This document shows, one piece after another, positions 1 to 64,000 of a DNA stretch of 64,000 bases (the stretch's first letter is position 1; every line of letters starts with the position of its first letter). A program made the position numbers and the translations under genes. The stretch spans positions 1 to 64,000 of IMG/VR virus record IMGVR_UViG_3300036781_000179; one strand, given 5' to 3'. Source of the DNA: a virus. A model generated the notes under the pieces. It ran no database searches. It was not told the origin of the DNA and saw only the letters and a program-made list of their open reading frames with translations.

Positions 1-135
1 GAGCTTGCACCTGAATAGTCACCTGATGAGCTTGCACCTGACTTGTAACCTGATGAGCTTGCACCTGAATAGTCACCTGATGAGCTTGCACCTGAACAGT
101 CACCTGATGAGCTTGCACCTGAACAGTCACCTGAT
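1..135. repeat. 27-bp tandem repeat, five units
   Basis: Five head-to-tail copies of a 27-bp unit start at 1, 28, 55, 82 and 109. They differ at only a few bases and lie in frame inside the minus-strand gene, each unit encoding nine residues (SGDYSGASS type). More copies may lie left of the window. The repeats abut with no spacers. Confidence 0.95.
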
Positions 136-503
136 GAGGTGGTTTCTTTACTCCATTTAACTTTATCAAATGTAAACTTAATGGCTGCTTTTACTAAGCC
201 TGAAAATGTTAATTCAGTATTGATATGTATTTCAGTACACGCTACTTTACTATCATCTGAATGTTTATCCAATTTACCACTACCATCAACAGTAGCAAAA
301 CGGGATGTAGCAGGAGCGTAATAACCTAATACATCTAATGGATATTCACAGTAATGAAACCCTGTTGAGCAAGCCACTGCTTTATCTGTTTTATAATCCT
401 TACCAATTTCGTATTGGTAGTTACGGCACTTTAAATCTTTGTCGAATCCTTTAAAGCCGGAAACAGTTTCAGTTTTTACAACTGGTTCTTTTTTTTTAGT
501 CAT
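1..503 (-). CDS. Repeat-tailed phage protein (DUF7666-like), partial
   Basis: The reading frame starts at ATG 503 and is open to the left edge, so the C-terminus is missing. About 110 residues of an N-terminal domain (GFKGFDKDLKCRNYQYE near the start, then HYCEYPLDVLGYY and DDSKVACTEIHI) are followed by tandem nine-residue repeats of the type SGDYSGASS. From memory this matches a phage family annotated DUF7666, whose members often carry such Gly/Ser/Ala repeat tails; its function is unknown. The repeats resemble a beta-solenoid or low-complexity tail, with the third and fourth positions varying (DY, DC, YK). It is the last visible gene of the leftward block. Confidence 0.75.
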   Translation of the reverse strand, partial: MTKKKEPVVKTETVSGFKGFDKDLKCRNYQYEIGKDYKTDKAVACSTGFHYCEYPLDVLGYYAPATSRFATVDGSGKLDKHSDDSKVACTEIHINTELTFSGLVKAAIKFTFDKVKWSKETTSSGDCSGASSSGDCSGASSSGDYSGASSSGYKSGASSSGDYSGAS

Positions 504-660
504 TTTTTGTCAAGTTTTATATTATGATTTTAATTATTCCTTTAACCAAATTTTACTGTTATAAATTGCTTTAACCTGTACCTGCCTGCATCTTGTGCAA
601 CGCCTTTTAACATGGTTTACTGACACAAAGTTATGACCGAACACAAAACATAAGAACCTT

Positions 661-867
661 TTAAACCCCTCCATACATCAATGCCTCCTTATATCTTGAT
701 AATAGTTGTCGTCTATGTTCTATCAGTCTGTAAATGATGGCTTGATACCTGTTAAAGGTGGCATGGTCAATACATTCTATAGCCATGTTACACATGCATT
801 CAGCCCTATGGATAATGGTGTTTGTTTGGCTATCCTTTGTTTGGTATTCGGTTAGTAAGTGGTTCAT
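661..867 (-). CDS. Small hypothetical protein (68 aa)
   Basis: The ATG start at 867 lies 7 bases after the stop of the methyltransferase-like gene upstream, so the two are probably co-transcribed. The product is predicted mostly helical, with three Cys/His-containing stretches (HRAECMCNMAIECIDH) that could bind metal or simply pack a helical bundle. I recognise no family. A gap of about 150 bases separates it from the repeat protein downstream. Confidence 0.6.
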   Translation of the reverse strand: MNHLLTEYQTKDSQTNTIIHRAECMCNMAIECIDHATFNRYQAIIYRLIEHRRQLLSRYKEALMYGGV

Positions 868-874
868 GGGTTAG

Positions 875-1489
875 TTAATTATTTGCTTCAAAAAATGCTT
901 TAGCGAATCCTTGAGAACACATTGATCTTAAATCGGCATCCGTTTTTATACTATCCTTAGCCCATTGAAATTCAGGTATCAAGTCAACTGCTGATTTATG
1001 TAAGTAAACCAGTCCCGGCTTTGATCTTCCCGGCCTTATATACAAATCTAATTTGGGAACAGATTGCCACATTTTATATTTATACTTAGGTATCTTAAAA
1101 TTACCCCATAATGCTGTTTTTTTAGTCCATGGGCTACCAAATTGCCAAGGTTGATAAACGTATTTAGGGTTACCTATTTGTTCTTTTAACCTGCCATTAT
1201 AAGGATTTTCTAATACCCAAAATACAGGATTTGCCTCTTTTATTATTCTCAAACAATGATTAACTAAAAACATTCCTTTTTCAATATCATTAGGCTTATC
1301 AAATCCAGCAGCGGTTGATAAATCGGTACATACAGGATTGGCTATTATACCATAAACATTCTTTGGCGGGTGGTAATTTTCAACGCCAATATCTTTGCCA
1401 ATCATTATAACTTCGTATTCATCTGATTGTTGGTAGAATAAGCTGTCACTGCCTAAATCAGCGCATAAATGAAGTATTAGTTTTTTCAC
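875..1489 (-). CDS. DNA cytosine methyltransferase-like protein, degenerate motif IV
   Basis: The 204-residue protein has the layout of a short C5-cytosine methyltransferase catalytic domain. It has an N-terminal strand (LILHLCADLGSDS), then a motif IV-like segment IIANPVCTDLSTA in which the catalytic Cys is present but the usual Pro before it is Val, and a motif VI-like WVLENPYNGRL. The target-recognition region is very short. The start is GTG at 1489, 3 bases after the preceding stop. It could be an active phage methylase, a base-hypermodification enzyme or a non-catalytic SAM-binding relative. It sits in a block with a canonical C5 methyltransferase at 1717-2346. Confidence 0.7.
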   Translation of the reverse strand: MKKLILHLCADLGSDSLFYQQSDEYEVIMIGKDIGVENYHPPKNVYGIIANPVCTDLSTAAGFDKPNDIEKGMFLVNHCLRIIKEANPVFWVLENPYNGRLKEQIGNPKYVYQPWQFGSPWTKKTALWGNFKIPKYKYKMWQSVPKLDLYIRPGRSKPGLVYLHKSAVDLIPEFQWAKDSIKTDADLRSMCSQGFAKAFFEANN

Positions 1490-1492
1490 TTG

Positions 1493-1651
1493 TTACTTCC
1501 CTTTCTTTGCTTGCTCTGTAGCCAAGTGTTCAATGTATCCCTTTGAGGTCTTGTGACCCTTCTGTATTGCCTGTACACCTAATTCATCTAATACTGTTTG
1601 ATTAAGATGTATTAGTTTACCCTTCCTTTTTTCACTGTCGTTTTCTGCCAT
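1493..1651 (-). CDS. Ribbon-helix-helix-like small regulator (52 aa)
   Basis: I place the start at ATG 1651 (MAENDSEKRKGK). An in-frame TTG at 1678 lies inside the promoter -7 box and cannot be the start. The layout is that of a CopG/Arc-type DNA-binding protein: a basic N-terminus, a short strand (GKLIHLNQ), then two helices around a turn (VLDELGVQAIQKGHKTSKGYIEHLATEQ). It has its own promoter, nearly identical to that of the main leftward operon, so it may autoregulate and control that operon. The fold call rests on pattern only. Confidence 0.6.
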   Translation of the reverse strand: MAENDSEKRKGKLIHLNQTVLDELGVQAIQKGHKTSKGYIEHLATEQAKKGK

Positions 1652-1675
1652 TTTCTTTTGTTTTAATTGATATAT

Positions 1676-1706
1676 CAAAGATATAAAGTATATCTCATAT
1701 ACACAA
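1676..1706 (-). promoter_or_regulatory. Leftward promoter with conserved spacer (copy 1)
   Basis: On the minus strand there is TTG (1704-1706), a 20-base spacer, then TATCTTTG (1676-1683), matching the Bacteroidota -33/-7 pattern. The spacer is nearly identical to the one at 9006-9036, including the AT-rich run ATATACTTTATAT. Such a conserved spacer suggests an operator bound by a shared regulator. Confidence 0.75.
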
Positions 1707-1716
1707 GTGTTTTGTG

Positions 1717-2346
1717 TTATTTATTTAATGTTTTTAAAAATTGTTGTCCAATATATTTTGTGTACTGGGGTGGGATGCTTTGAGCCAATCCGTAACAATC
1801 CATCCAATGACATCCAGTAAAGTCTCTAACGATATTAACACCGGGAAAATGACCTACGTACTGTATAAATTCTCCTTCTTTAGGCATCCTACCCATTTTT
1901 GCGTTTTTTGCTACGTGCTTTAAATGTAATGGCTGTGGCAAGTTCCAATTAGTTTCAAACAGTCTATGCCTATAGGTAGGTAAATCAAACATTGCACCAC
2001 ATAACACTACTGGGTTTATTAACGGAGATTTAGGAACGTTTTCAAGGACATATGGCTTACCCACCTTTATTAGTGCTGCTCTCGTGGCCTGAACTAAATC
2101 GGGATATTCTTTTCCCATTAACCTAAACTGATACGAACTTTGCGAGTACTTTTGACATGGAGGGGATGCATGTATGAGATCATACTTATGCCCACAAGCC
2201 AATAGAAACTCAATAGCGTCATCCTGTACCACTTTACCCCAATGTCTTGGTTGTAGGTCAATATCTACACCCATCACATCAAATCCAGCCTGATAATATC
2301 CGTAACCGGCACCGCCTTGACAGCAAAATAAATCCAATACTCTCAT
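1717..2346 (-). CDS. C5-cytosine DNA methyltransferase
   Basis: A 209-residue class I SAM methyltransferase. Motif I is LDLFCCQGGAGYGYYQAGF at the N-terminus, followed by an acidic motif II (GVDID), the catalytic HASPPCQKYS (motif IV, Pro-Pro-Cys), LENVPKSPL (motif VI, Glu-Asn-Val) and YRHRLFETN (motif VIII). The target-recognition region is minimal, as in many small phage enzymes. It transfers methyl from SAM to cytosine C5 in DNA, probably to protect phage DNA from host restriction. The start overlaps the preceding stop (ATGA), so translation is coupled. Confidence 0.88.
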   Translation of the reverse strand: MRVLDLFCCQGGAGYGYYQAGFDVMGVDIDLQPRHWGKVVQDDAIEFLLACGHKYDLIHASPPCQKYSQSSYQFRLMGKEYPDLVQATRAALIKVGKPYVLENVPKSPLINPVVLCGAMFDLPTYRHRLFETNWNLPQPLHLKHVAKNAKMGRMPKEGEFIQYVGHFPGVNIVRDFTGCHWMDCYGLAQSIPPQYTKYIGQQFLKTLNK

Positions 2347-2549
2347 AATTCACTACATTTATCTAAAATTTCACAATTAAAAAGTTTCTGCCATTTAACA
2401 GCAGTATCACTGATATGAAACATGTTACCCCGTTGTTTCTTTACCATATACCAAAACTTGTATTTCCATATATGGAGTTGTATAAATAGGGTGCAACTGT
2501 ACTCATTTATATATTTTGAGTTGTTTACTGTTATTTGGTAAGTTTTCAT
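2343..2549 (-). CDS. Small hypothetical protein (68 aa)
   Basis: This gene sits between the C5 methyltransferase (4-base ATGA overlap at its 3' end) and the next upstream gene (shared base at 2549). The product is basic and aromatic-rich (LHIWKYKFWYMVKKQR). I recognise no family. Tight packing on both sides supports a real gene. Confidence 0.55.
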   Translation of the reverse strand: MKTYQITVNNSKYINEYSCTLFIQLHIWKYKFWYMVKKQRGNMFHISDTAVKWQKLFNCEILDKCSEL

Positions 2550-2746
2550 TAGTGAAAGGAATCTAATTGATTAATTCGGTTTCTTAAATAATCCACTTCG
2601 CCTGATAATTGGTTTAATTTGCTTATGAGTAGTCTTACAATATCTGTTAATCCGTCATCTCTTAGGCTATTGTTTTCTTCTTCTGAAAGCCATTTTAATG
2701 ACTCTTTTGCGTCATTTGAGGCTGGCTGTGGTGTAATCTTTTCCAT
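2549..2746 (-). CDS. Small coiled-coil hypothetical protein (65 aa)
   Basis: An acidic N-terminal half is followed by a heptad-like C-terminal half (IVRLLISKLNQLSGEVDYLRNRI), suggesting a short coiled-coil oligomer. The start overlaps the preceding stop as TAATG, showing translational coupling. The function is unknown. Confidence 0.6.
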   Translation of the reverse strand: MEKITPQPASNDAKESLKWLSEEENNSLRDDGLTDIVRLLISKLNQLSGEVDYLRNRINQLDSFH

Positions 2747-3018
2747 TATTTATTTCTGTTTTTAAATCGGTTTATAAAACTGTTAGGGTCAGCAAGTAAT
2801 TCCTGTTTCCTTTTTTCAAGTTCTGCCTTACGTTCATCTTCTGTTACATACTGGTCACAAAAACTATCAGAACTAAATGTTGTATGCCACACCCCGCACA
2901 CTATTGATTTATCAAACTGCATAGCGTAACCACAGGTCTTACAAGTACGCCAACCATTGAACTTAAAAAACATTTGTGCCTGTTTTTCTTGTAATTCAAA
3001 ATCTTCATCGTCGCTCAT
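2746..3018 (-). CDS. Zinc-ribbon-like small protein (90 aa)
   Basis: The centre holds CKTCGYAMQFDKSIVCGVWH and a later Cys in DSFCDQ, a plausible four-Cys zinc-binding site. The N-terminus is acidic and the C-terminus is basic and helical (KAELEKRKQELL). It is probably a nucleic-acid- or protein-binding early protein. Its 3' end overlaps the next gene by one base. Confidence 0.6.
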   Translation of the reverse strand: MSDDEDFELQEKQAQMFFKFNGWRTCKTCGYAMQFDKSIVCGVWHTTFSSDSFCDQYVTEDERKAELEKRKQELLADPNSFINRFKNRNK

Positions 3019-3039
3019 ATTTCTTTTTGTTTAGTGTGT

Positions 3040-3288
3040 TTATAAATTGGTTTTGTTTTTTCGTTGTTGCTTTCTTCGCTCTTTTCGCGATATTGGAGCT
3101 ATAAAATCCATTTTAAATTCTTTTGGATGCATTATCATCATTGGTTCAATAGGCTTAGGTTGTGCCAACGCCGAAGCATCTTTTGGACTTATTATTTCAA
3201 TCTCAAAACCATTTTTAATAGCTGCGCAAATAGCTTCTGCCAATGATTCATTATTCTTATCGCCAACAATTATTATTTTAGCGTCCAT
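3040..3288 (-). CDS. Small hypothetical protein (82 aa)
   Basis: The N-terminal half alternates hydrophobic strands and a helix (KIIIVGDKNNESLAEAICAAI), resembling a small alpha/beta unit. The C-terminus is strongly basic (SRKERRKQQRKNK), suggesting nucleic-acid contact. There is no family match I can name. It lies in the leftward operon with short gaps on either side. Confidence 0.55.
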   Translation of the reverse strand: MDAKIIIVGDKNNESLAEAICAAIKNGFEIEIISPKDASALAQPKPIEPMMIMHPKEFKMDFIAPISRKERRKQQRKNKTNL

Positions 3289-3315
3289 GTCCTTATTGCT
3301 TTAGTGTATTGCCCT

Positions 3316-3681
3316 TTAAATGGTGTTTTTATCAATTGCTAATCCTTTTTCTATTAAGCCGAATACATCATAGTGCCGTTCAATCAAATAAATCATTGTT
3401 TTGTAACTACAATATCCCTCTTTTATTCCTTTTCTTAAATCTATAAATAAATAGTATTCACTGAAATCTAAATCTTCCATTGTTAGTTCTGAAAGTGGTA
3501 TTAGTAATAATGGCATACCACTATCAATAACGCGTTGCACATTTTCAAACGTTACCTCATCTTGACCCCATTCTTCATGATCCGGCTGTGGGTTTTCACC
3601 CCCTGTGTAAATTAAGTAAGGTCTGTAAAATATTAATCCATACAGTAAATAAGGTGCGATTTGTTTTAATTCTAATTTCAT
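3316..3681 (-). CDS. Hypothetical protein (121 aa)
   Basis: An acidic, probably globular protein with several aromatic residues (YLLYGLIFYRPYLIY, DFSEYYLFIDLRKG). I see no catalytic motif, signal peptide or membrane segment. It is preceded by a non-coding stretch of about 140 bases that separates it from the gene at 3824, so it may begin a transcription unit, although I see no exact TAnnTTTG box there. Confidence 0.55.
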   Translation of the reverse strand: MKLELKQIAPYLLYGLIFYRPYLIYTGGENPQPDHEEWGQDEVTFENVQRVIDSGMPLLLIPLSELTMEDLDFSEYYLFIDLRKGIKEGYCSYKTMIYLIERHYDVFGLIEKGLAIDKNTI

Positions 3682-3823
3682 AATGTTTTAGTTTATGTAT
3701 TGCCCTTGTAACTTGTTCTTTATTTGTTGGTGCATGGGTTTTATTTTAGGGTGTTAACTTCCATTTGTTGTAATTTACAGTACATACATTAGGGATAATT
3801 AGTAATACGTGGATATAAATTCT

Positions 3824-4627
3824 TTAAAAGTAAGTTCCAAACAATTCACTCCCTGACCAACTTTTACCACTTAACAACCGTTCCGCAATTGTCTTAACTG
3901 ATTTGGGTTGATAAAAGGGTTTAAACTTCGGTTGTGATGCATTTGTAAACAGGTACTTTTCTGTTAAATGGTTGTAGCTGGCATTAGGCTTTTTAATAGA
4001 CTTGAAATAATTATAATCCGTTTCGCTGATCTGCACGACATTTTTAATCATCGTTAAACCATAGTCCTGTAGACTATGAAGTAAATCATTGGCGTAAGAA
4101 TAAGATTTAAAGCCTAAAATTTCGGCTGCTTTCCGGCATGACAAGGTAATATTATGATTAACCACCACTTTAGAGCTCCCTATGTGTGCAATTGGTGATT
4201 CCTTATAACTAATAGCTTGTTTTTGTGAATTCGCATTATATTTAAGAACAGAAATGTAAATAAACTGCTTAATATCTTTTATTTTAATCGTGTCGTATTT
4301 GGCACAACTGTTAATCTTACCTATTTTACGCTCCTGTTTATGAGAAACTAATCTAAGGTGTTTACCCTCCTGAACGCAATAGCCTAATTGTAAGGCAAGA
4401 TTTAACTGTTTCCTATACGAACTGTCACTTAATCCAATAAGTAAGCGGAGCGGGGTTAAATTAGCCCTGTAATTAAATATAATCGGGTGTTTAACTATGG
4501 ATGATAACAATTTAGCGAAAGCGTAAGCAATAACATGGTCTTTGCCTAATTTGGCTACCCTTGCGCTTGCTTTACTTGATATGGAAATTGTTTCGTTCAT
4601 CAGTCCAATAAGCATTAAACTCATTGG
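3824..4627 (-). CDS. Putative DNA-binding hypothetical protein
   Basis: The frame can be extended upstream to ATG 4798, but that extension contains a strong minus-strand terminator hairpin (4694-4721). I therefore favour ATG 4627 (MSLMLIGLMNETIS), giving 267 residues. The protein is basic, with helix-turn-helix-like stretches (LIGLSDSSYRKQLNLALQLGY and LSCRKAAEILGFKSYSYANDLL). The second resembles a small winged-helix or RepA-like DNA-binding unit. I recognise no named family, and a role in replication or transcription is inference. Confidence 0.6.
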   Translation of the reverse strand, partial: PMSLMLIGLMNETISISSKASARVAKLGKDHVIAYAFAKLLSSIVKHPIIFNYRANLTPLRLLIGLSDSSYRKQLNLALQLGYCVQEGKHLRLVSHKQERKIGKINSCAKYDTIKIKDIKQFIYISVLKYNANSQKQAISYKESPIAHIGSSKVVVNHNITLSCRKAAEILGFKSYSYANDLLHSLQDYGLTMIKNVVQISETDYNYFKSIKKPNASYNHLTEKYLFTNASQPKFKPFYQPKSVKTIAERLLSGKSWSGSELFGTYF

Positions 4628-4693
4628 CTGCACTTGCTTAAGGTTGCGACTTTTGAGTTCACAATAATACGAAAAATATTTGTAAATAAAAAA

Positions 4694-4721
4694 AGCCCCG
4701 GATTTTGAGTTACCAGAGCCT
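4694..4721 (-). terminator. Intrinsic terminator, leftward
   Basis: On the minus strand a 9-bp stem including G-U pairs (AGGCTCTGG pairing with CCGGGGCT plus one base) closes an 11-base loop and is followed directly by seven T. It ends the unit containing 4786-8964 and implies that the gene at 3824-4627 needs its own promoter. Confidence 0.7.
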
Positions 4722-4785
4722 TTAATATTGTTTAGAACAACCTTAAGCGCTGTAAAGATAACTACAATTGTGCCAAAATTCCAAA

Positions 4786-4980
4786 TTATGCGTACCATTT
4801 CTCTATTTTATCATATAATTCAATTAGAATATTAACTTGATTCAGGGTAAAACCATTGCCTTTAGCTATATCAAAACACAACATTTTAAGTATAGAATCA
4901 GCCGAAATATGGTTACCTTCAACATCACCGTCATTATTCAAGCCCTCGAAATTTTCTTTATACCATTCAAAAGTTTTCAT
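4786..4980 (-). CDS. Small acidic hypothetical protein (64 aa)
   Basis: An acidic, helical small protein starting MKTFEWYKENFEGLNNDGDVEG. The stop is followed by a terminator about 65 bases on, so it appears to be the last gene of its transcription unit. It has no recognised domain. Confidence 0.55.
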   Translation of the reverse strand: MKTFEWYKENFEGLNNDGDVEGNHISADSILKMLCFDIAKGNGFTLNQVNILIELYDKIEKWYA

Positions 4981-4985
4981 AATGA

Positions 4986-5150
4986 TTAATATTTATCGTA
5001 ATAGTAATATTGCCCTGAATGCCCCCAAGTTAAAACGGCTGCCATAAGGATAGTAAATAGTATTAAACAAACAACCAATTGATCTTGTTCATTGGCATAC
5101 CCCGCTAACACTCTTTTGAAAGCATGGGGGATTAGAGTTAGTTTTTTCAT
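4986..5150 (-). CDS. Small single-pass membrane protein (54 aa), paralogue A
   Basis: ATG at 5150, stop at 4986. The basic N-terminal part (HAFKRVLAGYANEQDQ) is followed by one transmembrane segment (LVVCLILFTILMAAVLTW) and a tyrosine-rich tail (GQYYYYDKY). A second gene at 7687-7848 has the same plan and similar residues (DQ before the membrane segment, QGYYY after it), so the two look like paralogues. A role at the host inner membrane early in infection is inference. Confidence 0.65.
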   Translation of the reverse strand: MKKLTLIPHAFKRVLAGYANEQDQLVVCLILFTILMAAVLTWGHSGQYYYYDKY

Positions 5151-5154
5151 TGTT

Positions 5155-5409
5155 TTAAAGTTTGAATATCTCTAAATCTGTTTTATCTTGCTCCAATTTA
5201 TTTTTTATAGAGTTATACAGTCGTTTATATGGTTCTGAATATCCCTGAATAGTTGAACTACTTGCATCATATGGCAATTGTCTTCCTATTTTTATATCTG
5301 GTTTGTCAATTATTTTGACATTTAACCAAATCTCCCGGCTTCTGTCAATTAATTCAATATCCCAAATATCTTTTGTTTCTACTAAATTACCCTCGATTAT
5401 TATTTTCAT
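5155..5409 (-). CDS. Small hypothetical protein (84 aa)
   Basis: An N-terminal strand-rich part (KIIIEGNLVETKDIWDIELI) is followed by a helical, charged C-terminus (YNSIKNKLEQDKTDLEIF). It has no recognisable family. It lies 4 bases upstream of the membrane-protein gene at 4986-5150, consistent with co-transcription. Confidence 0.55.
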   Translation of the reverse strand: MKIIIEGNLVETKDIWDIELIDRSREIWLNVKIIDKPDIKIGRQLPYDASSSTIQGYSEPYKRLYNSIKNKLEQDKTDLEIFKL

Positions 5410-5484
5410 GTTATAAGTTATTTATCTTTGATTTAAGGCGGTTTACAGCCTGTGTAATTAATTATTAATTGTTTTGTGATGTGG

Positions 5485-5787
5485 TTAAACAATTCTTACA
5501 AGTTGACCTAAATCATTATAGGCGTTATATTCTTCTTCAGAAATATTATACCAGTATCCTAATGATTCGTGTTTGGTCTGATAAATACTTTCTCCCTTGT
5601 TAATAATTTGGTCAATAACATCAACTTTGATATATCCGTTATTATCAGCCATTTCTTTTAACTTTTTAATTAGTTTAAATTCCCAACTTTCATGTATGCC
5701 ATTTGCTGATATGGCATCAATTAGAAATTCATCATTAAAAGAATCTTCTCCGTATGATGATTCAAAAAGTTCTTTAAATGTTTTCAT
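5485..5787 (-). CDS. Small acidic hypothetical protein (100 aa)
   Basis: An acidic helical protein (MKTFKELFESSYGEDSFNDEF). It begins with the same MKTF start as the 4786-4980 product, but I see no further similarity. Its start overlaps the previous stop by 4 bases. The function is unknown. Confidence 0.55.
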   Translation of the reverse strand: MKTFKELFESSYGEDSFNDEFLIDAISANGIHESWEFKLIKKLKEMADNNGYIKVDVIDQIINKGESIYQTKHESLGYWYNISEEEYNAYNDLGQLVRIV

Positions 5788-6005
5788 GCTGTTATTGTTA
5801 AATTTATCTTACCTAATAATTCTTTGTACACCTCTAAATAGTTTAATCCAGATTCTTTGCAAAGTTTTTCAAACTTATTTGCAGCTAACCTGTCTCTGCG
5901 TTTCCAGCTCTGATGCTCTTTAGAAGTTTCGCTCTGTGGTTCTTCCAAAGATAGATTAGACCACTTATTATAAGCTTTTACTATTTCTTTTGAATACTTT
6001 TCCAT
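5784..6005 (-). CDS. Small helical hypothetical protein (73 aa)
   Basis: I choose ATG 6005 rather than the in-frame TTG at 6017, because the upstream stop lies at 6014-6016 and the ATG follows it closely. The product is charged and helical (KEIVKAYNKWSNLSLEEPQSE, then RRDRLAANKFEKLCKE). No family is recognised. It overlaps the next gene by 4 bases. Confidence 0.55.
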   Translation of the reverse strand: MEKYSKEIVKAYNKWSNLSLEEPQSETSKEHQSWKRRDRLAANKFEKLCKESGLNYLEVYKELLGKINLTITA

Positions 6006-6013
6006 CTTTTTAA

Positions 6014-6196
6014 TCAATTATAAAGTATGTTTAACTGTTCTGTTACTTCCTGTAATAGGGGTTCAAAGTGTTGAGGGGTGTAAGTACCTGATAACTGGTT
6101 AAAGATTATCTTTGTTCTTAACTTGATAGCCAAGTTCATAAAGTGATACAAGGGCATAGCCCCTTCAGGTTGGATTAATATAAATTGCTGTTTCAT
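6014..6196 (-). CDS. Small hypothetical protein (60 aa)
   Basis: ATG 6196 (MKQQFILIQPEGAMPLY) is a better start than the in-frame TTG at 6217, which would overlap the small frame upstream. The product looks like a compact alpha/beta unit of about 60 residues (NLAIKLRTKIIFNQLSGTY). No function can be assigned. Confidence 0.5.
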   Translation of the reverse strand: MKQQFILIQPEGAMPLYHFMNLAIKLRTKIIFNQLSGTYTPQHFEPLLQEVTEQLNILYN

Positions 6197-6213
6197 GTTA
6201 GTGGTTTTATGTC

Positions 6214-6300
6214 TCAATTTGCCGTATCCCGGTAATTTAACTTGTTTCCTAACTTTATGGTAATTATTTTACCGCCAATTGTTTTTATAGATTTTATCAT
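6214..6300 (-). CDS. Possible very small protein (28 aa)
   Basis: ATG 6300 follows the preceding gene's stop directly, and the frame ends at TGA 6214. The peptide is basic and hydrophobic (MIKSIKTIGGKIITIKLGN). Only its operon position supports it. Confidence 0.3.
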   Translation of the reverse strand: MIKSIKTIGGKIITIKLGNKLNYRDTAN

Positions 6301-6301
6301 T

Positions 6302-6517
6302 TTATTTGGCTCTAAAAACAGTGTAATAAATTGAACCGTGTTCTTCTTTGATTCTAAGTTTATACCCATTAGGTAAATCAAAGTCAGAGGTGTTATAAGC
6401 CTGTTGAATGAACGAATCTATTTCGCCCATATCTTTTAGGTCAGAATAATTTTCGTTTATTACAGAGGCTATAAATGGCTTGTATTGGCTTTCTGTTGTT
6501 GCTATTAATGCGCTCAT
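6302..6517 (-). CDS. Small hypothetical protein (71 aa)
   Basis: ATG 6517. An N-terminal helix is followed by an acidic middle (NENYSDLKDMGEIDSFIQQAY) and a strand-rich C-terminus (YKLRIKEEHGSIYYTVFRAK). I recognise no family. Confidence 0.5.
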   Translation of the reverse strand: MSALIATTESQYKPFIASVINENYSDLKDMGEIDSFIQQAYNTSDFDLPNGYKLRIKEEHGSIYYTVFRAK

Positions 6518-6551
6518 GGTTTTTAAAGTTTAAAAGGTTAATAAAATGGCG

Positions 6552-6650
6552 TTAAATACACCACATAATAATACTTACAATAGCTAAAACTGCACCTATG
6601 CATATGATAGCGTTTATTGGGGTGAAAATTTCTATTGATTCTGTTTTCAT
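6552..6650 (-). CDS. Small membrane protein (32 aa)
   Basis: ATG 6650 to TAA 6552. A short acidic head (MKTESIEIFTPIN) precedes a single transmembrane segment (AIICIGAVLAIVSIIMWCI). It lies in order between neighbouring minus-strand genes. A longer frame on the same strand at 6538-6732 overlaps the gene at 6692 and looks like a shadow, so I prefer this one. Confidence 0.5.
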   Translation of the reverse strand: MKTESIEIFTPINAIICIGAVLAIVSIIMWCI

Positions 6651-6691
6651 AATTTCTAATTTTTATTTTGTGTTGCGCTGATAGGGGTTGG

Positions 6692-6937
6692 TTATCCGTG
6701 TATAAAGTCAGCAATATAGTATGGCCATCCACCTTTTGTACCCGCTGTGCAATTAAGCATGTTATAGTTCTTATCGTTTACAGTTGTTTTTAGAGGTCTT
6801 TTATATTCTCCAAATGAAATATTAATAGTGTAAACAACTTCTCCATTTTTATCTAAAACGTCGACCATATCACCTTCTTTAAAATCGACCGCTTTTAAAT
6901 TTTTTAATTCTTTCCTTGATACTGTTATAAGCGACAT
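6692..6937 (-). CDS. Small beta-rich hypothetical protein (81 aa)
   Basis: The product alternates short strands (MSLITVSRKELKNLKAVDF, GDMVDVLDKNGEVVYTINI), suggesting a small barrel such as an SH3-like fold. It ends with a Gly/aromatic motif (KGGWPYYIADFIHG). No family name can be given. Confidence 0.5.
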   Translation of the reverse strand: MSLITVSRKELKNLKAVDFKEGDMVDVLDKNGEVVYTINISFGEYKRPLKTTVNDKNYNMLNCTAGTKGGWPYYIADFIHG

Positions 6938-6967
6938 GATAATTTGATAATTGTTATTAATGATTAA

Positions 6968-7156
6968 TTAAACTGTTTTATTTTTTTCATTAAAGAACTT
7001 TTCTGCTAAATACACGCAATCCGCTATGGATTGTATTTCGTTTTTACCTGATATAGCATAAAGCCTAAACTGCATTCCTATTTTATTAAACAATGGCATT
7101 AGATGATCAGGTACATCTATATCGCCATTATTGTCTGCTACGTTCCAGTTTTCCAT
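6968..7156 (-). CDS. Small hypothetical protein (62 aa)
   Basis: An acidic helical protein (MENWNVADNNGDIDVPDHL, then ADCVYLAEKFFNEK). It lies 2 bases after the stop of the upstream gene at 7159, consistent with co-translation. The function is unknown. Confidence 0.5.
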   Translation of the reverse strand: MENWNVADNNGDIDVPDHLMPLFNKIGMQFRLYAISGKNEIQSIADCVYLAEKFFNEKNKTV

Positions 7157-7158
7157 AA

Positions 7159-7365
7159 TTAAAATAATCTTTTATCTTTTATTAAATAATGTTTAGTTTG
7201 TTTACCATGGTGCGACCAAACAACCCACATATCCATATTTTCATCGTAAAAAGCATCAGTATTGAATACATTATTTTTAGGTAATTCATTACGTTTATTT
7301 GCTTTGAAGCCTGAATGATCAATACCATCAAAACCCTTTACTGTAATATATTCGCCTGTTTTCAT
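7159..7365 (-). CDS. Small hypothetical protein (68 aa)
   Basis: A strand-rich product with several Trp and His residues (MDMWVVWSHHGKQTKHYLI). I see no known motif or membrane segment. It is closely spaced with its neighbours in the leftward operon. Confidence 0.5.
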   Translation of the reverse strand: MKTGEYITVKGFDGIDHSGFKANKRNELPKNNVFNTDAFYDENMDMWVVWSHHGKQTKHYLIKDKRLF

Positions 7366-7388
7366 GTTTTTAATTGTTATTGTGTTGA

Positions 7389-7682
7389 TTAATAAGACTG
7401 TTTTTCAAATGAAGTCATTGAGGGTAATTGTAAAACATTGTTCACTACCTTAATTGACTTTTGCAACTGTGATAATTGTTCCTTTGTAATGTTGTGATCA
7501 AAGATTAATGATTTAACAAGTGTTTCAGCCTGTAATACTAAGGTTTTTGCATCCCGGCTATACCTATGTGTATTGTTTACTTCGCAGGCTTTGCGTATTA
7601 TCCTATCAACCTGTTTTTGTCCTAATGCTGACAGTTGTCTGTTTGCTCTGTTATTAATCAATGGTGATTCTAATGTTTTCAT
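7389..7682 (-). CDS. Helical hypothetical protein (97 aa)
   Basis: I start the protein at ATG 7682 (MKTLESPLINNRANRQL). The longer frame from 7721 overlaps the small membrane gene that ends at 7687. The product is helical and Gln/Lys-rich (ITKEQLSQLQKSIKVVNNVLQL) and probably forms a helical bundle. It has no recognised domain. Confidence 0.55.
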   Translation of the reverse strand: MKTLESPLINNRANRQLSALGQKQVDRIIRKACEVNNTHRYSRDAKTLVLQAETLVKSLIFDHNITKEQLSQLQKSIKVVNNVLQLPSMTSFEKQSY

Positions 7683-7686
7683 GATC

Positions 7687-7848
7687 TTAATTATAGTAAT
7701 AGCCTTGATAAGCATTCCCAAACAGGGCTACAAATAAGACCAATACAGCCATCCAAACTAAAATGATGGTAACTTGGTCACTATTGGTTAAATCTCCGTT
7801 CCTGAGCCTTGTAATGAAGCCTGAGGTGTGTTTAATGATGGTTTGCAT
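7687..7848 (-). CDS. Small single-pass membrane protein (53 aa), paralogue B
   Basis: ATG 7848, TAA 7687. A basic N-terminus with FITRLRNGDL and NSDQ precedes a transmembrane segment (VTIILVWMAVLVLFVALF) and a Tyr-rich tail (QGYYYN). Length and plan match the gene at 4986-5150. Two copies in one operon suggest duplication and possibly a hetero-oligomer in the host membrane (inference). Confidence 0.65.
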   Translation of the reverse strand: MQTIIKHTSGFITRLRNGDLTNSDQVTIILVWMAVLVLFVALFGNAYQGYYYN

Positions 7849-7854
7849 AATATT

Positions 7855-8136
7855 TTAGTTTAAATTGGTTAAAATGTATTTACCTGATTTAATCCCGGCC
7901 TCAATACCTTTAGTATCATCATTTAAGAATAAATTGCGATATTTGGATGTGGTTACAGAGTAGTTGTAATACTTTTCATCTAACTTAATTGGCGAACTAT
8001 CATTAGGCATCAAAGCTATTACACTGCTATAGCTCTGAAATATCCTACCATCAGGAGTATTGATGATAAATTGGTTCTTTACTTCATTACCTGAATGACC
8101 GATAATGTTTGATACTTTCACGTTTAATGTTTTCAT
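7855..8136 (-). CDS. Hypothetical protein (93 aa)
   Basis: ATG 8136, with the stop 6 bases before the membrane-protein start at 7848. The product is strand-rich (LNVKVSNIIGHSGNEVKNQF, then KYYNYSVTTSKYRNLFL) and ends with a small helix. I recognise no family. Confidence 0.5.
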   Translation of the reverse strand: MKTLNVKVSNIIGHSGNEVKNQFIINTPDGRIFQSYSSVIALMPNDSSPIKLDEKYYNYSVTTSKYRNLFLNDDTKGIEAGIKSGKYILTNLN

Positions 8137-8195
8137 TTTGTTTGTGATTAAATTGTTTTTAAAAGTTATTAATAGGGTTATATAGTGGGTAATGG

Positions 8196-8405
8196 TTAAT
8201 TAACTCTTGATTTTATTATTATTTTCCAATCCTTTAATTCACCAATTATACGTTTTGACATTGGTGAATGAATATTATCTGATAATGAATATATATAAAA
8301 CTTATGTGTCTCTAACCCTGAGTACATAATGTTTAAACCAAATCTGTTTAAAATTTCAGATATTTTATTGTGGTGTTTAATCCTTATCTTTAATTCTATT
8401 TTCAT
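8196..8405 (-). CDS. Small basic hypothetical protein (69 aa)
   Basis: A basic alpha/beta protein (MKIELKIRIKHHNKISEIL) that could be a compact ferredoxin-like or RNA-binding unit, judged only from its strand-helix-strand pattern. It is separated from the upstream gene at 8632 by a 226-base stretch holding the structured RNA described at 8452-8622. Confidence 0.5.
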   Translation of the reverse strand: MKIELKIRIKHHNKISEILNRFGLNIMYSGLETHKFYIYSLSDNIHSPMSKRIIGELKDWKIIIKSRVN

Positions 8406-8451
8406 TATTACACTATTTAAATTGTTATCTGTTTATGTTGGTTAGTATTGT

Positions 8452-8622
8452 GGCATGGGGAAGGATTTGAACCTTCGGGCATCCTGCGTTGTACACCACA
8501 TTCAACTGCCTACCTTTCATACTCATTAAACCTACTAAGTTTCAGGCTTGCAAACCATCAACCGTTATTGTTTAGCTTTCTTACTCTCAGTTGCTTCCCG
8601 TAAACGGCGCAACATCCCAGCC
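8452..8622 (-). ncRNA. Structured RNA with tRNA-like T arm
   Basis: Read on the minus strand, a terminal helix can form between GGCTGGG (8616-8622) and CCCATGCC (8452-8459) with one bulged base. A strong hairpin follows: GTTGC/GCAAC (8609-8613 with 8590-8594), closed by CCG/CGG around a four-base loop. Near the 3' end is a textbook T arm (8460-8476): GAAGG, the loop TTCAAAT, then CCTTC. No anticodon arm with a 5-bp stem and 7-base loop is evident between them. It fits neither a standard tRNA nor a standard tmRNA. It lies just downstream of the first gene of the leftward operon. Confidence 0.5.
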
Positions 8623-8631
8623 GTAGTTTAG

Positions 8632-8964
8632 TTAAAATTCGTACATCCACGCATCATGAGCCTCACAATTAGCTATATGCTCATATTCTTTCATTTCATC
8701 TAAATGCCATTGCCATTGTTGATCAGTGTAAGTAAACGGTCTAATCCCTTTTTCGCACATTAAATATTCATAGTTTTCGCGTCTTTGCTCAGTGGTGTTG
8801 TAAATAAACTTCCTGCTACCGGCAATGCTAACAAGAGGGTTTTCACCCTTGTGTGTAATTCTGTCGTTTATATCAAACCTTGACGTATAAGCAACGTAAC
8901 GCTCATTTACAGCATCAAAATAGCATACTTGATACATCAGGTGGTTAGATTTAAATAGTTTCAT
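8632..8964 (-). CDS. First gene of leftward operon, hypothetical (110 aa)
   Basis: ATG 8964, about 40 bases downstream of a clear promoter at 9006-9036. The product has a strand-rich N-terminus (LMYQVCYFDAVNERYVAYTS) and a C-terminal acidic, aromatic helical part (YTDQQWQWHLDEMKEYEHI). I recognise no family. As the promoter-proximal gene it is probably made very early in infection. Confidence 0.6.
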   Translation of the reverse strand: MKLFKSNHLMYQVCYFDAVNERYVAYTSRFDINDRITHKGENPLVSIAGSRKFIYNTTEQRRENYEYLMCEKGIRPFTYTDQQWQWHLDEMKEYEHIANCEAHDAWMYEF

Positions 8965-9005
8965 GACAGTGAGGTTTAAATAATAACTACATTGTTATTA
9001 CACCA

Positions 9006-9036
9006 CAAACATATAAAGTATATATCATATATGCAA
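9006..9036 (-). promoter_or_regulatory. Main leftward promoter with conserved spacer (copy 2)
   Basis: On the minus strand TTG (9034-9036) is followed by 20 bases and then TATGTTTG (9006-9013), matching the Bacteroidota -33/-7 promoter. The whole 30-bp block is nearly identical to the one at 1676-1706, including the spacer, so a common regulator probably acts on both. Confidence 0.8.
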
Positions 9037-9039
9037 ATA

Positions 9040-9662
9040 AAAATGAAAATAAATGTAAACTATTTTTAAAACAAGTATAAAACCCTACAACAAACAATAA
9101 CTTTTAACCCTATACAACACTGGCTAACATGTAACAATCCTTTACAGCCCTTTAAAACACCATTGTAACCACTATACCCTCTAACAACAATAAACACTTT
9201 TACCACTGATCACACCTTATTAACAACTGTTACTATTTTTATTACAGTTTATACATTATAAACCACTCTTAACACAGGTTACCCTTTTAATACCATTTAG
9301 TAATACATTACTACCTTTTGGTTGGTTATTACTGTTTTATTGCTGTTTTTACAGGGTGGATTATCCCTCCCTTGAACTCATTGTAACAAATTGACACAAT
9401 AGTAACCAATTGTTTTATAGCAAGTTATAGGATTTAAACTGTTTACCATTTATACCCTGTTTAAACCGTTGTAAGGGTGTAACACAATAACCATGGTTAA
9501 CACAGTAACAGGTGTAATAGGGGTTTACAATCCTGTTAACAGGGTTTATCAGGAGTAACGGTGATCAGGGTTTAAAACCGTTTATCAGGGGTGGGGTAGT
9601 GTGTAGCCCCGGGTATTCCGGCTTTTAGGTGGTGGAACGTGATAACGGGGGGATAGTCACCA
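9040..9662. other. Non-coding divergence zone, candidate replication origin
   Basis: I find no convincing gene here. The plus strand is poor in G from about 9060 to 9300 (C far exceeds G) and rich in G from about 9440 to 9660. This abrupt strand switch sits between divergent operons. The stretch contains many short near-repeats, for example GTTTATCAGG at 9544-9553 and 9580-9589, plus a palindrome at 9298-9313. Strand asymmetry, repeats and position fit an origin, but no consensus DnaA box is visible. The remaining 300 bases up to 9985 hold the terminator, operator and promoter entries below. Confidence 0.45.
9298..9313. repeat. 16-bp palindrome
   Basis: TAGTAATACATTACTA is a perfect inverted repeat with 7-bp arms and a 2-bp centre. 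It lies at the boundary between the G-poor and G-rich halves of the divergence zone. It could be a protein-binding site or part of the origin. Confidence 0.6.
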
Positions 9663-9680
9663 CTGTATACCCATATACAG
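9663..9680 (+). terminator. Hairpin with T-run (terminator-like)
   Basis: CTGTATA, a CCCA loop, then TATACAG, followed by CTTTTT. A perfect 7-bp stem with a tetraloop and a T-run has the form of a small intrinsic terminator for rightward transcription. No rightward gene lies upstream, so it may end a short non-coding transcript from the divergence zone. Confidence 0.5.
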
Positions 9681-9860
9681 CTTTTTAAAAATAAACCATA
9701 AAAAAAATTGGAAAAATTTTTGAAAAATAGTTTTGCAGTGTTTTTACAAGTAATAAAGTTTTATCATTAAAATCATGTTATATATTAATACGTGAAAATG
9801 ATGACTTGTTAAAAGTGTTATAACTTACTGTATTACTGTTAATTACAAAAGTTTAACTGG

Positions 9861-9955
9861 TATCAATCAGTTGATAAAAAAGCAATAACTACTTTATAGG
9901 TAAAGTGTCAATTAACTATTGCAATAAAATGAAATAAAAAGTGTCAATGTATTGA
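9861..9955. promoter_or_regulatory. Operator-like inverted and direct repeats
   Basis: TATCAATCAGTTGATA (9861-9876) and TCAATGTATTGA (9944-9955) are inverted repeats sharing the half-site TCAAT/ATTGA. A weaker relative (CAAT-5-ATTG) lies at 9909-9921. The 11-mer AAAGTGTCAAT also occurs directly at 9902 and 9938. The last palindrome overlaps the -33 TTG of the rightward promoter, where a bound repressor would block transcription. Confidence 0.55.
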
Positions 9956-9981
9956 TAGTTTAACAAATAGTAGTATCTTTG
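9952..9981 (+). promoter_or_regulatory. Rightward early promoter
   Basis: TTG (9952-9954), a 19-base spacer, then TATCTTTG (9974-9981). The predicted transcript would begin within or next to the start codon of the next gene (9986 or 9992), implying a leaderless or nearly leaderless message. Confidence 0.8.
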
Positions 9982-9985
9982 ATAT

Positions 9986-10477
9986 ATGGTTATGAAACGA
10001 AAGAAGCCCGACTTTGTAAATGAGAAAATGGGTATCAATCCTTTTGAGAGTGGATTACAGATATATGTCAATAAGAAGTTTAAAAAGGTAACTAATAAAT
10101 ATGATCAACCGGATCAGCAGGAGTTTGATTATGAAGCTACGCCCTATACAAAAGTTTTCGATGTACCGGATGATAAGAAGAATATAATAGACTTACCAAT
10201 TAGGTGTAAGGAGTTGTACCTGTACTTCATTCACTCATTAACTCCTGCACAGGATTACTTGTGGATTGATAAGGGTGTTTATATGAAACAAATGAAAATA
10301 AAAGCTTTAAACACATATAAACAGGCGGTTAATGGTTTGTGTGAGGCTGGTTATATTGCAAAGCATACAAGGCTGGCAAATGTATTTTGGATTAATCCTT
10401 ATTACTTTTTCAAGGGTAGTAGGATTAACAAGTATCCGACTAAAGTTTATGTAAAATCAAAAAAGGAGATAGTATAA
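9986..10477 (+). CDS. Winged-helix replication-initiator-like protein
   Basis: A 163-residue basic protein, the first gene of the rightward operon. The middle and C-terminus (KQMKIKALNTYKQAVNGL, then CEAGYIAKHTRLANVFWINP and FFKGSRINKYPTKV) read like a winged helix of the RepL/MarR-like type: a recognition helix followed by a wing and then a Tyr/Phe-rich strand. Such proteins bind origin DNA in some plasmids. Position beside the candidate origin supports a replication role, but this is inference. Start may be ATG 9986 or ATG 9992, both at the predicted transcript 5' end. Confidence 0.65.
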   Translation: MVMKRKKPDFVNEKMGINPFESGLQIYVNKKFKKVTNKYDQPDQQEFDYEATPYTKVFDVPDDKKNIIDLPIRCKELYLYFIHSLTPAQDYLWIDKGVYMKQMKIKALNTYKQAVNGLCEAGYIAKHTRLANVFWINPYYFFKGSRINKYPTKVYVKSKKEIV

Positions 10478-10728
10478 TGGCATTAAAAATTCAAATATAT
10501 CAAAACACGCCAATCAAAGATGGGTTTAGTTTAAATATTGTAGCCTCTGTTGATTTTATAGAGGAACTATGTATATTAAAAACAATTATTGAGAATCAAT
10601 GCCAATCCCACTGTATGGGAGTTACAATAGAATCGCTTGGCCCTATTAAAGTAAAGAAGTTATATAGTTTCAATTTTAAATCAGTGTACGGGGGGAGTGC
10701 AGAGTTAACTTCACAAATTATAAAGTAA
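10477..10728 (+). CDS. Small hypothetical protein (83 aa)
   Basis: The start overlaps the preceding stop (TAATG). The product alternates strands (LKIQIYQNTPIKDGFSLNI) and a helix with two Cys (NQCQSHC). I see no known family. Confidence 0.5.
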   Translation: MALKIQIYQNTPIKDGFSLNIVASVDFIEELCILKTIIENQCQSHCMGVTIESLGPIKVKKLYSFNFKSVYGGSAELTSQIIK

Positions 10729-10773
10729 AAACCTCATTTAAATAGTAAATAACCAATTAACAAACGAATTGAT

Positions 10774-10965
10774 ATGACAGCAACAAGTTACTACACGATC
10801 ATTAAGAACTGTTTAAGCGGTGATTACGCTGACTCAGAGGACATGGATAAGGAAACGATACGGGACTTTCTGTTAAGCCAGTTACAAATTGATTTAAGCA
10901 TTGGGGAATTGTTTATGCAGGAGGTAGTGGATTTAAGGAGGGATATAATAACAATGTTAACATGA
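10774..10965 (+). CDS. Small acidic hypothetical protein (63 aa)
   Basis: A helical acidic protein (CLSGDYADSEDMDKETIRDF). Its TGA overlaps the next ATG (ATGA), indicating coupling. The function is unknown. Confidence 0.5.
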   Translation: MTATSYYTIIKNCLSGDYADSEDMDKETIRDFLLSQLQIDLSIGELFMQEVVDLRRDIITMLT

Positions 10966-11321
10966 GTATACAAATAGAAATACCAATTGTATTTGGTAGT
11001 AAATCAAAAGACCGGATAATAAAAGCATCATTTAGTAAACTAACACTTGATGAAAAGTTTTTAATTGGCAGAACTGTTTACAGGTATGAAACCCCAATTG
11101 ATAAGGATGATGAAAAGAAGGGCTATAAAGAAGAATTAATAAATGAGAAGTCTTACACTGCAAAAGATAAAATTGTGCAAATAGGTGTGGCTTATGATGG
11201 CGAGGAAGATGTTTACTTTGTAGCAGTGGAAAAGATTAATAAAACCATGTTCTTCAATGTAGAATCAGCAGAAAAGGGTAACGAGTTGTTAAACCAATTA
11301 ATAGAGTGGTGGAAATCATGA
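10962..11321 (+). CDS. Hypothetical protein (119 aa)
   Basis: A beta-rich, charged protein (MSIQIEIPIVFGSKSKDRI, ending NELLNQLIEWWKS). I see no recognised motifs. It is translationally coupled at both ends by 4-base overlaps, in line with an early-gene array. Confidence 0.5.
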   Translation: MSIQIEIPIVFGSKSKDRIIKASFSKLTLDEKFLIGRTVYRYETPIDKDDEKKGYKEELINEKSYTAKDKIVQIGVAYDGEEDVYFVAVEKINKTMFFNVESAEKGNELLNQLIEWWKS

Positions 11322-11521
11322 CCGACAATCAATACTTATGGATGGGAATCACAGTTGATGGTATCTGTTTTCTAACAGCTATATACTTGGTAACAGTGGG
11401 TAACTGGAAGGAAAGAATGAAGGAAATAAAACGTAAACCCAAGACTGTTAAAAACAACTTTTGGACAATTACCAAACAAGAAATTATTGACGAATTTAAA
11501 TTTGATAAAAATGGATACTAA
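11318..11521 (+). CDS. Small membrane protein (67 aa)
   Basis: ATG 11318 is coupled to the previous TGA; the in-frame GTG at 11306 is less likely. One N-terminal transmembrane segment (MGITVDGICFLTAIYLVTVG) is followed by a basic cytoplasmic tail (KERMKEIKRKPKTVK). A role at the inner membrane is inferred from topology only. Confidence 0.6.
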   Translation: MTDNQYLWMGITVDGICFLTAIYLVTVGNWKERMKEIKRKPKTVKNNFWTITKQEIIDEFKFDKNGY

Positions 11522-11714
11522 AATGTGGCAACTATGCCCTAAATGCAACGGGAGTGGGACAGTAATTGATAATTATTATGGTAATTTTCAAAGTGGAGTA
11601 TGTGATTTATGTTGTGGCTCAAAACTTATTAGTTTATTAACTGGACTGCCTCCATATAAAGTTACAACACAAACATCTGACACAACTAATTTAATAGTAA
11701 CGATTAACAAATGA
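11511..11714 (+). CDS. DnaJ-type zinc-finger small protein
   Basis: Possible starts are ATG 11511 or ATG 11523; the frame is also open from TTG 11487. Two CxxC-type knuckles (CPKCNGSG and CDLCCGSK) resemble one repeat of the DnaJ Cys-rich zinc domain. A TAAATTTG box at 11497-11504, 6 bases before ATG 11511, resembles the leaderless promoters elsewhere in the window. The function is unknown beyond probable zinc binding. Confidence 0.6.
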   Translation: MDTKMWQLCPKCNGSGTVIDNYYGNFQSGVCDLCCGSKLISLLTGLPPYKVTTQTSDTTNLIVTINK

Positions 11715-11899
11715 AAACAGAACCAACCTACGAACTAAACGTTGAAAAGCTACAATCACTAAGTATAGCTGATTTAACAGGACTGATGCAATTAATGACG
11801 AGTGGAGAACATTATTTACCAATACTAAAAGCCACTATTATATTGGAAGCCACATCAACAGAACTGGACAAACGTATTAATGATATTATCATTTTTTAA
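11711..11899 (+). CDS. Small helical protein (62 aa), family shared with 18747-18938
   Basis: An acidic helical protein with LQSLSIADLTGLMQLM in the middle and STELDKRINDIIIF at the C-terminus. The product at 18747-18938 shows the same pattern (MSKLSNSDLYALLKMC, then SELDKRISELIVI), so the two are probably paralogues. The start overlaps the previous stop by 4 bases. Confidence 0.6.
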   Translation: MKTEPTYELNVEKLQSLSIADLTGLMQLMTSGEHYLPILKATIILEATSTELDKRINDIIIF

Positions 11900-11901
11900 T
11901 T

Positions 11902-12096
11902 ATGGATGAGAGAAAGTATATGGACAAAATAATGCTTCTTGAAGAAGAAGTTGAGAAGTATAAATCTGATTGTGAAGATTTGAAGTATCACTTCTTAGCA
12001 TTATTACAGGATTACGCCATAGTAATATCACAAGAAGGGTACGCAAATAAAAATGATATAACAGAATTGTGGATGAATAAAATAAAATATCTTTAA
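11902..12096 (+). CDS. Small coiled-coil protein (64 aa)
   Basis: Heptad-like, strongly charged N-terminal half (MDKIMLLEEEVEKYKSDCED) consistent with a short coiled coil. It lies 3 bases after the previous stop. No family is recognised. Confidence 0.5.
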   Translation: MDERKYMDKIMLLEEEVEKYKSDCEDLKYHFLALLQDYAIVISQEGYANKNDITELWMNKIKYL

Positions 12097-12098
12097 TT

Positions 12099-12380
12099 AT
12101 GGAATGGAATACAAACATAAAAGATATGTATGAGGTTGCCAATACCGAAAGATTGGTTGTTAGTTTTAATAATGGAACATGGTTGCCACATAATTCACCG
12201 GGATGGCCAAGTTATTTAGTTACAGGATGGATTTTATTACCAGAATTACCACATCAACCAAAATTAGTATGGCAACGTTCAACCAAGGCTATGCCTGATA
12301 TATGGATTACATCAACTGATGAAGATTACGAAAAGGGTAAAAATCTACCAAAATTTAATTGGAGACGAAAGGAAATATAA
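12099..12380 (+). CDS. DUF551-like small protein (93 aa)
   Basis: Trp/Pro-rich, with WILLPELPHQPKLVWQRSTK. Phage proteins with a 'W.P.P.LP' pattern of this kind are often annotated DUF551, but this one is only loosely similar. Its function is unknown. A 60-base gap with only a seven-codon frame separates it from the NinB-like gene. Confidence 0.45.
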   Translation: MEWNTNIKDMYEVANTERLVVSFNNGTWLPHNSPGWPSYLVTGWILLPELPHQPKLVWQRSTKAMPDIWITSTDEDYEKGKNLPKFNWRRKEI

Positions 12381-12442
12381 TGACAGAGCAGGAATTTAGA
12401 TAGCACCGTTTCTTATGTGGCTACTAATAAAAAAGTATAATA

Positions 12443-12877
12443 ATGGCACACGAACAGAAATTTGTAATTGAGAAAACAGACACAGGAATCAAAGGTTCTA
12501 AAGCCATTAGGAACGCCATAGACGAACTTTCTAATGGTAGGTGGGTAGTAACTATAGCCAAGTATAAAAAGAAGCGTAGTAACAACCAAAACAGGTTTTA
12601 TTTCGGGAACTTCATTGCATCCCAGATAGAGTGTTTCCAAGAAAGATGGGGTGAAACGTACAGGCAAGAACAGGTACACGATTGGAACAAGGCTAACTTT
12701 TGGGCAGACAGTCACATCAATGAAGATACAGGTGAGGTAATTATGAAACCTGCGTCATCCACTGACAACAACACGATTGAGTGGGAAGAAAAGTTAGAAA
12801 AGATAAGACAGTGGTTCAGACAAAACATGGATTGGGAACTTCCTTTTCCCCTGCAACAAACGGAAATAGATTTATAA
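12443..12877 (+). CDS. ninB: NinB-like recombination protein
   Basis: The 144-residue length is close to that of lambda NinB. The motif VTIAKYKKKRSNNQNRFYFG, with Trp before it and the KKRSxNQN core, is the family hallmark. In lambda, NinB (Orf) binds single-stranded DNA and SSB and replaces RecFOR in Red recombination. An equivalent role here is inferred from the family. It lies within the early replication block just upstream of a helix-turn-helix gene. Confidence 0.75.
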   Translation: MAHEQKFVIEKTDTGIKGSKAIRNAIDELSNGRWVVTIAKYKKKRSNNQNRFYFGNFIASQIECFQERWGETYRQEQVHDWNKANFWADSHINEDTGEVIMKPASSTDNNTIEWEEKLEKIRQWFRQNMDWELPFPLQQTEIDL

Positions 12878-12893
12878 ACATAAAAAACTAATA

Positions 12894-13082
12894 ATGGAAA
12901 CACTATCAGACACTGATTTAAAACGTGAGGCACGAAACAAGGCTTTACAGACAGCAGAACACATGCAGCCACTGAATAACATGTCTTACAACGGTAGAGG
13001 GCTACAAGACCCTAAAAGGGACATTTCACAACTGTTAAAAGATGCGGAAACAATTTATAATTGGTTAATTAAAGACCTGTAA
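12894..13082 (+). CDS. Small helical hypothetical protein (62 aa)
   Basis: Charged and helical, ending ISQLLKDAETIYNWLIKDL. A very similar C-terminal motif (EQLLDRSETIYQYMMKDK) ends the protein at 19997-20263, suggesting a shared domain. The function is unknown. A CCCC...GGGG inverted pair lies just after its stop (13083-13117). Confidence 0.55.
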   Translation: METLSDTDLKREARNKALQTAEHMQPLNNMSYNGRGLQDPKRDISQLLKDAETIYNWLIKDL

Positions 13083-13147
13083 CCCCTACGAAACGGAATT
13101 CCTGACTACGGTTGGGGATTTATTTTGAAAAAAAGTAAAATAATAAC

Positions 13148-13177
13148 TTGTAAATAAAAATTAACATCGTATATTTG
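13148..13177 (+). promoter_or_regulatory. Promoter of HTH gene
   Basis: TTG (13148-13150), a 19-base spacer, then TATATTTG (13170-13177). The ATG at 13182 lies only 4 bases beyond the box, so the transcript is predicted to be leaderless. Confidence 0.8.
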
Positions 13178-13181
13178 GATT

Positions 13182-13367
13182 ATGGAATCAAAACTAAAAG
13201 AAAGAATTTCAAATTGTAAAGTAAAAAAGAAGTTTATATCAGAAGTAATAGGAGTAAACCAATCTGTATTTAGTATGTGTATCAAAGGCGACCGCCATTT
13301 ATCTCCTGAACAAGAAACTAAGTTAAAGAACTTTTTAGACAAGACAGAATCATTACAATTGGTTTAG
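13182..13367 (+). CDS. Small helix-turn-helix regulator (61 aa)
   Basis: The sequence FISEVIGVNQSVFSMCIKGD reads as a helix-turn-helix (helix, GV turn, recognition helix), followed by LSPEQETKLKNFLDK, as in Cro/C1-type minimal regulators. It has its own leaderless-type promoter inside the rightward operon. It is a candidate for the protein that binds the operators at 9861-9955 or its own promoter; this is inference. Confidence 0.7.
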   Translation: MESKLKERISNCKVKKKFISEVIGVNQSVFSMCIKGDRHLSPEQETKLKNFLDKTESLQLV

Positions 13368-13408
13368 TAGGGTGTTTTTTAGGCTTTATACAGTAAATAA
13401 AATTTAAC

Positions 13409-13831
13409 ATGAGCACATATTCAGATAAATTAAAAGACCCTCGCTGGCAGAAAAAAAGACTTGAAATATTGAGCAGAGATAATTGGAAGTGCCATTACTG
13501 TGATGATACTAAAACAACACTTAATGTTCACCATGAAAAATATTTTAAAAATCCTTGGGAGATTAACTCGGAGTTTTTAAAAACAGTATGCGAAGTATGT
13601 CATGAGGTTATTGAGGAAGAAAAAAAACTAAAGAAAACTGTTCTGCATATTGAACGAAGAGTCTCTCAACAGAATCAAGAGTTGTTAATTTCTGTTTTTT
13701 CAAAGAAAATTGATAGCGATGAAAAATTCGTAACTCTGTATTCTAAAGATAAAAGTAAAAAGGTCGTTTATGAAGTGGCAATAACAATGCAGACAATCCA
13801 AAGATTTAATTCAATATTAAGCTCTTTATAA
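13409..13831 (+). CDS. HNH endonuclease-like protein
   Basis: The N-terminal half carries the HNH pattern: KCHYCDDTKTTLNVHHEKYF followed by CEVCHEV, with two CxxC pairs for structural zinc and the central His-His pair. The C-terminal half is charged and strand-rich. It may be a free-standing homing or phage-encoded nuclease. It lies 3 bases before the DUF4373-like gene. Confidence 0.75.
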   Translation: MSTYSDKLKDPRWQKKRLEILSRDNWKCHYCDDTKTTLNVHHEKYFKNPWEINSEFLKTVCEVCHEVIEEEKKLKKTVLHIERRVSQQNQELLISVFSKKIDSDEKFVTLYSKDKSKKVVYEVAITMQTIQRFNSILSSL

Positions 13832-13833
13832 TT

Positions 13834-14490
13834 ATGGCAAAAGAAGCTTATTATTTTAGCCATGACCTTGGTGCACGTAATGACCCTAAGTTACAAAAAG
13901 TATTAATGAAATTGGGGCAAGCTGGAAAAGGTGTTTATTGGGATTTAGTTGAAATGCTTTTTGAAGAAGGGGGTAAACTTCTTTTATCGGAAGTTGAAAG
14001 TTATGCGTTCGCATTACGGTCGGATAACGACTGCATTACGAAACTAATAAATGACTTTGATTTGTTTGTAAAAGATGAGGTTTTCTTTTGGTCAAATAGT
14101 GTAAATCGCAGGATTTCAGAGCGTGAAGAAAAGTCTGAAAAGGCTCGTTCAAGCGCAAATGAAAGGTGGAAGATTGCGAACGCATTAAAAAATGATGCGA
14201 ACGTATTGCGAGATGAAAGCGATGGCAATGCTATAAAGGAAAAGAAAGTAAAAGAAAAAAAAGTAAAGGAAAAGTTTATTGCGCCATCCATTGGAGAAGT
14301 TTCATTATACTTTACAGAAAATGGATACGATAGGATGGCAGGAGAAAAAGCTTTTAAGTATTATGATGTGGCAGGATGGAAAGACAGTAATGGTAAGTCA
14401 GTCATTAATTGGAAACAAAAAATGCAAAGCGTTTGGTTTAAAGACGAAAATAAAATTAGACAAAGGGAAGCAAGGGGTTTAGTACACTAA
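13834..14490 (+). CDS. Lin1244/DUF4373-type replication protein
   Basis: The N-terminus (AYYFSHDLGARNDPKLQKVL, then GQAGKGVYWDLVEMLFEEGG) is the classic Lin1244/Lin1753 domain that begins many phage replication proteins. A Lys/Glu-rich repeat region (KEKKVKEKKVKEK) follows, then a C-terminal domain with FYxENGYD-like and WKxxMQSVW motifs. The domain is thought to act in replication initiation or helicase loading. It sits directly upstream of the primase-helicase. Confidence 0.75.
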   Translation: MAKEAYYFSHDLGARNDPKLQKVLMKLGQAGKGVYWDLVEMLFEEGGKLLLSEVESYAFALRSDNDCITKLINDFDLFVKDEVFFWSNSVNRRISEREEKSEKARSSANERWKIANALKNDANVLRDESDGNAIKEKKVKEKKVKEKFIAPSIGEVSLYFTENGYDRMAGEKAFKYYDVAGWKDSNGKSVINWKQKMQSVWFKDENKIRQREARGLVH

Positions 14491-14494
14491 CAAA

Positions 14495-16309
14495 ATGGAC
14501 AAAACGATACGAGAACAATTTTCACAATTAGGAATAGAAACCAAAAGGAATCATGGCGGAGATAAAGTTCTTTGCCCAAAATGTAGCCACACACGTAAAA
14601 ATAAAAAAGACCCATGCCTTAGTATCGACTTAAACACAGGAGAGTATAACTGCCATAATAATTGCGGATTTAAGGGCAAAGTAAAAGTTTCTGAAAACTA
14701 TGTGCCAAAGCCAAAGGATTATATCAAGCCAATTTTCAATAACAAAACAGAATTGTGTGATGGAATGGTAAAGTTCTTTCAGGGGCGTGGTATAGGCCAA
14801 AAAACAATTAAGGAATTTAGAATAAGCGAATCTAAAAAGTACATGCCACAGTTGGAATCAGAAGTAACGGTTATCAACTTCAACTATTTCCGGGATGAGG
14901 ATTTAGTAAACGTTAAGTATCGTCCTGCTAAGAAAGCCTTTATGATGGTAAAGGATGCCGAACTTATATTTTTTGGGCTTAACAATATCAAAAATGAAGA
15001 TTGGTGTATCATTACGGAGGGTGAGATTGATTGCATGTCTTTTTACGAGGCCGGAGTTAAAAATGTAGTGAGCGTACCTAATGGTGCATCTAAAGGTAAC
15101 TCAAACTTAGAATATCTTGATAACTGCATTGAATACTTTGAGAAAAAGAAGAAAATTATACTTGCCACAGACAACGATGAGTCCGGAATGGCACTTAGAG
15201 AAGAACTTGCAAGAAGATTAGGATACGATATATGCTTTAAAATCGATTTTAATGACTGTAAAGACGCTAATGAGTATTTAGTGGCACATGGTATCGATAA
15301 ATTAAAAGAATTGATTACAGAGCCTAATTTAATTGAATTTCCAATGGCCGGAATCATAACAGCCGATATGGTTTGGGATGATGTAAAGTGGTTGTTAGAA
15401 AATGGACTTGAAAGAGGTGATGTGACGGAGGTTTTGAAAGAGTTTGATGAGTTGGTTTCGTTTGTTCCCGGACAATTAATGGCACTAACTGGAATACCAA
15501 ATCATGGCAAGTCTCCTTTCGCTTTGTTAATTATGGTTTGCCTATCTTTAAAGCACAGGTGGAAGTGGGGTATTTACTCGCCTGAACATAAGCCATTGGC
15601 AATATTTTTAGTTAAGATATGCGAGTTATTGCTTGGTAAAAGATCAAGAAAAGGAGTTGGTTTTAGTTCTAATGAGATGGATTTATCAAGATCGTTCATT
15701 AACGATCACTTTTTCTTTATAGAGCCTGATGATGATGACTATACACTCGATAATATTTTGTTAAAGGGGAAACAATTGGTCACACGTAAAGGGATAAGAG
15801 GCTTGCTAATTGACCCTTGGAACAAATTGGAGCACAATATGACTAAAGGCGATAATGAAACCATGTATATTTCAAAAGAACTGGATAAGGTTATTAAGTT
15901 CAATCAAAGAAATTCGGTATTTTCGATAATAATTGCTCATCCTACCAAAATCAGGAAAAATTTAAAAACAGGATTGTATGAAGTGCCAAACCTTTATGAC
16001 ATTGCAGGTTCTGCCAATTGGTTTAATAAAGTTGATATAGGAGTATGTTTTTACCGGAACTATGATACTGAATTGAGTGAAATACATGTACAAAAGATAA
16101 AATATGACCACTTAGGTAAGCAAGGTATGGTTGAAGTTAAGTACAATATGAATAGCAGTAGATTTAATGATTTATATGGCGACTACGATAACTCAAATTG
16201 GCTACTACCAAAAGAACCGCAATCGGCAATTAATTATAGTGAGCCACTAAAGTTACAGCCTAATTACAATTTTGATAAAAATGAAAAAACAGAGCCATAC
16301 CCATTTTAA
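14495..16309 (+). CDS. Primase-helicase (T7 gp4/Twinkle-like)
   Basis: This 604-residue fusion has an N-terminal zinc ribbon (CPKC near residue 27, CHNNCGF near 54), a Toprim domain (IITEGEIDCMSFYEAG near 170 and LATDNDESGMA near 225) and a C-terminal RecA-like helicase with Walker A GIPNHGKSPFA near 335. Toprim Glu and Asp-x-Asp residues and the P-loop Lys are all present. It should synthesise RNA primers and unwind DNA at the phage fork. I see no DNA polymerase gene in the window. Confidence 0.9.
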   Translation: MDKTIREQFSQLGIETKRNHGGDKVLCPKCSHTRKNKKDPCLSIDLNTGEYNCHNNCGFKGKVKVSENYVPKPKDYIKPIFNNKTELCDGMVKFFQGRGIGQKTIKEFRISESKKYMPQLESEVTVINFNYFRDEDLVNVKYRPAKKAFMMVKDAELIFFGLNNIKNEDWCIITEGEIDCMSFYEAGVKNVVSVPNGASKGNSNLEYLDNCIEYFEKKKKIILATDNDESGMALREELARRLGYDICFKIDFNDCKDANEYLVAHGIDKLKELITEPNLIEFPMAGIITADMVWDDVKWLLENGLERGDVTEVLKEFDELVSFVPGQLMALTGIPNHGKSPFALLIMVCLSLKHRWKWGIYSPEHKPLAIFLVKICELLLGKRSRKGVGFSSNEMDLSRSFINDHFFFIEPDDDDYTLDNILLKGKQLVTRKGIRGLLIDPWNKLEHNMTKGDNETMYISKELDKVIKFNQRNSVFSIIIAHPTKIRKNLKTGLYEVPNLYDIAGSANWFNKVDIGVCFYRNYDTELSEIHVQKIKYDHLGKQGMVEVKYNMNSSRFNDLYGDYDNSNWLLPKEPQSAINYSEPLKLQPNYNFDKNEKTEPYPF

Positions 16310-16418
16310 CAAAAAATTTATAGAAAGTTACCTCGCAGAGCGAAACAAAATTTTATTAAGACTATACCCCAATGATAAAACACTAACAGATTATTTAAAT
16401 AAACAGAAAACAAAATGA
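16281..16418 (+). CDS. Small basic protein (45 aa)
   Basis: The ATG at 16281 overlaps the end of the primase-helicase gene, and the TGA at 16416 overlaps the next ATG. The product is basic (HFNKKFIESYLAERNKILL). Translational coupling on both sides supports a real gene. Confidence 0.5.
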   Translation: MKKQSHTHFNKKFIESYLAERNKILLRLYPNDKTLTDYLNKQKTK

Positions 16419-16603
16419 ATATGAAAAAAAATGACAGAAATTGGATTGCAGTTTTCGAAACCTTACCTGAATTTGAGGATTACTACGAAGTTAAATTTAA
16501 AGACGGGACAACAGATGAAAAACCATTTCGCATAAGGCCATCAAAAAATATAAAAGGATTTATGACAGAAACTGAAGTAACACATTGGAGAGAATTAGCA
16601 TGA
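16415..16603 (+). CDS. Small hypothetical protein (62 aa)
   Basis: Starts ATGAATATG, so translation may begin at 16415 or 16421. The sequence has WIAVFETLPEFEDYYEVKF and ends THWRELA, resembling small DUF551-like phage proteins with a conserved THWR motif. The function is unknown. Confidence 0.5.
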   Translation: MNMKKNDRNWIAVFETLPEFEDYYEVKFKDGTTDEKPFRIRPSKNIKGFMTETEVTHWRELA

Positions 16604-16857
16604 CCCATAAACTACTATCCTTAAAGCCCAATGTCTATTACGACATAAGCCAACATCACGAACGTGAAAGCATTGTTAGTGCTATCAAGTATTTACAATC
16701 ACAGAATGAGCCTTTCAGGTTTAACGATGATGAAACTAAATTCCAACGATTATCAACTGACCCTTTTGATTTAAAGGATGAACAGGGATATAGTGTGATT
16801 AAGAGAGGACGACATGAAGAATTGATGTACAATAATAAGTTAATTGCAATAAGATAA
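16600..16857 (+). CDS. Small hypothetical protein (85 aa)
   Basis: ATG 16600 overlaps the previous TGA by 4 bases; the in-frame TTG at 16585 is less likely. The protein is charged and partly helical (ESIVSAIKYLQSQNEPFRF). It has no recognised domain. Confidence 0.5.
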   Translation: MTHKLLSLKPNVYYDISQHHERESIVSAIKYLQSQNEPFRFNDDETKFQRLSTDPFDLKDEQGYSVIKRGRHEELMYNNKLIAIR

Positions 16858-17129
16858 TGGCAGAAGAATTACCAGATGGCACAAGGCAAGGATATTTTGC
16901 TTCGTGCCCAAAATGTAGAAAAACAATTGAGACTAATATTCAAGGGAATATATTAAGCGATCACAACTGCTACAAAAATGTAAAGCTTGAAAGTGGTGGA
17001 GGGATAGTTGGCATTGTTGATTACGAAAATAAAGATATTTCATTTTCAAACTATAACATAAAAACACAAATATCAGAACTATCCTTTAACGATATAAAAA
17101 ACATATATGAAAGTATTTTCGGCATTTGA
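16857..17129 (+). CDS. Small zinc-finger-like protein (90 aa)
   Basis: The N-terminal half has ASCPKCRKTIETN and DHNC, a plausible zinc-binding set. The C-terminal half is acidic and strand-rich. The start overlaps the previous stop (TAATG). The end overlaps the methyltransferase start by 23 bases. Confidence 0.5.
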   Translation: MAEELPDGTRQGYFASCPKCRKTIETNIQGNILSDHNCYKNVKLESGGGIVGIVDYENKDISFSNYNIKTQISELSFNDIKNIYESIFGI

Positions 17130-17967
17130 TGGCATGAGTTGTCTACAGTTAGCGCTAAATAGAATTGGCATATCACCAAAAGCCTATTACGCTTCTGAAA
17201 TTAAACCACATGCCATAAGATTGACCCAACACAATTTTACAAACACCATTCAAGTAGGTGATATTACAAAAGTTAAAGGAGACGACATAGGACACATTGA
17301 CCTTTTTGCGGGAGGTTCTCCTTGTCAAGACCTATCAAGGGCAAATAAAGAAAGGCTCGGCTTAGATGGCTTAAAAAGCGGTCTATTCTTTCATTATTTA
17401 CGGCTATACCATGAACTAAAACAAATAAACCCAAACATTAAGTTTTTACTTGAAAATGTAATAATGAGTGATGCTGATTATTGGATTATTTCTAAATATA
17501 TGAACGTATTGCCAATTAATATTGATAGTCGTTTGGTATCAGCACAACAACGAGATAGACTTTACTGGACTAATATTGGATTAACAGAAAGTGGGCTGTT
17601 TGGAGATTTAACCTCATCAATACCACAGCCACAAAATAAAAAAATCAGACTTTCTGATATATTAGAGAGTGGATACACCGATAGGGTCAAGTCAACTTGT
17701 GTAATGGAAGGATGGTCAAGGCCAAATAGCCTTAAAAGCCCTGAAAGGATGTTTAAAAGGCACCAAAAAGGGTTCACTACTTATATCTTTGAAGATAAGT
17801 CATTAGATTGGCGCAAAGGCATTAGGTATATGAGCCAAACAGAAATGGAAAGATTACAAACGGTTCCAGATGGGTACACTTCAATATTGACTAGGAATCA
17901 AGCAGCTTGTTTACTTGGCGATGGTTGGACTATAGACGTAATATCACATATTTTATCTTATTTATGA
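17107..17967 (+). CDS. C5-cytosine DNA methyltransferase (DNMT3-like order)
   Basis: A 286-residue full-length cytosine methyltransferase. Motif I is VFSAFDGMSCLQLAL, motif II ASEIK, motif IV FAGGSPCQDLS with the catalytic Pro-Cys, motif VI FLLENV and motif VIII SAQQRDRLYWTNI. The C-terminus has TEMERLQTVPDGYTS and the late motif GDGWTIDVI. It should methylate C5 of cytosine in a specific site and protect the phage genome. It is the only methyltransferase here with a clear target-recognition region (about residues 180-240). Confidence 0.9.
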   Translation: MKVFSAFDGMSCLQLALNRIGISPKAYYASEIKPHAIRLTQHNFTNTIQVGDITKVKGDDIGHIDLFAGGSPCQDLSRANKERLGLDGLKSGLFFHYLRLYHELKQINPNIKFLLENVIMSDADYWIISKYMNVLPINIDSRLVSAQQRDRLYWTNIGLTESGLFGDLTSSIPQPQNKKIRLSDILESGYTDRVKSTCVMEGWSRPNSLKSPERMFKRHQKGFTTYIFEDKSLDWRKGIRYMSQTEMERLQTVPDGYTSILTRNQAACLLGDGWTIDVISHILSYL

Positions 17968-18032
17968 ATAACCCCCAATACCACTTACTCCCCGGATACA
18001 TTAAATATAGAAAGGAAACATCATGGAGATAA
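17964..18032 (+). CDS. Possible very small protein (22 aa)
   Basis: The ATG at 17964 overlaps the methyltransferase TGA, and its stop overlaps the next start at 18023. The peptide (MNNPQYHLLPGYIKYRKE...) may serve mainly to couple translation. Only context supports it. Confidence 0.3.
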   Translation: MNNPQYHLLPGYIKYRKETSWR

Positions 18033-18280
18033 CAGCTAAAAAGATTAAAGCACTATTTGAAGCCATGGAAGATATTGGTGCTAAAGAAGTATATTTTGGT
18101 AAAAATTCACATTCGGATTTAAAAAAAGATATTGATGAATGGTTTTATAAACGGTCACATCACAATAATTTTTATGTTTGGGGTGAAAGTGGAAGATATG
18201 GACATTGGTCTTATGTGACTAATGGAAGTGAGGATAGAAATGACAATTTATTAAAAATAACATTTTTAGAATACATATAA
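18023..18280 (+). CDS. Small hypothetical protein (85 aa)
   Basis: An alpha/beta protein with ALFEAMEDIGAKEVYFGKNS and an aromatic, His-rich middle (FYKRSHHNNFYVWGESGRY). I see no known family or membrane segment. After its stop there is a 120-base gap with a hairpin, TGGCT/AGCCA (near 18301-18317). Confidence 0.5.
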   Translation: MEITAKKIKALFEAMEDIGAKEVYFGKNSHSDLKKDIDEWFYKRSHHNNFYVWGESGRYGHWSYVTNGSEDRNDNLLKITFLEYI

Positions 18281-18399
18281 CAAGTTTAAACACGTCTATG
18301 GCTTTAATATAGCCACCACAGTGTATTTAAATTGTAAAATGGATATATGTATCAACAGAAGTAGCAAACAGGCTGTAATGGTCTTAAAACAAGTTAAAA

Positions 18400-18600
18400 A
18401 TGAAAACAGAAAAAAATACATTTAACAGATTCAGTATTAACAACCGTTGGAAACAACGTAAGATACAGAGAAGCGATAATTGGTTGGTATTTGGTATTCA
18501 AACTTGGTGGGCATCCCCTTATGATTATTGTTATAAAATTGGATTTTTTGGTATAGATTTTCAGTTTTGGTTCAAACGATCATATATTTTACCAAGTTAA
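18400..18600 (+). CDS. Small aromatic hypothetical protein (66 aa)
   Basis: Basic N-terminus (NNRWKQRKIQRSDNW) followed by a very aromatic C-terminus (GIQTWWASPYDYCYKIGFF). It could be membrane-associated, but no clear transmembrane helix is visible. The function is unknown. Confidence 0.4.
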   Translation: MKTEKNTFNRFSINNRWKQRKIQRSDNWLVFGIQTWWASPYDYCYKIGFFGIDFQFWFKRSYILPS

Positions 18601-18746
18601 CGCCAACGGTTGAGTTACTTGAAATTTTAAAATTAACCCCGGGCCTAAGAATTTATGATTTATACTTAAACCAGAAATCTATTAAATTTCAAATGATTGA
18701 TTATCAGATAATTAAACAAGGGCCTAAGAATTAAAAAAAACAAAAT
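18601..18746. repeat. Non-coding spacer with direct and inverted repeats
   Basis: The 13-mer GGGCCTAAGAATT occurs exactly at 18641-18653 and 18720-18732. TTGAAATTT (18619-18627) and AAATTTCAA (18684-18692) form a 9-bp inverted repeat between them. No gene is visible. The pair may be duplication scars or a protein-binding site. Confidence 0.6.
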
Positions 18747-18938
18747 ATGAGCATACAAAAAAATTGGAGTATAAATCAAGAAAATATGTCAAAACTATCA
18801 AATAGTGATTTATATGCGCTGTTAAAAATGTGCGCTATCTATCCAACATTTCCTATTTTAGATAATGAAATAAAAAGTGAATTAGATAAAAGAATTTCTG
18901 AATTAATAGTCATTGACGATGTTTCAACCAACACCTGA
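18747..18938 (+). CDS. Small helical protein (63 aa), family shared with 11711-11899
   Basis: Helical, with MSKLSNSDLYALLKMC and SELDKRISELIVIDDVS. It has the same spacing of Leu-Ser-x-x-Asp-Leu and Glu-Leu-Asp-Lys-Arg-Ile motifs as the product at 11711-11899. The two are probable duplicates about 7 kb apart. The function is unknown. Confidence 0.55.
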   Translation: MSIQKNWSINQENMSKLSNSDLYALLKMCAIYPTFPILDNEIKSELDKRISELIVIDDVSTNT

Positions 18939-18990
18939 ATTTTTACAAAACTTCATCAGCAACAGAAAATGTATAATGATTTTTTTTATT

Positions 18991-18998
18991 TATATTTG
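18991..18998 (+). promoter_or_regulatory. -7 box upstream of pseudoknot RNA and HNH gene
   Basis: TATATTTG matches the -7 consensus. The predicted start site near 19005 would place the structured element at 19013-19090 at the 5' end of the transcript. No clear -33 TTG is visible. Confidence 0.5.
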
Positions 18999-19012
18999 TT
19001 GTATAAAATCAT

Positions 19013-19090
19013 CGTGCAGGATGGATTTAAAGACATTTTAATAGCCTTAGTTTCGGGGATAGCCTGCACGCTTGAACCGGGATTAAGGCT
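19013..19090 (+). ncRNA. Pseudoknotted leader RNA (element 1)
   Basis: A 14-bp helix with G-U pairs can form between AGCCTTAGTTTCGG (19043-19056) and CCGGGATTAAGGCT (19077-19090). Its 20-base apical loop contains CCTGCACG (19063-19070), the exact complement of the upstream CGTGCAGG (19013-19020). The result is an H-type pseudoknot followed by TTTT. It lies just upstream of the HNH gene start at 19103. It could be a leader or attenuator, or the 3' part of a small RNA. Confidence 0.65.
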
Positions 19091-19102
19091 TTTTAATTTA
19101 TT

Positions 19103-19663
19103 ATGGATTTTTATAAATGGATTCCAGTTATTTTTAATGGAGAAGAAAGTGATTACATAATATTTATTAATGACTCCACTGTTATAATAAATAGGAAGTA
19201 TAAAATTAACAACAAGTTAAATAATGGAGTTAGGGCTGACCATCATTTAAAAGAAAGAGAGTTAAAACAATCAAAAGCCCATACAACAGGATATACTCAA
19301 GTTGGGTTTACTCATAAAGGGAAGACATACAGGTTGTTGGTTCATAGAATAGTAGCTTTAACCTTCATACCAAATCCTGAAAATAAAAAATGTGTTAATC
19401 ACATAGACGGGAATAAGTCAAACAATCATCCATCTAACTTAGAATGGTGTACTTATAAAGAAAACATAAAGCATGCTCATGACACAGGACTAATTATAAA
19501 AGGAAAAGGAGTGGCTAAATTAACACATGATCAAGTTGTTGAAATAAGATTATCTGACATAGTTGATAAAAGACATAAATATAAATTATTTTCAAATAAG
19601 TTTAATGTGTCTCGAACTACAATAGGAGATGTGATTAGAAGAAAAACTTTTAAATATTTGTAA
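19103..19663 (+). CDS. NUMOD4/HNH homing endonuclease
   Basis: The N-terminus has the NUMOD4-like pattern WIPVIFNGEESDYIIFINDS. The core has YRLLVHRIVALTFIPNPENK, then KCVNHIDGNKSNNHPSNLEW, the HNH motif with the metal-binding His and Asn. A C-terminal NUMOD/helix-turn-helix segment follows (NKFNVSRTTIGDVIRRKTF). Such proteins nick or cut DNA at intron-less cognate sites and spread between phages. It may have inserted here, as surrounding small genes look interrupted. Confidence 0.85.
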   Translation: MDFYKWIPVIFNGEESDYIIFINDSTVIINRKYKINNKLNNGVRADHHLKERELKQSKAHTTGYTQVGFTHKGKTYRLLVHRIVALTFIPNPENKKCVNHIDGNKSNNHPSNLEWCTYKENIKHAHDTGLIIKGKGVAKLTHDQVVEIRLSDIVDKRHKYKLFSNKFNVSRTTIGDVIRRKTFKYL

Positions 19664-19733
19664 TAAAAAGGAACATAGAGAGGGAGTTAAGGGAATTTAA
19701 AACAGATTTGAAAAATAATAGACAATTGGAATT

Positions 19734-19994
19734 ATGGTAGAACACGACTTAAAAACATGGCCTGAATACTTTGAGCAAGTATGGAATGGCAACAAACGTT
19801 TTGAACTTAGAAAAGATGACAGGGATTATAAAGTACTTGACCAAATGACACTACGGGAATATGTGCCAACCCTTGGTTATACAGGACGTGTAATTGAATC
19901 AATAATTACCCATGTGTTGAGGGATGTTCCCGATTTTGGATTAAAAGAAGGATATTGTATTTTATCGTTTAACATTACAAACTATATTGATTAA
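19734..19994 (+). CDS. DUF3850 (PUA/ASCH-like) protein
   Basis: The 86-residue sequence fits the DUF3850 family: HDLKTWPEYFEQVWNGNKRF, then ELRKDDRDYKVLDQMTLREY, then LGYTGRVIES and GLKEGYCILSFN. The fold is related to ASCH/PUA domains, which bind RNA or modified nucleotides; the role in phages is not established. It lies 2 bases before the next gene. Confidence 0.8.
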   Translation: MVEHDLKTWPEYFEQVWNGNKRFELRKDDRDYKVLDQMTLREYVPTLGYTGRVIESIITHVLRDVPDFGLKEGYCILSFNITNYID

Positions 19995-19996
19995 TC

Positions 19997-20263
19997 ATGG
20001 AAGAATTAACAGATGAACAGTTTTTAGAGAACTTATGGAGAGAAAAAGGCATAAGTTTAGAGCGCGATAGAAATTTTGAGCAACGCCAAGTAATACAAGA
20101 ATCTGATTATAGATTTGAATCAGTAAAAATAGCATCCACACTAACCAATGAAAACCTTGAACAACTATTAGACAGGAGCGAAACAATTTATCAGTATATG
20201 ATGAAGGATAAAATCAGGAGACGAACCCCTGTATCATTGGAAGAAGCATTTAAAAAGGCATAA
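19997..20263 (+). CDS. Small helical hypothetical protein (88 aa)
   Basis: An acidic helical protein with a C-terminal motif EQLLDRSETIYQYMMKDK matching the end of the product at 12894-13082. It is the last gene before a bidirectional terminator. The function is unknown. Confidence 0.55.
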   Translation: MEELTDEQFLENLWREKGISLERDRNFEQRQVIQESDYRFESVKIASTLTNENLEQLLDRSETIYQYMMKDKIRRRTPVSLEEAFKKA

Positions 20264-20266
20264 AAA

Positions 20267-20296
20267 AATCCCCGGTAGTTAATTCAGCCGGGGATT
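20267..20296. terminator. Bidirectional intrinsic terminator
   Basis: AATCCCCGG (20267-20275) pairs exactly with CCGGGGATT (20288-20296), a 9-bp stem with a 12-base loop. The minus side continues with seven T (A-run 20262-20268 on plus), and the plus side has CCTGTTTT. It separates the rightward early operon from the convergent gene at 20303-20557. Confidence 0.85.
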
Positions 20297-20302
20297 CCTG
20301 TT

Positions 20303-20557
20303 TTAAGCGGATGCAGTTACTAATGTAGCGATTGTTTCGCCAACTAAGTAAACGTGTTGCTGACCCTCATTGTTTAACAAAGAGTTAGTCACGATACGTG
20401 AGTTGATACTCCCTGATGCTGCGGGATTACTTTTTTTGTTCGCTGCGGAGGCGTTCTGCACAACGATAATGGAATCAGTACCGATTGCCATTGGACTTGC
20501 TGATGCATACACAGATGAATCATGTGCATACACAGTTGCTGAAATGAGTCTTGCCAT
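20303..20557 (-). CDS. Minus-strand island gene, hypothetical (84 aa)
   Basis: A lone minus-strand gene in a rightward region, flanked by a terminator at its 3' end and its own weak promoter upstream (TACCTTTA, complement of about 20599-20606). The product is Ala/Ser-rich and beta-rich (VYAHDSSVYASASPMAIGTD, then SRIVTNSLLNNEGQQHVYL). It resembles small virion or decoration-type proteins in composition, but I cannot name it. Its autonomous layout is that of a moron gene. Confidence 0.6.
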   Translation of the reverse strand: MARLISATVYAHDSSVYASASPMAIGTDSIIVVQNASAANKKSNPAASGSINSRIVTNSLLNNEGQQHVYLVGETIATLVTASA

Positions 20558-20616
20558 GTTGGTAAGAGTTTAATTGTTAATTTGAAATTATTTTCACAAT
20601 AAAGGTAAGCAATGTT

Positions 20617-20646
20617 TTGAAATAAGAAATGATATAACTAAATTTA
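20617..20646 (+). promoter_or_regulatory. Promoter of element 2 / glycosyltransferase operon
   Basis: TTG (20617-20619), a 19-base spacer, then TAAATTTA (20639-20646), one base off TAnnTTTG. The predicted start site falls near 20652, exactly where the pseudoknot RNA begins. Confidence 0.5.
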
Positions 20647-20651
20647 CATCA

Positions 20652-20756
20652 GCGAAACGATACACACATGAACAAAAGATATTCAAAGATTTCCCGCAGC
20701 AACTCACAATGTTCATATCGTTTCGCAATGTTATACTCATTGGCTGCGGGATTAAT
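20652..20756 (+). ncRNA. Pseudoknotted leader RNA (element 2)
   Basis: The 5' strand GCGAAACGATA (20652-20662) plus TGAACA (20669-20674) is the complement of a contiguous 17-base stretch at 20710-20726. That stretch lies largely in the loop of a second hairpin: TCCCGCAGC (20692-20700) and CAATG (20707-20711) pairing with CATTG (20738-20742) and GCTGCGGGA (20743-20751). The T-run ATTAATTTTT follows. The topology matches element 1 although the sequence differs. It precedes the GT2 gene start at 20775. Confidence 0.65.
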
Positions 20757-20774
20757 TTTTAAAAACTAAATTAT

Positions 20775-21560
20775 ATGTCATTAATTGCAATGTGTTGTTT
20801 CGACACAATAGAAAATAAAAGGTCAGACTATACACGACAAACATTAGAATCTTTATATAAAACAGTAAATCAAGAAAGGCATAGGATTATTATAATAGAT
20901 AACAACTCCTGTAAGGAAACGAAAGATTTAATAAGTTCGTTTTATGAATCAAATCCTTTGGTAACCGTTATCACACTTAGTGAAAATGTAGGAACTGCTC
21001 GTGGCATAAATTTAGCCATTAAAATGAGAAAAGATGGAGAATCAGTTACTAAATTGGATAATGATTGTGTTATAAATTATAACGGATGGGCTGATGATTT
21101 AGAGGAAGCAATCAAACGTGATCCAACAATAGGTATTTGTGCTTTAAAAAGGGTTGATTTAGAGGAACACCCTGAACATGAATTGGATCATTATAGGTCT
21201 AAGTTATATATGTTACCACGTGAAAAGGGACAATCATGGTTGATTGCTGAACATGTGCAACATTGCATGGGAACATGCACAATGTTTAACCCGTTATTAC
21301 TTGATAAAGTAGGTTTTATGTGGCAAAAAGGTCTTTACGCGTTAGATGATTTTGAAATTGCAGTTAGATGTAACATGTTAGGATTTAAAAATGTATTCTT
21401 GCCTCATATACCAATAATTCACGTGGATACAGGAGATACAGATTATACCCACTGGAAAGTAAAATATGCGGGAGAGGTTTGGGATTCAACACTGGAAAGG
21501 ATAAACAACTATAAAAACGGAACTATACCAATTTATTACGATGGGGGATTTTCAGAATGA
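20775..21560 (+). CDS. Family 2-type glycosyltransferase
   Basis: The 261-residue protein has a GT-A fold signature. An N-terminal strand LIAMCCFDTI is followed by RIIIIDNNSCKETKDL, then SENVGTARGINLAIKM and the metal-binding DNDC (about residue 96). A later HCMGTCTMFNPLLL and WQKGLYALDDFEIAVRC complete the acceptor side. It should transfer a sugar from a nucleotide donor. It is the first gene of an operon of glycosyl- and methyltransferases with 4-base overlaps, so its partners are probably the next four products. Confidence 0.8.
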   Translation: MSLIAMCCFDTIENKRSDYTRQTLESLYKTVNQERHRIIIIDNNSCKETKDLISSFYESNPLVTVITLSENVGTARGINLAIKMRKDGESVTKLDNDCVINYNGWADDLEEAIKRDPTIGICALKRVDLEEHPEHELDHYRSKLYMLPREKGQSWLIAEHVQHCMGTCTMFNPLLLDKVGFMWQKGLYALDDFEIAVRCNMLGFKNVFLPHIPIIHVDTGDTDYTHWKVKYAGEVWDSTLERINNYKNGTIPIYYDGGFSE

Positions 21561-22165
21561 TTAATATAAGCGGCGATTCAGGAGAATATGAACTATTAAC
21601 ACAGGGTATTGAGTTATCAAAAGGCGTTGATGGTATTTGTGTTGAAATTGGGTTACGTCTTGGTTTAGGAACGAAGACAATTATTGATGCAGTACGCCAA
21701 TATAGCCCCAACAAGACGGTAATTAGCATTGATCCTTACGGAAGTATCCTTTATACATGTCGTGAGCCTGACGGTCCTTGTAGGCTTGATTACGACAATA
21801 ACATGAAGAACACATGCCTGTCAAATATTTACCAATACATAGTTGAAAATCCTGTTAGTTATCAATTTTATAATTGGACAGATAGTTTTTATTTTGATGC
21901 CATGAGAAATGGAGTCCCTGTTTATGACTTAGAAGAAACCATAGTAAATAAATACAGTTTCGCTTTCCTTGATGGACCTCACACAGTTAAACACATTTGT
22001 AGAGAGATTGACTTTTTTGCTCCACGCATGGATAAAGGTGCAATCATTATTTTAGATGACATCACTCCTGATTTCTACAATGTATTAGAAGTTGAGGATT
22101 ACATGAAAGATAAGTTTGAAATTGTTTACAAAGGCGAGAAGAAAGGAATTTACCGAAGAATATGA
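21557..22165 (+). CDS. Class I SAM methyltransferase (Methyltransf_24-like)
   Basis: The 202-residue sequence has motif I VEIGLRLGLGTKTIIDAV, an acidic second strand (VISIDPYGS) and a motif IV/post-motif pair FAFLDGPHTVKH and AIIILDDIT. This order matches small-molecule or sugar O-methyltransferases. It is likely to act on a glycan made by neighbouring transferases. It overlaps both neighbours by 4 bases. Confidence 0.7.
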   Translation: MINISGDSGEYELLTQGIELSKGVDGICVEIGLRLGLGTKTIIDAVRQYSPNKTVISIDPYGSILYTCREPDGPCRLDYDNNMKNTCLSNIYQYIVENPVSYQFYNWTDSFYFDAMRNGVPVYDLEETIVNKYSFAFLDGPHTVKHICREIDFFAPRMDKGAIIILDDITPDFYNVLEVEDYMKDKFEIVYKGEKKGIYRRI

Positions 22166-22815
22166 AAGTGAAACTAATAACAGTATGTACTGACCCAAAT
22201 AATGAGGCATTACAAATCCTAAAATACTCATTAGAGAAATATCAATGGGATTTTGAGATATTGATAGCCCCTGAATGGCGTGGATTTGGCACGAAACTAA
22301 TCACAGTTCAACAATATTTAGTCAACTCTGATATTGATGCTTTCTTTTTCTGTGATGCTTATGATTGTTTGGCACTTAATACAATGCATGAGGCAATTAT
22401 ATCCATTGAAGAAACATATGGACTTGATAAAATGGTATTTAGTGCGGAACGTGGTTGCTGGCCGATACCCGAACACAACGTTCATTATAAACCAATATTA
22501 GATCATGGTTTCAATTATCTTAATTCTGGTTTATATTATTCACCAAAGGATAAATTCTTGTCAGTTATGTCTAAGAACCCGCCACAGTATGCTGACGACG
22601 ACCAACTATATTTTACTACTGAGTACTTATTTAATGATAACAAGGATATTGTTTTAGATCAAAACTGTGAAGTATTTCAATCTTATTCATTTATTGAAGA
22701 TGATGACTATTGGTATGGAAACACTTATGTAAGAAATTTAAAGACAGGGACTATGCCATGTATATTTCATGGAAATGGAAAGTCCGACATGACTAAATTA
22801 TATGAATTAATATGA
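22162..22815 (+). CDS. PLOD/procollagen-type glycosyltransferase domain
   Basis: The sequence has TVCTDPNNEALQILKYSL at the N-terminus, then DAFFFCDAYDCLAL (metal-binding Asp cluster), FSAERGCWPIPE, a Leu-Asn-Ser-Gly motif (YLNSGLYYSP), a DDDQLYFTTEY and a terminal FHGNGK. This order matches the glycosyltransferase domain of lysyl hydroxylase/PLOD-like proteins, which also occurs in large viruses and phages. It should transfer a hexose to a hydroxyl acceptor. The acceptor here is unknown. Confidence 0.72.
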   Translation: MKVKLITVCTDPNNEALQILKYSLEKYQWDFEILIAPEWRGFGTKLITVQQYLVNSDIDAFFFCDAYDCLALNTMHEAIISIEETYGLDKMVFSAERGCWPIPEHNVHYKPILDHGFNYLNSGLYYSPKDKFLSVMSKNPPQYADDDQLYFTTEYLFNDNKDIVLDQNCEVFQSYSFIEDDDYWYGNTYVRNLKTGTMPCIFHGNGKSDMTKLYELI

Positions 22816-23513
22816 CATTAGCCGAACTTAAAGAAAATTGGAAGGATGAACCAAGTTATCATCAACACATACATGAGTTATTTATTAAACATGTTAATGA
22901 AGATACATTACTCAACAAACATCGGACATGGGTGGAAACTAATATTTGGGGCTTTGGTGAAAGGTCTTTTCATTGGTTTTGGTTATTGTTGATTAATGAG
23001 ATGCCAAATGAATTTTCATTTTGCGAAGTAGGAGTTTTTAGAGGCCAGTCAATATCATTGGTGGCACTTATAGCAATGTATCAAGATAAAATATCTCATG
23101 TTTATGGTGTTTCACCTTTAGATAGCAGCGATGGTCATTATGAATCAGATTACAGGACTGATATAAAGAGGATACACGATGAGTTTGAATTACCTGAATC
23201 ATATACCATATATCATGGATCAAGCACTGATAAAGACATAATTAAACAGGCGACCCAAACAGCCCCTTACGATATAGTTTATATTGATGGATGCCACTTA
23301 TATGACTATGTTGTGAGTGATCTAAACAATTATGCCCCTATGGTTAAAGCAGGTGGTTATTTAGTTGTGGATGATGCCTGTTGCGATATGGATATGCCTT
23401 TTGGGTTCTTCCAAGGTATAGTTAGTGTCACAAACGCAGTTTTAGAATGGGAAAATGAACAGTTTGAGTTTCAGTTTAATGTAGTTCATTTAAGGGTTTA
23501 TAAAAGAAAATAA
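22812..23513 (+). CDS. Class I SAM methyltransferase/CmcI-like
   Basis: The 233-residue protein has FCEVGVFRGQSISLVALIAM (motif I), DIVYIDGCHLYDYVVSDLN and GGYLVVDDACCD (motifs IV and V). This matches the Methyltransf_24/cephalosporin-hydroxylase-like group common beside glycosyltransferases. The long N-terminal helical part (about 70 residues) is unusual. It probably modifies the same glycan as the preceding product. Confidence 0.7.
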   Translation: MTLAELKENWKDEPSYHQHIHELFIKHVNEDTLLNKHRTWVETNIWGFGERSFHWFWLLLINEMPNEFSFCEVGVFRGQSISLVALIAMYQDKISHVYGVSPLDSSDGHYESDYRTDIKRIHDEFELPESYTIYHGSSTDKDIIKQATQTAPYDIVYIDGCHLYDYVVSDLNNYAPMVKAGGYLVVDDACCDMDMPFGFFQGIVSVTNAVLEWENEQFEFQFNVVHLRVYKRK

Positions 23514-23514
23514 A

Positions 23515-23988
23515 ATGGGCACACATATAAACAAAAGAGAAGGGCATTATAGAAAAGGTACTCGTATATATAACATATGGAAAAATATGAGGGCAAGATG
23601 CCATAATTCAAATCACCCAAATTTTAAATATTATGGAGGTAAAGGAGTTGTCATATGCGGAGAGTGGAATGACATTATTGTTTTTGAAAAGTGGGCATTA
23701 GAAAATGGATACAAAGACGACCTTACTATTGATAGGATGGATAGTAACGGTAATTATGAACCTGATAACTGTAGATGGGCAACCCGAGAAGAACAGTCAA
23801 ATAACAAATGTTCAAATGTTAAAATAACTCATAATGGAATTACATTAGGTATATCACAATGGGCATATAAATTAGGAGGTAAAAGCCATATGGTAATTTC
23901 TAGGTTAAGGAGGGGATGGACTGATTCAGAAGCAGTTTCTATACCATTTAAAGCAACTCGTAATCAATTTTATAAAAGAATTTCATGA
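23515..23988 (+). CDS. HNH/AP2-type mobile endonuclease-like protein
   Basis: This 157-residue protein has the widely spread phage pattern IYNIWKNMRARCHNSNHPNF, then YYGGKGVVICGEW and DDLTIDRMDSNGNYEPDNCR followed by WATREEQSNN. The C-terminus has a DNA-binding NUMOD/AP2-like region (HNGITLGISQWAYKLGG). It is probably a free-standing homing endonuclease that has inserted into the glycosyltransferase operon. It starts 2 bases after and ends 4 bases into neighbouring genes. Confidence 0.7.
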   Translation: MGTHINKREGHYRKGTRIYNIWKNMRARCHNSNHPNFKYYGGKGVVICGEWNDIIVFEKWALENGYKDDLTIDRMDSNGNYEPDNCRWATREEQSNNKCSNVKITHNGITLGISQWAYKLGGKSHMVISRLRRGWTDSEAVSIPFKATRNQFYKRIS

Positions 23989-24959
23989 AGAAAATAGTAA
24001 AATACTACTCGCCAATGCCAAGTGATTCTACCAGTTTTTACAGGGCTGTAGGGATATTACCATTTATAAAAAGTGATGAATTTGAATTGATAAACGTTTC
24101 TAACACCACACACTTTAGTTGGGCTGATTTTACAGGATGTGACATATTCTTTTTGCAACGACCATTTACAGCAGAGCATTTAAGCCTGTTAACATTGGCA
24201 AAAGACATGGGAGTAAAGGTAATCATTGATTTAGATGATGATATATGGAATGTACCGCAGGAAAACCCCACACACCAATTATATACAATATCACAAGCCA
24301 CTTTAAACGCCTGTGTTGAATTATCAGATGAGGTATGGGTTAGCACACAGTCAATAAAAGAAAGTGCCTTACAACACAATAAAAACGTTCATGTAATAAA
24401 CAATGCGTGGAATGATTACTTGTTTCCTGTTAAGGACAAGAAATCGTTTAATCACAAGACTAAAAAGATCACCTATAGGGGCGGTTCATCTCATCAAGCC
24501 GATGTAATGAGTATTGCAGATGATTTGGTCAAGGTTGTTAATAACAACAAAGATTGGACATTTACATTCATGGGTGATAGGTACACCTATTTAGAACAAA
24601 GGTGCGGGGACAACTATCACATAGTACCGGGATTTACCTTAATTCCATATTTCAAGTATATCATTGAAGATAATGCCAATGCCTTTATATTCCCATTGGT
24701 TGACAATAAGTTTAATAAGGGTAAAAGCAATATAAGCTGGATGGAAGCTACATATTCAGGTGCTTGTTTTTTTGGTAATGTATCATTGCCGGAATTTAAT
24801 TTTGTATTCCAAAGAGGGTTAAAAGTATTAAATAGTTTCATGGAAGATGTTGATTCAATGTGGATAGGCAATCAATTATCATGGGAATACATTTGTGATG
24901 AATTGTTACTATCGAAAGTAAATAACCAACGAATTGAAAGGATATTAAACAATCTATAA
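23985..24959 (+). CDS. Glycosyltransferase, GT-B fold (GT4-like)
   Basis: The 324-residue protein has N-terminal YYSPMPSDSTSFYRAVGILP, then VKVIIDLDDDIWNVP and DEVWVSTQSIKE. The C-terminal half has ITYRGGSSHQADV, TFTFMGDRY and a Glu-containing KGKSNISWMEATYSGA. That arrangement is typical of GT4-like enzymes in phages of Bacteroidota. It should use a nucleotide sugar and act with the GT2 and PLOD-type enzymes upstream. Confidence 0.75.
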   Translation: MKKIVKYYSPMPSDSTSFYRAVGILPFIKSDEFELINVSNTTHFSWADFTGCDIFFLQRPFTAEHLSLLTLAKDMGVKVIIDLDDDIWNVPQENPTHQLYTISQATLNACVELSDEVWVSTQSIKESALQHNKNVHVINNAWNDYLFPVKDKKSFNHKTKKITYRGGSSHQADVMSIADDLVKVVNNNKDWTFTFMGDRYTYLEQRCGDNYHIVPGFTLIPYFKYIIEDNANAFIFPLVDNKFNKGKSNISWMEATYSGACFFGNVSLPEFNFVFQRGLKVLNSFMEDVDSMWIGNQLSWEYICDELLLSKVNNQRIERILNNL

Positions 24960-25678
24960 TGGGTGACTTTACAAGACAGCAATTGTGGGATAGATGGATG
25001 AAATCTAAAGCCAAAGTAAAGGAGTTGCAGGATGTAATTCACAAGTTCAACCATTTCGATACTACAAAAGAGCGTCTAATTAACATGGAGGTAAGGAAAT
25101 TACAAACCATACATAAGAATGAACTTAAAAAAAAGGATGAAAAGATAGATGAGTTAAGGGCAAAGCTAAAAACACACCAATTAAGAAGTAAGGTATCCCG
25201 GTTTAGAACAAGAGAAAAGGTGAGGGAACGTTCAGAACTTAAAAAGAAGTTTGATGATTTTAAAGAGGAAGTAAAATACCTGTCAAAAGACTTTGAATGG
25301 GATAACACCACATCAAGGTTACAACACTTAGAAATAATTGTCAGAACCATTATAACATATAACAAGTTAACCAATAATAACATTATAACGTTTCATGAGT
25401 TCGCAGTGCTATTATTAGGCTCTCAGAAGCAATATTTTAATAAAAAGGATATAATAGACAGATACACCAATTTAGGTAGGTTTTTAAGGTCTGATTTAAA
25501 GTTATTCCTTGAAATAGGTTATATCAGGAAGGTGGAGCGAAAACCCTATTGGTATATTACAGTAATGGGTAAAAAGAGGTTAAACGAGATATTAAAGTTT
25601 ATATACGAAGAAAAAGTTGGACTGTTTAAGTTTGACGGAAATAAAAATATAAAATCACCAATAGATGAAGTCGATTAA
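24959..25678 (+). CDS. Coiled-coil plus winged-helix-like protein
   Basis: The first half (about residues 10-105) is a strongly charged coiled coil (NELKKKDEKIDELRAKLKTH). The second half reads like a winged helix (FLRSDLKLFLEIGYIRKVER, KPYWYITVMGKKRLNEIL). It could be a DNA-binding regulator of late genes or a virion-assembly factor. It sits between the glycosyltransferase operon and the GroES-like gene, with a one-base overlap at the start. Confidence 0.55.
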   Translation: MGDFTRQQLWDRWMKSKAKVKELQDVIHKFNHFDTTKERLINMEVRKLQTIHKNELKKKDEKIDELRAKLKTHQLRSKVSRFRTREKVRERSELKKKFDDFKEEVKYLSKDFEWDNTTSRLQHLEIIVRTIITYNKLTNNNIITFHEFAVLLLGSQKQYFNKKDIIDRYTNLGRFLRSDLKLFLEIGYIRKVERKPYWYITVMGKKRLNEILKFIYEEKVGLFKFDGNKNIKSPIDEVD

Positions 25679-26444
25679 AGGAACATATTTATTATCCATG
25701 ATAGACCATAAGGCAACCCATCAATTAACAGATGAGATAACCTTAGAAATTGATAAATCATTTGAAAACAATTTAAGGGAAAGAAACCCGCAATTAGGGA
25801 AAGTAGAAGCGATCCCAGATGATAACTTTTTAAAACTGGAAATTGGTGATACTGTAGCAGTGCAGCACTTCACATTTTATGGAGATATAGGAACTAACAA
25901 GTCATTTGCGCTACAGCCCCATGTAAAACATGACGGCAAACTTCTGTTTAAAGCTCATCAATGGCAGATATTCTTTAAGTACAATAATAATGTCCCTGAA
26001 CCATTAGATGGATTTATATTATGTGATAATGTAGAAGAAGACCAAAGCGAATCAGGTATCATTTTAGAATCAAAACCACACAAGAACAAAGCCATTGTAA
26101 CATTTGGACACAATGAGTTCAAAGTGGGCGATATAGTGCTTGTTTTGGATAATGCGTTATATTCCATAACTTTAGATAAAAAAGAATATTTCAAGGTTAG
26201 GACAGATGAGGTAGTAGCCAAATTAGACGGCGACAAAATAATTCCAGTTAACAATAACATGTTAATTGAGTACCTGCCTGAAAAAGAAAGTATCTTTGAT
26301 TTATCATTTGTAAAAAAGACCAACAATTTAACAGCTAAGAAAGATAACGGAGATTTAGTTCAAGTTTACAGGAATCAGGGCGTTAAATATGGAGATAAAA
26401 GGATTATTTCAGAAGATATGATAGCATTTAATTTATATGAATAA
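25665..26444 (+). CDS. Tandem GroES-like co-chaperonin fold
   Basis: The C-terminal part (about residues 115-205) shows the GroES pattern: PLDGFILCDNVEEDQSESGI, then KAIVTFGHNEFKVGDIVLVL and YSITLDKKEYFKVRTDEVVA. The N-terminal half has a weaker repeat (LLSMIDHKATHQL, GKVEAIPDDNFLKLEIGDTV and AVQHF). Two GroES-like units in one chain recall phage co-chaperonins such as T4 gp31, which help the host GroEL fold the capsid protein. The family call is mine from motif reading. It precedes the terminase and capsid genes. Confidence 0.55.
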   Translation: MKSIKGTYLLSMIDHKATHQLTDEITLEIDKSFENNLRERNPQLGKVEAIPDDNFLKLEIGDTVAVQHFTFYGDIGTNKSFALQPHVKHDGKLLFKAHQWQIFFKYNNNVPEPLDGFILCDNVEEDQSESGIILESKPHKNKAIVTFGHNEFKVGDIVLVLDNALYSITLDKKEYFKVRTDEVVAKLDGDKIIPVNNNMLIEYLPEKESIFDLSFVKKTNNLTAKKDNGDLVQVYRNQGVKYGDKRIISEDMIAFNLYE

Positions 26445-26853
26445 ACCGGGATTTACAGGGTTAACAAAAGAGCAACTTAAATACATTGAGTATTTGGAAA
26501 GTTGCTTAAATGGGACTGCTGATTTAATATTAGAGTTGAATAACCTGAATAGTATATTGGCAGGTGAAATAAACATGATATGTCAAGGCAATGACACCAT
26601 TGATGTTAAGGATGAAGAAAGCGGAGAAACTGTAAAGAAAAGCAAGTTAATACTGTTAAGCCCTGATAAGGATGATAAAACGTTTGACAAGATTATGAAA
26701 ATCGTTGATAAATACGATAAATTCAAAGCCATAGGTATATCTCCCAAGGAAGAAATTGGACAGCGTAATAAATTAAAGTTTAATATTGGCGATAACCCAT
26801 TTGAAAAAGTTATTGGTGATATTAAGTCACAAAAAAACGGAATTAAACATTAA
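26437..26853 (+). CDS. Putative terminase small subunit
   Basis: A 138-residue protein with a helical N-terminus (LTKEQLKYIEYLESCLNGTA) and a basic, Asp-rich tail. It overlaps the terminase large subunit by one base. Position and length fit a small terminase that recognises DNA ends, but I see no clear helix-turn-helix. It could also be another assembly factor. Confidence 0.5.
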   Translation: MNKPGFTGLTKEQLKYIEYLESCLNGTADLILELNNLNSILAGEINMICQGNDTIDVKDEESGETVKKSKLILLSPDKDDKTFDKIMKIVDKYDKFKAIGISPKEEIGQRNKLKFNIGDNPFEKVIGDIKSQKNGIKH

Positions 26854-28928
26854 TGGATATGGACTTTGAGGTAGGTAAACCAATTAAAGTTCACATATAT
26901 GAGGGACTATATTATACAACACCTCCTGTTCCAAAGCTTAATACCATAAGAGGGTACAAACTAAAAAAAGAAGACCAAGTCTACCATAGGGATACCACCT
27001 ACGAAAAATGGTCATGGAATGAGAACCCCAAAGATGGCACCGTTTGGTACATAGACCCCGAACCGGGGCAGTTAGAATGGTATTATGCAGAGATAGATAG
27101 GATACTAAATGGAGCATGGATAATAATTGAGGGTAAACCAGTATTCTTAAACCTATTTGCTTATTTCTACCATCAGTGGTTTGTTTTAAAAGAGGGCGGT
27201 TATCCTGAATATCGTGACAGTTCATTAGAATTTTTTCGGTTCATAGAGATTGTATTCAATGACCCAAAATGCCGTGGTGCCAATATGATGAAAGGTAGGC
27301 GTAAAGGCGTTTCTACCATGTGCATGTCTATCATGCTCCAATTTGGGTTAATCAAGCAGAACACAGAGCAAGGCATAACCTCTAAATCAGCTATTGATGC
27401 TGAAAAGATTTTCAAGTTGATGCTTGTCAACGGATATAGTAGGCTACCAAGTTTCCTTAAACCAAGATTAAGTGGTACAGATACCCCTGTCAAGACAATG
27501 CACATTACTAAACAGGCAGGCAGGATTACAAAAGAGGGTGGGACAGGCGCGAACAAAGAGGGCTTAAACAATAAGTTAGAATGGCGCGCACCGTCTTTAA
27601 ACGTATTTGACGGAGATGGTTTGTGGGTATTATTATTAGATGAAGCCGCAAAATGGGAGGACGTAAATATTGATGAATACTTAGAAATAGCCCTAAATAT
27701 CATAACCGCAGGAAAGCAAATAGGTCGTATCATCATAATAACTACTGTAAATAGAGGCGATAAAGGCGGTGACAATTATAAACCCGTATGGACAAACTCT
27801 GACCAAACAAAATTAAACGTATTAGGGCAGACAGAGAATAAACTATATCGTCACTTTATGCCCGGATACATGGGAGGAAGGGATGGAGGATGGATTGATA
27901 AATATGGAAACTCAGTTTGGGACACCCCAACGCCTGAACAAACAGAATATCTTAAAAACGACCCTAATACCCTTGATCCGTATATGGGGTGTAAAGAGTA
28001 TTGTGAACTGCAACGAAAGTTAAAAGCTAAAGACCCTGAGAAACTACAGGAAGAAATACGAATGTTCCCTTTCAACCCGGAGGAAGTATTTAATGCTGCC
28101 AACAACAAGTGCCACTTTAGTAATCCTGATGAAATAAACAACCAAATAGAAAGGGTAGAAGCCAAATTAGAAGATGCCAGTCTTTACCGCAGGGGATGGT
28201 TTAAAAAGATGGACAATGGCGATATTGAGTTTAAGGATGACCCGGAAGGACTATGGTACATATTAGAATTGTTAGAACCAAATCAGGCAAATAAATGGAT
28301 ATGGAAAAATGGTCAAAAAACCCCTAATAACACGGAATATGGTGCAGGAGGGGTAGATACATTCTCCAATAGTGAATCAACAGCAGAAAAAGGCTCTGAT
28401 GCCGCTATGTGCGTATTTAAACGATATAACCTGTTAGACCCTGAAAACTCAGGTATGCCAACAGCACTGTTTATAGGCAGGCCAAAGAATAAAAGGATAT
28501 TTAACCAACAGATATTTTGGGGTGCTGAATATTATGGCATTAAAATGCTTATAGAACGTGCGCCTACAGATTGGTACGATTATGCCGAAAAGGAAAAGAT
28601 ATTAGGATATTGCCTTAAAACAAAACTCAAAATCAACGGACAAGAGGTTTATGGCTGTGCGCCACAAGATCAGGAAGCAAGAGAGCAGCACTTAACAGAA
28701 ATGGTAGAATACATTGGCAATAATGTGGACAAGGTTTGGTTTTTAAGGATACTAAATGATTTGATACCATTTAATGTTAAGGACAGAACAAAATATGATG
28801 GTGCAATGGCATTTGGATACTCCCTAATGGCATGTAAAGACAAGTATAGAAGTATTGTGCCACCAAGTAAAAAAGAAGCTATTATAAAGACATTTAACCT
28901 GTTTAGTAAAAAACAAGCAAATTATTAA
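26853..28928 (+). CDS. terL: Terminase large subunit
   Basis: The 691-residue protein has an ATPase domain with NMMKGRRKGVSTMCMSI at the Walker A position, DGLWVLLLDEAAKWE as Walker B with the catalytic Glu, and IIIITTVNRG as the coupling motif. The C-terminal RNase H-like nuclease region has GGVDTFSNSESTAEKGSD and KYDGAMAFGYSLMACKD, with acidic metal ligands. It packages phage DNA into the prohead. The Walker A segment lacks the usual Gly-Lys-Ser/Thr. Confidence 0.88.
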   Translation: MDMDFEVGKPIKVHIYEGLYYTTPPVPKLNTIRGYKLKKEDQVYHRDTTYEKWSWNENPKDGTVWYIDPEPGQLEWYYAEIDRILNGAWIIIEGKPVFLNLFAYFYHQWFVLKEGGYPEYRDSSLEFFRFIEIVFNDPKCRGANMMKGRRKGVSTMCMSIMLQFGLIKQNTEQGITSKSAIDAEKIFKLMLVNGYSRLPSFLKPRLSGTDTPVKTMHITKQAGRITKEGGTGANKEGLNNKLEWRAPSLNVFDGDGLWVLLLDEAAKWEDVNIDEYLEIALNIITAGKQIGRIIIITTVNRGDKGGDNYKPVWTNSDQTKLNVLGQTENKLYRHFMPGYMGGRDGGWIDKYGNSVWDTPTPEQTEYLKNDPNTLDPYMGCKEYCELQRKLKAKDPEKLQEEIRMFPFNPEEVFNAANNKCHFSNPDEINNQIERVEAKLEDASLYRRGWFKKMDNGDIEFKDDPEGLWYILELLEPNQANKWIWKNGQKTPNNTEYGAGGVDTFSNSESTAEKGSDAAMCVFKRYNLLDPENSGMPTALFIGRPKNKRIFNQQIFWGAEYYGIKMLIERAPTDWYDYAEKEKILGYCLKTKLKINGQEVYGCAPQDQEAREQHLTEMVEYIGNNVDKVWFLRILNDLIPFNVKDRTKYDGAMAFGYSLMACKDKYRSIVPPSKKEAIIKTFNLFSKKQANY

Positions 28929-28949
28929 TAAATTAGCATTAAAAAAGTC

Positions 28950-29378
28950 ATGGCAAAACTTCAACCACAACAGATAACACAGGCGATACAATTAGGAAAA
29001 TCATTAAATCCGGTCGATAAAGACCCTACGCCACCTATAAAATTAAAAAACGGTCAATTGTTGACGGTAGACCAATTTAATACATCTGCAAAAAATGGGA
29101 TGCCGTTCACCTCAATGAACACAATGGCAGACTACATCAATGGATGGGCGAGAAAGCTACCACCTGATTTAAAGTTTTCACCCTATTATAGAACATATGG
29201 GGGTCAAAACATCCCCGGTGGAGACATGGCTATATTACACGCCAAGTACTACAATAACCCACAAGTGATGCAAATACTACAAAGGAATATAGCAAAACCG
29301 GGGGAAGTTCCAATGTATAGCCCTGAAGATTCTGATGTGATAAAAAAGCTCCTATCGGTACAGCCTGAAAATAAATAA
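28950..29378 (+). CDS. Hypothetical protein between terminase and portal (142 aa)
   Basis: A soluble protein with MPFTSMNTMADYINGWARKL and a Pro/Tyr-rich middle (PDLKFSPYYRTYGGQNIPGG). It ends with an acidic tail. Conserved position between terminase and portal suggests a head- or packaging-associated role. I know no family for it. Confidence 0.55.
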   Translation: MAKLQPQQITQAIQLGKSLNPVDKDPTPPIKLKNGQLLTVDQFNTSAKNGMPFTSMNTMADYINGWARKLPPDLKFSPYYRTYGGQNIPGGDMAILHAKYYNNPQVMQILQRNIAKPGEVPMYSPEDSDVIKKLLSVQPENK

Positions 29379-29389
29379 AATAAATTAGT

Positions 29390-29397
29390 TAGATTTG
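29390..29397 (+). promoter_or_regulatory. -7 box before portal
   Basis: TAGATTTG lies 16 bases before the portal start. No clear -33 TTG precedes it. It would start the head-gene transcript. Confidence 0.5.
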
Positions 29398-29413
29398 ACA
29401 AACTAAATAGACA

Positions 29414-31888
29414 ATGCCAGACGAAAATGTAATGCCTCAGTTTTATCAGGGGTCTTTTCCAAATCCTTTACTTCCGAAGAATATAATGGATAGACCAGAA
29501 ACTGGAGTGGCAGTTGCGAGGGCTATATATAATAGTTGTATAGATGGTGAGAACTCATTTTATTATAGGAGAAACAGTATTTTCGCACAGTGCCGCGTAT
29601 TTGGAGCAGGAAAGCAACCTTTTCAAACCTATTTAGACTTATTAGGAGTAGATGGCAAACAGTCATTTCTAAACTTAGATTATCATCCCCGACCTGTAGC
29701 ACCAAAATTCAGAAGTATTCTTGTTAATGACATTATGAACCGATTAGAAACGGTTAACTGTACAGGACTGTCATTGACTATGCAGGAACGTAAGAACCTG
29801 AAAAAAGCAGAAGCAGCATTCAGGATGGATCATGGTGACTACATTCAGGCAATAGAAGAACAAAGCGGAATGAAGTTTACTAACCCAAGTGACTTCACCC
29901 CTGAAAATGATGATGAGTTAGAACTATGGTCACAATTAAACGATAAAGAAAAAGAAGAATTGTTAATGGAGGAAGGTATAGAGTTTATACTATACAACAA
30001 TGACCAAAATGCAATTAAAAAAGAAATAGCCGAAGATTTAGTAGATACGGGTTTAGGGTGTGAATACACTTATTTTGACGGTAGAAAAAGGATACGTTGT
30101 AAGAGGATTAGACCAGAGTATTTAGTTTATGGAACTACTAATACGTTAAACTTTAGAAACATGCCATACATGGCTCATTTGGAGCGTATGAGCATTGTGG
30201 ATGTAAGGGCTATGTTCCCTAACTATCCCGAAAAAGAATTATACCAAAGAGCATACCAGTTTAAAGGGTTATATGGCAACCCATTGGGATTAGTAGATTT
30301 CGTTATTGACTTTGAAACAGCTTACACACGTCCTTATGATAGCTACTTGGTAGATGTATTGTTTTACGAGTATAAAGTAATTAAATCAATAGACTACACA
30401 AAAGGAACAGATAAGAATAATAATCCAATATTTGACCTATATAAAAAGACAAATGGGAATAATCCTAATAAAAAGTCTTATAAGATAACCATACCAACAA
30501 TTTACAAAGGAGCATGGTTAACCGGGGCAGATGATGTGATGCAGTGGGGAGAAATGGAAAACCTGATTAGGAATAATGAGGATGTGGAAGATGTAAGATT
30601 TAGTTATGCAGCTTACATGTTGAATAACAATGGGGACATGCTCCCTGTATCACCAATACAATCCATCAGGTCATCCATTGTACAGATGGACTTAGCAATA
30701 TTGAAAATACAGCACACCTTAGCCACAACACCTCCTAATGGTATGAAGATGGATATAGATGCCATTACTGAATTGGATTTAGGAACGGGATTAAAAAGTG
30801 TTGGGCCAATGAAACTAAGAGAGATTTGGTTGCAAACAGGGGACACGTATTATAGTGGTTCTAAAATATCAGGAGATAACGCCAATAGAAATCCAATAGA
30901 ACAAAACATTAATCAAATAGGAGATAAGATACAGCAGTATATAGGAGTGTACAACTTTGAATTAGGCTGTATAAGGGATTATATTGGGATTAACGAGGTA
31001 AAGGATGGCTCAGAAGTAAACCCACGCTTAGGTCTTGGTGTAATGCAAGGACAGTTACAAGCATCCAACACAGCAACAGCACATATTTATAACGGGTATA
31101 TCAGCATCAGAACAGACATATGTAAATCAGTAGCTATTATGTTATGGGATGCCCTGTCAACTGATACCACTAATGACATGTATATTAAGTTATTGGGTAA
31201 AAAGAATGCTGATTTCATTAAGTACAACAAGGAATTAACCAAAAGTAATTACCTGACCAAAATTAGCACCAATATGTCACAGGATGACAGAGTATTCTTA
31301 GAAAAGAACATTGAAGTAGCGTTAAGTCAAGGGAAAATAGAGTTGGAAGATGCGTTAATGGTGCGCAAATATGCAGAAACGAACATTGAATACGCTATTC
31401 GTTACTTGTCATTCATGCAAAAGAAACGAGCACAGATGGCACAAAAACAACAGATGCAGTTAGCTCAACAGCAACAGCAAGCTACTGCACAGCAAGCGCA
31501 GGTAATGATGGCACAAAAACAACAGGACGAAAAGGATATAGATGACAGAGAGATAAAGAAAGTTGATAAAAAGGGTTCATTGGATATGGTTTCATTGAAG
31601 CAGCAGTTGATTAATGCAGCATTATTGGAAAACATGAAATCAGGAGCAGTTTTACCTGCTTACGTACAGAATCTGATTAATGAGCAAATGGCTGCACAAA
31701 TAAATGAGCAGGAAACACAAATAGAGCAAATAGAAAACGCTTTACAATTGCATGACCTGCAAGTTACAACCCAACAGATACAAGCACAAGAACAACAGGC
31801 TATGGAGCAACAGCAAGCACAAGCGGCACAACAAGAACAACCAATGCCAGAAGGACAACCAATGGAACAAGATATGATGCCCCAATAG
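29414..31888 (+). CDS. Portal protein
   Basis: The 824-residue product is large for a portal, as in crAss-like and related podoviruses. Early motifs are QGSFPNPLLPKNIMDRPETG and FRSILVNDIMNRLETVNCTG; the middle has IRCKRIRPEYLVYGTTNTL and DYIGINEVKDGSE, common in portals. The C-terminus is Gln-rich (AQKQQMQLAQQQQQ) and ends in low complexity. It should form a 12-subunit ring at the DNA vertex. It precedes the scaffold-like and capsid genes. Confidence 0.8.
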   Translation: MPDENVMPQFYQGSFPNPLLPKNIMDRPETGVAVARAIYNSCIDGENSFYYRRNSIFAQCRVFGAGKQPFQTYLDLLGVDGKQSFLNLDYHPRPVAPKFRSILVNDIMNRLETVNCTGLSLTMQERKNLKKAEAAFRMDHGDYIQAIEEQSGMKFTNPSDFTPENDDELELWSQLNDKEKEELLMEEGIEFILYNNDQNAIKKEIAEDLVDTGLGCEYTYFDGRKRIRCKRIRPEYLVYGTTNTLNFRNMPYMAHLERMSIVDVRAMFPNYPEKELYQRAYQFKGLYGNPLGLVDFVIDFETAYTRPYDSYLVDVLFYEYKVIKSIDYTKGTDKNNNPIFDLYKKTNGNNPNKKSYKITIPTIYKGAWLTGADDVMQWGEMENLIRNNEDVEDVRFSYAAYMLNNNGDMLPVSPIQSIRSSIVQMDLAILKIQHTLATTPPNGMKMDIDAITELDLGTGLKSVGPMKLREIWLQTGDTYYSGSKISGDNANRNPIEQNINQIGDKIQQYIGVYNFELGCIRDYIGINEVKDGSEVNPRLGLGVMQGQLQASNTATAHIYNGYISIRTDICKSVAIMLWDALSTDTTNDMYIKLLGKKNADFIKYNKELTKSNYLTKISTNMSQDDRVFLEKNIEVALSQGKIELEDALMVRKYAETNIEYAIRYLSFMQKKRAQMAQKQQMQLAQQQQQATAQQAQVMMAQKQQDEKDIDDREIKKVDKKGSLDMVSLKQQLINAALLENMKSGAVLPAYVQNLINEQMAAQINEQETQIEQIENALQLHDLQVTTQQIQAQEQQAMEQQQAQAAQQEQPMPEGQPMEQDMMPQ

Positions 31889-31893
31889 GCTAT

Positions 31894-31924
31894 TTGGAAT
31901 AATGAAAAAGTTAATTTAAATTTG
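31894..31924 (+). promoter_or_regulatory. Promoter before scaffold-like gene
   Basis: TTG (31894-31896), 20 bases, TAAATTTG (31917-31924). ATG follows at 31939, so the leader is short. Confidence 0.7.
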
Positions 31925-31938
31925 ATAAAAATAGATTT

Positions 31939-32982
31939 ATGGCAGTTGATGTAAATTCAATGGAGTATGAGTTCTTTACAGAACAAATAACAACACCCGA
32001 AGCAGAAGTTGTAGAGGAAACACCAGTAGTTGAAGAAACTCCGGTTGCAGAGGTAGTAACTCCTGAACCTGTAATAGAACAACCAATAGCAGAAACCCCC
32101 GTAGTTGAGGAAGCCAAATTTTGGACGCCTGAATTTAAGAAAGAAAGCGACAGGTATATCTATTCAAAATTGGCAGAAGGTGATGAAAAATCTGTTTACG
32201 AAGTACTTAAACAAAAATACCAATACGATTCATTTTCAGATGAACAAAAGGCAATAGCTTATATTGCTGCTAAAAACCCTGAATTAGATGATGCTGATTT
32301 GGCATTTATGGCCGCAACAGAATACGGTATCGGAGCAGAAGAAATTTCAGAAGATGAATTAACAGATGCACAGTTATTGGAAATAAAGAAACAGGCTTTA
32401 GGTCGTAAGAAACTCATTAGTCAAGCCAATTCCTATTTCGCAGAACAAGCGGCTAATATAGAGTTGCCACCACTTCCCAACCCGATAGACTTAGACAACG
32501 ATTACAAAGTTTACAAGACACAACAGGAATCGGCAAAAGAACAAGCAATAAAAGACAAAGAGTTGTATGACAATACGCTCCAATCAATAGAAACAAATGC
32601 CAAGATTATAACAGAAGTCAACGAGAAAATTGAGATTGATATTGACGAAGGCAAGTTTGCCTTAGATACCAATTTTAAACTAAACGAGGATAGACAAAAA
32701 CAATTAGCTGATTTTACAAAACGTTATACCCCTACAACAGAGGAATTACAAGCGTTTACAGACACCCAAACAGGCAAGTTCGACTATAAGGGATACATGT
32801 CTATGTTAGCACCACGTGTTTTTGCAAAAGAGATCATGGCAGCAGGAATGAAACAAGCATTAGCAAAAGACAGACAGCAATTCATTGAAAAAGAACTCAA
32901 AAACTCCACGTTACGGAATAACGATGTTTCTCAAACAGTAGAAACGCCATTTGATATTTTTACTGCTTATTCGTTCGGTTAA
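31939..32982 (+). CDS. Scaffold-like head morphogenesis protein
   Basis: The 347-residue protein has an acidic N-terminus with Glu/Pro/Val repeats (EVVEETPVVEETPVAEVV), then helical charged regions (DDADLAFMAATEYGIGAEEI). It lies directly between portal and major capsid, the usual place for a scaffold. Scaffolds are acidic, helical and elongated, as here. A virion-associated protein is the alternative. Confidence 0.65.
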   Translation: MAVDVNSMEYEFFTEQITTPEAEVVEETPVVEETPVAEVVTPEPVIEQPIAETPVVEEAKFWTPEFKKESDRYIYSKLAEGDEKSVYEVLKQKYQYDSFSDEQKAIAYIAAKNPELDDADLAFMAATEYGIGAEEISEDELTDAQLLEIKKQALGRKKLISQANSYFAEQAANIELPPLPNPIDLDNDYKVYKTQQESAKEQAIKDKELYDNTLQSIETNAKIITEVNEKIEIDIDEGKFALDTNFKLNEDRQKQLADFTKRYTPTTEELQAFTDTQTGKFDYKGYMSMLAPRVFAKEIMAAGMKQALAKDRQQFIEKELKNSTLRNNDVSQTVETPFDIFTAYSFG

Positions 32983-33021
32983 TTAACAAAAATATTCGAA
33001 CTTATTTAAAAACTTAAAACA

Positions 33022-34383
33022 ATGGCACAGCCAACCGGACAAAACCCATCACACGTAGGACTACCTAATGGTGTAAATTATCAGTATCTATCTGATTTAT
33101 CCATGTTAGTACCCCGTTCATTTCCAAAATTCATTAAACAATTTCCTGATTTAGCCTCTAAAAACTATATTGTTTTAAGGGAAGCTCAAGGATCAGGTGT
33201 TTATACGCCAAACAAAACGTTCTATTACTGGACACAAAAGGGCAAAAACGCACCATCATTTAAAGTACAGACCAACGTAGCAGCAGGTGCATCATCTGCC
33301 ACTATTACTTGTGCTACCGCTTACTACATTGACAACAACACCTTGTCACCATTGGCAAATGGTCACTACTATCGTAATGATACAAGTGGTCAACTATACC
33401 AATTGACAAACGTTAACGTAACTACTCCGGGAGCGCACACTGCTACCGTGACCACTACTGATGGCTCTAACGTGGCTATTTCAACCACTGACCTGTTAGT
33501 ATGGTATCCAACAGTAGTAGGTGAGAAATCAGGTTCACAATCAACCATTGCACAAGTAGACGTAAAGAATACCAACTATTGCGCTACCATCAAAACCACT
33601 CAGGAATTTACTGATTGGGCATTGTTTGAGCGTTTGGATATACCTAACAACCCAGAAGGTTTCGACCGTATTAAATTCCGTCAATCTTATAATGAGAAAG
33701 ACCGTTTCTTAATGCAACAGGAAACCCTTTTGATGTTTGGTACTCCGTTTACCAATATTGCGGGTGTTCCTAACCAACACACAGGTTTAGTTCCATTGGT
33801 TCAGGCAAATGGTCAGACTGATACCACTTCAACAGTAGTAAATCAGGCTTACTTTGATAACATCCGCAGGAACATTGATGCACAAGGTTATTCAATGAAC
33901 TTTGATGCTTTGTTGAACATTGAATTGCGCATGAAATGGGAAAACTTTATTGCAAGCTCATTTAACGCAGGGTCATTGGTTTACAAAAATGAGGAAGCAT
34001 TCAAAGGAGAAGGTGCAGAAATCAACCGTAACTTTAAAGCTTACGATTTCCACGGCATCCAATTGAACTTCAAAACTTATGATTATTTCTCTACAGCAAA
34101 TATCTATGGTGAAACACCAAACACAGGCTTGTGGAACAACGCAGCCCTGTTAATCCCACGTGGAGATGGCGTTAACCCTGAAGATGGTACTAACGTGCCA
34201 CGTTTCAATGTTAGATGGCAAGGAGAGAGCGAAACCTCAACTCCGGTTAAATTACGTTTAACTGGTGGTCTTGCTCCTGTACCAACAGATGACGTTGAGC
34301 ACTTGGTAGTATCAACTGTAGCTACTAAAGGTGTGCAAGTATTTGGTATCAATGGTTACCAATTCCTGCAATTAGCATCGTAA
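33022..34383 (+). CDS. Major capsid protein
   Basis: The 453-residue protein is encoded right after the portal and scaffold-like genes and is followed at once by a strong terminator, as expected for a highly expressed capsid gene. The sequence is Thr/Asn-rich with HK97-type helix/strand spacing (LFERLDIPNNPEGFDRIKFR, then IELRMKWENFIASSFNAGS and YDFHGIQLNFKTYDY). The length fits the 450-500 residues of podoviral capsids in this host group. It should form the icosahedral shell. Confidence 0.75.
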   Translation: MAQPTGQNPSHVGLPNGVNYQYLSDLSMLVPRSFPKFIKQFPDLASKNYIVLREAQGSGVYTPNKTFYYWTQKGKNAPSFKVQTNVAAGASSATITCATAYYIDNNTLSPLANGHYYRNDTSGQLYQLTNVNVTTPGAHTATVTTTDGSNVAISTTDLLVWYPTVVGEKSGSQSTIAQVDVKNTNYCATIKTTQEFTDWALFERLDIPNNPEGFDRIKFRQSYNEKDRFLMQQETLLMFGTPFTNIAGVPNQHTGLVPLVQANGQTDTTSTVVNQAYFDNIRRNIDAQGYSMNFDALLNIELRMKWENFIASSFNAGSLVYKNEEAFKGEGAEINRNFKAYDFHGIQLNFKTYDYFSTANIYGETPNTGLWNNAALLIPRGDGVNPEDGTNVPRFNVRWQGESETSTPVKLRLTGGLAPVPTDDVEHLVVSTVATKGVQVFGINGYQFLQLAS

Positions 34384-34390
34384 CAACATT

Positions 34391-34419
34391 AAAGGGGATG
34401 CAATTTAGTGTCCCCTTTT
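34391..34419 (+). terminator. Intrinsic terminator after capsid gene
   Basis: AAAGGGGA (34391-34398) pairs with TCCCCTTTT (34411-34419), with a 12-base loop and a trailing T-run. It would set the level of downstream tail transcripts relative to the capsid. Confidence 0.85.
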
Positions 34420-34430
34420 TATAAATTAAT

Positions 34431-35327
34431 ATGGAAGGATTAGCAGCAACACCAACTAAAAAACGGGGTAACCCAAATTTCGGGAAAAGGAATTTAGACG
34501 ATTCAGAACAAGAAACCACGAATCCTATTGACTTAGGGTTTGAAATTGATGTTGATAAGACATACGTCTTTGAAACAATCAAAAAATCAGATATTCCAAG
34601 AGTAGAAAACTTGGGCAATAAATGCCGTATTTACGATGTAACAGAGAAAAGATACCGTGAATTAAGGTATGTGCCTGTTGCAGATAGTATTTACAAAGAA
34701 GATCAGCATGAAAGCTATGACAACTATCCTGATACACCATTGGCATTTTACAGGAATCAGATATTGGTAAAAGGGTCAGACAGGCGTTTAATGGAATACA
34801 TGTTAAACCATGACCTATACGAACATAGCCCTTACAGGATTTCAAACAAACCTGCTTTTTTCACATTGGTAGATAAAGAAGTACAGGAAAAAATAAAGGC
34901 GAAGCGTCATGAAACAGAAATGAATGCGTTAAGTGCCATTAAAGATATGACTATAGAGGATTTAAAGCCTATTGTAAGGATTATCTTTGGAATTACAGAA
35001 GATAGTGACTTAGCCATTATAAATGCCATGAACGAGCTTATTAAGCAGCCCAAAAAAGGAAGCGAAAAGCAAAGCAATGCAGAGAAAGTACTGGACAACT
35101 TAGGGAATCCAAAATTGGTTAGAAAATACAATATTCAGAATGCGTTGGATAATGGCATAATCGTAGCCGACACTAATAAAATGCAGGTTAGATTGTCAGA
35201 AAACAACACGTTCTTATGTAATTTAGTAAGGGCTACCTCCCCTAATGGCATATTAGAGGAACTAACAGCATGGTCATTTACTCCTGATGGAGAAAAAGTA
35301 TATAATGTAATAAGGAAAAAGGTTTAA
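34431..35327 (+). CDS. Hypothetical virion-associated protein (298 aa)
   Basis: Starts with a short basic Gly/Asn stretch (KKRGNPNFGKRNLDDSEQE) and continues alpha/beta with charged helices (KRHETEMNALSAIKDMTIED). It follows the capsid gene and precedes a terminator, so it is probably a head or head-completion protein. I see no family match. Confidence 0.5.
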   Translation: MEGLAATPTKKRGNPNFGKRNLDDSEQETTNPIDLGFEIDVDKTYVFETIKKSDIPRVENLGNKCRIYDVTEKRYRELRYVPVADSIYKEDQHESYDNYPDTPLAFYRNQILVKGSDRRLMEYMLNHDLYEHSPYRISNKPAFFTLVDKEVQEKIKAKRHETEMNALSAIKDMTIEDLKPIVRIIFGITEDSDLAIINAMNELIKQPKKGSEKQSNAEKVLDNLGNPKLVRKYNIQNALDNGIIVADTNKMQVRLSENNTFLCNLVRATSPNGILEELTAWSFTPDGEKVYNVIRKKV

Positions 35328-35348
35328 TAGCGTTTCACTCCCTCCGAG

Positions 35349-35381
35349 AAGCCCCGTTCAGTATAAAATCTGCCGGGGTTT
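35349..35381 (+). terminator. Intrinsic terminator
   Basis: AAGCCCCG (35349-35356) pairs with CGGGGTTT (35374-35381), with a 17-base loop and CGTTTTTT after it. It ends the head operon just before the minus-strand island. Confidence 0.8.
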
Positions 35382-35387
35382 CGTTTT

Positions 35388-35549
35388 TTACCTAAACCAA
35401 ATGGTATAGACCAATAGCCAACCTACTATTGCTAATATCACACAAACACCCCTATATCCCCAATAGTAAACCGTTGGAGTAGGCAGCACAAAACTAAGAA
35501 GCGTGAATACAATAGTAGATACTGTAATAAATAATTTAGTGATTTCCAT
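35388..35549 (-). CDS. Small two-segment membrane protein (53 aa)
   Basis: ATG 35549, TAA 35388, minus strand. Two hydrophobic segments (LFITVSTIVFTLLSFVL and VCVILAIVGWLLVYTIW) flank a short PTPTVYYWGYRG loop. It resembles a small holin or membrane effector. With the next gene it forms a two-gene island opposite to the late genes. Confidence 0.65.
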   Translation of the reverse strand: MEITKLFITVSTIVFTLLSFVLPTPTVYYWGYRGVCVILAIVGWLLVYTIWFR

Positions 35550-35580
35550 AATCACACTACAACCAAAAAAAGAAAAAGTT

Positions 35581-35745
35581 TTATTTACCTTTAACCTTCT
35601 TTAGAGCAGGATTTGCTTTTTTAGCCGCAGAACTTGCACCTCTGCTCGCAGATGCGACAATAGCTCCGGCTGATTTCTTTGAGTAACCTTCTTTTTCTAC
35701 TTTTTGCATTGCTCCTTTGAAGCCGATGTGTTTTACTTTTTTCAT
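35581..35745 (-). CDS. Small basic phage protein (54 aa)
   Basis: ATG 35745, TAA 35581. Sequence: KHIGFKGAMQKVEKEGYSK, then SAGAIVASASRGASSAAK and NPALKKVKGK. This highly basic Gly/Ala/Ser pattern (a KVEKEGYS...GAI.ASASRGAS...NP.LKKVKG type) is widespread in phages and some bacteria. It resembles DNA-associated virion proteins; the exact function is unknown. It has a divergent TATTTTTG promoter box (complement of 35773-35780). Confidence 0.65.
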   Translation of the reverse strand: MKKVKHIGFKGAMQKVEKEGYSKKSAGAIVASASRGASSAAKKANPALKKVKGK

Positions 35746-35758
35746 GACTTTTTTTCTT

Positions 35759-35780
35759 TATATTTGATAATTCAAAAATA
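35759..35780. promoter_or_regulatory. Divergent -7 boxes
   Basis: TATATTTG on plus (35759-35766) points at the tail gene at 35797. TATTTTTG on minus (complement of 35773-35780) points at the island gene starting at 35745. The two boxes are interleaved head to head, so their transcription probably competes. Confidence 0.6.
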
Positions 35781-35796
35781 GTATATTTACAGGGAA

Positions 35797-36459
35797 ATGA
35801 TAAATATAAATGACGTTAAAGTTCTGAGTTATGATTTAGCAGCGAAGCAGGAACGTGCATTCCCATCACCTGATGAATTTAACTCTTATGCAAATTTAGC
35901 AAGTTTAGACCTATTTAACTATTACAACGATGAACGTAATAAAATGTTATTGCGTGTTAAATCAGGAGAATCATTAAAAATACCACAGGTTTTAAACAAT
36001 TTCGTACTGAATGATGTAAGTTTAACATTAACATCAGGGTCGGCATCGGTTCCATCAAATTATGCTTATGATTTAGCATTTAAAACCCCTGTAAATTCAG
36101 TTAATAAAACCATAATAAAAGTAGATTTTGACAAGGTAGAAAGTTATTTAAACAGCACTATTGACCCACCAACAGCTACAAACCCTATTTTTATAGAAAC
36201 TGCAAACAATTTCCAAATATATCCAACCACTATAACACCTGCTTTGTTAACCTATTTAAAATACCCTGATACCGTAGTATGGGGATATTCAATGGCTACA
36301 GGCAGACCTGTTTATGATCCTACAACATCAGTTAATTTTGAATGGCCGGAATCGGAGTTATTCAGGTTAACAGCAAGGATTTTAGGATATATGGGAATAT
36401 CCATTAGAGATAGCGAATTAGAACGGTATGCACAACAGCAAACACAAATAGCAAGTTAA
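35797..36459 (+). CDS. Tail-ring/head-completion protein (220 aa)
   Basis: A globular protein with LAAKQERAFPSPDEFNSYAN near the start and MATGRPVYDPTTSVNFEWPE near the end. The position, after the capsid operon and before two proteins of similar size and the 1310-residue protein, fits a connector ring protein of a podovirus tail. Close homologues in Bacteroidota podoviruses form rings below the portal; this assignment is by gene order. Confidence 0.5.
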   Translation: MININDVKVLSYDLAAKQERAFPSPDEFNSYANLASLDLFNYYNDERNKMLLRVKSGESLKIPQVLNNFVLNDVSLTLTSGSASVPSNYAYDLAFKTPVNSVNKTIIKVDFDKVESYLNSTIDPPTATNPIFIETANNFQIYPTTITPALLTYLKYPDTVVWGYSMATGRPVYDPTTSVNFEWPESELFRLTARILGYMGISIRDSELERYAQQQTQIAS

Positions 36460-36460
36460 C

Positions 36461-37111
36461 ATGGCACTAACCACTAAAAGACAAATTGTAGACGAAATAC
36501 GTTATCAAGTGTTTGGAGGAATGCCAAATAACAGCACAGCTATCAGTGAGAACTTTGTGTTAAGGTTGTTGAATAATAGAATAGCAGAAGCAGCCGTTAA
36601 AAACTCTTACATCAATTCAAATTTAGAAGGAGTTTTGTATGCAGATGATATTTTCACACTAACCTACAGTAACATCACTTTACTAACAGATGCTAATTCA
36701 GGGCTTAAATACTTTGAATTACCAACACAACCAGTAGGTTTACCAAATAAACGTGCTATAACCATATTCCCACCAAAAACAAGGGGTGGTTTTATGGATG
36801 ACCTATTTAAGCCAATACTTAGAAGTAAGGTAACAAAAGTAAGGAGGTTGCCTAATTTAAAAAAGGTATTTCACTTTACTGAAAACGGAAATGAATACTT
36901 TGTAGACAATTTTCAGATCATGGATTCTTTTTCCAACGTTAACCTGTCTATAGTGAGCGCAGGAGCATTGGATTTGGATGATAATATAAACATGCCAGAA
37001 GATATGATAAGTGGCGTAAAAGCCCTGATAATAGCAGAATGTAGACAGATGATGGGTATTCAAGATTTGACCCCACTTCCCGCAGTCGATAACCCTCAAC
37101 CTCGTAGATAA
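36461..37111 (+). CDS. Tail-ring/stabilisation protein (216 aa)
   Basis: The N-terminal helix LTTKRQIVDEIRYQVFGGMP begins a globular protein with few Cys residues. It overlaps its neighbour by one base. By gene order it is a second ring protein between portal and tail hub. I see no motif that distinguishes it from other connector proteins. Confidence 0.5.
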   Translation: MALTTKRQIVDEIRYQVFGGMPNNSTAISENFVLRLLNNRIAEAAVKNSYINSNLEGVLYADDIFTLTYSNITLLTDANSGLKYFELPTQPVGLPNKRAITIFPPKTRGGFMDDLFKPILRSKVTKVRRLPNLKKVFHFTENGNEYFVDNFQIMDSFSNVNLSIVSAGALDLDDNINMPEDMISGVKALIIAECRQMMGIQDLTPLPAVDNPQPRR

Positions 37112-37872
37112 TGGAATCAGCATTAATTACATTAGATGAAGTAACAGAATTTTTTTTAGACCAATTTGATTACATTCCTGAATCGAGATATGACAAAGTA
37201 TCAAGGTTGGCTATAAGAGGTTTTCGTTTGTTTCATCGTGATTCCACAGGCATACCAAAAACAGTAACCATACCCGTACAGGCTAACAATACAGCAGTAT
37301 TGCCATCTGATTGTTTAACTAAGATAGCAATAGGTGTACTAAACCAACGCGGAGAGATCGCCTCATTAACAGAAGATAGTTTACTGTCACTCACAAAGGA
37401 TGAAAGTTCACAGAGGCTAAAACAACCTACAGACCATACTTTGATTGATAACACAGATATGATTATCAACTTTACCGAAAACTTAAATACAACCTATCCA
37501 TTTTTAGGATATGGACAATATGGTTTAGGCGCGACAGGTACATTAGGATTTTACAGGATTGATTGGGGACACAGGGTAATTATATTCAATTTTGGATTTT
37601 GTCAACAAGAGATTATATTTGAATATTTGGCTACCCCTAATTGCGAGGATGGTAATTTTATGATTAACGCCTTATATCAGGAAGCACTGATAGCGTTTAT
37701 AGCGTGGCAGTATAGTGTAGGAGATAAAAAGGCAAGCAGGGCAGAACGTTTGGACAATAAGAGAGATTATGATGTAGCCTATGCTAATGCAAGACGTGCC
37801 GCTCATCCTTTTGACCCAAGCAACGTGTACAACCAATATAGGCAAGGAGTTCGTTTATCCCCTAAAGCATAA
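37111..37872 (+). CDS. Tail tubular/adaptor protein (253 aa)
   Basis: The protein has an N-terminal helical part (ALITLDEVTEFFLDQFDYIP), a beta region and a C-terminal helix rich in Arg/Asp (RAERLDNKRDYDVAYANAR). This layout resembles gp4/gp11-type tail adaptors of podoviruses, which sit between portal and nozzle. It is 3 bases upstream of the 1310-residue gene. Confidence 0.5.
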   Translation: MESALITLDEVTEFFLDQFDYIPESRYDKVSRLAIRGFRLFHRDSTGIPKTVTIPVQANNTAVLPSDCLTKIAIGVLNQRGEIASLTEDSLLSLTKDESSQRLKQPTDHTLIDNTDMIINFTENLNTTYPFLGYGQYGLGATGTLGFYRIDWGHRVIIFNFGFCQQEIIFEYLATPNCEDGNFMINALYQEALIAFIAWQYSVGDKKASRAERLDNKRDYDVAYANARRAAHPFDPSNVYNQYRQGVRLSPKA

Positions 37873-37875
37873 GAG

Positions 37876-40800
37876 ATGGCACTTTTTAAGGATTTAAAAA
37901 TGTTTCAACAGGGCGGTATCGATTTCGACAGCGCAATTGAATATATTAGTAAAAACGATTATTTAGAAGCCTATAACATACGTGTCACAGGGACACAAGA
38001 GGGTGAACAAGGGTATGTAACCAACATAGACAGCAACGAATTTGTTCCCGGAGAACGAGCAGAAGGGATTAATAAGGGCATAGGAGGGCGTTCATTTGAA
38101 GATACAAGACAAATTGTATTCTTTGTTTACAATAGCGGAGGGTTTCACCAAATAGTTACCTATAGTTCCGATACCCAAACCCAACAAGTTATATACACTG
38201 ATAAAACAGATAGTGATGGAATACCATTATTAACCCTTAACCCCCAATACTATGTACAATGTGTACTGATTAATGGCACATATTTGGTTTGGGCAGATGG
38301 CATTAGTGAAGTAGGATATACCAATTTACAAACATTAACAAGTGGTGGCTATGGAACAGTATTGGCAGAGGATTTATCTTTAATAAAACCACAGTGTTTA
38401 ATCCCGATCAAGGGAGTTTATGCAAGTGATGCAGGTAAAGCCTCAAACTTTCTTAAACAAAAACTGTATCAATTTACTGTACAGTATGTAAATGCTGATT
38501 TTAATTATTCCACATGGGCTACATGGTCTAAAAGGATTATTCCGGCACAGGAGAGCACCCCAACAGAAGGAGCAAGTGTAAGTGAGAATAATTGTATTAT
38601 AGTGTCCGTAAATATAGGTTCAATAAGGGCAACACAATTAAATATAGCCTGTAAATACAGTGATTTTGATTTTAACATTATCAAAACAGTAGACAGGAGT
38701 TATATTGTAGCGTTGCCAAATACAATAATAGATATAGCGAACCAAGTATTTGAATCCTACAATGCTACTACCAACGAGTATTCATTTGTTTTTTATAACC
38801 AAAGCTTAAATATACCAGTACCACCAACTGAAACGGATCAAATGGTAGATTATATATGGCCATCTACAGCAGTTGAAAAGATAAATGGGAACATCATAGC
38901 GTTGGCAGATTTAAAAACAGGTTATGAACGTCCTGTAACATCTGTAAATGTAAGTTCAAGCGGTTATGACCCTAATTTAACAGTGCCTACAGATACAGAA
39001 CCCAATCCATTAAAAGTATCAGTAGTATATGCAGGAGGGGAAGGAAGCGGTTCTAATAAGTTTAACCGTAGGATGCAAATTAATTACTCAGGCGTGCCAC
39101 ATGCAGGTGATATTTTAAATGTCACTACCAATAGTGCATCTGATGCCAATGATACTTCATCCTATAGCTATACTGTTCCTTTTGCTCAGGATGGTAATTT
39201 AATTGCTGTTACATCTTCAATGTCTGCAATTTTAGCAGGTTCATTTGCGGCATCTGGTGGTGGATATACTATCACATTCTATGAAGACCCACGACCACAT
39301 AGAAGGGTTCAGATAGCCTCTATAACCTTGTCCAATACAGGAGCAAGTATCAGTAAGTCAATTCATGCAATTTTGGATAACTCATCCTATCAGTTAGCAT
39401 TGAGTTATAGAGATACTTATGGGCGTTTGTTCCCATTAGATACAGATAATACATATATTATATCCACACAGTCATTTGCTCAACTAAATGGATTAACACC
39501 AAAAATATCATGGTTGATCAATACAGCACTTGCGCCTGTAGGAGCAGTTGATTATCAATGGTTAATAACTAAAAACACTACGACAACGAATTTATTGGAT
39601 GTTTTTGGGAATATATTAATATACGTAGGAGGATGGGATGCACATAGTAATTCTCCGGGGCTAACAGCTACCATAGGGAATGTCGGAGAAACTTATCAAA
39701 TTACAGTACCAAGCATTCCATCAGACAACAGGAACTTAGGTAATGGTGTTCAACAATTCAATACAGGAGATTACGTGGTATGTAATGGAAAAGGATGGGA
39801 TATTGTGCCAAAATCATTTGGAGATTTAACACCAAATGGGAATGTAATGGCAATTAAGATAAACCCCCTTAATTTATTTAACCAACGTTATACCAACAGC
39901 AGTACTAATTCCATATTAACCTATGATTTTTCAGATGGTGACAGGTGTACATTCCATTATTACATTGACCCTGCAACCCCTTCAAATAAGGTATATTTTA
40001 ATAACCCATGCGTAGATGTTCAGGTGTATGGATATGACCCAACGAGTTTTTTATTAAAAATAGAAAAATCAGCAGCCATACCTCCGGGTTTTTTAGACGT
40101 AAAAAACGTTTTTATAAGGTTATATAGTCCTAATACACAAAAATCAGATAGTGAAGTAACAACAGATAATACAACAGTATGGTATGAAATTGGAGAACGG
40201 TTTACTATAACCAACGGAAACCATGACACGCTTTCAGGAGATATAACCGATGGGGATGTTTATTTTAAAACAAGATCATATAATGGCGCTGTAGACCCTA
40301 ACGTCATTTATGATATACTGGCTACAGATTTTAATTTCAGTGACTTCTATGCCTCTAATTTTACGTCTTATGGCAGACCACGCACCTATTATGACGTGTT
40401 GGAGAAAACAGAACAAAAGGCCACAATAATTACATCACAAAATTACGTATTAGGAAGTAAAAAGAACGGTTTAAACAGGTTCTTCCCTGAAAGCCAATAT
40501 GGAGAAAGTGATGGTCAAACATCATCAAGTTATGGCTCTATTCAGGTATTGTGGCAGAGGGGAGATATACTGATACCATTTCAGGAATTAAGGGTTGGTT
40601 ATATCCCGGTGAATATCTCCATATTGGAAGATGCTATACAACAAAAACAGTATGCCATTTCAGAAAAGCTACTGAATAATATCAGGTATAACCAAACAGG
40701 TAATATTGGTATAGGATTGGCAAAAGAAAGCTTTTGTTTTAAAGATAATAACGCATACTTCGTTGACCCTAACCGGAGTGAACCAATGAGATTGGGATTG

Positions 40801-41808
40801 GATGGAATAGAACCCATATCAGGTAAAATGAGTAAGTACTTTAGAAGTACTATTCAATTAGCCTATTCTCAAGGTAAGAAATTGGTAATGTACTATAACA
40901 TGTTCTATGATGAAGTTATGTTATGCATACAAGCACAGGGAGGGGTATTAACATTATTCCCTTTTAACGAAACCAATTGGCAACCATTTGATAACTATAA
41001 CATCACGTATTCTGATATAACCAATATTGCAGATGGAACACACTGTACTGCAACTGATAATGGTGATGGGACAGTTACTTATACTCCAACCACTAATTAT
41101 ATAGGTAACGATACAGCCACTTTTACATTTGATGTAGACGGGAATCCCATAACAAAGAACAATTGTTTACAATGGGTAGCAGCCGATGTAACTGTAAATC
41201 CTTTTTCATTCACTCCATTGATTGCGCAACCATTAAATACTTTGATAGAAAGCAATTCTATATTAGTAAGCGGGATTAATGTTCCTGTAGGTATTAGTAT
41301 TGTAGGAGGTGAATACAGTATCAATGGAGGTGCATATACAAGTACACCCGGAACTGTAGTGAATAATGACTCTGTGCAGATAAGGCAATTAAGTTCTAAT
41401 TTGTCTAACACTACAACAAGTGCTACACTGACCATTAGTGGCACAAGTGCGCAATTTGATGTAACGACCAAAGTTCCCGTACTGATTAATTACAGGGTTA
41501 CGTCACAAGTAACACCTTTTGCAGATGCGAATTTGAATATTAGGCAAAACGGAGTAACAGTGGCGACTATAAACGGGTCAGCAACAGGTTCGGTAAATGT
41601 ATTTGGAACAGACAGTATAGTGGTAGAAGCATATACTTTATTGCCATCAGCAGGTGTTTCGCCAAGTCTGATTATGACCAATAAAAAAGATGGAGTTAAC
41701 TTTTATAATAATGCCATAGCCAATGTAGTCAGTGCGAGTATGTCTAACAATTTTATAGCCATGAATCCATCAGTGTATTTGATTACAGTAGATGGAACAG
41801 CATCATAA
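37876..41808 (+). CDS. Large tail hub/nozzle (muzzle-type) protein (1310 aa)
   Basis: A long beta-rich protein, the next gene after the ring proteins, as is the nozzle/'muzzle' in crAss-like phages. Sequence features are Asn/Thr-rich strands (GSNKFNRRMQINYSGVPHAG) and, in the last 250 residues, Ig-like repeats (DNGDGTVTYTPTTNYIGNDT, then GTSAQFDVTTK). The Ig-like end could bind host surface carbohydrate or other tail proteins. The role is inferred from order and size. Confidence 0.55.
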   Translation: MALFKDLKMFQQGGIDFDSAIEYISKNDYLEAYNIRVTGTQEGEQGYVTNIDSNEFVPGERAEGINKGIGGRSFEDTRQIVFFVYNSGGFHQIVTYSSDTQTQQVIYTDKTDSDGIPLLTLNPQYYVQCVLINGTYLVWADGISEVGYTNLQTLTSGGYGTVLAEDLSLIKPQCLIPIKGVYASDAGKASNFLKQKLYQFTVQYVNADFNYSTWATWSKRIIPAQESTPTEGASVSENNCIIVSVNIGSIRATQLNIACKYSDFDFNIIKTVDRSYIVALPNTIIDIANQVFESYNATTNEYSFVFYNQSLNIPVPPTETDQMVDYIWPSTAVEKINGNIIALADLKTGYERPVTSVNVSSSGYDPNLTVPTDTEPNPLKVSVVYAGGEGSGSNKFNRRMQINYSGVPHAGDILNVTTNSASDANDTSSYSYTVPFAQDGNLIAVTSSMSAILAGSFAASGGGYTITFYEDPRPHRRVQIASITLSNTGASISKSIHAILDNSSYQLALSYRDTYGRLFPLDTDNTYIISTQSFAQLNGLTPKISWLINTALAPVGAVDYQWLITKNTTTTNLLDVFGNILIYVGGWDAHSNSPGLTATIGNVGETYQITVPSIPSDNRNLGNGVQQFNTGDYVVCNGKGWDIVPKSFGDLTPNGNVMAIKINPLNLFNQRYTNSSTNSILTYDFSDGDRCTFHYYIDPATPSNKVYFNNPCVDVQVYGYDPTSFLLKIEKSAAIPPGFLDVKNVFIRLYSPNTQKSDSEVTTDNTTVWYEIGERFTITNGNHDTLSGDITDGDVYFKTRSYNGAVDPNVIYDILATDFNFSDFYASNFTSYGRPRTYYDVLEKTEQKATIITSQNYVLGSKKNGLNRFFPESQYGESDGQTSSSYGSIQVLWQRGDILIPFQELRVGYIPVNISILEDAIQQKQYAISEKLLNNIRYNQTGNIGIGLAKESFCFKDNNAYFVDPNRSEPMRLGLDGIEPISGKMSKYFRSTIQLAYSQGKKLVMYYNMFYDEVMLCIQAQGGVLTLFPFNETNWQPFDNYNITYSDITNIADGTHCTATDNGDGTVTYTPTTNYIGNDTATFTFDVDGNPITKNNCLQWVAADVTVNPFSFTPLIAQPLNTLIESNSILVSGINVPVGISIVGGEYSINGGAYTSTPGTVVNNDSVQIRQLSSNLSNTTTSATLTISGTSAQFDVTTKVPVLINYRVTSQVTPFADANLNIRQNGVTVATINGSATGSVNVFGTDSIVVEAYTLLPSAGVSPSLIMTNKKDGVNFYNNAIANVVSASMSNNFIAMNPSVYLITVDGTAS

Positions 41809-41816
41809 ATAATTTA

Positions 41817-41824
41817 TATATTTG
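41817..41824 (+). promoter_or_regulatory. -7 box, leaderless-type
   Basis: TATATTTG lies 5 bases before ATG 41830. The transcript would start at or just before the ATG. No clear -33 TTG precedes it. Confidence 0.6.
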
Positions 41825-41829
41825 ATAAA

Positions 41830-42759
41830 ATGTTTTCAGCAGTCCAAAATGTTCCGATTATAGTTAACCTGATTGAACAATCAAGGAATAATGGATGGTC
41901 TGTAAACTCCGATGATAACACAGCGAGTCATGAAAATTGCAATAGCGGCTACATCCCACTACTCACATACCCATTAATAACAGGGCGTGCATATCAAATA
42001 AGTTATTCAGTATTAACCATTACAAATGGCACAGTACAGCCGTTTATGGGGACACAGGCAGGTGTTTCAAGGACAACCCCCGGATTATATGTAGAAACGA
42101 TAACCGCAGCAGGGAGTAATCCTGAATTTAAATTCTATAGTAACGGTAATTGTCAAATACAAGCATTTAATATCAGGGATACAGTAGTAAATACAGACCT
42201 TAAACAACAAAACACCATTTGTTTTTCAGTTAGGGCGCAAAAATGGAGTGACTTTAGAACGATAGAACCTGATTACGGATTTTCTCTATTTACAAAGAGT
42301 TTCACACTGTTTAACGGTGATTTATATGGACAAGTAAACCAAAACTCCAACAGGAATAATTTTTATGGTGTACAATATCAATCCATCATTAAATTTACAA
42401 CCAATCAACAACCAACAATAACCAAAAGGTATAACTCTTTAAATTATCAGGCAAATCAATTATTAGTTGCTCCATCAGGCAGTATTACTACTGAAAACGG
42501 ACAGGTGTCAGAATTACTTGCCAATGACTTTTTACAACAACGTTTAGACGATGGAGTAAATCCGATAGTTCTTGATTATCAGATAGAGGGATTGTATCAA
42601 GGTAATTTCCTCCGGGATTCCAATTATGACCTGATAAACGGGCCTATATTAATAGGTAATTATATGACAGTTGAATTGTACACTACATCACCAAGTGTAC
42701 CACTAAAAATATTTACAACAGAAATAATATATATTCACTCGGCTCAAGGGATACGATGA
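41830..42759 (+). CDS. Tail protein (309 aa), hypothetical
   Basis: Beta-rich, with LIEQSRNNGWSVNSDDNTAS at the N-terminus and a central region of Thr/Asn/Gln strands. The second half has LKQQNTICFSVRAQKWSDFR, of the style seen in tail-associated proteins next to the hub. It has its own leaderless-type promoter. Its end overlaps the next gene by 4 bases. Confidence 0.5.
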   Translation: MFSAVQNVPIIVNLIEQSRNNGWSVNSDDNTASHENCNSGYIPLLTYPLITGRAYQISYSVLTITNGTVQPFMGTQAGVSRTTPGLYVETITAAGSNPEFKFYSNGNCQIQAFNIRDTVVNTDLKQQNTICFSVRAQKWSDFRTIEPDYGFSLFTKSFTLFNGDLYGQVNQNSNRNNFYGVQYQSIIKFTTNQQPTITKRYNSLNYQANQLLVAPSGSITTENGQVSELLANDFLQQRLDDGVNPIVLDYQIEGLYQGNFLRDSNYDLINGPILIGNYMTVELYTTSPSVPLKIFTTEIIYIHSAQGIR

Positions 42760-43208
42760 TATTTGAAGAAATATCTATAAATGAACTAAAACCATATATT
42801 GCGTTTGCTTTTATGGAGGATGAAGATTTGTTTAAGAAGTGGCACATAGTGCAAGGAGAGCCTTTAGAGTGTATAGAAGATACTTATAACCGAATTATAG
42901 ACACTATAGGACACTTTTATATTGAGTGCTATAGAATAGTAGCAAATGAAGTTATTATTGGTTATACGGTCTTATGTAAGGAATACGGACTACTGTATAG
43001 CTTCGGAATAAACAAGCAATTTAGAGATAAGGAAACGCTCAAAAATTGGTTTGCAGAAATAAGAAATATTTTAGGTATTTTTGATTGTATCTTGTGGAAG
43101 AAAAATGAAAGGGCAATCAATCATTTAATAAAGCAGGGAATGACCATAAAGAATACCACTGATGATTACATTATATTAAATTATAGCACATGCCAGCAGG
43201 AGGATTAG
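42756..43208 (+). CDS. GNAT-like acetyltransferase-fold protein
   Basis: The 150-residue protein has strands and helices in GNAT-like order: VIIGYTVLCKEYGLLYSFGI, then FRDKETLKNWFAEI and a C-terminal KKNERAINHLIKQGM, where acetyltransferases close the fold. The acetyl-CoA loop is not clear. Similar GNAT-like proteins occur among internal head and tail genes of podoviruses. It overlaps the next gene by 19 bases. Confidence 0.5.
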   Translation: MIFEEISINELKPYIAFAFMEDEDLFKKWHIVQGEPLECIEDTYNRIIDTIGHFYIECYRIVANEVIIGYTVLCKEYGLLYSFGINKQFRDKETLKNWFAEIRNILGIFDCILWKKNERAINHLIKQGMTIKNTTDDYIILNYSTCQQED

Positions 43209-43870
43209 GAACAGCAGCACTTATAGGGGGTGGATTAGCCGGGGTCAGCGCAATCGGAAAAGGGATCGCAGGATTATTTCAGGGTAAAAAAGCTGATAAC
43301 ATAGATAAAACAAATCCATACCCTACTATGGTAGTGCAGCCGGGGTATTATCAAAACTTAGCCCAAGCAGAGCAACAGGCTAAGGTAGGTATCCCGCAAC
43401 AACAGTATCAAGGCCAATTGAATGCCATTAGCAGGAATCAGGCATCAGGTATTCAAGCGTTATCACGTACACAAAATCCATCAGGGAGTGTGGCCTCTAT
43501 TGTCAGAGCAGGCAATGATGCTTCCAATAATTTAAATTCACAGGATGCAATTGAGCGCAACAGGAACTTATTAAACCTTATGCAACAGAGGCAGACATTA
43601 GCACAACAACAACAAGGAGCATGGGATTGGAACTCCCGTCAAAAGTATTTAGGCTTATTAGCCAAATCACAGGCATTACGTGGTGCAAGTATGCAAAATC
43701 TTAATGGAGCATTTAATGATTTGTCAAGTGCAGGAAGTGCATTAATATCAAGCGGAATAGGAGGGAGTCAGAGAACTCCAAATGTAAACGGAGCAGGAGC
43801 AGGTGTTCCGATTGGTTCAGGTTATGTTGGTGATATTAACCCAACAGGTATGTTTAATAACATGGCATAA
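43190..43870 (+). CDS. Internal virion protein, ejection-type (226 aa)
   Basis: A Gly/Ala-rich N-terminus (AALIGGGLAGVSAIGKGIAG) forms a hydrophobic helix. The rest is Gln/Asn-rich helix (QQRQTLAQQQQGAWDWNSRQ). This resembles T7 gp14-like ejection proteins, which insert into the host outer membrane. It heads a set with the next two genes. Confidence 0.55.
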   Translation: MPAGGLGTAALIGGGLAGVSAIGKGIAGLFQGKKADNIDKTNPYPTMVVQPGYYQNLAQAEQQAKVGIPQQQYQGQLNAISRNQASGIQALSRTQNPSGSVASIVRAGNDASNNLNSQDAIERNRNLLNLMQQRQTLAQQQQGAWDWNSRQKYLGLLAKSQALRGASMQNLNGAFNDLSSAGSALISSGIGGSQRTPNVNGAGAGVPIGSGYVGDINPTGMFNNMA

Positions 43871-43872
43871 GC

Positions 43873-45234
43873 ATGGAAGTTAATTGGCAAAATTATTATG
43901 GTAAAAACTTAGGAGATGCCCAAGTATTTCAAGGTAATCCTGCTTTAGATGATTTGCGCAGGAATTTAGCCCTTAGACAGCAACAAAAAGCACAAGAGGA
44001 AGCACAATTCAATGCCGGATTAGCTAAATTAAACTTTAAGGGGGCTAAGAATGCAGACTTTGGTGAATTATCCAAACAATATCAGGATATACTAAATACA
44101 CACGCTCAATTAAGGAATACCAATGACTTAGCCCAAAGGCAACAATTACAACAGCAATTACAACAAAAACAACAAGGGTTATTGTATGACATTAATCAAA
44201 GTTCCGAACATAATCAACAGGAACAAAAGTTGGCTGATGTGAGGTTGAACCCTAATGCAGATGTAGTAGATGACTTTATTCCTAAAGTAACACAACTTCA
44301 AAAAACACCATCTATAGGCAGTGGATACAACGATTATCAAAACGCTTACCAAAATACGACTTCCAATATATTCGCACCTAAATGGGATGCTTACAAAGAA
44401 AGTGCTGATTTGGCAAAAGGATTAGTAAATACAGGTAAGCCACAAGTTATTGATACGGTAGACCCAAGAACGGGGTTTGTAAACAAACAAACAATAACAC
44501 CGCAGACTTTTGATAAGGATGCTTTTATTATCAATTATGTAGCAAGAGCATCTAAAAGTCCACAGGCAGCACGAGCAGCTATAGCAGCAACAGGAGAAAA
44601 AGACCCTGCTGATGCTTTGTACGCACAAGCTAATCAATTGGCTGATTTCTATTCTAAAGGATTAGACACAAAGTATGCCGATAAAAGCGGAGGACAAACT
44701 ATTGCATCTAAAATAGCATTACACAACGCAAATAGGCAATACGATATAGCCCATCCCACAAGGGAGGCAAAAGATAAAACAATAGACCCTACTTATTTTC
44801 AGGATTTATCTGAAAGAATGAGGCAGGGAGTAAAAGGGTCAGGAGAGGAATTTAATAATCAATTGGCAAACAATCCTGCTTATTTACACGGGTTAACCAT
44901 AAACAAGGATAATCCTAAAGCGGTTCAATTGACTATCCCTGCCAAATACCACGAGATAAAAAATCCAAACGCAGATCAGGAGGGACAACCACAATACATA
45001 CGAGCTGTGCAAACGCCATCTTATAAGGTAACATTGGATAGTACCGATCCGACACAATGGCATGCAGGATTTGCAAGGATATACAGGGACATCACAGGAG
45101 ATGCTACGGCAGCACCATCAAAAGCCTTAACCCAATCAGGGAAAGGGAAAGTTCCGGGAGGGTTAACAAATCCTAACCAAAGACCAACTCAAAAATTATC
45201 AAAAAAAGATGACCCGTTAGGGCTTGGAATTTAA
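43873..45234 (+). CDS. Internal virion protein, ejection-type (453 aa)
   Basis: A soluble, Gln-rich helical protein (QQLQQQLQQKQQGLLYDINQ). In size and order it parallels T7 gp15, the periplasmic part of the DNA ejection conduit. The C-terminus is basic (SKKDDPLGLGI). It lies between the gp14-like and giant gp16-like genes. Confidence 0.5.
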   Translation: MEVNWQNYYGKNLGDAQVFQGNPALDDLRRNLALRQQQKAQEEAQFNAGLAKLNFKGAKNADFGELSKQYQDILNTHAQLRNTNDLAQRQQLQQQLQQKQQGLLYDINQSSEHNQQEQKLADVRLNPNADVVDDFIPKVTQLQKTPSIGSGYNDYQNAYQNTTSNIFAPKWDAYKESADLAKGLVNTGKPQVIDTVDPRTGFVNKQTITPQTFDKDAFIINYVARASKSPQAARAAIAATGEKDPADALYAQANQLADFYSKGLDTKYADKSGGQTIASKIALHNANRQYDIAHPTREAKDKTIDPTYFQDLSERMRQGVKGSGEEFNNQLANNPAYLHGLTINKDNPKAVQLTIPAKYHEIKNPNADQEGQPQYIRAVQTPSYKVTLDSTDPTQWHAGFARIYRDITGDATAAPSKALTQSGKGKVPGGLTNPNQRPTQKLSKKDDPLGLGI

Positions 45235-45248
45235 TAACTAAATAACGT

Positions 45249-45256
45249 TATCTTTG
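45249..45256 (+). promoter_or_regulatory. -7 box before giant ejection gene
   Basis: TATCTTTG lies 16 bases before the ATG at 45273. A separate promoter would let the giant gene be expressed at its own level. Confidence 0.55.
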
Positions 45257-45272
45257 AATAAAACAAAATATA

Positions 45273-48200
45273 ATGGCAGAAGAAGTTATAGACCAAGATA
45301 CACCGTTATTATCACCACAAGCATTTGCGGCTAAGATAAAGGCCAAGTATCCACAATATAAAGACGTTGATGATGAAACCTTAACTGCCAAAATAATCAG
45401 CAAGTATCCCACTTATGCCTCCCAAATAAACACAGGGGGCTTAAAAAAAAATGCTTCACCACAAGGTGTAGACAATACATCACAGCCATTAAATACTGGT
45501 GGTCAATCAGACCCGTTTTCCCTGACAAGTGGCAATAATACACCTGTTTCGTATGCGCCAATAACTGATCCTGAATTACGTCAACAGCAACGTAACCACG
45601 ATATAGAACTGCGTAATCAACAAGAACAGCGCAGGCAAGAAATATCAAATAGCCTTAAGAAGATACGAAGTGAACTCCCTAAAGATGCACAAGCTAATTG
45701 GGATGAAGCCGTTAACTTATCAGCCACAAGACCTGTAGACAATTTAAGAGAACCAACGCAGGAGGAATTGGCACATGATAAGTTCATGCAAACACCATTA
45801 GGTAAAACATTAGGAACAGTAGCGTACTTAGGGTCTAAAGCCACCAAAGGGACACTACAGGTTGCTAAAGGGACAGCGTGGCTAATGAATAAAGCCGGAT
45901 TATCAGGTGCGCCTACACAAGCCTTAGGGGATGTAATGAGTGATTTAGCTTTTGACAAGGCAGATGAAGCATCTAACTATGGGCTAACTAAAAATGATCA
46001 ATCAAGATTTGACGAAAATAAAATAACATCCAACTTAGGCGGTGTTGCTGAATTTCTACCTGCTATGGCGGCAGGAGGCCCGACATTCTATTTACAAGGA
46101 ATGGGGATGGGCAAAGAAACAGCAGACCAAGCAGAAAAGAACGGTGCTAAAATTAACCCACATGTAAAAGATGCCTTTATCTTAGGAACAGGTATAGCCA
46201 ATGGATTTCTGATGAAAGCGTTAGGTGAAGGAGTATTTAGTAAACTACCCGCAGGATTACGTGGAGATATAGCATCTAAAATAAGCATGGATGCCATCAA
46301 GGAAGCAGGTAACAAGGAACTCACAGGAGAACAGTTTCAGAACCTTATAAACAACGGTGTTAAAGATTGGGGACAGAAGGTACAGCAAACAGGGTTAAAT
46401 GCTCTAAAGGGCTATAATAAAGCCGTAGTGGATTTGTCAGCACTGTCAGGAGCTAACTTTGCCTTAAAGAAAGGTGTGGATGTAGCCAATGATAAACCTG
46501 TGTTCAATGAATCATTGGGGGACTTAGCTGAAAACGTAAGTAATGTAGCAACAGAGCAAGCACCATTTTTCGCAGGATTAGGCCAGATAGGTAACTTAGG
46601 TAAACTTACTAAGTACTCTGATTATAAAAATAGTGCAACAGAATCGTTAATGAACGACCCATCTCCTGAAAATGTGGATAGAGTTAAACAGGCATTACAC
46701 GATCATGGATTTGATCAAAATAAGCAAGACCAGTGGACACCGGAAGAAATGGATGCTACATTTAAACAGGTAGATAACATTGCTGATGTGGCTAAAAAGT
46801 TACCACGTGGTATTCCTGAAAAGAAAATAGGAGATGCCGTTGATTTGGTGCAAGGTAGGGATGAGTTAAAGAAACAATTGGCAGACGAACAAGGCAACAG
46901 GCAACAATTGGATGAATCAGTTAATGAGATGCCAACGCAGCACGAGCAGTTATTAATTGATAAAATTGACCAAGCCAATGATAAATTGAGAGATATTGTT
47001 AGTGGCAAAAAGACAACATACTCCATTGAGAAAGGTGAAGACGGTAAAGAGGATAAATACTTCAAAAAAGTAGATGGTAAAGTTGAGCCAATTGAGAAAT
47101 CAAGGTATGAATTAGAAAATTTAGAACGAGAATCCAAAATACAACCAAATGAACAACCAATCGAAAGCGCACCTACTGAGAACAATATTCCTGAAACACC
47201 ACAGACAAATGAAGCCGGAGTGCCGGAAGCAATTGGTGAGAAACCTGTTGAAACAACTGAAAATAACATAAAACCGATAGAAAATGAAAACAATGAAAAA
47301 AGTAACGGTCAAGGTCAAGAAAGCCTCACCGAAATCAGCCCCGAAAGTAGCCGTGAAGAAAACAATGGCGTACAAGAAGGGAATGTAAGTAATTCAGGTG
47401 TGGAACAATCTGCACCTGATATTACTAATATTAAAGAAAATGAGATTAGACCCGCAGATGTGGCTGAACAAACTACAGGAACAACTGAACCAACTAAAGG
47501 AGCAGGAACTGAAGTTGAGAAAGCAAAAGATGAATCTGTTAATACAGATAAAACGGTTTCAAAAAAGCCAAGAACAGCAGAAGCCATAAAGAACGAAAAT
47601 ACCAAAGCCAAAGCAGAGGAAGCCGGGATAGAATTAGAAGACCACGTTGGCGAAACACGTTCTAAGGAAGTAATTGACAAAGAAGCTACCAAAGAAATTA
47701 AAAATGGTTATGATAGTCATGAATTGGTGCGTAAGATATTAGAAGATAAACATCAGGCATCAGATACCGAAGTGGCAATATTAGCTAAACATACTGCCAC
47801 GGTTAAAAGGAATTATCAGGATTTAACTAAAAAGTTAGAAACTGATGGCGCAACCATGAGTAAACGTGAGTTTGATGATTTAACAGCCGAACATGAACAA
47901 GCGACCAAAGACTATCAGGATGCTTTGAATGCAGATGTAAAAACAGGAACAGGGACAGCAAGGGCATTATCAGCAAGGCGTTTCGCTGTAAAAAACAATT
48001 TCTCATTAGGGCAGATGATTAAAAACAAACGTGCCGCTAATAATGGTGAGAAACTATCAACAGAACAAGTAAAAGAAGTTACACAACGTTTCAACGAGAT
48101 ACAGGAAGCCAACGAAAAACTACAGGCACGTATTGACAAACTGGAATCTGAAAATACCCGTATAAAGGCTGAAAAGGCTATTAAACGGATTAAAGATGGA

Positions 48201-50081
48201 GAGGAAAGGATAAGACGTAAGGCTGTTACTAAAGAAGAATTGGCCGAAGACCGTAAAAAGATTGCAGCAGACTTTAGTGCAAAGCTAAAAGAAATGCGAT
48301 CACAAGGCTTAAATGATGTATTTAAGGCATCAGCAGAGTTTTTACAGGCAGCAGCTCCATACGTGGCAAAAATGGTACGGAACTTGGCATTAGAGGGTGT
48401 AACAGAAATTAAAGATGTTGTAGCAAGGGTAAAAGAGGAATTGGATTTAAAAGACCTTACAGACCGTGAGGTGACAGATTTAATCGGTGGCGTATATAAT
48501 GAGAAGAAAGGAACTAAAAGCGAAATAGAGGCTCAAATACGTGACCTAAAGACTCAAGCCCGTTTAATAGGAGAAATAGAAGATGCGGAAGCAGGATTGG
48601 CAAAACAGAAAACACCGAAACCTAAAATCAGTGAAAAAGTAAAAGTATTACGACAACGGTTAGATGAGTTACAAAAAGGCACACCTCCAACTAAAGAAGA
48701 AACAAGTCTAAAAGTATCTAAAACAAATGCTCAAAAGAAAATAGCTGAGTTAGAACGTAGAATAAGAGAAAAGGATTTTTCAAAGGTTAATCCAACTGAG
48801 ATTAAACCTGATGCTGAATTGATTGATTTAAGACGTAAGGCTGACAGGTTAATGGAAGATTACCAATTACAATTAGCAAAAGATGAATTGGCTAATCGGA
48901 CTAAAATTGAAAAGGCTAAGGATATATTATTAGACGTAGCATCATTGCCACGTGCATTAAAAGCATCGTTAGACTTTTCAGCAGTTTTAAGGCAAGGACT
49001 ATTTGCTACAGCAGGGCATCCAAAAGAAGCGTTAACAGCTTTTAAAGAAATGTTCAGGCAGACAGTATCAGAGGAAAAGTATAAGAATTGGATTTCAGAT
49101 TTAAAACATGAACCAATTTATGACCTGATGCAAAAGAGTGATTTGTACCTGTCTGATAAAAACAATGCTAAATTGTTAGCAAGAGAGGAAGAATTTACCT
49201 CTAATTTGGCTGATAAGATTCCGGGAATAGGTAAACTAATAGAAGCATCAGAAAGGGCTTACACAGGGTATTTAAACGTGTTACGTGCAGGTGTGTTTAC
49301 ATCAGAAGCACAGAAATTAATTCAAAAAGGATATACCTTTGAAAATAACCCGGAACAGTTTAAAGCATTGGCTAAAGTGGTAAACGTATTAACAGGACGT
49401 GGTGACATCCCTGAGTTTTTAGGAGGTAAACAGCCTAAAATATTAAGTTCAGCATTGTTTTCACCACGTTTCATGGCCGCAAGGATACAAACCTTGTATT
49501 TATGGGCTGATCCAAGATTGCCAAAAGAAGCAAAGATATTAGCAGCAAAAGATATAGGAACAACATTGGCATCAGGGGCATTAATACTATCATTAGCTGC
49601 ATTAGCAGGGTACAAGGTACAAACAGACCCACGAAGCGTTAACTTCCTTAAAATACAGGATAAACAAGAACATGGGAGTACATTCTATGATATATTGGGA
49701 GGTCTGCCACAATATGTAAGGTTTTTGGCGCAACAAGGATTAGGAGAGAAAATACCATCAAATGGTAATGGAGTAATAACTTTTGGCAGTAAAAAAGCAA
49801 GAGGAACAACAAGGTTATCAGAGGCATCAAGGTTCTTACGTGGTAAACTATCTCCTTTAACGGGGGGTGCATTGAATTTAATGGAGGGTAAGGATGTATT
49901 AGGACAGCCATATCATTTGTGGCCTAATGTGCCATTGGAATTTGTACCACTGCCTTATACTGATGTTAATGAGGCGTATAAGATTGGAGGCATTGACGCA
50001 GCAATTAAAGCATTTATTCCGTCACAATTTGGGGTTGGGGTTAGTTCATACAATCCTAATGCTAAACATCCGAAAAAATAA
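45273..50081 (+). CDS. Giant internal virion/DNA-ejection protein (1602 aa)
   Basis: The N-terminus (LSPQAFAAKIKAKYPQYKDV) resembles the short start domain of phage internal proteins. Residues about 610-775 are low-complexity Glu/Pro/Thr; residues about 790-1150 are charged coiled coil. Near 1225 the segment LPRALKASLDFSAVLRQGLF is typical of large polyvalent/ejection proteins. Near 1430 there is a hydrophobic stretch (LASGALILSLAALAGY) that could span a membrane. It probably helps push DNA into the cell like T7 gp16. No transglycosylase motif is evident at the N-terminus. Confidence 0.65.
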   Translation: MAEEVIDQDTPLLSPQAFAAKIKAKYPQYKDVDDETLTAKIISKYPTYASQINTGGLKKNASPQGVDNTSQPLNTGGQSDPFSLTSGNNTPVSYAPITDPELRQQQRNHDIELRNQQEQRRQEISNSLKKIRSELPKDAQANWDEAVNLSATRPVDNLREPTQEELAHDKFMQTPLGKTLGTVAYLGSKATKGTLQVAKGTAWLMNKAGLSGAPTQALGDVMSDLAFDKADEASNYGLTKNDQSRFDENKITSNLGGVAEFLPAMAAGGPTFYLQGMGMGKETADQAEKNGAKINPHVKDAFILGTGIANGFLMKALGEGVFSKLPAGLRGDIASKISMDAIKEAGNKELTGEQFQNLINNGVKDWGQKVQQTGLNALKGYNKAVVDLSALSGANFALKKGVDVANDKPVFNESLGDLAENVSNVATEQAPFFAGLGQIGNLGKLTKYSDYKNSATESLMNDPSPENVDRVKQALHDHGFDQNKQDQWTPEEMDATFKQVDNIADVAKKLPRGIPEKKIGDAVDLVQGRDELKKQLADEQGNRQQLDESVNEMPTQHEQLLIDKIDQANDKLRDIVSGKKTTYSIEKGEDGKEDKYFKKVDGKVEPIEKSRYELENLERESKIQPNEQPIESAPTENNIPETPQTNEAGVPEAIGEKPVETTENNIKPIENENNEKSNGQGQESLTEISPESSREENNGVQEGNVSNSGVEQSAPDITNIKENEIRPADVAEQTTGTTEPTKGAGTEVEKAKDESVNTDKTVSKKPRTAEAIKNENTKAKAEEAGIELEDHVGETRSKEVIDKEATKEIKNGYDSHELVRKILEDKHQASDTEVAILAKHTATVKRNYQDLTKKLETDGATMSKREFDDLTAEHEQATKDYQDALNADVKTGTGTARALSARRFAVKNNFSLGQMIKNKRAANNGEKLSTEQVKEVTQRFNEIQEANEKLQARIDKLESENTRIKAEKAIKRIKDGEERIRRKAVTKEELAEDRKKIAADFSAKLKEMRSQGLNDVFKASAEFLQAAAPYVAKMVRNLALEGVTEIKDVVARVKEELDLKDLTDREVTDLIGGVYNEKKGTKSEIEAQIRDLKTQARLIGEIEDAEAGLAKQKTPKPKISEKVKVLRQRLDELQKGTPPTKEETSLKVSKTNAQKKIAELERRIREKDFSKVNPTEIKPDAELIDLRRKADRLMEDYQLQLAKDELANRTKIEKAKDILLDVASLPRALKASLDFSAVLRQGLFATAGHPKEALTAFKEMFRQTVSEEKYKNWISDLKHEPIYDLMQKSDLYLSDKNNAKLLAREEEFTSNLADKIPGIGKLIEASERAYTGYLNVLRAGVFTSEAQKLIQKGYTFENNPEQFKALAKVVNVLTGRGDIPEFLGGKQPKILSSALFSPRFMAARIQTLYLWADPRLPKEAKILAAKDIGTTLASGALILSLAALAGYKVQTDPRSVNFLKIQDKQEHGSTFYDILGGLPQYVRFLAQQGLGEKIPSNGNGVITFGSKKARGTTRLSEASRFLRGKLSPLTGGALNLMEGKDVLGQPYHLWPNVPLEFVPLPYTDVNEAYKIGGIDAAIKAFIPSQFGVGVSSYNPNAKHPKK

Positions 50082-50082
50082 T

Positions 50083-50090
50083 TATATTTG
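50083..50090 (+). promoter_or_regulatory. -7 box before tail-fibre block
   Basis: TATATTTG lies 22 bases before ATG 50113. The leader between them has no Shine-Dalgarno match. Confidence 0.55.
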
Positions 50091-50112
50091 ATTAATTTAA
50101 ACAACATAAGAA

Positions 50113-50382
50113 ATGGCTATAATAGTGAGTTCAAGCGTACCGGGTAGCTTAAAGATTAACAACAGCAGTGCAAGCCCTTTAAGCATGTATCTGTGTAATC
50201 TAAAAACAGTCACTGTAAATGGTGATTTTAGTTCAGGCATGGTTAATATACTAAACCAAAATGGACAGCCATTGATACAATTACCATTAAATAAACTATC
50301 TAACGTTGGCGCATCAGGGGCGGGTAGTTTTACAATGCAGAACGCAGTTGATGCCATTAGTTCACTTATCATAACCGCTTAA
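50113..50382 (+). CDS. Small tail protein (89 aa)
   Basis: A beta-rich protein with SSSVPGSLKINNSSASPLSM and AVDAISSLIITA at the C-terminus. Small adaptor proteins of this type sit between tail hub and fibres in podoviruses. The function is not established here. A 2-base gap separates it from the next gene. Confidence 0.45.
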   Translation: MAIIVSSSVPGSLKINNSSASPLSMYLCNLKTVTVNGDFSSGMVNILNQNGQPLIQLPLNKLSNVGASGAGSFTMQNAVDAISSLIITA

Positions 50383-50384
50383 TC

Positions 50385-50846
50385 ATGGCAACCTATACCG
50401 GAGTAGTTACACAATCAGCAAATGGTCAGGTGTTAACCTATACAGATACTTCATCTAATGTAGGTACAGTTACATCCCGTATATTAAACATTTATGATAG
50501 TAATGAAGTGTTGGTTGATACGATTAACATGGGTGCAAGCCTTACAGCAACGTATAACATCACAACAGACGTGTATTTATCGTTTATAGAAACATTGGTT
50601 GATGATGGTGTAAACCATGAAATAACAGTAAACTACTTATCAACAATATTCTATGAAATAACATTTGCTCCATTAATAGCAGCACAGAATTGTGATACTG
50701 ATGTATTTGGGTTAATTTATAATTTAACAAGAGCATCGTTATTCAAAGAAAGTGCAGAAATATATGCTGAATTTGGAGTAGGTCAAAATGCTCAAGCAAA
50801 CATTACTCAAGCTAACTTTTATTTAGTGACACCTTATTACGCTTAA
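50385..50846 (+). CDS. Small tail protein (153 aa)
   Basis: Beta-rich with Thr/Asn strands (MATYTGVVTQSANGQVLTYT, then VTVNYLSTIFYEITF-type segments). It contains no cysteine clusters or membrane segments. Order suggests a tail or fibre adaptor. Confidence 0.45.
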   Translation: MATYTGVVTQSANGQVLTYTDTSSNVGTVTSRILNIYDSNEVLVDTINMGASLTATYNITTDVYLSFIETLVDDGVNHEITVNYLSTIFYEITFAPLIAAQNCDTDVFGLIYNLTRASLFKESAEIYAEFGVGQNAQANITQANFYLVTPYYA

Positions 50847-50850
50847 TCAG

Positions 50851-51702
50851 ATGCCTACACCACAACAGGTTCAAACCACGATACAAAGTGCAAAGTACAA
50901 GTTAGCTACGTGGACACAAAAGAACTTGAACCTGATTTTAAACGGAGGCGTAGCCATTAATGAGCAACTGATTAATTATTTCAGGCTTAATTTACATGGT
51001 TTACAATACCAACAAAAGAGAGCCGATTACACCTCTAACACAACCATAATTATTTACAACAGGTTATTAGGGTTAATAGGTATAGATACCAATGTGTATT
51101 CACGTGACCCTGATTATCAAAATCCAACCAATCCTGTTGTGAATACTGTTACTGTAGTAGGATTCAACGATCAAAAATATGAATTTGATACCACAGTAAC
51201 CCCTGATAACCCACAATGGATATTAGCTAATTACCATGCCAATTATTACCCTTTATTTGGTAATAACCCTGATTTAGCTATTTATATAGAGGAAGGGGAC
51301 TTTGTAGGAGATGAGCAAACACCGCCTATCATAGAATATGCAGTTGATGGCAATGTAAATAGCGATATATTAAGTATCACTTATGATTTTCCTCCGGGTG
51401 TAGGAGCTAAAGGTTACGTAAGGATAGCAGGTAAAGCACCATCATCAGGGAATTCAGGATCATCAACTCCGGGAGGTGGAAATGCAAGCACATTAACATT
51501 TAACCAAAGCAATTTATTGGAAGATGGAACAGGTTCAGGAAACTGGTATTTACCATTGGTAATAGGTGTTAACCAGAACCCTATATTTACTACATCAAAC
51601 GGAGTGTCATTAAGTGCTACTTATGATAAAACCTTCTCTCCTAACAGATTGTACGGCTTCGCTAACAACGATACACAGGTAATAAAAGTAACCATTATAT
51701 AA
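50851..51702 (+). CDS. Tail-fibre adaptor protein (283 aa)
   Basis: A folded N-terminal part (VQTTIQSAKYKLATWTQKNL) is joined through a Gly/Ser-rich linker near residue 205 (SSGNSGSSTPGGGN) to a beta C-terminus. This linker plus beta-head plan is typical of adaptors that attach fibres. It abuts the signal-peptide-bearing gene. Confidence 0.5.
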   Translation: MPTPQQVQTTIQSAKYKLATWTQKNLNLILNGGVAINEQLINYFRLNLHGLQYQQKRADYTSNTTIIIYNRLLGLIGIDTNVYSRDPDYQNPTNPVVNTVTVVGFNDQKYEFDTTVTPDNPQWILANYHANYYPLFGNNPDLAIYIEEGDFVGDEQTPPIIEYAVDGNVNSDILSITYDFPPGVGAKGYVRIAGKAPSSGNSGSSTPGGGNASTLTFNQSNLLEDGTGSGNWYLPLVIGVNQNPIFTTSNGVSLSATYDKTFSPNRLYGFANNDTQVIKVTII

Positions 51703-52869
51703 ATGAAAAAACTATTTACAATATTATTGTTATTCATTAGTGTAACAAGTTATGCTCAATGGAGTAATGTAGGTACAGCGACTCTCCAAAGACAACCAAC
51801 AGCAAAGGGTTATTTTTACAGGGATAACATGGGGGCAAAGGGATTTGTAAATTGGTATAATGTTCCACAATTAGATAGTTTATTAAATATTAGGGCTATA
51901 AAAGATAGCACATTTAATATCAATAAAAATTTCTTTGATATACAAAATGCTTCCACAGCCCGTAACAACCTTGGTATCACAATCCTATTAGCAGGCAAAG
52001 TAGATACAGCAACATTAGCCAATTACGCTTTAGATAATACCGTATTACACAAGGTGAATAACCTTTCAGACGTGCCTAATAAACCATTAGCAAAAGTTAA
52101 TTTAGGCATATTTGAGTATTTAGGAGAATGGAATAGTGGTCAGGCGGCAGCAAGTTATTATAACCGTGTAGGTTGTTTAGTTTCTTACAATGGAGTACTT
52201 TACAGGATAGTATCCAATCCCGGAACAATAGCACCCCGAAATTGGGACCCATCACATTATGCAGTGGCAGATAACCCTATTGGTTTAAACATCTTAAAAA
52301 GTTTTGTATTAGCAGGTAATGATAGATACGACTTTTTAACCATGAGCAACCTGAGTACCCAACAGCTAACATTCCGGTTTAATATATTGGTGAGTGATGC
52401 ATTATCAGTGGATTCAACAACCGCAGTGGAAGTACAGGGATATGACTTTAATTTACAAAAAGTGTTTTTAATAACGCCTAATACATGGTTTCAATTAAAT
52501 CCTACGAGGTATAGCACGTTTAATAACACCTATGGAGATACTACGTCTGTAAAAAACAGGGTGATATTTATAGACTTTCAATTTGTGCCAACTGATCCAT
52601 TAGACCCAACAAAAGCAGGAACATTTAAATTCAGATATCGTGTAAACAACAGTTTAGGGTTGACCGGGAGTATTGCTATCAGGAATTACGCTGTAAGCAA
52701 TAGCGACTTGTTACCTATAGCTAACCAATACACGGGTGTAGATACCCCTGCTTTATACATGAACCAAGTTATCCAATTAGATAAAGGGTTGGTAATAGCA
52801 TCCCCTAATGGGACACAATATAAAATTACGGTATCCAACGGAGGTACATTAACCGTGACAGCATTATGA
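51703..52869 (+). CDS. Tail-fibre-like protein with N-terminal signal peptide
   Basis: The N-terminus MKKLFTILLLFISVTSYAQ is a textbook Sec signal peptide ending in an Ala-x-Ala-type site before Gln. The remaining 370 residues are beta-rich, with YYNRVGCLVSYNGVLYRIVS and later ALYMNQVIQLDKGLVIASPN. The plan recalls phage tail fibres and baseplate proteins. A signal peptide is unexpected for a protein assembled in the cytoplasm. The next gene has the same feature. Confidence 0.6.
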   Translation: MKKLFTILLLFISVTSYAQWSNVGTATLQRQPTAKGYFYRDNMGAKGFVNWYNVPQLDSLLNIRAIKDSTFNINKNFFDIQNASTARNNLGITILLAGKVDTATLANYALDNTVLHKVNNLSDVPNKPLAKVNLGIFEYLGEWNSGQAAASYYNRVGCLVSYNGVLYRIVSNPGTIAPRNWDPSHYAVADNPIGLNILKSFVLAGNDRYDFLTMSNLSTQQLTFRFNILVSDALSVDSTTAVEVQGYDFNLQKVFLITPNTWFQLNPTRYSTFNNTYGDTTSVKNRVIFIDFQFVPTDPLDPTKAGTFKFRYRVNNSLGLTGSIAIRNYAVSNSDLLPIANQYTGVDTPALYMNQVIQLDKGLVIASPNGTQYKITVSNGGTLTVTAL

Positions 52870-55800
52870 AAAAACTACTCTTAATACTTTGTTTATTTAC
52901 CTGTTTTAAAGCGTTTGGACAGACTCCAACACAACCAACACCTGTTAACCAAATGACGTGGTATAAAGACCTTGGAGGACACATGTGGGCTTACAGGGGG
53001 GCTACGTTAGGATGGATACAAATGGCAGATGCTTCACAGTTAAGTAATATAACATTTCTTCCAAAAGCCAATAGTGGCCTTCACATAACTGGAGATAGCA
53101 CTATCAGGTGGGGTGGTGAACTTTTAGAGGATATTGATATAATTGGTAACAATCATTATATACAACAAAATAATAGCTTTTCGTCTGATGAGATAAATTC
53201 ATTTTCAAGAACTCTTTTATTAAATAATGAAATAGGAGCGCCAAGTATTGGAACTTTTATAAGCTCCAATTACAATGATGGCATAGGAAATATATCTACG
53301 ACAGGAAGCCTTAACACATGGAATTTCGGATCACAATTATTGGCTGCGTATTCATCATCTACACCTAATATAAATAGCAGACAATCTGTTACTGTAGGTA
53401 AGATAGGAGGCGAGATGCCGGTATTATCGGGTAGTAAAATAGAAATATTTGATGGACTTAATTTAAAAGGGGCGCAATACGCTGCTGATTACTCTACGGT
53501 AGGTAAATTAGATGACCGTTGGATACCCGATTGGGGAGCAGTTAAATCAAGGGTTGATAGTTCAGGAAGTAACTATGTAAACTTAACCACCAATCAAACA
53601 GGTATAGGTGGTAATAAAACATGGACCGGAGATCATACTTGGCACATTACCGGGAATAATTCAACAATGCAAGTTAATCAGGATGGTTGGAATATAACTT
53701 CTACCGGCAGTCCTAATTTTTATGGTGCAAATATATCTGATGGGATATATGCGATAACCACTGATAAAGGAGCAAACCTGTTCCCTTATGATTTATCCTT
53801 TAATAGAGATAGTTTTACGGTCCATTTAACAGGACCGGCTTCTATTTCAACAAGCAGCAAGGTTCAAACCTTACAAGATAAGGCAGGCACAATAGCCTTA
53901 TTAAGTGATGTTGTAGGGGTAGACAGCACAACAATAGCTAATACCTATGCTACAAAAATACACGTTGATAGCGTTTCAGCAGCCACAACCCAAAATCAGA
54001 TATTGCTTTATGATAAATCATTTTATACCTCATTAACAGATTTTGTAAAGGCAGGTACATTCACTCCATCATTAACCACTGATTTTGGAATTTTAATGAC
54101 AGGGGGCGTAAGTGGAACGGATACTACGAATTATATCCGGTTAAAAGGATTCACTAATAATGATGATCTATTAAATCTTGAAGTAACTTTTATTGTAAAT
54201 GATTTAACAGGATTTGGTATTGGCGTAGGTAGAAAACATACAAGCCCATCATCTGATTATAGTTGCTTTGGAAGCTATGACTTAGTTAATAACACTGTTT
54301 TTGTAAAGAGTTTTGGTGTAAGTAGAAGCGCACCTTCAGGCATTACTGTTGCGGTAAATGATATATGCAAGATAATATTCAGGATACGGGGTAACATGCT
54401 GATAACTGACTTTTATGACTTAACCCAAAATAAATATGCTACAGTGTCCGGAGTTAATAATTTGCTCAATACCGGTAATATTGTTATTACAGAACATGGA
54501 GGGTCAGTAACTATAAAGGGCTTTAAAGCATATAGTTCATCTCCACGAAGCCCTGATTTAGCCATTTTAAGTGATAGTAAGTTACGTAACCCAATAAACG
54601 GGTTGGCATTTGGCAACTGGGATAACACATTTGGCATTACAGCGACTTTTGCAGGACAGGGCGACCAAGTTACACAGTTGCTTCAAGGGTTGCCATATGT
54701 GCTTAAATATATCAAACCAAAACAGGTTATTGTAAATATAGGCCGTAACAACTTACAGCCAGGAGGTGTGATGCCAGACAGTGTTAAAACACAATATGCC
54801 ACGCTGGTTCATAAATTAGATAGCGCGGGTATTAATGCAGGATATTTCAGGGCTATACCCGAAACAGTTAATCCGGATCAAACCGGATTGAATCATTTAG
54901 TAGATAGTTTAGTGCCATCAAGAACTATCGACGTATCACCTTATTGGACTAATGCCATTGATTTGGCAGGGGATGGCATACATCCTAATGAAGCAGGAGC
55001 GAGGTTATTAACTTGGGTATCGCAAAGAACAGGTTATTTTGATACTACAAAAGTTTACTCACAGCCACAAGCATTAACCGAACAGAACTATGCGAAATAT
55101 AATCAGAATAATAATTTCAACATTAATCAGGTTGTAAATGGTTTGGTATTAGGCACGGCCAATTCGTCATATACCGGAATTGAATCATCTGTAATTACTG
55201 TACCATTGGCTGTCGGTGGAGCATTTCCTTATACAAATTCCAATAACTTAGTTTTATCATCATCGGGGGCAGCAGGAAAGCAAATTGTTTTTAAGACTAA
55301 CAATACGGTCAGGGCATACATTGATGGATCGGGTAACATGACGGTAGGTAAAACAGATGGAACAGTAGCGGTAACAGGGGCTAAATTTAGTGTATCAGGA
55401 AACTTCGGAACCACGGGAGCTAATACATTAGGGGGGCTAAGTTCAACAGGGGGTATAGTATATACATCATCAGCGGCAGGGTTATTGGCACAGGTTGCAG
55501 CAGTGGCAACAGGGAACGTTTTATTATCAGGAGGTCTAAGTACCGCACCTGCATATGGTAAAGTCAGTTCAGCTCATATTGATGCCTCTGTGGCTCCTAC
55601 AGCAAGTCCTACATTCACAGGAACACCAACACTGCCAACCGGTACAATAGGGGTAACACAAACAGCAGGTAATAGTACTACAGCAGTAGCCACTACAGCC
55701 TTTGTAACAACCGCAGATAACTTAAAGGCCAATATAGCCTCTCCAACATTTACAGGTGTTCCTGCCGCTCCTACACCTGCTTCAAACGTAAATACAACAC

Positions 55801-56390
55801 AGATACCCACAACAGCATGGGTAAATACGTATTACGGAGCATTAGCAGGAACACAAAACTGGTCAGGAACTAATACTTTTGGATTAGAGGTAACGGGGCT
55901 TAGTGGTTTTATCACAAGGAGCAATAACCCGGTACAATTTTATGGTACGGGGAATACGTTTTTTGGCAATTTATTTCCAAATACTTTAACAGGGAATCAA
56001 AACTGGAATTTACCTAATAATTCAGGTACGCTCGCTTTGACAAGTGATGTTAATTCTCCTATAGTGGGAACGCCAACAATATCAGCAGGGGCAGGCGCCG
56101 GAACATCACCTACAGTTAGCGTTACAAGCAACGGAAAGGGATTACAAGTAACTGTAACGACAGGAACTATACCTACAGGAACAAATGCAACTGTAGCTAC
56201 CATTACACTTCCAAATACCCTACCATATACGCCGTATCCTGTATTTTCGCCAGCCGGAGCAAATTCTGCTCTTTTGAATGGAGCAAGTATGATATACATG
56301 ACAAGTTCAAGTGGCACAAATATTACAATCACATCAGGCACAACCGCTCTGGTAGCAGCCACTACTTATACATGGAACATTTCTTTGTAA
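52866..56390 (+). CDS. Tail fibre/spike with signal peptide and SGNH hydrolase domain
   Basis: Residues 1-19 (MKKLLLILCLFTCFKAFG) form a signal peptide. At about residues 568-715 is an SGNH/GDSL-type domain: SDSKLRN (nucleophile Ser), IVNIGRNNLQPGG (block III) and DLAGDGIHPNEAG (block V with Asp and His). The last 400 residues carry fibre repeats (APTASPTFTGTPTLPTGTIG, TTAVATTAFV). It should deacetylate or de-esterify a host surface polysaccharide during attachment. The 4-base ATGA start overlap couples it to the gene upstream. Confidence 0.75.
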   Translation: MKKLLLILCLFTCFKAFGQTPTQPTPVNQMTWYKDLGGHMWAYRGATLGWIQMADASQLSNITFLPKANSGLHITGDSTIRWGGELLEDIDIIGNNHYIQQNNSFSSDEINSFSRTLLLNNEIGAPSIGTFISSNYNDGIGNISTTGSLNTWNFGSQLLAAYSSSTPNINSRQSVTVGKIGGEMPVLSGSKIEIFDGLNLKGAQYAADYSTVGKLDDRWIPDWGAVKSRVDSSGSNYVNLTTNQTGIGGNKTWTGDHTWHITGNNSTMQVNQDGWNITSTGSPNFYGANISDGIYAITTDKGANLFPYDLSFNRDSFTVHLTGPASISTSSKVQTLQDKAGTIALLSDVVGVDSTTIANTYATKIHVDSVSAATTQNQILLYDKSFYTSLTDFVKAGTFTPSLTTDFGILMTGGVSGTDTTNYIRLKGFTNNDDLLNLEVTFIVNDLTGFGIGVGRKHTSPSSDYSCFGSYDLVNNTVFVKSFGVSRSAPSGITVAVNDICKIIFRIRGNMLITDFYDLTQNKYATVSGVNNLLNTGNIVITEHGGSVTIKGFKAYSSSPRSPDLAILSDSKLRNPINGLAFGNWDNTFGITATFAGQGDQVTQLLQGLPYVLKYIKPKQVIVNIGRNNLQPGGVMPDSVKTQYATLVHKLDSAGINAGYFRAIPETVNPDQTGLNHLVDSLVPSRTIDVSPYWTNAIDLAGDGIHPNEAGARLLTWVSQRTGYFDTTKVYSQPQALTEQNYAKYNQNNNFNINQVVNGLVLGTANSSYTGIESSVITVPLAVGGAFPYTNSNNLVLSSSGAAGKQIVFKTNNTVRAYIDGSGNMTVGKTDGTVAVTGAKFSVSGNFGTTGANTLGGLSSTGGIVYTSSAAGLLAQVAAVATGNVLLSGGLSTAPAYGKVSSAHIDASVAPTASPTFTGTPTLPTGTIGVTQTAGNSTTAVATTAFVTTADNLKANIASPTFTGVPAAPTPASNVNTTQIPTTAWVNTYYGALAGTQNWSGTNTFGLEVTGLSGFITRSNNPVQFYGTGNTFFGNLFPNTLTGNQNWNLPNNSGTLALTSDVNSPIVGTPTISAGAGAGTSPTVSVTSNGKGLQVTVTTGTIPTGTNATVATITLPNTLPYTPYPVFSPAGANSALLNGASMIYMTSSSGTNITITSGTTALVAATTYTWNISL

Positions 56391-56410
56391 CAATTTAAAC
56401 TATATATAAC

Positions 56411-56569
56411 ATGGTAAAGCAGCCCAAAAAGAAACAAGAGAAAAAATGTCACCCTGTAGAATCAGGAACAGACGGTGGTGTAGTGGTTAATACTGACCCG
56501 ACACCGATAAACAAATGTCCTCGTGGATATTATTGGAACGGAACGAGATGTGTTGCAGACCTTGGATAA
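56411..56569 (+). CDS. Small Cys-containing protein (52 aa)
   Basis: ATG 56411, TAA 56567. A basic N-terminus (KKKQEKKCHPVESG) is followed by CPRGYYWNGTRCV, a short Cys/aromatic motif found at the C-terminus of many phage accessory proteins and reminiscent of chitin-binding type segments. The function is unknown; one base separates its stop from the next start. Confidence 0.55.
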   Translation: MVKQPKKKQEKKCHPVESGTDGGVVVNTDPTPINKCPRGYYWNGTRCVADLG

Positions 56570-56570
56570 A

Positions 56571-56945
56571 ATGAGAGCAGTAATTTGTGCTATAGCCTTG
56601 ATACTTTTTTGTGCATCAATGAATACCTACATATACAGGATTGACCATAATTGCTTGCCTATAAAAGAAATGAGGCTATGGTACAATTATACATTAGGAG
56701 GATTTATCTTATTTTATATAATAGACGAACTATTTGGGTATAAGAATTACATACATGAAAATCTAAACTTAATATGTAAATTTACGTCAGTTATAAACAT
56801 TATATTAGTAATAATAAATCATCAAGATATTATGACGAACCCTTTAGAGAAGTTTTTATTATTCAATGGTGCAATTCTTGCGGTTACCATAATGATATTA
56901 ATTTCAGGAGGGCGGCATGGTTATTTCCAAAACAATAATGACTAA
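56571..56945 (+). CDS. Multi-pass membrane protein, holin candidate (124 aa)
   Basis: I start at ATG 56571 (MRAVICAIALILFCASM). Four hydrophobic segments are visible (AIALILFCASMNTY, YTLGGFILFYIIDELF, FTSVINIILVIINH, GAILAVTIMILIS). A multi-pass protein at the head of a lysis block suggests a holin or antiholin. The next gene overlaps its end. Confidence 0.6.
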   Translation: MRAVICAIALILFCASMNTYIYRIDHNCLPIKEMRLWYNYTLGGFILFYIIDELFGYKNYIHENLNLICKFTSVINIILVIINHQDIMTNPLEKFLLFNGAILAVTIMILISGGRHGYFQNNND

Positions 56946-57228
56946 TAAACAAGGCGACTGGTATATTCAGATTTTAGAATGGTGTGTAGACCACGCCTTA
57001 GTTTGGACGACCTTTTTATTAGGGTTTACCGCGATAGATAAAACGTTTAAAGAAATTAGAAAACGTAGAGAAGCATCTGAAAAATTAGAACTTGAAAGAC
57101 ATGATTTAAGGATGAGGCAAATCGTCCAAGAGGAAATAACTAAAGGTGTTTTAATGAGGCTTGATAAAATAGCTGAAAAGGTTGATGATCTAAATGATGC
57201 TTTTATCAGGCATAACATCAAAAAATAA
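56938..57228 (+). CDS. Single-pass membrane coiled-coil protein (96 aa)
   Basis: I favour ATG 56938 (in-frame ATG 56917 also exists). One transmembrane segment (HALVWTTFLLGFTAI) is followed by a charged coiled coil (RRREASEKLELERHDLRMRQ type). Phage proteins of this plan are often annotated as lysis accessory or spanin-like. The actual role is inferred from position. Confidence 0.5.
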   Translation: MTNKQGDWYIQILEWCVDHALVWTTFLLGFTAIDKTFKEIRKRREASEKLELERHDLRMRQIVQEEITKGVLMRLDKIAEKVDDLNDAFIRHNIKK

Positions 57229-57231
57229 CCT

Positions 57232-57321
57232 ATGACTGAATTAGCACAGTACGGCATATTAGGAATAATCATAGGAGGACTGTTATTATTATGGTCACTC
57301 CTATTAGCGGTTAAAGGATGA
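57232..57321 (+). CDS. Tiny membrane protein (29 aa)
   Basis: ATG 57232, TGA 57319 overlapping the endolysin start. The peptide is a single transmembrane segment (GILGIIIGGLLLLWSLLLAV). A holin-like or lysis-timing role is plausible; only context supports it. Confidence 0.5.
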   Translation: MTELAQYGILGIIIGGLLLLWSLLLAVKG

Positions 57322-57845
57322 ATGAGACTAATTTATTTAATGCATTACGAGGCATCACAAGTGATAAACGATTGTCACAAGTACAAGTAGATAGCGTGAA
57401 TGCTATTTTAGAGGCTTGTGTTAAATACCACGTTACAGAACAACGTCAAATAGCTTACATATTGGCAACGGCATTTCATGAAAGCAGATTAAAGCCAATT
57501 GAAGAAATAGGCCATGGTGCAGGCCATCCATACGGCAAGTTTATCAACGGGCATGTTTATTACGGTCGAGGCTTTGTCCAATTGACATGGAAGGATAATT
57601 ATGCAACATTTAGTAAAAGATTAAACATAGACCTTGTAAATAGGCCAGAACTGGCTTTAAACATTGAGTATGCCGCAGATATTTTGGTATTAGGTATGAG
57701 GGATGCTATGTTTACAGGAGTAGGATTATCTAAGTATCTATCAGAAACTAAAAATGATCCGTTAAATGCGAGGCGAATAGTAAACGGGATTGACTGTGCA
57801 GCCTTAATAAGAGGATATTATCAACATATTTTAAGTTCATTATAA
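57318..57845 (+). CDS. Endolysin, GH19 chitinase-like lysozyme
   Basis: The 175-residue protein has the GH19-like core: IAYILATAFHESRLKPIEEI (catalytic Glu in the first helix), then YYGRGFVQLTWKDNYATFSK and NRPELALNIEYAADIL. Phage enzymes with this pattern cleave peptidoglycan. No signal peptide is visible, so export would depend on a holin. It sits among small membrane proteins. Confidence 0.82.
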   Translation: MNETNLFNALRGITSDKRLSQVQVDSVNAILEACVKYHVTEQRQIAYILATAFHESRLKPIEEIGHGAGHPYGKFINGHVYYGRGFVQLTWKDNYATFSKRLNIDLVNRPELALNIEYAADILVLGMRDAMFTGVGLSKYLSETKNDPLNARRIVNGIDCAALIRGYYQHILSSL

Positions 57846-58108
57846 TGGAAGATCACAAAGAGATTATTAAACTTTATTTTGCATCAGGCGTGTGTTTATG
57901 CGGATTAATACTGTTATCACTTTTGGTATGGTTACCTGTACCTCACGAGAATCAGCCTATGGCAAATTTAGCAATGGGTGCTGTTATAACATCAATCATT
58001 GGTGTACCTATTGCATTTGTGTTAGGAGGTAATCCAACAAAAAAACCGGGAGAGAACCCAACTGTTAACAATGCAGACACAGTTAATGTGAACCAAAAAC
58101 CTGAATGA
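57845..58108 (+). CDS. Small membrane protein, holin candidate (87 aa)
   Basis: Two hydrophobic segments (SGVCLCGLILLSLLVWL and MGAVITSIIGVPIAFVLGG) are followed by a hydrophilic tail (NPTKKPGENPTVNNAD). This two-helix plan plus charged tail fits a class II-type holin. The gene abuts the endolysin (one-base overlap). Confidence 0.6.
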   Translation: MEDHKEIIKLYFASGVCLCGLILLSLLVWLPVPHENQPMANLAMGAVITSIIGVPIAFVLGGNPTKKPGENPTVNNADTVNVNQKPE

Positions 58109-58287
58109 TTGCTTTAGCCTTTATCATAGGTCTTATCATGGGACACGTTACTAAAGCCCATTTATACAGGTTTGTAGTGGATAAGTTCATTGAGCAAAGG
58201 AAACGCAGGGAACAGGAATTTGAGTGCCTTATAGGGGCTAAAAACGAGGTTATAAAGGAATTAGAAAAAAATAAAATTGCAGATTAA
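58105..58287 (+). CDS. Small membrane-anchored charged protein (60 aa)
   Basis: An N-terminal transmembrane segment (MIALAFIIGLIMGHVTKAH) is followed by a strongly charged helix (RKRREQEFECLIGAKNEVIK). This resembles an Rz-type inner-membrane spanin component, though it is short. It overlaps the previous gene by 4 bases. Confidence 0.5.
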   Translation: MIALAFIIGLIMGHVTKAHLYRFVVDKFIEQRKRREQEFECLIGAKNEVIKELEKNKIAD

Positions 58288-58324
58288 AATAATTTACGTA
58301 TCATTGTACTATGATTAAAACAAC

Positions 58325-58419
58325 AACATATAGTAATTCGGATTGGTCTTTGACCGATGCAGGATAACTATATGTTAAAATACATAAGAAAACCCTGCAT
58401 AGAAATATGTGGGGTTTTC
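58325..58419 (+). ncRNA. Structured 3' element/terminator (element 3)
   Basis: AACATATAGT (58325-58334) pairs exactly with ACTATATGTT (58367-58376), enclosing a second hairpin TTGGTC/GACCGA (58343-58357). Then GAAAACCC (58388-58395) pairs with GGGTTTTC (58412-58419) before a T-run. ATGCAGG (58357-58363) is complementary to CCTGCAT (58394-58400) in the 5' arm and loop of the terminator. The two pairings could compete or form a pseudoknot. It ends the lysis operon. Confidence 0.6.
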
Positions 58420-58488
58420 TGTTTTAAATACGTCTACTCAAAGGAGCGATAAGCAGTCTCCAATATTATTTATTTGGAGACTAATTTG

Positions 58489-58496
58489 TATATTTG
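58489..58496 (+). promoter_or_regulatory. -7 box, leaderless-type, before HNH gene
   Basis: TATATTTG lies 4 bases before ATG 58501, implying a leaderless transcript. An 8-bp inverted repeat, GTCTCCAA (58456-58463) and TTGGAGAC (58474-58481), sits immediately upstream and could be an operator. Confidence 0.65.
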
Positions 58497-58500
58497 CTGA

Positions 58501-58917
58501 ATGAAATGCACAAAATGTTTAGAAGAAAAATCAGAATTTGATTTCGTATTTAAAAATAAAGTAGCTAATAAAAGACACACAGTATGCGGCGTTTGTCAAA
58601 GGGAATATAAAAAGAAACATTATTATGAAAATAAACCAGCACATTATGCGCGAAATATTAAAACAAGGATAGAAATAAAAAAAATTTATGACGAAGTTAA
58701 GGATAACGCTGTATGTATAATTTGTGGTGAAAACGAAAGGTGTTGTATAGATTTTCACCATTTAGACCCAAGTAAAAAAGAGTTTAATGTGGGTAGGTTA
58801 ACAACTTATGGATCAAAAATTAAACTTATTAACGAGTTTGAAAAATGTGTACCTCTTTGTGCTAATTGCCATAGAAAACTACATGCAGGAGTAATAGAAT
58901 TAAATATCGGTGTGTAA
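58501..58917 (+). CDS. HNH endonuclease
   Basis: 138 residues. An N-terminal zinc-binding pair (KCTKCLEEKSEF, then VCGVCQREYK) leads into the HNH core CIICGENERCCIDFHHLDPS and CVPLCANCHRKLHAG. The HH pair plus two CxxC motifs is typical. It is a free-standing mobile endonuclease. Its last bases overlap the 5' part of the first tRNA. Confidence 0.8.
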   Translation: MKCTKCLEEKSEFDFVFKNKVANKRHTVCGVCQREYKKKHYYENKPAHYARNIKTRIEIKKIYDEVKDNAVCIICGENERCCIDFHHLDPSKKEFNVGRLTTYGSKIKLINEFEKCVPLCANCHRKLHAGVIELNIGV

Positions 58918-58992
58918 TCAAGTGGTCGAAGATATTGGTCTCCAAAACCAACGGTTTAAAAACCCTCGACAGTTCGAATCTGTCCACATCTG
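58908..58992 (+). tRNA. tRNA with anticodon CCA, class II body
   Basis: Acceptor strands 58908-58914 and 58985-58991 pair with one mismatch at position 1-72. The anticodon stem TTGGT/ACCAA encloses CTCCAAA, so the anticodon is CCA (Trp). The variable region (58952-58967) is 16 bases with a 4-bp stem, and the D loop has AGTGGTCGAA, both serine/leucine-like. The discriminator is G. Acceptor, D arm and variable arm together look serine-type, so the amino acid is uncertain. Confidence 0.65.
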
Positions 58993-58997
58993 CAAAA

Positions 58998-59069
58998 GGG
59001 TAAGTAGCACAGAGGTAGTGCAAATGACTGTTAATCATTAGGTCACAGGTTCGAATCCTTTCTTGCCCT
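58998..59069 (+). tRNA. tRNA-Asn (GTT)
   Basis: Acceptor GGGTAAG/CTTGCCC, anticodon stem AATGA/TCATT and loop CTGTTAA give anticodon GTT. The T arm has one mismatch. No CCA is encoded, and the discriminator is T rather than the usual G. Confidence 0.85.
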
Positions 59070-59073
59070 CATT

Positions 59074-59146
59074 GCATCCTTAGTTCAATTGGTAGAACGG
59101 CTGCCTTGTAAGCAGTTGGTTGGCGGTTCGATTCCGTCAGGATGCT
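59074..59146 (+). tRNA. tRNA-Thr (TGT)
   Basis: Acceptor GCATCCT/AGGATGC is perfect. Anticodon stem GCTGC/GCAGT and loop CTTGTAA give anticodon TGT. D arm and T arm are normal. CCA is not encoded. Confidence 0.9.
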
Positions 59147-59150
59147 CAAA

Positions 59151-59223
59151 CGTTTCGGCGCATAACGGCTGTTGCGCCTCACTGTCTATGAGGATTTAGA
59201 GGGTTCGACTCCCTTCGGGACGA
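59151..59223 (+). tRNA. tRNA-Asp (GTC)
   Basis: Acceptor CGTTTCG/CGGGACG, with two G-U pairs. Anticodon stem CCTCA/TGAGG and loop CTGTCTA give anticodon GTC. The T arm GAGGG/CCCTT is present. Position 8 is not the usual T. Confidence 0.85.
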
Positions 59224-59228
59224 CAAAT

Positions 59229-59311
59229 AGTAGATTAGCCAAGCGGTACGGCAACTCACTGCTAATGAGTAACACTTTCGGGTGTCGTTGGTTCGAATCC
59301 AACATCTACTA
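59229..59311 (+). tRNA. tRNA-Ser (GCT)
   Basis: Acceptor AGTAGAT/ATCTACT, anticodon stem ACTCA/TGAGT, loop CTGCTAA (anticodon GCT). A long variable arm (class II) and a perfect T arm GTTGG/CCAAC are present. The discriminator is A, not the typical serine G. Confidence 0.9.
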
Positions 59312-59317
59312 CTTAAT

Positions 59318-59404
59318 AGAGGTTCGTATGGTTGGCGTACTTATCTGTCTTGAAAACAGTGATGGGTTTAAAAGCCCGTGCAGGTTCGATCCCTGTAGCC
59401 TCTT
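59318..59404 (+). tRNA. tRNA-Ser (TGA)
   Basis: Acceptor AGAGGTT/AGCCTCT with a G-U pair. The anticodon loop CTTGAAA gives TGA, with one mismatch at the base of the anticodon stem. It has a long class II variable arm and a T arm GCAGG/CCTGT. The discriminator is T. Confidence 0.85.
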
Positions 59405-59410
59405 CTTAAT

Positions 59411-59494
59411 CCTTTAGCGACAACGTGGGAGTGTTGTGACTGTCTGTAAAACAGTTGGTGTAAACCTTAGTAAGTTCGAATCTTACCTATTGGA
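59411..59494 (+). tRNA. tRNA-Tyr (GTA)
   Basis: Anticodon stem ACTGT/ACAGT and loop CTGTAAA give GTA. D arm ACAAC/GTTGT and T arm GTAAG/CTTAC are good, and the variable arm is long as in bacterial tRNA-Tyr. The acceptor CCTTTAG/CTATTGG has two T-T mismatches, so function is less certain. Confidence 0.8.
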
Positions 59495-59507
59495 CATTCA
59501 ATTAGAA

Positions 59508-59537
59508 AGCCGACACTGAATTGTACAGATGTCGGCT
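59508..59537. terminator. Terminator after tRNA array
   Basis: AGCCGACA (59508-59515) pairs exactly with TGTCGGCT (59530-59537), followed by CATTTTC. The element lies between the rightward tRNAs and the convergent spanin gene, so it may act in both directions. Confidence 0.75.
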
Positions 59538-59569
59538 CATTTTCTGAAATATGCTGTGTTAGCCACTCA

Positions 59570-60133
59570 TTAAACTTTAGGTTTTTTACTTCTCAAATAA
59601 ATAACAACCACAATCAACACTACAAACACTAATATTGATATACCTATCCACTTGGCATAAGTTGTACCACTGCCTATTGCTGATGAGTTCTTGGTTTTCC
59701 CGGTACTATCCTTTTTAACTGTGGTATTGGAATCAGTTTTAGTTGTCAATACTCCTGTAGTAAAGGTAGTAACCCCTGATTGTCTACTTACGTTGCCATT
59801 GGTCTTAACGTTACTTGAATCCGAAACCTGATAATGGATTACCTTTCCTTTAGTAGGATATATAACAGTTTTAGTTCCCTGTGAGTTCTTGGTTTGAACA
59901 ATACTATCCACTTCTAACGTAGCATCCCTTGACGACCCTGTTTTAGCCTCTGTGGTTGATGATTTTGTTGATTTGGATGTATCTACCGATTGCGTGTGTA
60001 AACTGTCTGTAGTGGTCTTATTTACAGCCACAGTTGATGACTGTGATACACTTGATGTTTGGGTTGCTACCTTACGTGTCTTGCAAGCGCAAAACAGGGT
60101 GAGTATGGTACATAATGAGATAAAAGTTTTCAT
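59570..60133 (-). CDS. Unimolecular spanin candidate (187 aa)
   Basis: N-terminus MKTFISLCTILTLFCACKTR is a lipoprotein signal with the lipidated Cys at residue 17. The periplasmic part is Ser/Thr-rich, without coiled coil. Residues about 160-178 (WIGISILVFVVLIVVVIYLR) form a C-terminal transmembrane helix with a basic end. A lipid anchor in the outer membrane plus a C-terminal inner-membrane helix is the u-spanin plan (known from phage T1 gp11), which fuses the two membranes at lysis. It lies in the minus-strand operon with another small membrane protein. Confidence 0.7.
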   Translation of the reverse strand: MKTFISLCTILTLFCACKTRKVATQTSSVSQSSTVAVNKTTTDSLHTQSVDTSKSTKSSTTEAKTGSSRDATLEVDSIVQTKNSQGTKTVIYPTKGKVIHYQVSDSSNVKTNGNVSRQSGVTTFTTGVLTTKTDSNTTVKKDSTGKTKNSSAIGSGTTYAKWIGISILVFVVLIVVVIYLRSKKPKV

Positions 60134-60152
60134 GTTTTTTATATAAAGTTAG

Positions 60153-60299
60153 TTATTTACTTTCATGTTCAATCCATTCAGAAATTTGTAGCAATAAATT
60201 AATGATGTAGTCAAGGCAGCAATGAACAATAACCATCACTGCTGAAACAGTTACTAATGCGGTAACAGTTATAACAAGGTGTAGGATTAGGTCATTCAT
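60153..60299 (-). CDS. Small membrane protein, holin candidate (48 aa)
   Basis: ATG 60299, TAA 60153. A hydrophobic segment (LVITVTALVTVSAVMVIVHC) occupies the N-terminal half. Its start overlaps the stop of the methyltransferase gene (ATGA), and it lies 19 bases before the spanin candidate. Together the two could form a second lysis set. Confidence 0.55.
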   Translation of the reverse strand: MNDLILHLVITVTALVTVSAVMVIVHCCLDYIINLLLQISEWIEHESK

Positions 60300-60886
60300 G
60301 GTCTTAATATTGGTATGTAACGTGTCTCTTTATGCGCACCTTTAATCCAAACAGACCATGCTACATCCATAGTTGGTTGTCCTTTTTTATCCCCTATCTT
60401 ACGTAAATGCTCCGAAAAATCAGGTCGCCACGTTAGAGGCAAAATGAACTGTGGAGGGTTTTTAGTAAACAATTCATATCTCCCTTTTGCATGCCAATAT
60501 TGAGACTTTAGCAACATACAAACAATTTTAGTCCGTTTGCATGCTACCTCTATAAACTCAGCAGATAAATTAAAAGGCGGGTTTGTGATTATAGCGTCAA
60601 ATTTATTCCAGTTCATTTGGGTTAAAAAGTTTTCCGTTGCTCCATATGAGGTGCTTATGTCGCTACTATAAACATCATGCCCATACATTTTGATGACATC
60701 GCTCATTGCGCCATTGCCGCAAGCGGGTTCATGTATTCTTAATAGGTTATCAAAATGCCAATCGCATTCTTTGTGTAAAAACTTCATTAGAGAATGGGTA
60801 ACATTTTTTGGAGTAGGATAGAAGTCTAATTCCCTCCTATTTGCTTGATCTCCACCACAAGCAATTGCTACTGCTTTATTTTTCAT
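60296..60886 (-). CDS. DNA N6-adenine/N4-cytosine methyltransferase-like
   Basis: The 196-residue protein has ELDFYPTPKNVTHSLMKFLH, an FxGxG-like motif I in HEPACGNGAMSDVIKMYG and the catalytic DAIITNPPFNLSAEFIEVAC (Asn-Pro-Pro-Phe). The last motif gives amino-group methylation specificity. It should methylate adenine N6 or cytosine N4 in phage DNA. A target-recognition domain is short or absent, as in many phage enzymes. Confidence 0.85.
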   Translation of the reverse strand: MKNKAVAIACGGDQANRRELDFYPTPKNVTHSLMKFLHKECDWHFDNLLRIHEPACGNGAMSDVIKMYGHDVYSSDISTSYGATENFLTQMNWNKFDAIITNPPFNLSAEFIEVACKRTKIVCMLLKSQYWHAKGRYELFTKNPPQFILPLTWRPDFSEHLRKIGDKKGQPTMDVAWSVWIKGAHKETRYIPILRP

Positions 60887-60887
60887 G

Positions 60888-61184
60888 TTATGCTAATTTA
60901 AGTAAGGTTTCAAAGTCTTCCCGGATAGATTTTATATCAGTAACAGGGTCAACCCCTGATAACAAGTGAGTAAGTTCATGTATAAGACCATTATCAGCCA
61001 ATATCTGCACAGGTTCTAATTCCTTTACCCAACTAACAAAACAGGTAAAATGAATAATATCAGGCAACTGTTTAATAAAGTCTTCATCGGATAGCCCGTT
61101 GTAGTATTCATATAGGTGTTTTGTCTTTTTGTAAGAAAAGTCATACTGGTCCTGGTGATTACTTGGGTTGAGAATGTATTTCAT
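60888..61184 (-). CDS. Hypothetical protein (98 aa)
   Basis: An acidic helical protein (SDEDFIKQLPDIIHFTCFVS, then DVKSIREDFETLLKLA-type end). It lies one base upstream of the methyltransferase gene. No family is recognised; co-transcription with the methyltransferase is likely. Confidence 0.55.
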   Translation of the reverse strand: MKYILNPSNHQDQYDFSYKKTKHLYEYYNGLSDEDFIKQLPDIIHFTCFVSWVKELEPVQILADNGLIHELTHLLSGVDPVTDIKSIREDFETLLKLA

Positions 61185-61282
61185 AATTTACTCATTAAGA
61201 TAGCACCGATCGCCAGTAGTATTGATACTTGGGTAAGGTCTATTAACTGGTTTAAGGAGGCTATTAGTTGATACTTGGTCAT
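61181..61282 (-). CDS. Tiny membrane protein (33 aa)
   Basis: ATG 61282, TGA overlapping the next start. The peptide has a single hydrophobic half (VSILLAIGAILMSKL) after LNQLIDLTQ. Coupling supports it. Confidence 0.45.
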   Translation of the reverse strand: MTKYQLIASLNQLIDLTQVSILLAIGAILMSKL

Positions 61283-61307
61283 TATCCACTAAATGTGAAT
61301 GGTTAAA

Positions 61308-61445
61308 TTAGGGGTTTTTAAACAACCTTATAAATGGATCTGTTTTGTAAATATAGTTCGGGTTGGCTTTGATTGAAAAACTAAACTGCTTACTTATATG
61401 TAAATGCCATTTATAGATTCTTAAATTGAAAATTAGATTACTCAT
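61308..61445 (-). CDS. Possible small basic protein (45 aa)
   Basis: ATG 61445, TAA 61308. The product is aromatic and basic (FNLRIYKWHLHISKQFSF). It sits in a stretch with no longer frame. Evidence is limited to frame and order. Confidence 0.35.
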   Translation of the reverse strand: MSNLIFNLRIYKWHLHISKQFSFSIKANPNYIYKTDPFIRLFKNP

Positions 61446-61484
61446 TTTATTTAAATTTTGATTGTTTCTGCTGATAGGATGGGT

Positions 61485-61688
61485 TTAAAGTTTTGGCCCT
61501 TTAAGAATTGGGAATGCCTCATTAATATTAAATACCTGTTCTAACCAAATAAACAATTTTAGTTTATGATCGTTCCACCAATTAACCCCGGTTACATTCA
61601 TATCTTCATCATCTGTCATGTAAATTGGAACGCCGTACATACAGCCGTAATGTGTATACCCTTTTAATTTTGCTTCCTGTGGTGTCAT
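61485..61688 (-). CDS. Small hypothetical protein (67 aa)
   Basis: Sequence MTPQEAKLKGYTHYGCMYGV, then DEDMNVTGVNWWNDHKLKL, resembles compact phage-encoded proteins with a Tyr/Trp-rich core. The family is not known to me. It lies in the right-hand minus-strand block. Confidence 0.5.
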   Translation of the reverse strand: MTPQEAKLKGYTHYGCMYGVPIYMTDDEDMNVTGVNWWNDHKLKLFIWLEQVFNINEAFPILKGPKL

Positions 61689-61701
61689 TTTGATTCTTTA
61701 T

Positions 61702-62097
61702 TTAACTGGTGGGGGTTTTCAATAGGTCGGTGTAGTCAACATCTGAAATTGAATCCTTGTCAACTTTGTAATTATCAAAATCCCAACATTCTACCCTTGC
61801 ACTATTTATGATCCTGGACCTGAAAGTTTCCAATATGATCAATAACTCCTGTTCTGTATAACAGTGTTGTAATTTTTCACTTGTGTGCTTTACAAAGGCT
61901 TTAAAATTTACATTTTCAAAATTCAAAAATTCGGGCTGTGCTTTCTGCCACCTTGCACCAAGTTCAAATGCATTTCTTCTTGAATAAATTAGGTATCTAT
62001 CAATCTCCGTAATATACCCTTCATAAATTGGGAATCTTTTTTTAGCCGCTTCCTCAACTGTTTCAATTTTTGAAATTGTATCTTCTTTTTCGTTCAT
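61702..62097 (-). CDS. Hypothetical protein (131 aa)
   Basis: I use ATG 62097, right after the previous stop at 62100-62102; an in-frame ATG at 62109 also exists. The product is helical and acidic (AFELGARWQKAQPEFLNF, then DSISDVDYTDLLKTPTS). Its ELGARW segment resembles small phage proteins annotated as hypothetical. The function is unknown. Confidence 0.5.
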   Translation of the reverse strand: MNEKEDTISKIETVEEAAKKRFPIYEGYITEIDRYLIYSRRNAFELGARWQKAQPEFLNFENVNFKAFVKHTSEKLQHCYTEQELLIILETFRSRIINSARVECWDFDNYKVDKDSISDVDYTDLLKTPTS

Positions 62098-62099
62098 GA

Positions 62100-62360
62100 T
62101 TAAACACATTTAATAAAGTCAACTTTGGGGTTAATTGGAACACCGTAGATATTAATTCCATCGTGGTCAACAACTGCTATTTTCTTTTCGTCCCAATGGT
62201 TTTTACAATACTTCCACAAATGTTCTTTCTTTTCATCCGGCCCTTTAATTATAGCCTTAAACGATTCGTCTTTTTCAGTTGGATGAACAAGAGTAGCAAT
62301 GATATATTCATCACCGCCTACGCGCTCTAATTGTACTAATTGGTATTCGTCTGTTTTCAT
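62100..62360 (-). CDS. Small hypothetical protein (86 aa)
   Basis: Alpha/beta with charged helix (MKTDEYQLVQLERVGGDEYI, then NHWDEKKIAVVDHDGINIYG). I see no known motif. It is tightly linked to the next gene. Confidence 0.5.
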   Translation of the reverse strand: MKTDEYQLVQLERVGGDEYIIATLVHPTEKDESFKAIIKGPDEKKEHLWKYCKNHWDEKKIAVVDHDGINIYGVPINPKVDFIKCV

Positions 62361-62408
62361 ACTTCATTCCTTTCCCACCCGTTATTCCGGGCAGAGTGTT
62401 ATTGGGGT

Positions 62409-62621
62409 TTAAAAATTGTGCTTTACTTTTTTACCGCAGCACTTATTTACTTCTGGTGAATCCGGGAATATATTTCTGCCATCGCTTTCAATTGTTTCTA
62501 CTGTGCTACTGCCATTACCTAAATATTTAGCGACCGATTTGTACCAGCTTGCGCTACACGGCTCTTTGGCTGCTGCAAACACCTCCCCGCAAGTTTTACA
62601 TTTGATTACCTGTATTTTCAT
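62409..62621 (-). CDS. Zinc-ribbon-like small protein (70 aa)
   Basis: Cys pairs at both ends (KCKTCGEVF near the start, KCCGKKVKHNF at the end) suggest a small zinc-binding fold. The middle is Ser/Tyr-rich. It could be a transcription or replication accessory factor; the function is unknown. Confidence 0.5.
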   Translation of the reverse strand: MKIQVIKCKTCGEVFAAAKEPCSASWYKSVAKYLGNGSSTVETIESDGRNIFPDSPEVNKCCGKKVKHNF

Positions 62622-62866
62622 TATTTAATAAGTTTAAGAGTGTTTTTCAATTCCTCAATTTTTGCGGTTTTAGTAATAATATCCATCGGATCATTTTCCA
62701 AATCCGCTATCCTATCCTCAATTACTTGGATTATTTGTTGCTTTTGTTGGTCGGACATCCAGTTTGCGCCGGCTTTAAACCCTTCGTGAAATGTATAGGT
62801 ATTAGCGGGTTTATCTTTTTTGTAATATTCGGCACCGTATTTGGTTGCTGCTTCATCTATAGTCAT
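62621..62866 (-). CDS. Small helical hypothetical protein (81 aa)
   Basis: Helical and charged with FKAGANWMSDQQKQQIIQVI and DIITKTAKIEELKNTLKLIK. The KAGANW motif recurs in many phage small proteins. It shares a base with the next gene and overlaps the previous one by 4 bases. Confidence 0.5.
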   Translation of the reverse strand: MTIDEAATKYGAEYYKKDKPANTYTFHEGFKAGANWMSDQQKQQIIQVIEDRIADLENDPMDIITKTAKIEELKNTLKLIK

Positions 62867-63051
62867 GCTACTGTCCCTCCCGGTTCAATCCAATTACTTG
62901 GCTTTTTAAATTCTGATTTAAGTTCATTAGCTGAAGTATCAGCATTTAAACATGGGTAATCCTTAATACATTCAGTACCCTGTTTTATCATTTCTTTTTC
63001 TGCACAATCGCAGTTTGGTTTTGTGCATTTGGGTTGGTTGGTGTCTTGCAT
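62863..63051 (-). CDS. Small Cys-rich protein (62 aa)
   Basis: The N-terminus QPKCTKPNCDCAEKEMIKQG carries three closely spaced Cys, and more follow (CIKDYPCLNADTS), suggesting metal binding. It is coupled to the following gene by a 4-base overlap. The function is unknown. Confidence 0.45.
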   Translation of the reverse strand: MQDTNQPKCTKPNCDCAEKEMIKQGTECIKDYPCLNADTSANELKSEFKKPSNWIEPGGTVA

Positions 63052-63053
63052 GG

Positions 63054-63701
63054 TTAAAAAAGCGTTATGGGTTCTTTAAATTTTCCCAAACAAGACATTA
63101 ATTCAATGCATAATTGTTCAGGTATTAAACTTCTGTTGTGAGCGTCTTTTCTGCCCTGTGTTCCTGTTTTAGCCCCTCTTGGTGCCGGAGCATGGTGACA
63201 ATTTTTATTACCGTTATGGCAGATTGCCCGAGGTGTCCAATCAAGGTTAGTCCATATATCTGTTGGCTTTGCCCTATCATCACCATATTGGCAATACCAA
63301 ACTGTATATCTTGTGAATTCCTGCATCCAAGGCATTTTACGGAGCATACCACGTGGATTTTCAAATGAGTAGGATATTTTAACACCCTCCCTTTTTTCCA
63401 ATTGTTTAATCAATGATATGATATATTGATTGGTATTATCACAGAAAATGGCGTAATCACTAAATGGTATAACGCCGCGTCTGTGATGAGAGATGGCCGC
63501 AATGGTATAAACAGTGCAATCAAAAGAGCAATGCACATGCCGTGTGCCGATAGGAATGTCTTCAAGTTTTAAGTTATTAGCATCCATTACTAATTGAACA
63601 CCTTCGTAAGGATGCCAATCGAGACTAAGAACCTCATGTCCTAACTTTTCAGCCGCTCGCCCAATACACCTTGCACCGGCAAATAATTCTAATACTTTCA
63701 T
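63054..63701 (-). CDS. C5-cytosine methyltransferase-like, degenerate motif IV
   Basis: The 215-residue protein starts with VLELFAGARCIGRAAEKLG (motif I) and has SLDWHP (motif II-like), HVHCSFDCTVYTIAAI (motif IV position, with Asp-Cys in place of Pro-Cys) and ISYSFENPRGMLRKM (motif VI-like). The catalytic Cys remains. It resembles the product at 875-1489 in its short, degenerate plan, and both genes are leftward. It may be a methyltransferase variant, a base-hypermodifying enzyme or an inactive paralogue. Confidence 0.65.
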   Translation of the reverse strand: MKVLELFAGARCIGRAAEKLGHEVLSLDWHPYEGVQLVMDANNLKLEDIPIGTRHVHCSFDCTVYTIAAISHHRRGVIPFSDYAIFCDNTNQYIISLIKQLEKREGVKISYSFENPRGMLRKMPWMQEFTRYTVWYCQYGDDRAKPTDIWTNLDWTPRAICHNGNKNCHHAPAPRGAKTGTQGRKDAHNRSLIPEQLCIELMSCLGKFKEPITLF

Positions 63702-63703
63702 GG

Positions 63704-63955
63704 TTAAATTGATTTAGGTGGTGAGGCCGGTAAAGGCATCCAATGAGTATAGGCATCCCATTTTTCATTTGAAATAAGTGAATCATCTGATAATAAATCT
63801 ATGAAACAATCGGAATCGTCATCAATTACTAAAACTCTAACAAATGGTTCAGGCATACAATCGCTACAATTTATCCACTCCCCGAACTGTTGTTTTACTT
63901 CCGGTTGGGTAACTGGAAGTTTTTTATCTTGCGAATATAATTTTGTCGAATCCAT
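63704..63955 (-). CDS. DUF551-like small protein (83 aa)
   Basis: The segment WINCSDCMPEPFVRVLVID, then DAYTHWMPLPASPP, matches the DUF551 pattern (a 'THWMPLP' end is typical). These small phage proteins have unknown function. It is near the right edge, overlapping the partial gene upstream by 32 bases. Confidence 0.6.
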   Translation of the reverse strand: MDSTKLYSQDKKLPVTQPEVKQQFGEWINCSDCMPEPFVRVLVIDDDSDCFIDLLSDDSLISNEKWDAYTHWMPLPASPPKSI

Positions 63956-64000
63956 ATTTTATTTCTGCTTGTTTACGTGCGTTAATAGCATCTTCTTTTA
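63924..64000 (-). CDS. C-terminal end of a gene running off the window
   Basis: An open minus-strand frame enters from the right edge and stops at TAA 63924-63926, reading ...KEDAINARKQAEIKYGFDKI then IFAR. The rest of the gene lies outside the window. No function can be assigned. Confidence 0.45.
   Translation of the reverse strand, partial: KEDAINARKQAEIKYGFDKIIFAR

Follow-up and report, generated by a model that had tools for sequence, protein, structure and literature searches.

Two knotted elements of the window (the whole stretch of DNA analysed, which covers 64,000 of the 73,284 bases of an uncultured virus record) are, with near certainty, members of a single family of leader RNAs that are pseudoknotted, lie close to the promoter and occur in Bacteroidota phages. 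Related phages retain the knots despite different letters, so the family members are real control elements, most likely transcription attenuators. The genes and promoters of the window point to a Bacteroidota phage as its source, since the terminase is a distant relative of Flavobacterium, Cellulophaga and Tenacibaculum phage terminases and the promoters carry boxes of the type TAnnTTTG, the Bacteroidota -7 consensus.

Element 1 lies on the plus strand near the end of the early plus-strand region, behind a -7 box read in the sequence (TATATTTG, 18991-18998). Its first helix, S1, pairs CGTGCAGG (19013-19020) with the exact complement CCTGCACG (19063-19070), which sits in the apical loop of a second helix, S2, of 14 bp (19043-19056 with 19077-19090, G-U pairs included). 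The intervening loop L1 (19021-19042) holds AAAGACAUUUUAA, a variant of the L1 motif shared with other members; S2 runs into a T-run (TTTTT, 19090-19094), and the ATG of a plus-strand HNH endonuclease gene (19103-19663; Pfam HNH_3, E=2e-10; phrog_59) comes 13 nt past S2. Element 2, on the same strand, follows the same plan with S1 in two parts. S1a pairs GCGAAACGATA (20652-20662) with 20716-20726, and S1b pairs ATGAACA (20668-20674), which contains the start codon of a leader ORF, with TGTTCAT (20710-20716); the 3' strands of S1b and S1a, TGTTCAT-ATCGTTTCGC, run together over 20710-20726 within the S2 loop. The L1 loop (20675-20691) carries the shared motif as AAAGAUAUUCAAAG, S2 joins TCCCGCAGC (20692-20700) to GCTGCGGGA (20743-20751) with a T-rich tract at 20752-20760 behind it, and an inner CAATG/CATTG pairing competes with the S1b helix. 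The promoter, read in the sequence, consists of TTTG at 20616-20619 and the -7 box TAAATTTAC at 20639-20647. The preliminary description had recognized much of this architecture: the 14-bp hairpin with an exact 8-base upstream complement in its apical loop, the hairpin loop complementary to 17 upstream bases, and for each element a -7-like box, a T-run at the end and an ORF within about 25 bases. All of these features are recovered here, the knot of element 1 both on reading the sequence and by blind scan; the earlier reading had overlooked the leader ORF, the place at the head of the late operon and the occurrence in many phages.

When both strands were scanned blindly for crossing helices, the two elements came out as the top two plus-strand pseudoknots of the 64 kb (scores 52 and 51.5), the third-best plus-strand candidate scoring 43.5 and overlapping a tRNA. 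None of 30 random windows of the same dinucleotide frequencies scored at least 51.5 (best, 50), and the nested hairpins alone are more stable than shuffled sequence (z of -3.8 for element 1 and -2.7 for element 2). The Rfam 15 covariance models, run on the window at the gathering threshold, returned nothing apart from tRNAs; at E<=10 there was no match at the element coordinates, and the matches elsewhere were at chance level. A DNA similarity search of the elements against phage records likewise gave chance matches only. HDV-like ribozymes, HEARO/omega RNAs and type III antitoxin RNAs, considered for their crossing helices or HNH neighbor, were rejected for want of an Rfam match and of shared anatomy.

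Element 2 is read from its position as the leader of the late operon, because it lies between a divergent gene and a packed run of genes from 20775. The head of this operon (20775-28928, plus strand) comprises a GT2 gene (ATG at 20775), methyltransferases, a GroES-like gene and the terminase, and the packed plus-strand genes run on via terminase, portal, virion and tail-fiber genes to about 58 kb. No other candidate driver of the late operon was seen, as the upstream gene is divergent and the genes are packed after 20775. The divergent gene itself (20303-20557, minus strand, 84 aa) occupies the same place in two related loci, L013 and L015, and matched no known family in a Pfam and phrog comparison; a small divergent gene of 84-104 aa is retained upstream of the late leader in many related phages. 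Several further features of the window were recorded. A GC hairpin, ccccggtagttaattcagccgggg, at 20264-20305 between convergent genes is probably a two-way terminator that shields the late operon against read-through from the early genes. Six tRNA genes (Trp, Asn, Thr, Ser, Ser and Tyr) are clustered at 58908-59495 at the end of the late block, and a stretch of about 1 kb (8965-9985) separating the leftward from the rightward gene block, in which no ORF reaches 60 aa, is a possible control region or origin.

Related loci were brought in through terminase and glycosyltransferase alignments. The GT2 protein searched by itself in viral contigs found no relatives, the terminase alignment had no match in bacterial genomes, and relatives of DUF3850 were discarded as a source of homologs because they came from unrelated phages. 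The late class thus assembled has 18 distinct members, that is, the window and 17 further phage loci. The element was found by inspecting the equivalent position in L013, L016 and L020, a whole-locus scan led to the equivalent position in L015, and the remaining members came from scanning whole loci and the 450 nt that precede the glycosyltransferase gene. These counterparts occupy the same place before the same operon, and their stem sequences are mostly different. Many other loci with a related glycosyltransferase gene showed no such element, so the late-class element marks one phage group and is not universal. In L015 the terminase gene (9989-13117) is interrupted by an insertion of about 350 aa that resembles an intein and has residues like those of splice junctions.

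The S1 5' strand begins with GC in each late member and lies 4-5 nt past the -7 box in most, so the transcript very probably starts there; in element 2 its 5' end is probably the S1a strand at 20652-20662. S1 is made of S1a plus, in most late members, S1b, and the start codon falls within the S1b helix in most. Pairing in S1 is stronger than in shuffled sequence in 18/18 members (p <= 0.015), and S1a and S2 pair in all 18 with varied pair types: the outer S1a columns 3-9 show GC, AU, CG and UA pairs across phages, and S2 is variable in every column. MAFFT did not align the stems when given all 18 leaders, so scripts aligned them instead, anchored on the invariant GC and on the S2 end. On this alignment a member's own strands pair at 94-95% of variable positions, against at most 74% for permuted partners (20,000 permutations). 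Most members were chosen for having both stems, which makes the alignable pairs of loci the cleanest evidence for covariation. The following examples are all double changes that preserve the pair: GCGAAACG/CGUUUCGC in the window against GCAGAACG/CGUUCUGC in L016, GCGAAACGA/UCGUUUCGC against GCGAAACAA/UUGUUUCGC in L157, and GCAGAGUAA/UUACUCUGC in L013 against GCAGAACAA/UUGUUCUGC in L144. The argument for selection on structure, originally drawn from one topology with two differing sequences, is thereby strengthened, as the homologs keep the knots while their sequences vary; homologs lacking compensatory changes, which would speak against it, were sought and none was found.

The late-class element ends in a GC stem, S2, and a T-run, and the next gene starts 11-24 nt past it in 18/18 late members. 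The tract following S2 has on average 5.7 T of 8, against 3.0 at matched distance before other genes, an enrichment that is partly selected because the scan yielding most members required a T-rich stretch; the position-found members L013, L016 and L020 also have 6 T of 8. S2 with its T-run accordingly resembles an intrinsic terminator, with two departures: the T-run is weak in several late members (L157, L151, L144 and L024), and the loop of S2, at about 60 nt, is unlike that of standard terminators.

The leader ORF of element 2 (20668-20769, plus strand; MNKRYSKISRSNSQCSYRFAMLYSLAAGLIFKN) has 33 codons and stops 5 nt before the GT2 start. In all 18 late members the frame set by the first ATG or GTG past S1a is open across the S1 3' strand, S2 and the T-run, where shuffling with stems and loop composition preserved predicts 4.9 of 18 (chance per member, 0.13-0.60); the product of these chances is about 2e-11, to be read with the kinship of the members in mind, which makes the trials non-independent. 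The other two frames are open through S2 in only 8/18 (frame 1) and 2/18 (frame 2). An ATG or GTG leader start is present in 16/18 and missing from L143 and L147, whose frame, set by comparison with L151, is nevertheless open; with both omitted the product is about 1e-10. The leader stop falls 4-35 nt past S2, often overlapping the next start codon or a few bases from it. The leader peptides differ among members and, counted from the start codon, the AUAUU of L1 is met in each of the three frames, so it is the act of translation, rather than a peptide, that seems to be under selection.

Same-plan knots were also found in front of HNH genes, by searching the whole records of the relatives for the HNH_3 domain and scanning the surroundings. 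They lie 9-31 nt before the gene in L171, L173, L176, L183, L190 and L196, of which L173 comes from the phage of L016, L183 from that of L028 and L190 from that of L143; L122 and L141 have one knot each in other places. L196 is a third leader in the window's own genome, beyond the window (64485-64593, minus strand; L196 1945-1837), 31 nt before another HNH gene and alignable with L183 from a different phage. A recognizable -7 box precedes most members of this class, and their S1 is significant against shuffles in most, the exceptions being L171 (p 0.09) and L176 (p 0.06). The leader ORF is mostly absent: in L171 and L176 no start codon precedes S2, and the short ORFs of the others, apart from that of phage phi46:3, end early. 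HNH-class and late-class leaders thus match in topology, promoter, T-run and spacing and differ in the leader ORF through S2, and element 1 belongs to this sister class. The L1 motif ties the two classes together. A-rich and of the form A(U/C)AUU, it precedes S2 in 16/27 loops, namely 10/18 in the late class and 6/9 in the others, whereas shuffling all 27 gave it in 3.2 on average and in 10 at most. In L016 (2203-2749) the HNH gene behind the element 1 homolog is split by a frameshift, the leader being intact, and L178 (1950-2076) has very strong crossing helices (score 63) 3' of an HNH gene.

Cultured phages carry such leaders as well. Cellulophaga phage phi46:3 has one at 2948-2870 (minus strand), 21 nt before the HNH gene gp008; its T-run has seven T, and it holds the motif AAAAAUAUU and a 27-codon leader ORF; phi19:3 and phi13:2 have nearly identical sequence. 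In Tenacibaculum phage Gundel_1 a leader (33911-33996) precedes by 19 nt a gene with an antirepressor annotation. None was detected at the scan threshold in Cellulophaga phage phi38:1 or Flavobacterium elemo phage 6-3D, and several other candidates from the cultured-phage, whole-locus and HNH-surroundings scans are probably chance pseudoknots in coding sequence.

As the best reading we propose that the leaders are cis-acting attenuators and that in the late class a leading ribosome decides read-through, a mechanism to which we give roughly even odds. The late operon must be transcribed through S2, because the gene upstream points the other way and a promoter would not fit between S2 and the first gene. 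Transcription would begin at or near the S1 5' strand; S1 would close as soon as its 3' strand emerges, and S2 with the T-run would then form a terminator-like stem whose loop is constrained by S1. In the late class S1 would additionally bury the start codon of the leader ORF that spans S2. A ribosome that loads before S1 closes, trailing the polymerase, would hold both S1 and S2 open, so that the polymerase enters the operon and the ribosome finishes beside the next start codon; otherwise the knot would close, transcription would end at the T-run and the leader start would be locked. As that start is predicted to be paired once S1 has closed, later ribosomes would be excluded and the first would race the knot. 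In E. coli a leading ribosome suppresses the pyrBI terminator, tight ribosome-polymerase coupling preventing termination (PMC5021804), and terminators a few bp past a stop codon are silenced (PMC4824070). Since S2 is not preceded by a start codon in L171 and L176, leader translation is not the common mechanism of both classes. The HNH class, with the same knot and no conserved leader ORF, presumably responds to another factor, perhaps one reading the L1 motif; alternatively, the knot may simply reduce expression. The fuller proposition, that a new RNA family gates the whole late operon by a co-transcriptional knot burying the leader start in the terminator loop, late genes being transcribed only when a ribosome loads ahead of knot closure, with HNH genes carrying a stripped form, is put forward tentatively, as somewhat short of probable.

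The steady S2-to-start distance, 9-24 nt in nearly all members, is just as compatible with translational control. The leader would then cause no termination, the knot and the U-rich spacer serving as a binding site for the ribosome or for a phage RNA-binding protein, as in T4 gene 32, and leader translation opening S2 so that the next start is exposed by translational coupling. We consider this possible but unlikely. It would account for a leader stop that adjoins or overlaps the next start, and it has a phage precedent, a pseudoknot followed by UUAAA repeats (PMC535899). It gives no reason for the greater T-richness directly after S2 than at matched distance before other genes, and the unstructured part in T4 exceeds 40 nt and includes the ribosome site, whereas the spacer here is 11-24 nt.

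An antitermination element is an improbable alternative. The nascent knot, through its L1 motif, would bind the polymerase or a phage factor and thereby carry transcription past this terminator and later ones of the long late operon, as with HK022 put or lambda nut; the motif is indeed common to classes with unrelated stems and element 2 heads a transcript of about 38 kb, but the open leader ORF is left unexplained and HNH-class members precede single small genes. It is more doubtful that the T-run releases a separate small RNA of some 110 nt which works in trans or serves as the mRNA of a small toxic or regulatory peptide. The start codon of type I toxin mRNAs is buried in long-range pairing, as is the case here, and the element has its own promoter and a terminator-like end. 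The leader stop, however, lies 4-35 nt past S2, so that a terminated RNA would mostly have no stop codon, the peptide is not conserved and the L1 motif shifts frame; this was therefore dropped as the main reading. Of the three roles offered in the preliminary description, attenuators or leader switches are the best supported, and an excised small RNA as the main product has become less likely, because the next gene is 11-24 nt off with no room for a second promoter and the leader ORF mostly passes the terminator. That the elements are hairpins arisen by chance, or a ribozyme or known riboswitch that escaped the eye, is very improbable in view of the lack of an Rfam match, the lower scores of random windows and the 17 further syntenic members.

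Among known systems, the late class, and only the late class, resembles pyrBI of E. coli, whose leader ORF (pyrL) spans the terminator stem and stops shortly ahead of the first gene. It differs from pyrBI in that pseudoknot pairing with the terminator loop takes in the start codon region itself, that a phage late operon follows and that a sister class has no ORF; UTP sensing is known from pyrBI. The operator of gene 32 in T4 and RB69 is likewise a phage leader pseudoknot followed by a U/A-rich stretch before the start, its topology is constant while its sequence diverges, and in T4 a homing endonuclease gene lies near it (PMC535899). That operator has a pseudoknot of about 28 nt and more than 40 nt of unstructured, UUAAA-rich ribosome-binding RNA (PMC535899), whereas the leaders described here have stems of 9-18 bp, a T-run directly past S2 and a leader ORF, and their first genes are GT2, HNH or small genes rather than one for an Ssb protein that binds the operator. 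SAM-II, preQ1, manA and wcaG are also structured 5' leaders, the first two being H-type pseudoknot riboswitches, and the manA and wcaG motifs occur in phages (PMC2864571); unlike these, the present leaders have no Rfam match and control genes without metabolite logic. Compared by description, HK022 put and lambda nut share the placing of a structured RNA at the opening of a phage operon transcript, where they serve antitermination; a leader ORF and a T-run are foreign to them. Limited searches of the open-access literature found no comparable phage late-operon leader. Leader ORF attenuators and phage leader pseudoknots are known kinds, and it is their combination, the late-operon position and the HNH sister class that appear to be new.

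To our knowledge, how Bacteroidota phages switch on their late genes from an ordinary-looking host-type promoter is largely an open question, and a conserved leader heading the late transcript offers a concrete, testable switch. Bench testing is possible, because cultured Cellulophaga phages carry the HNH-class form and Tenacibaculum phage Gundel_1 a related leader. The leaders constitute a covariance-supported RNA family absent from Rfam 15 and, if the proposed mechanism is true, they would exemplify a leader ORF that forms part of a pseudoknotted terminator's loop.
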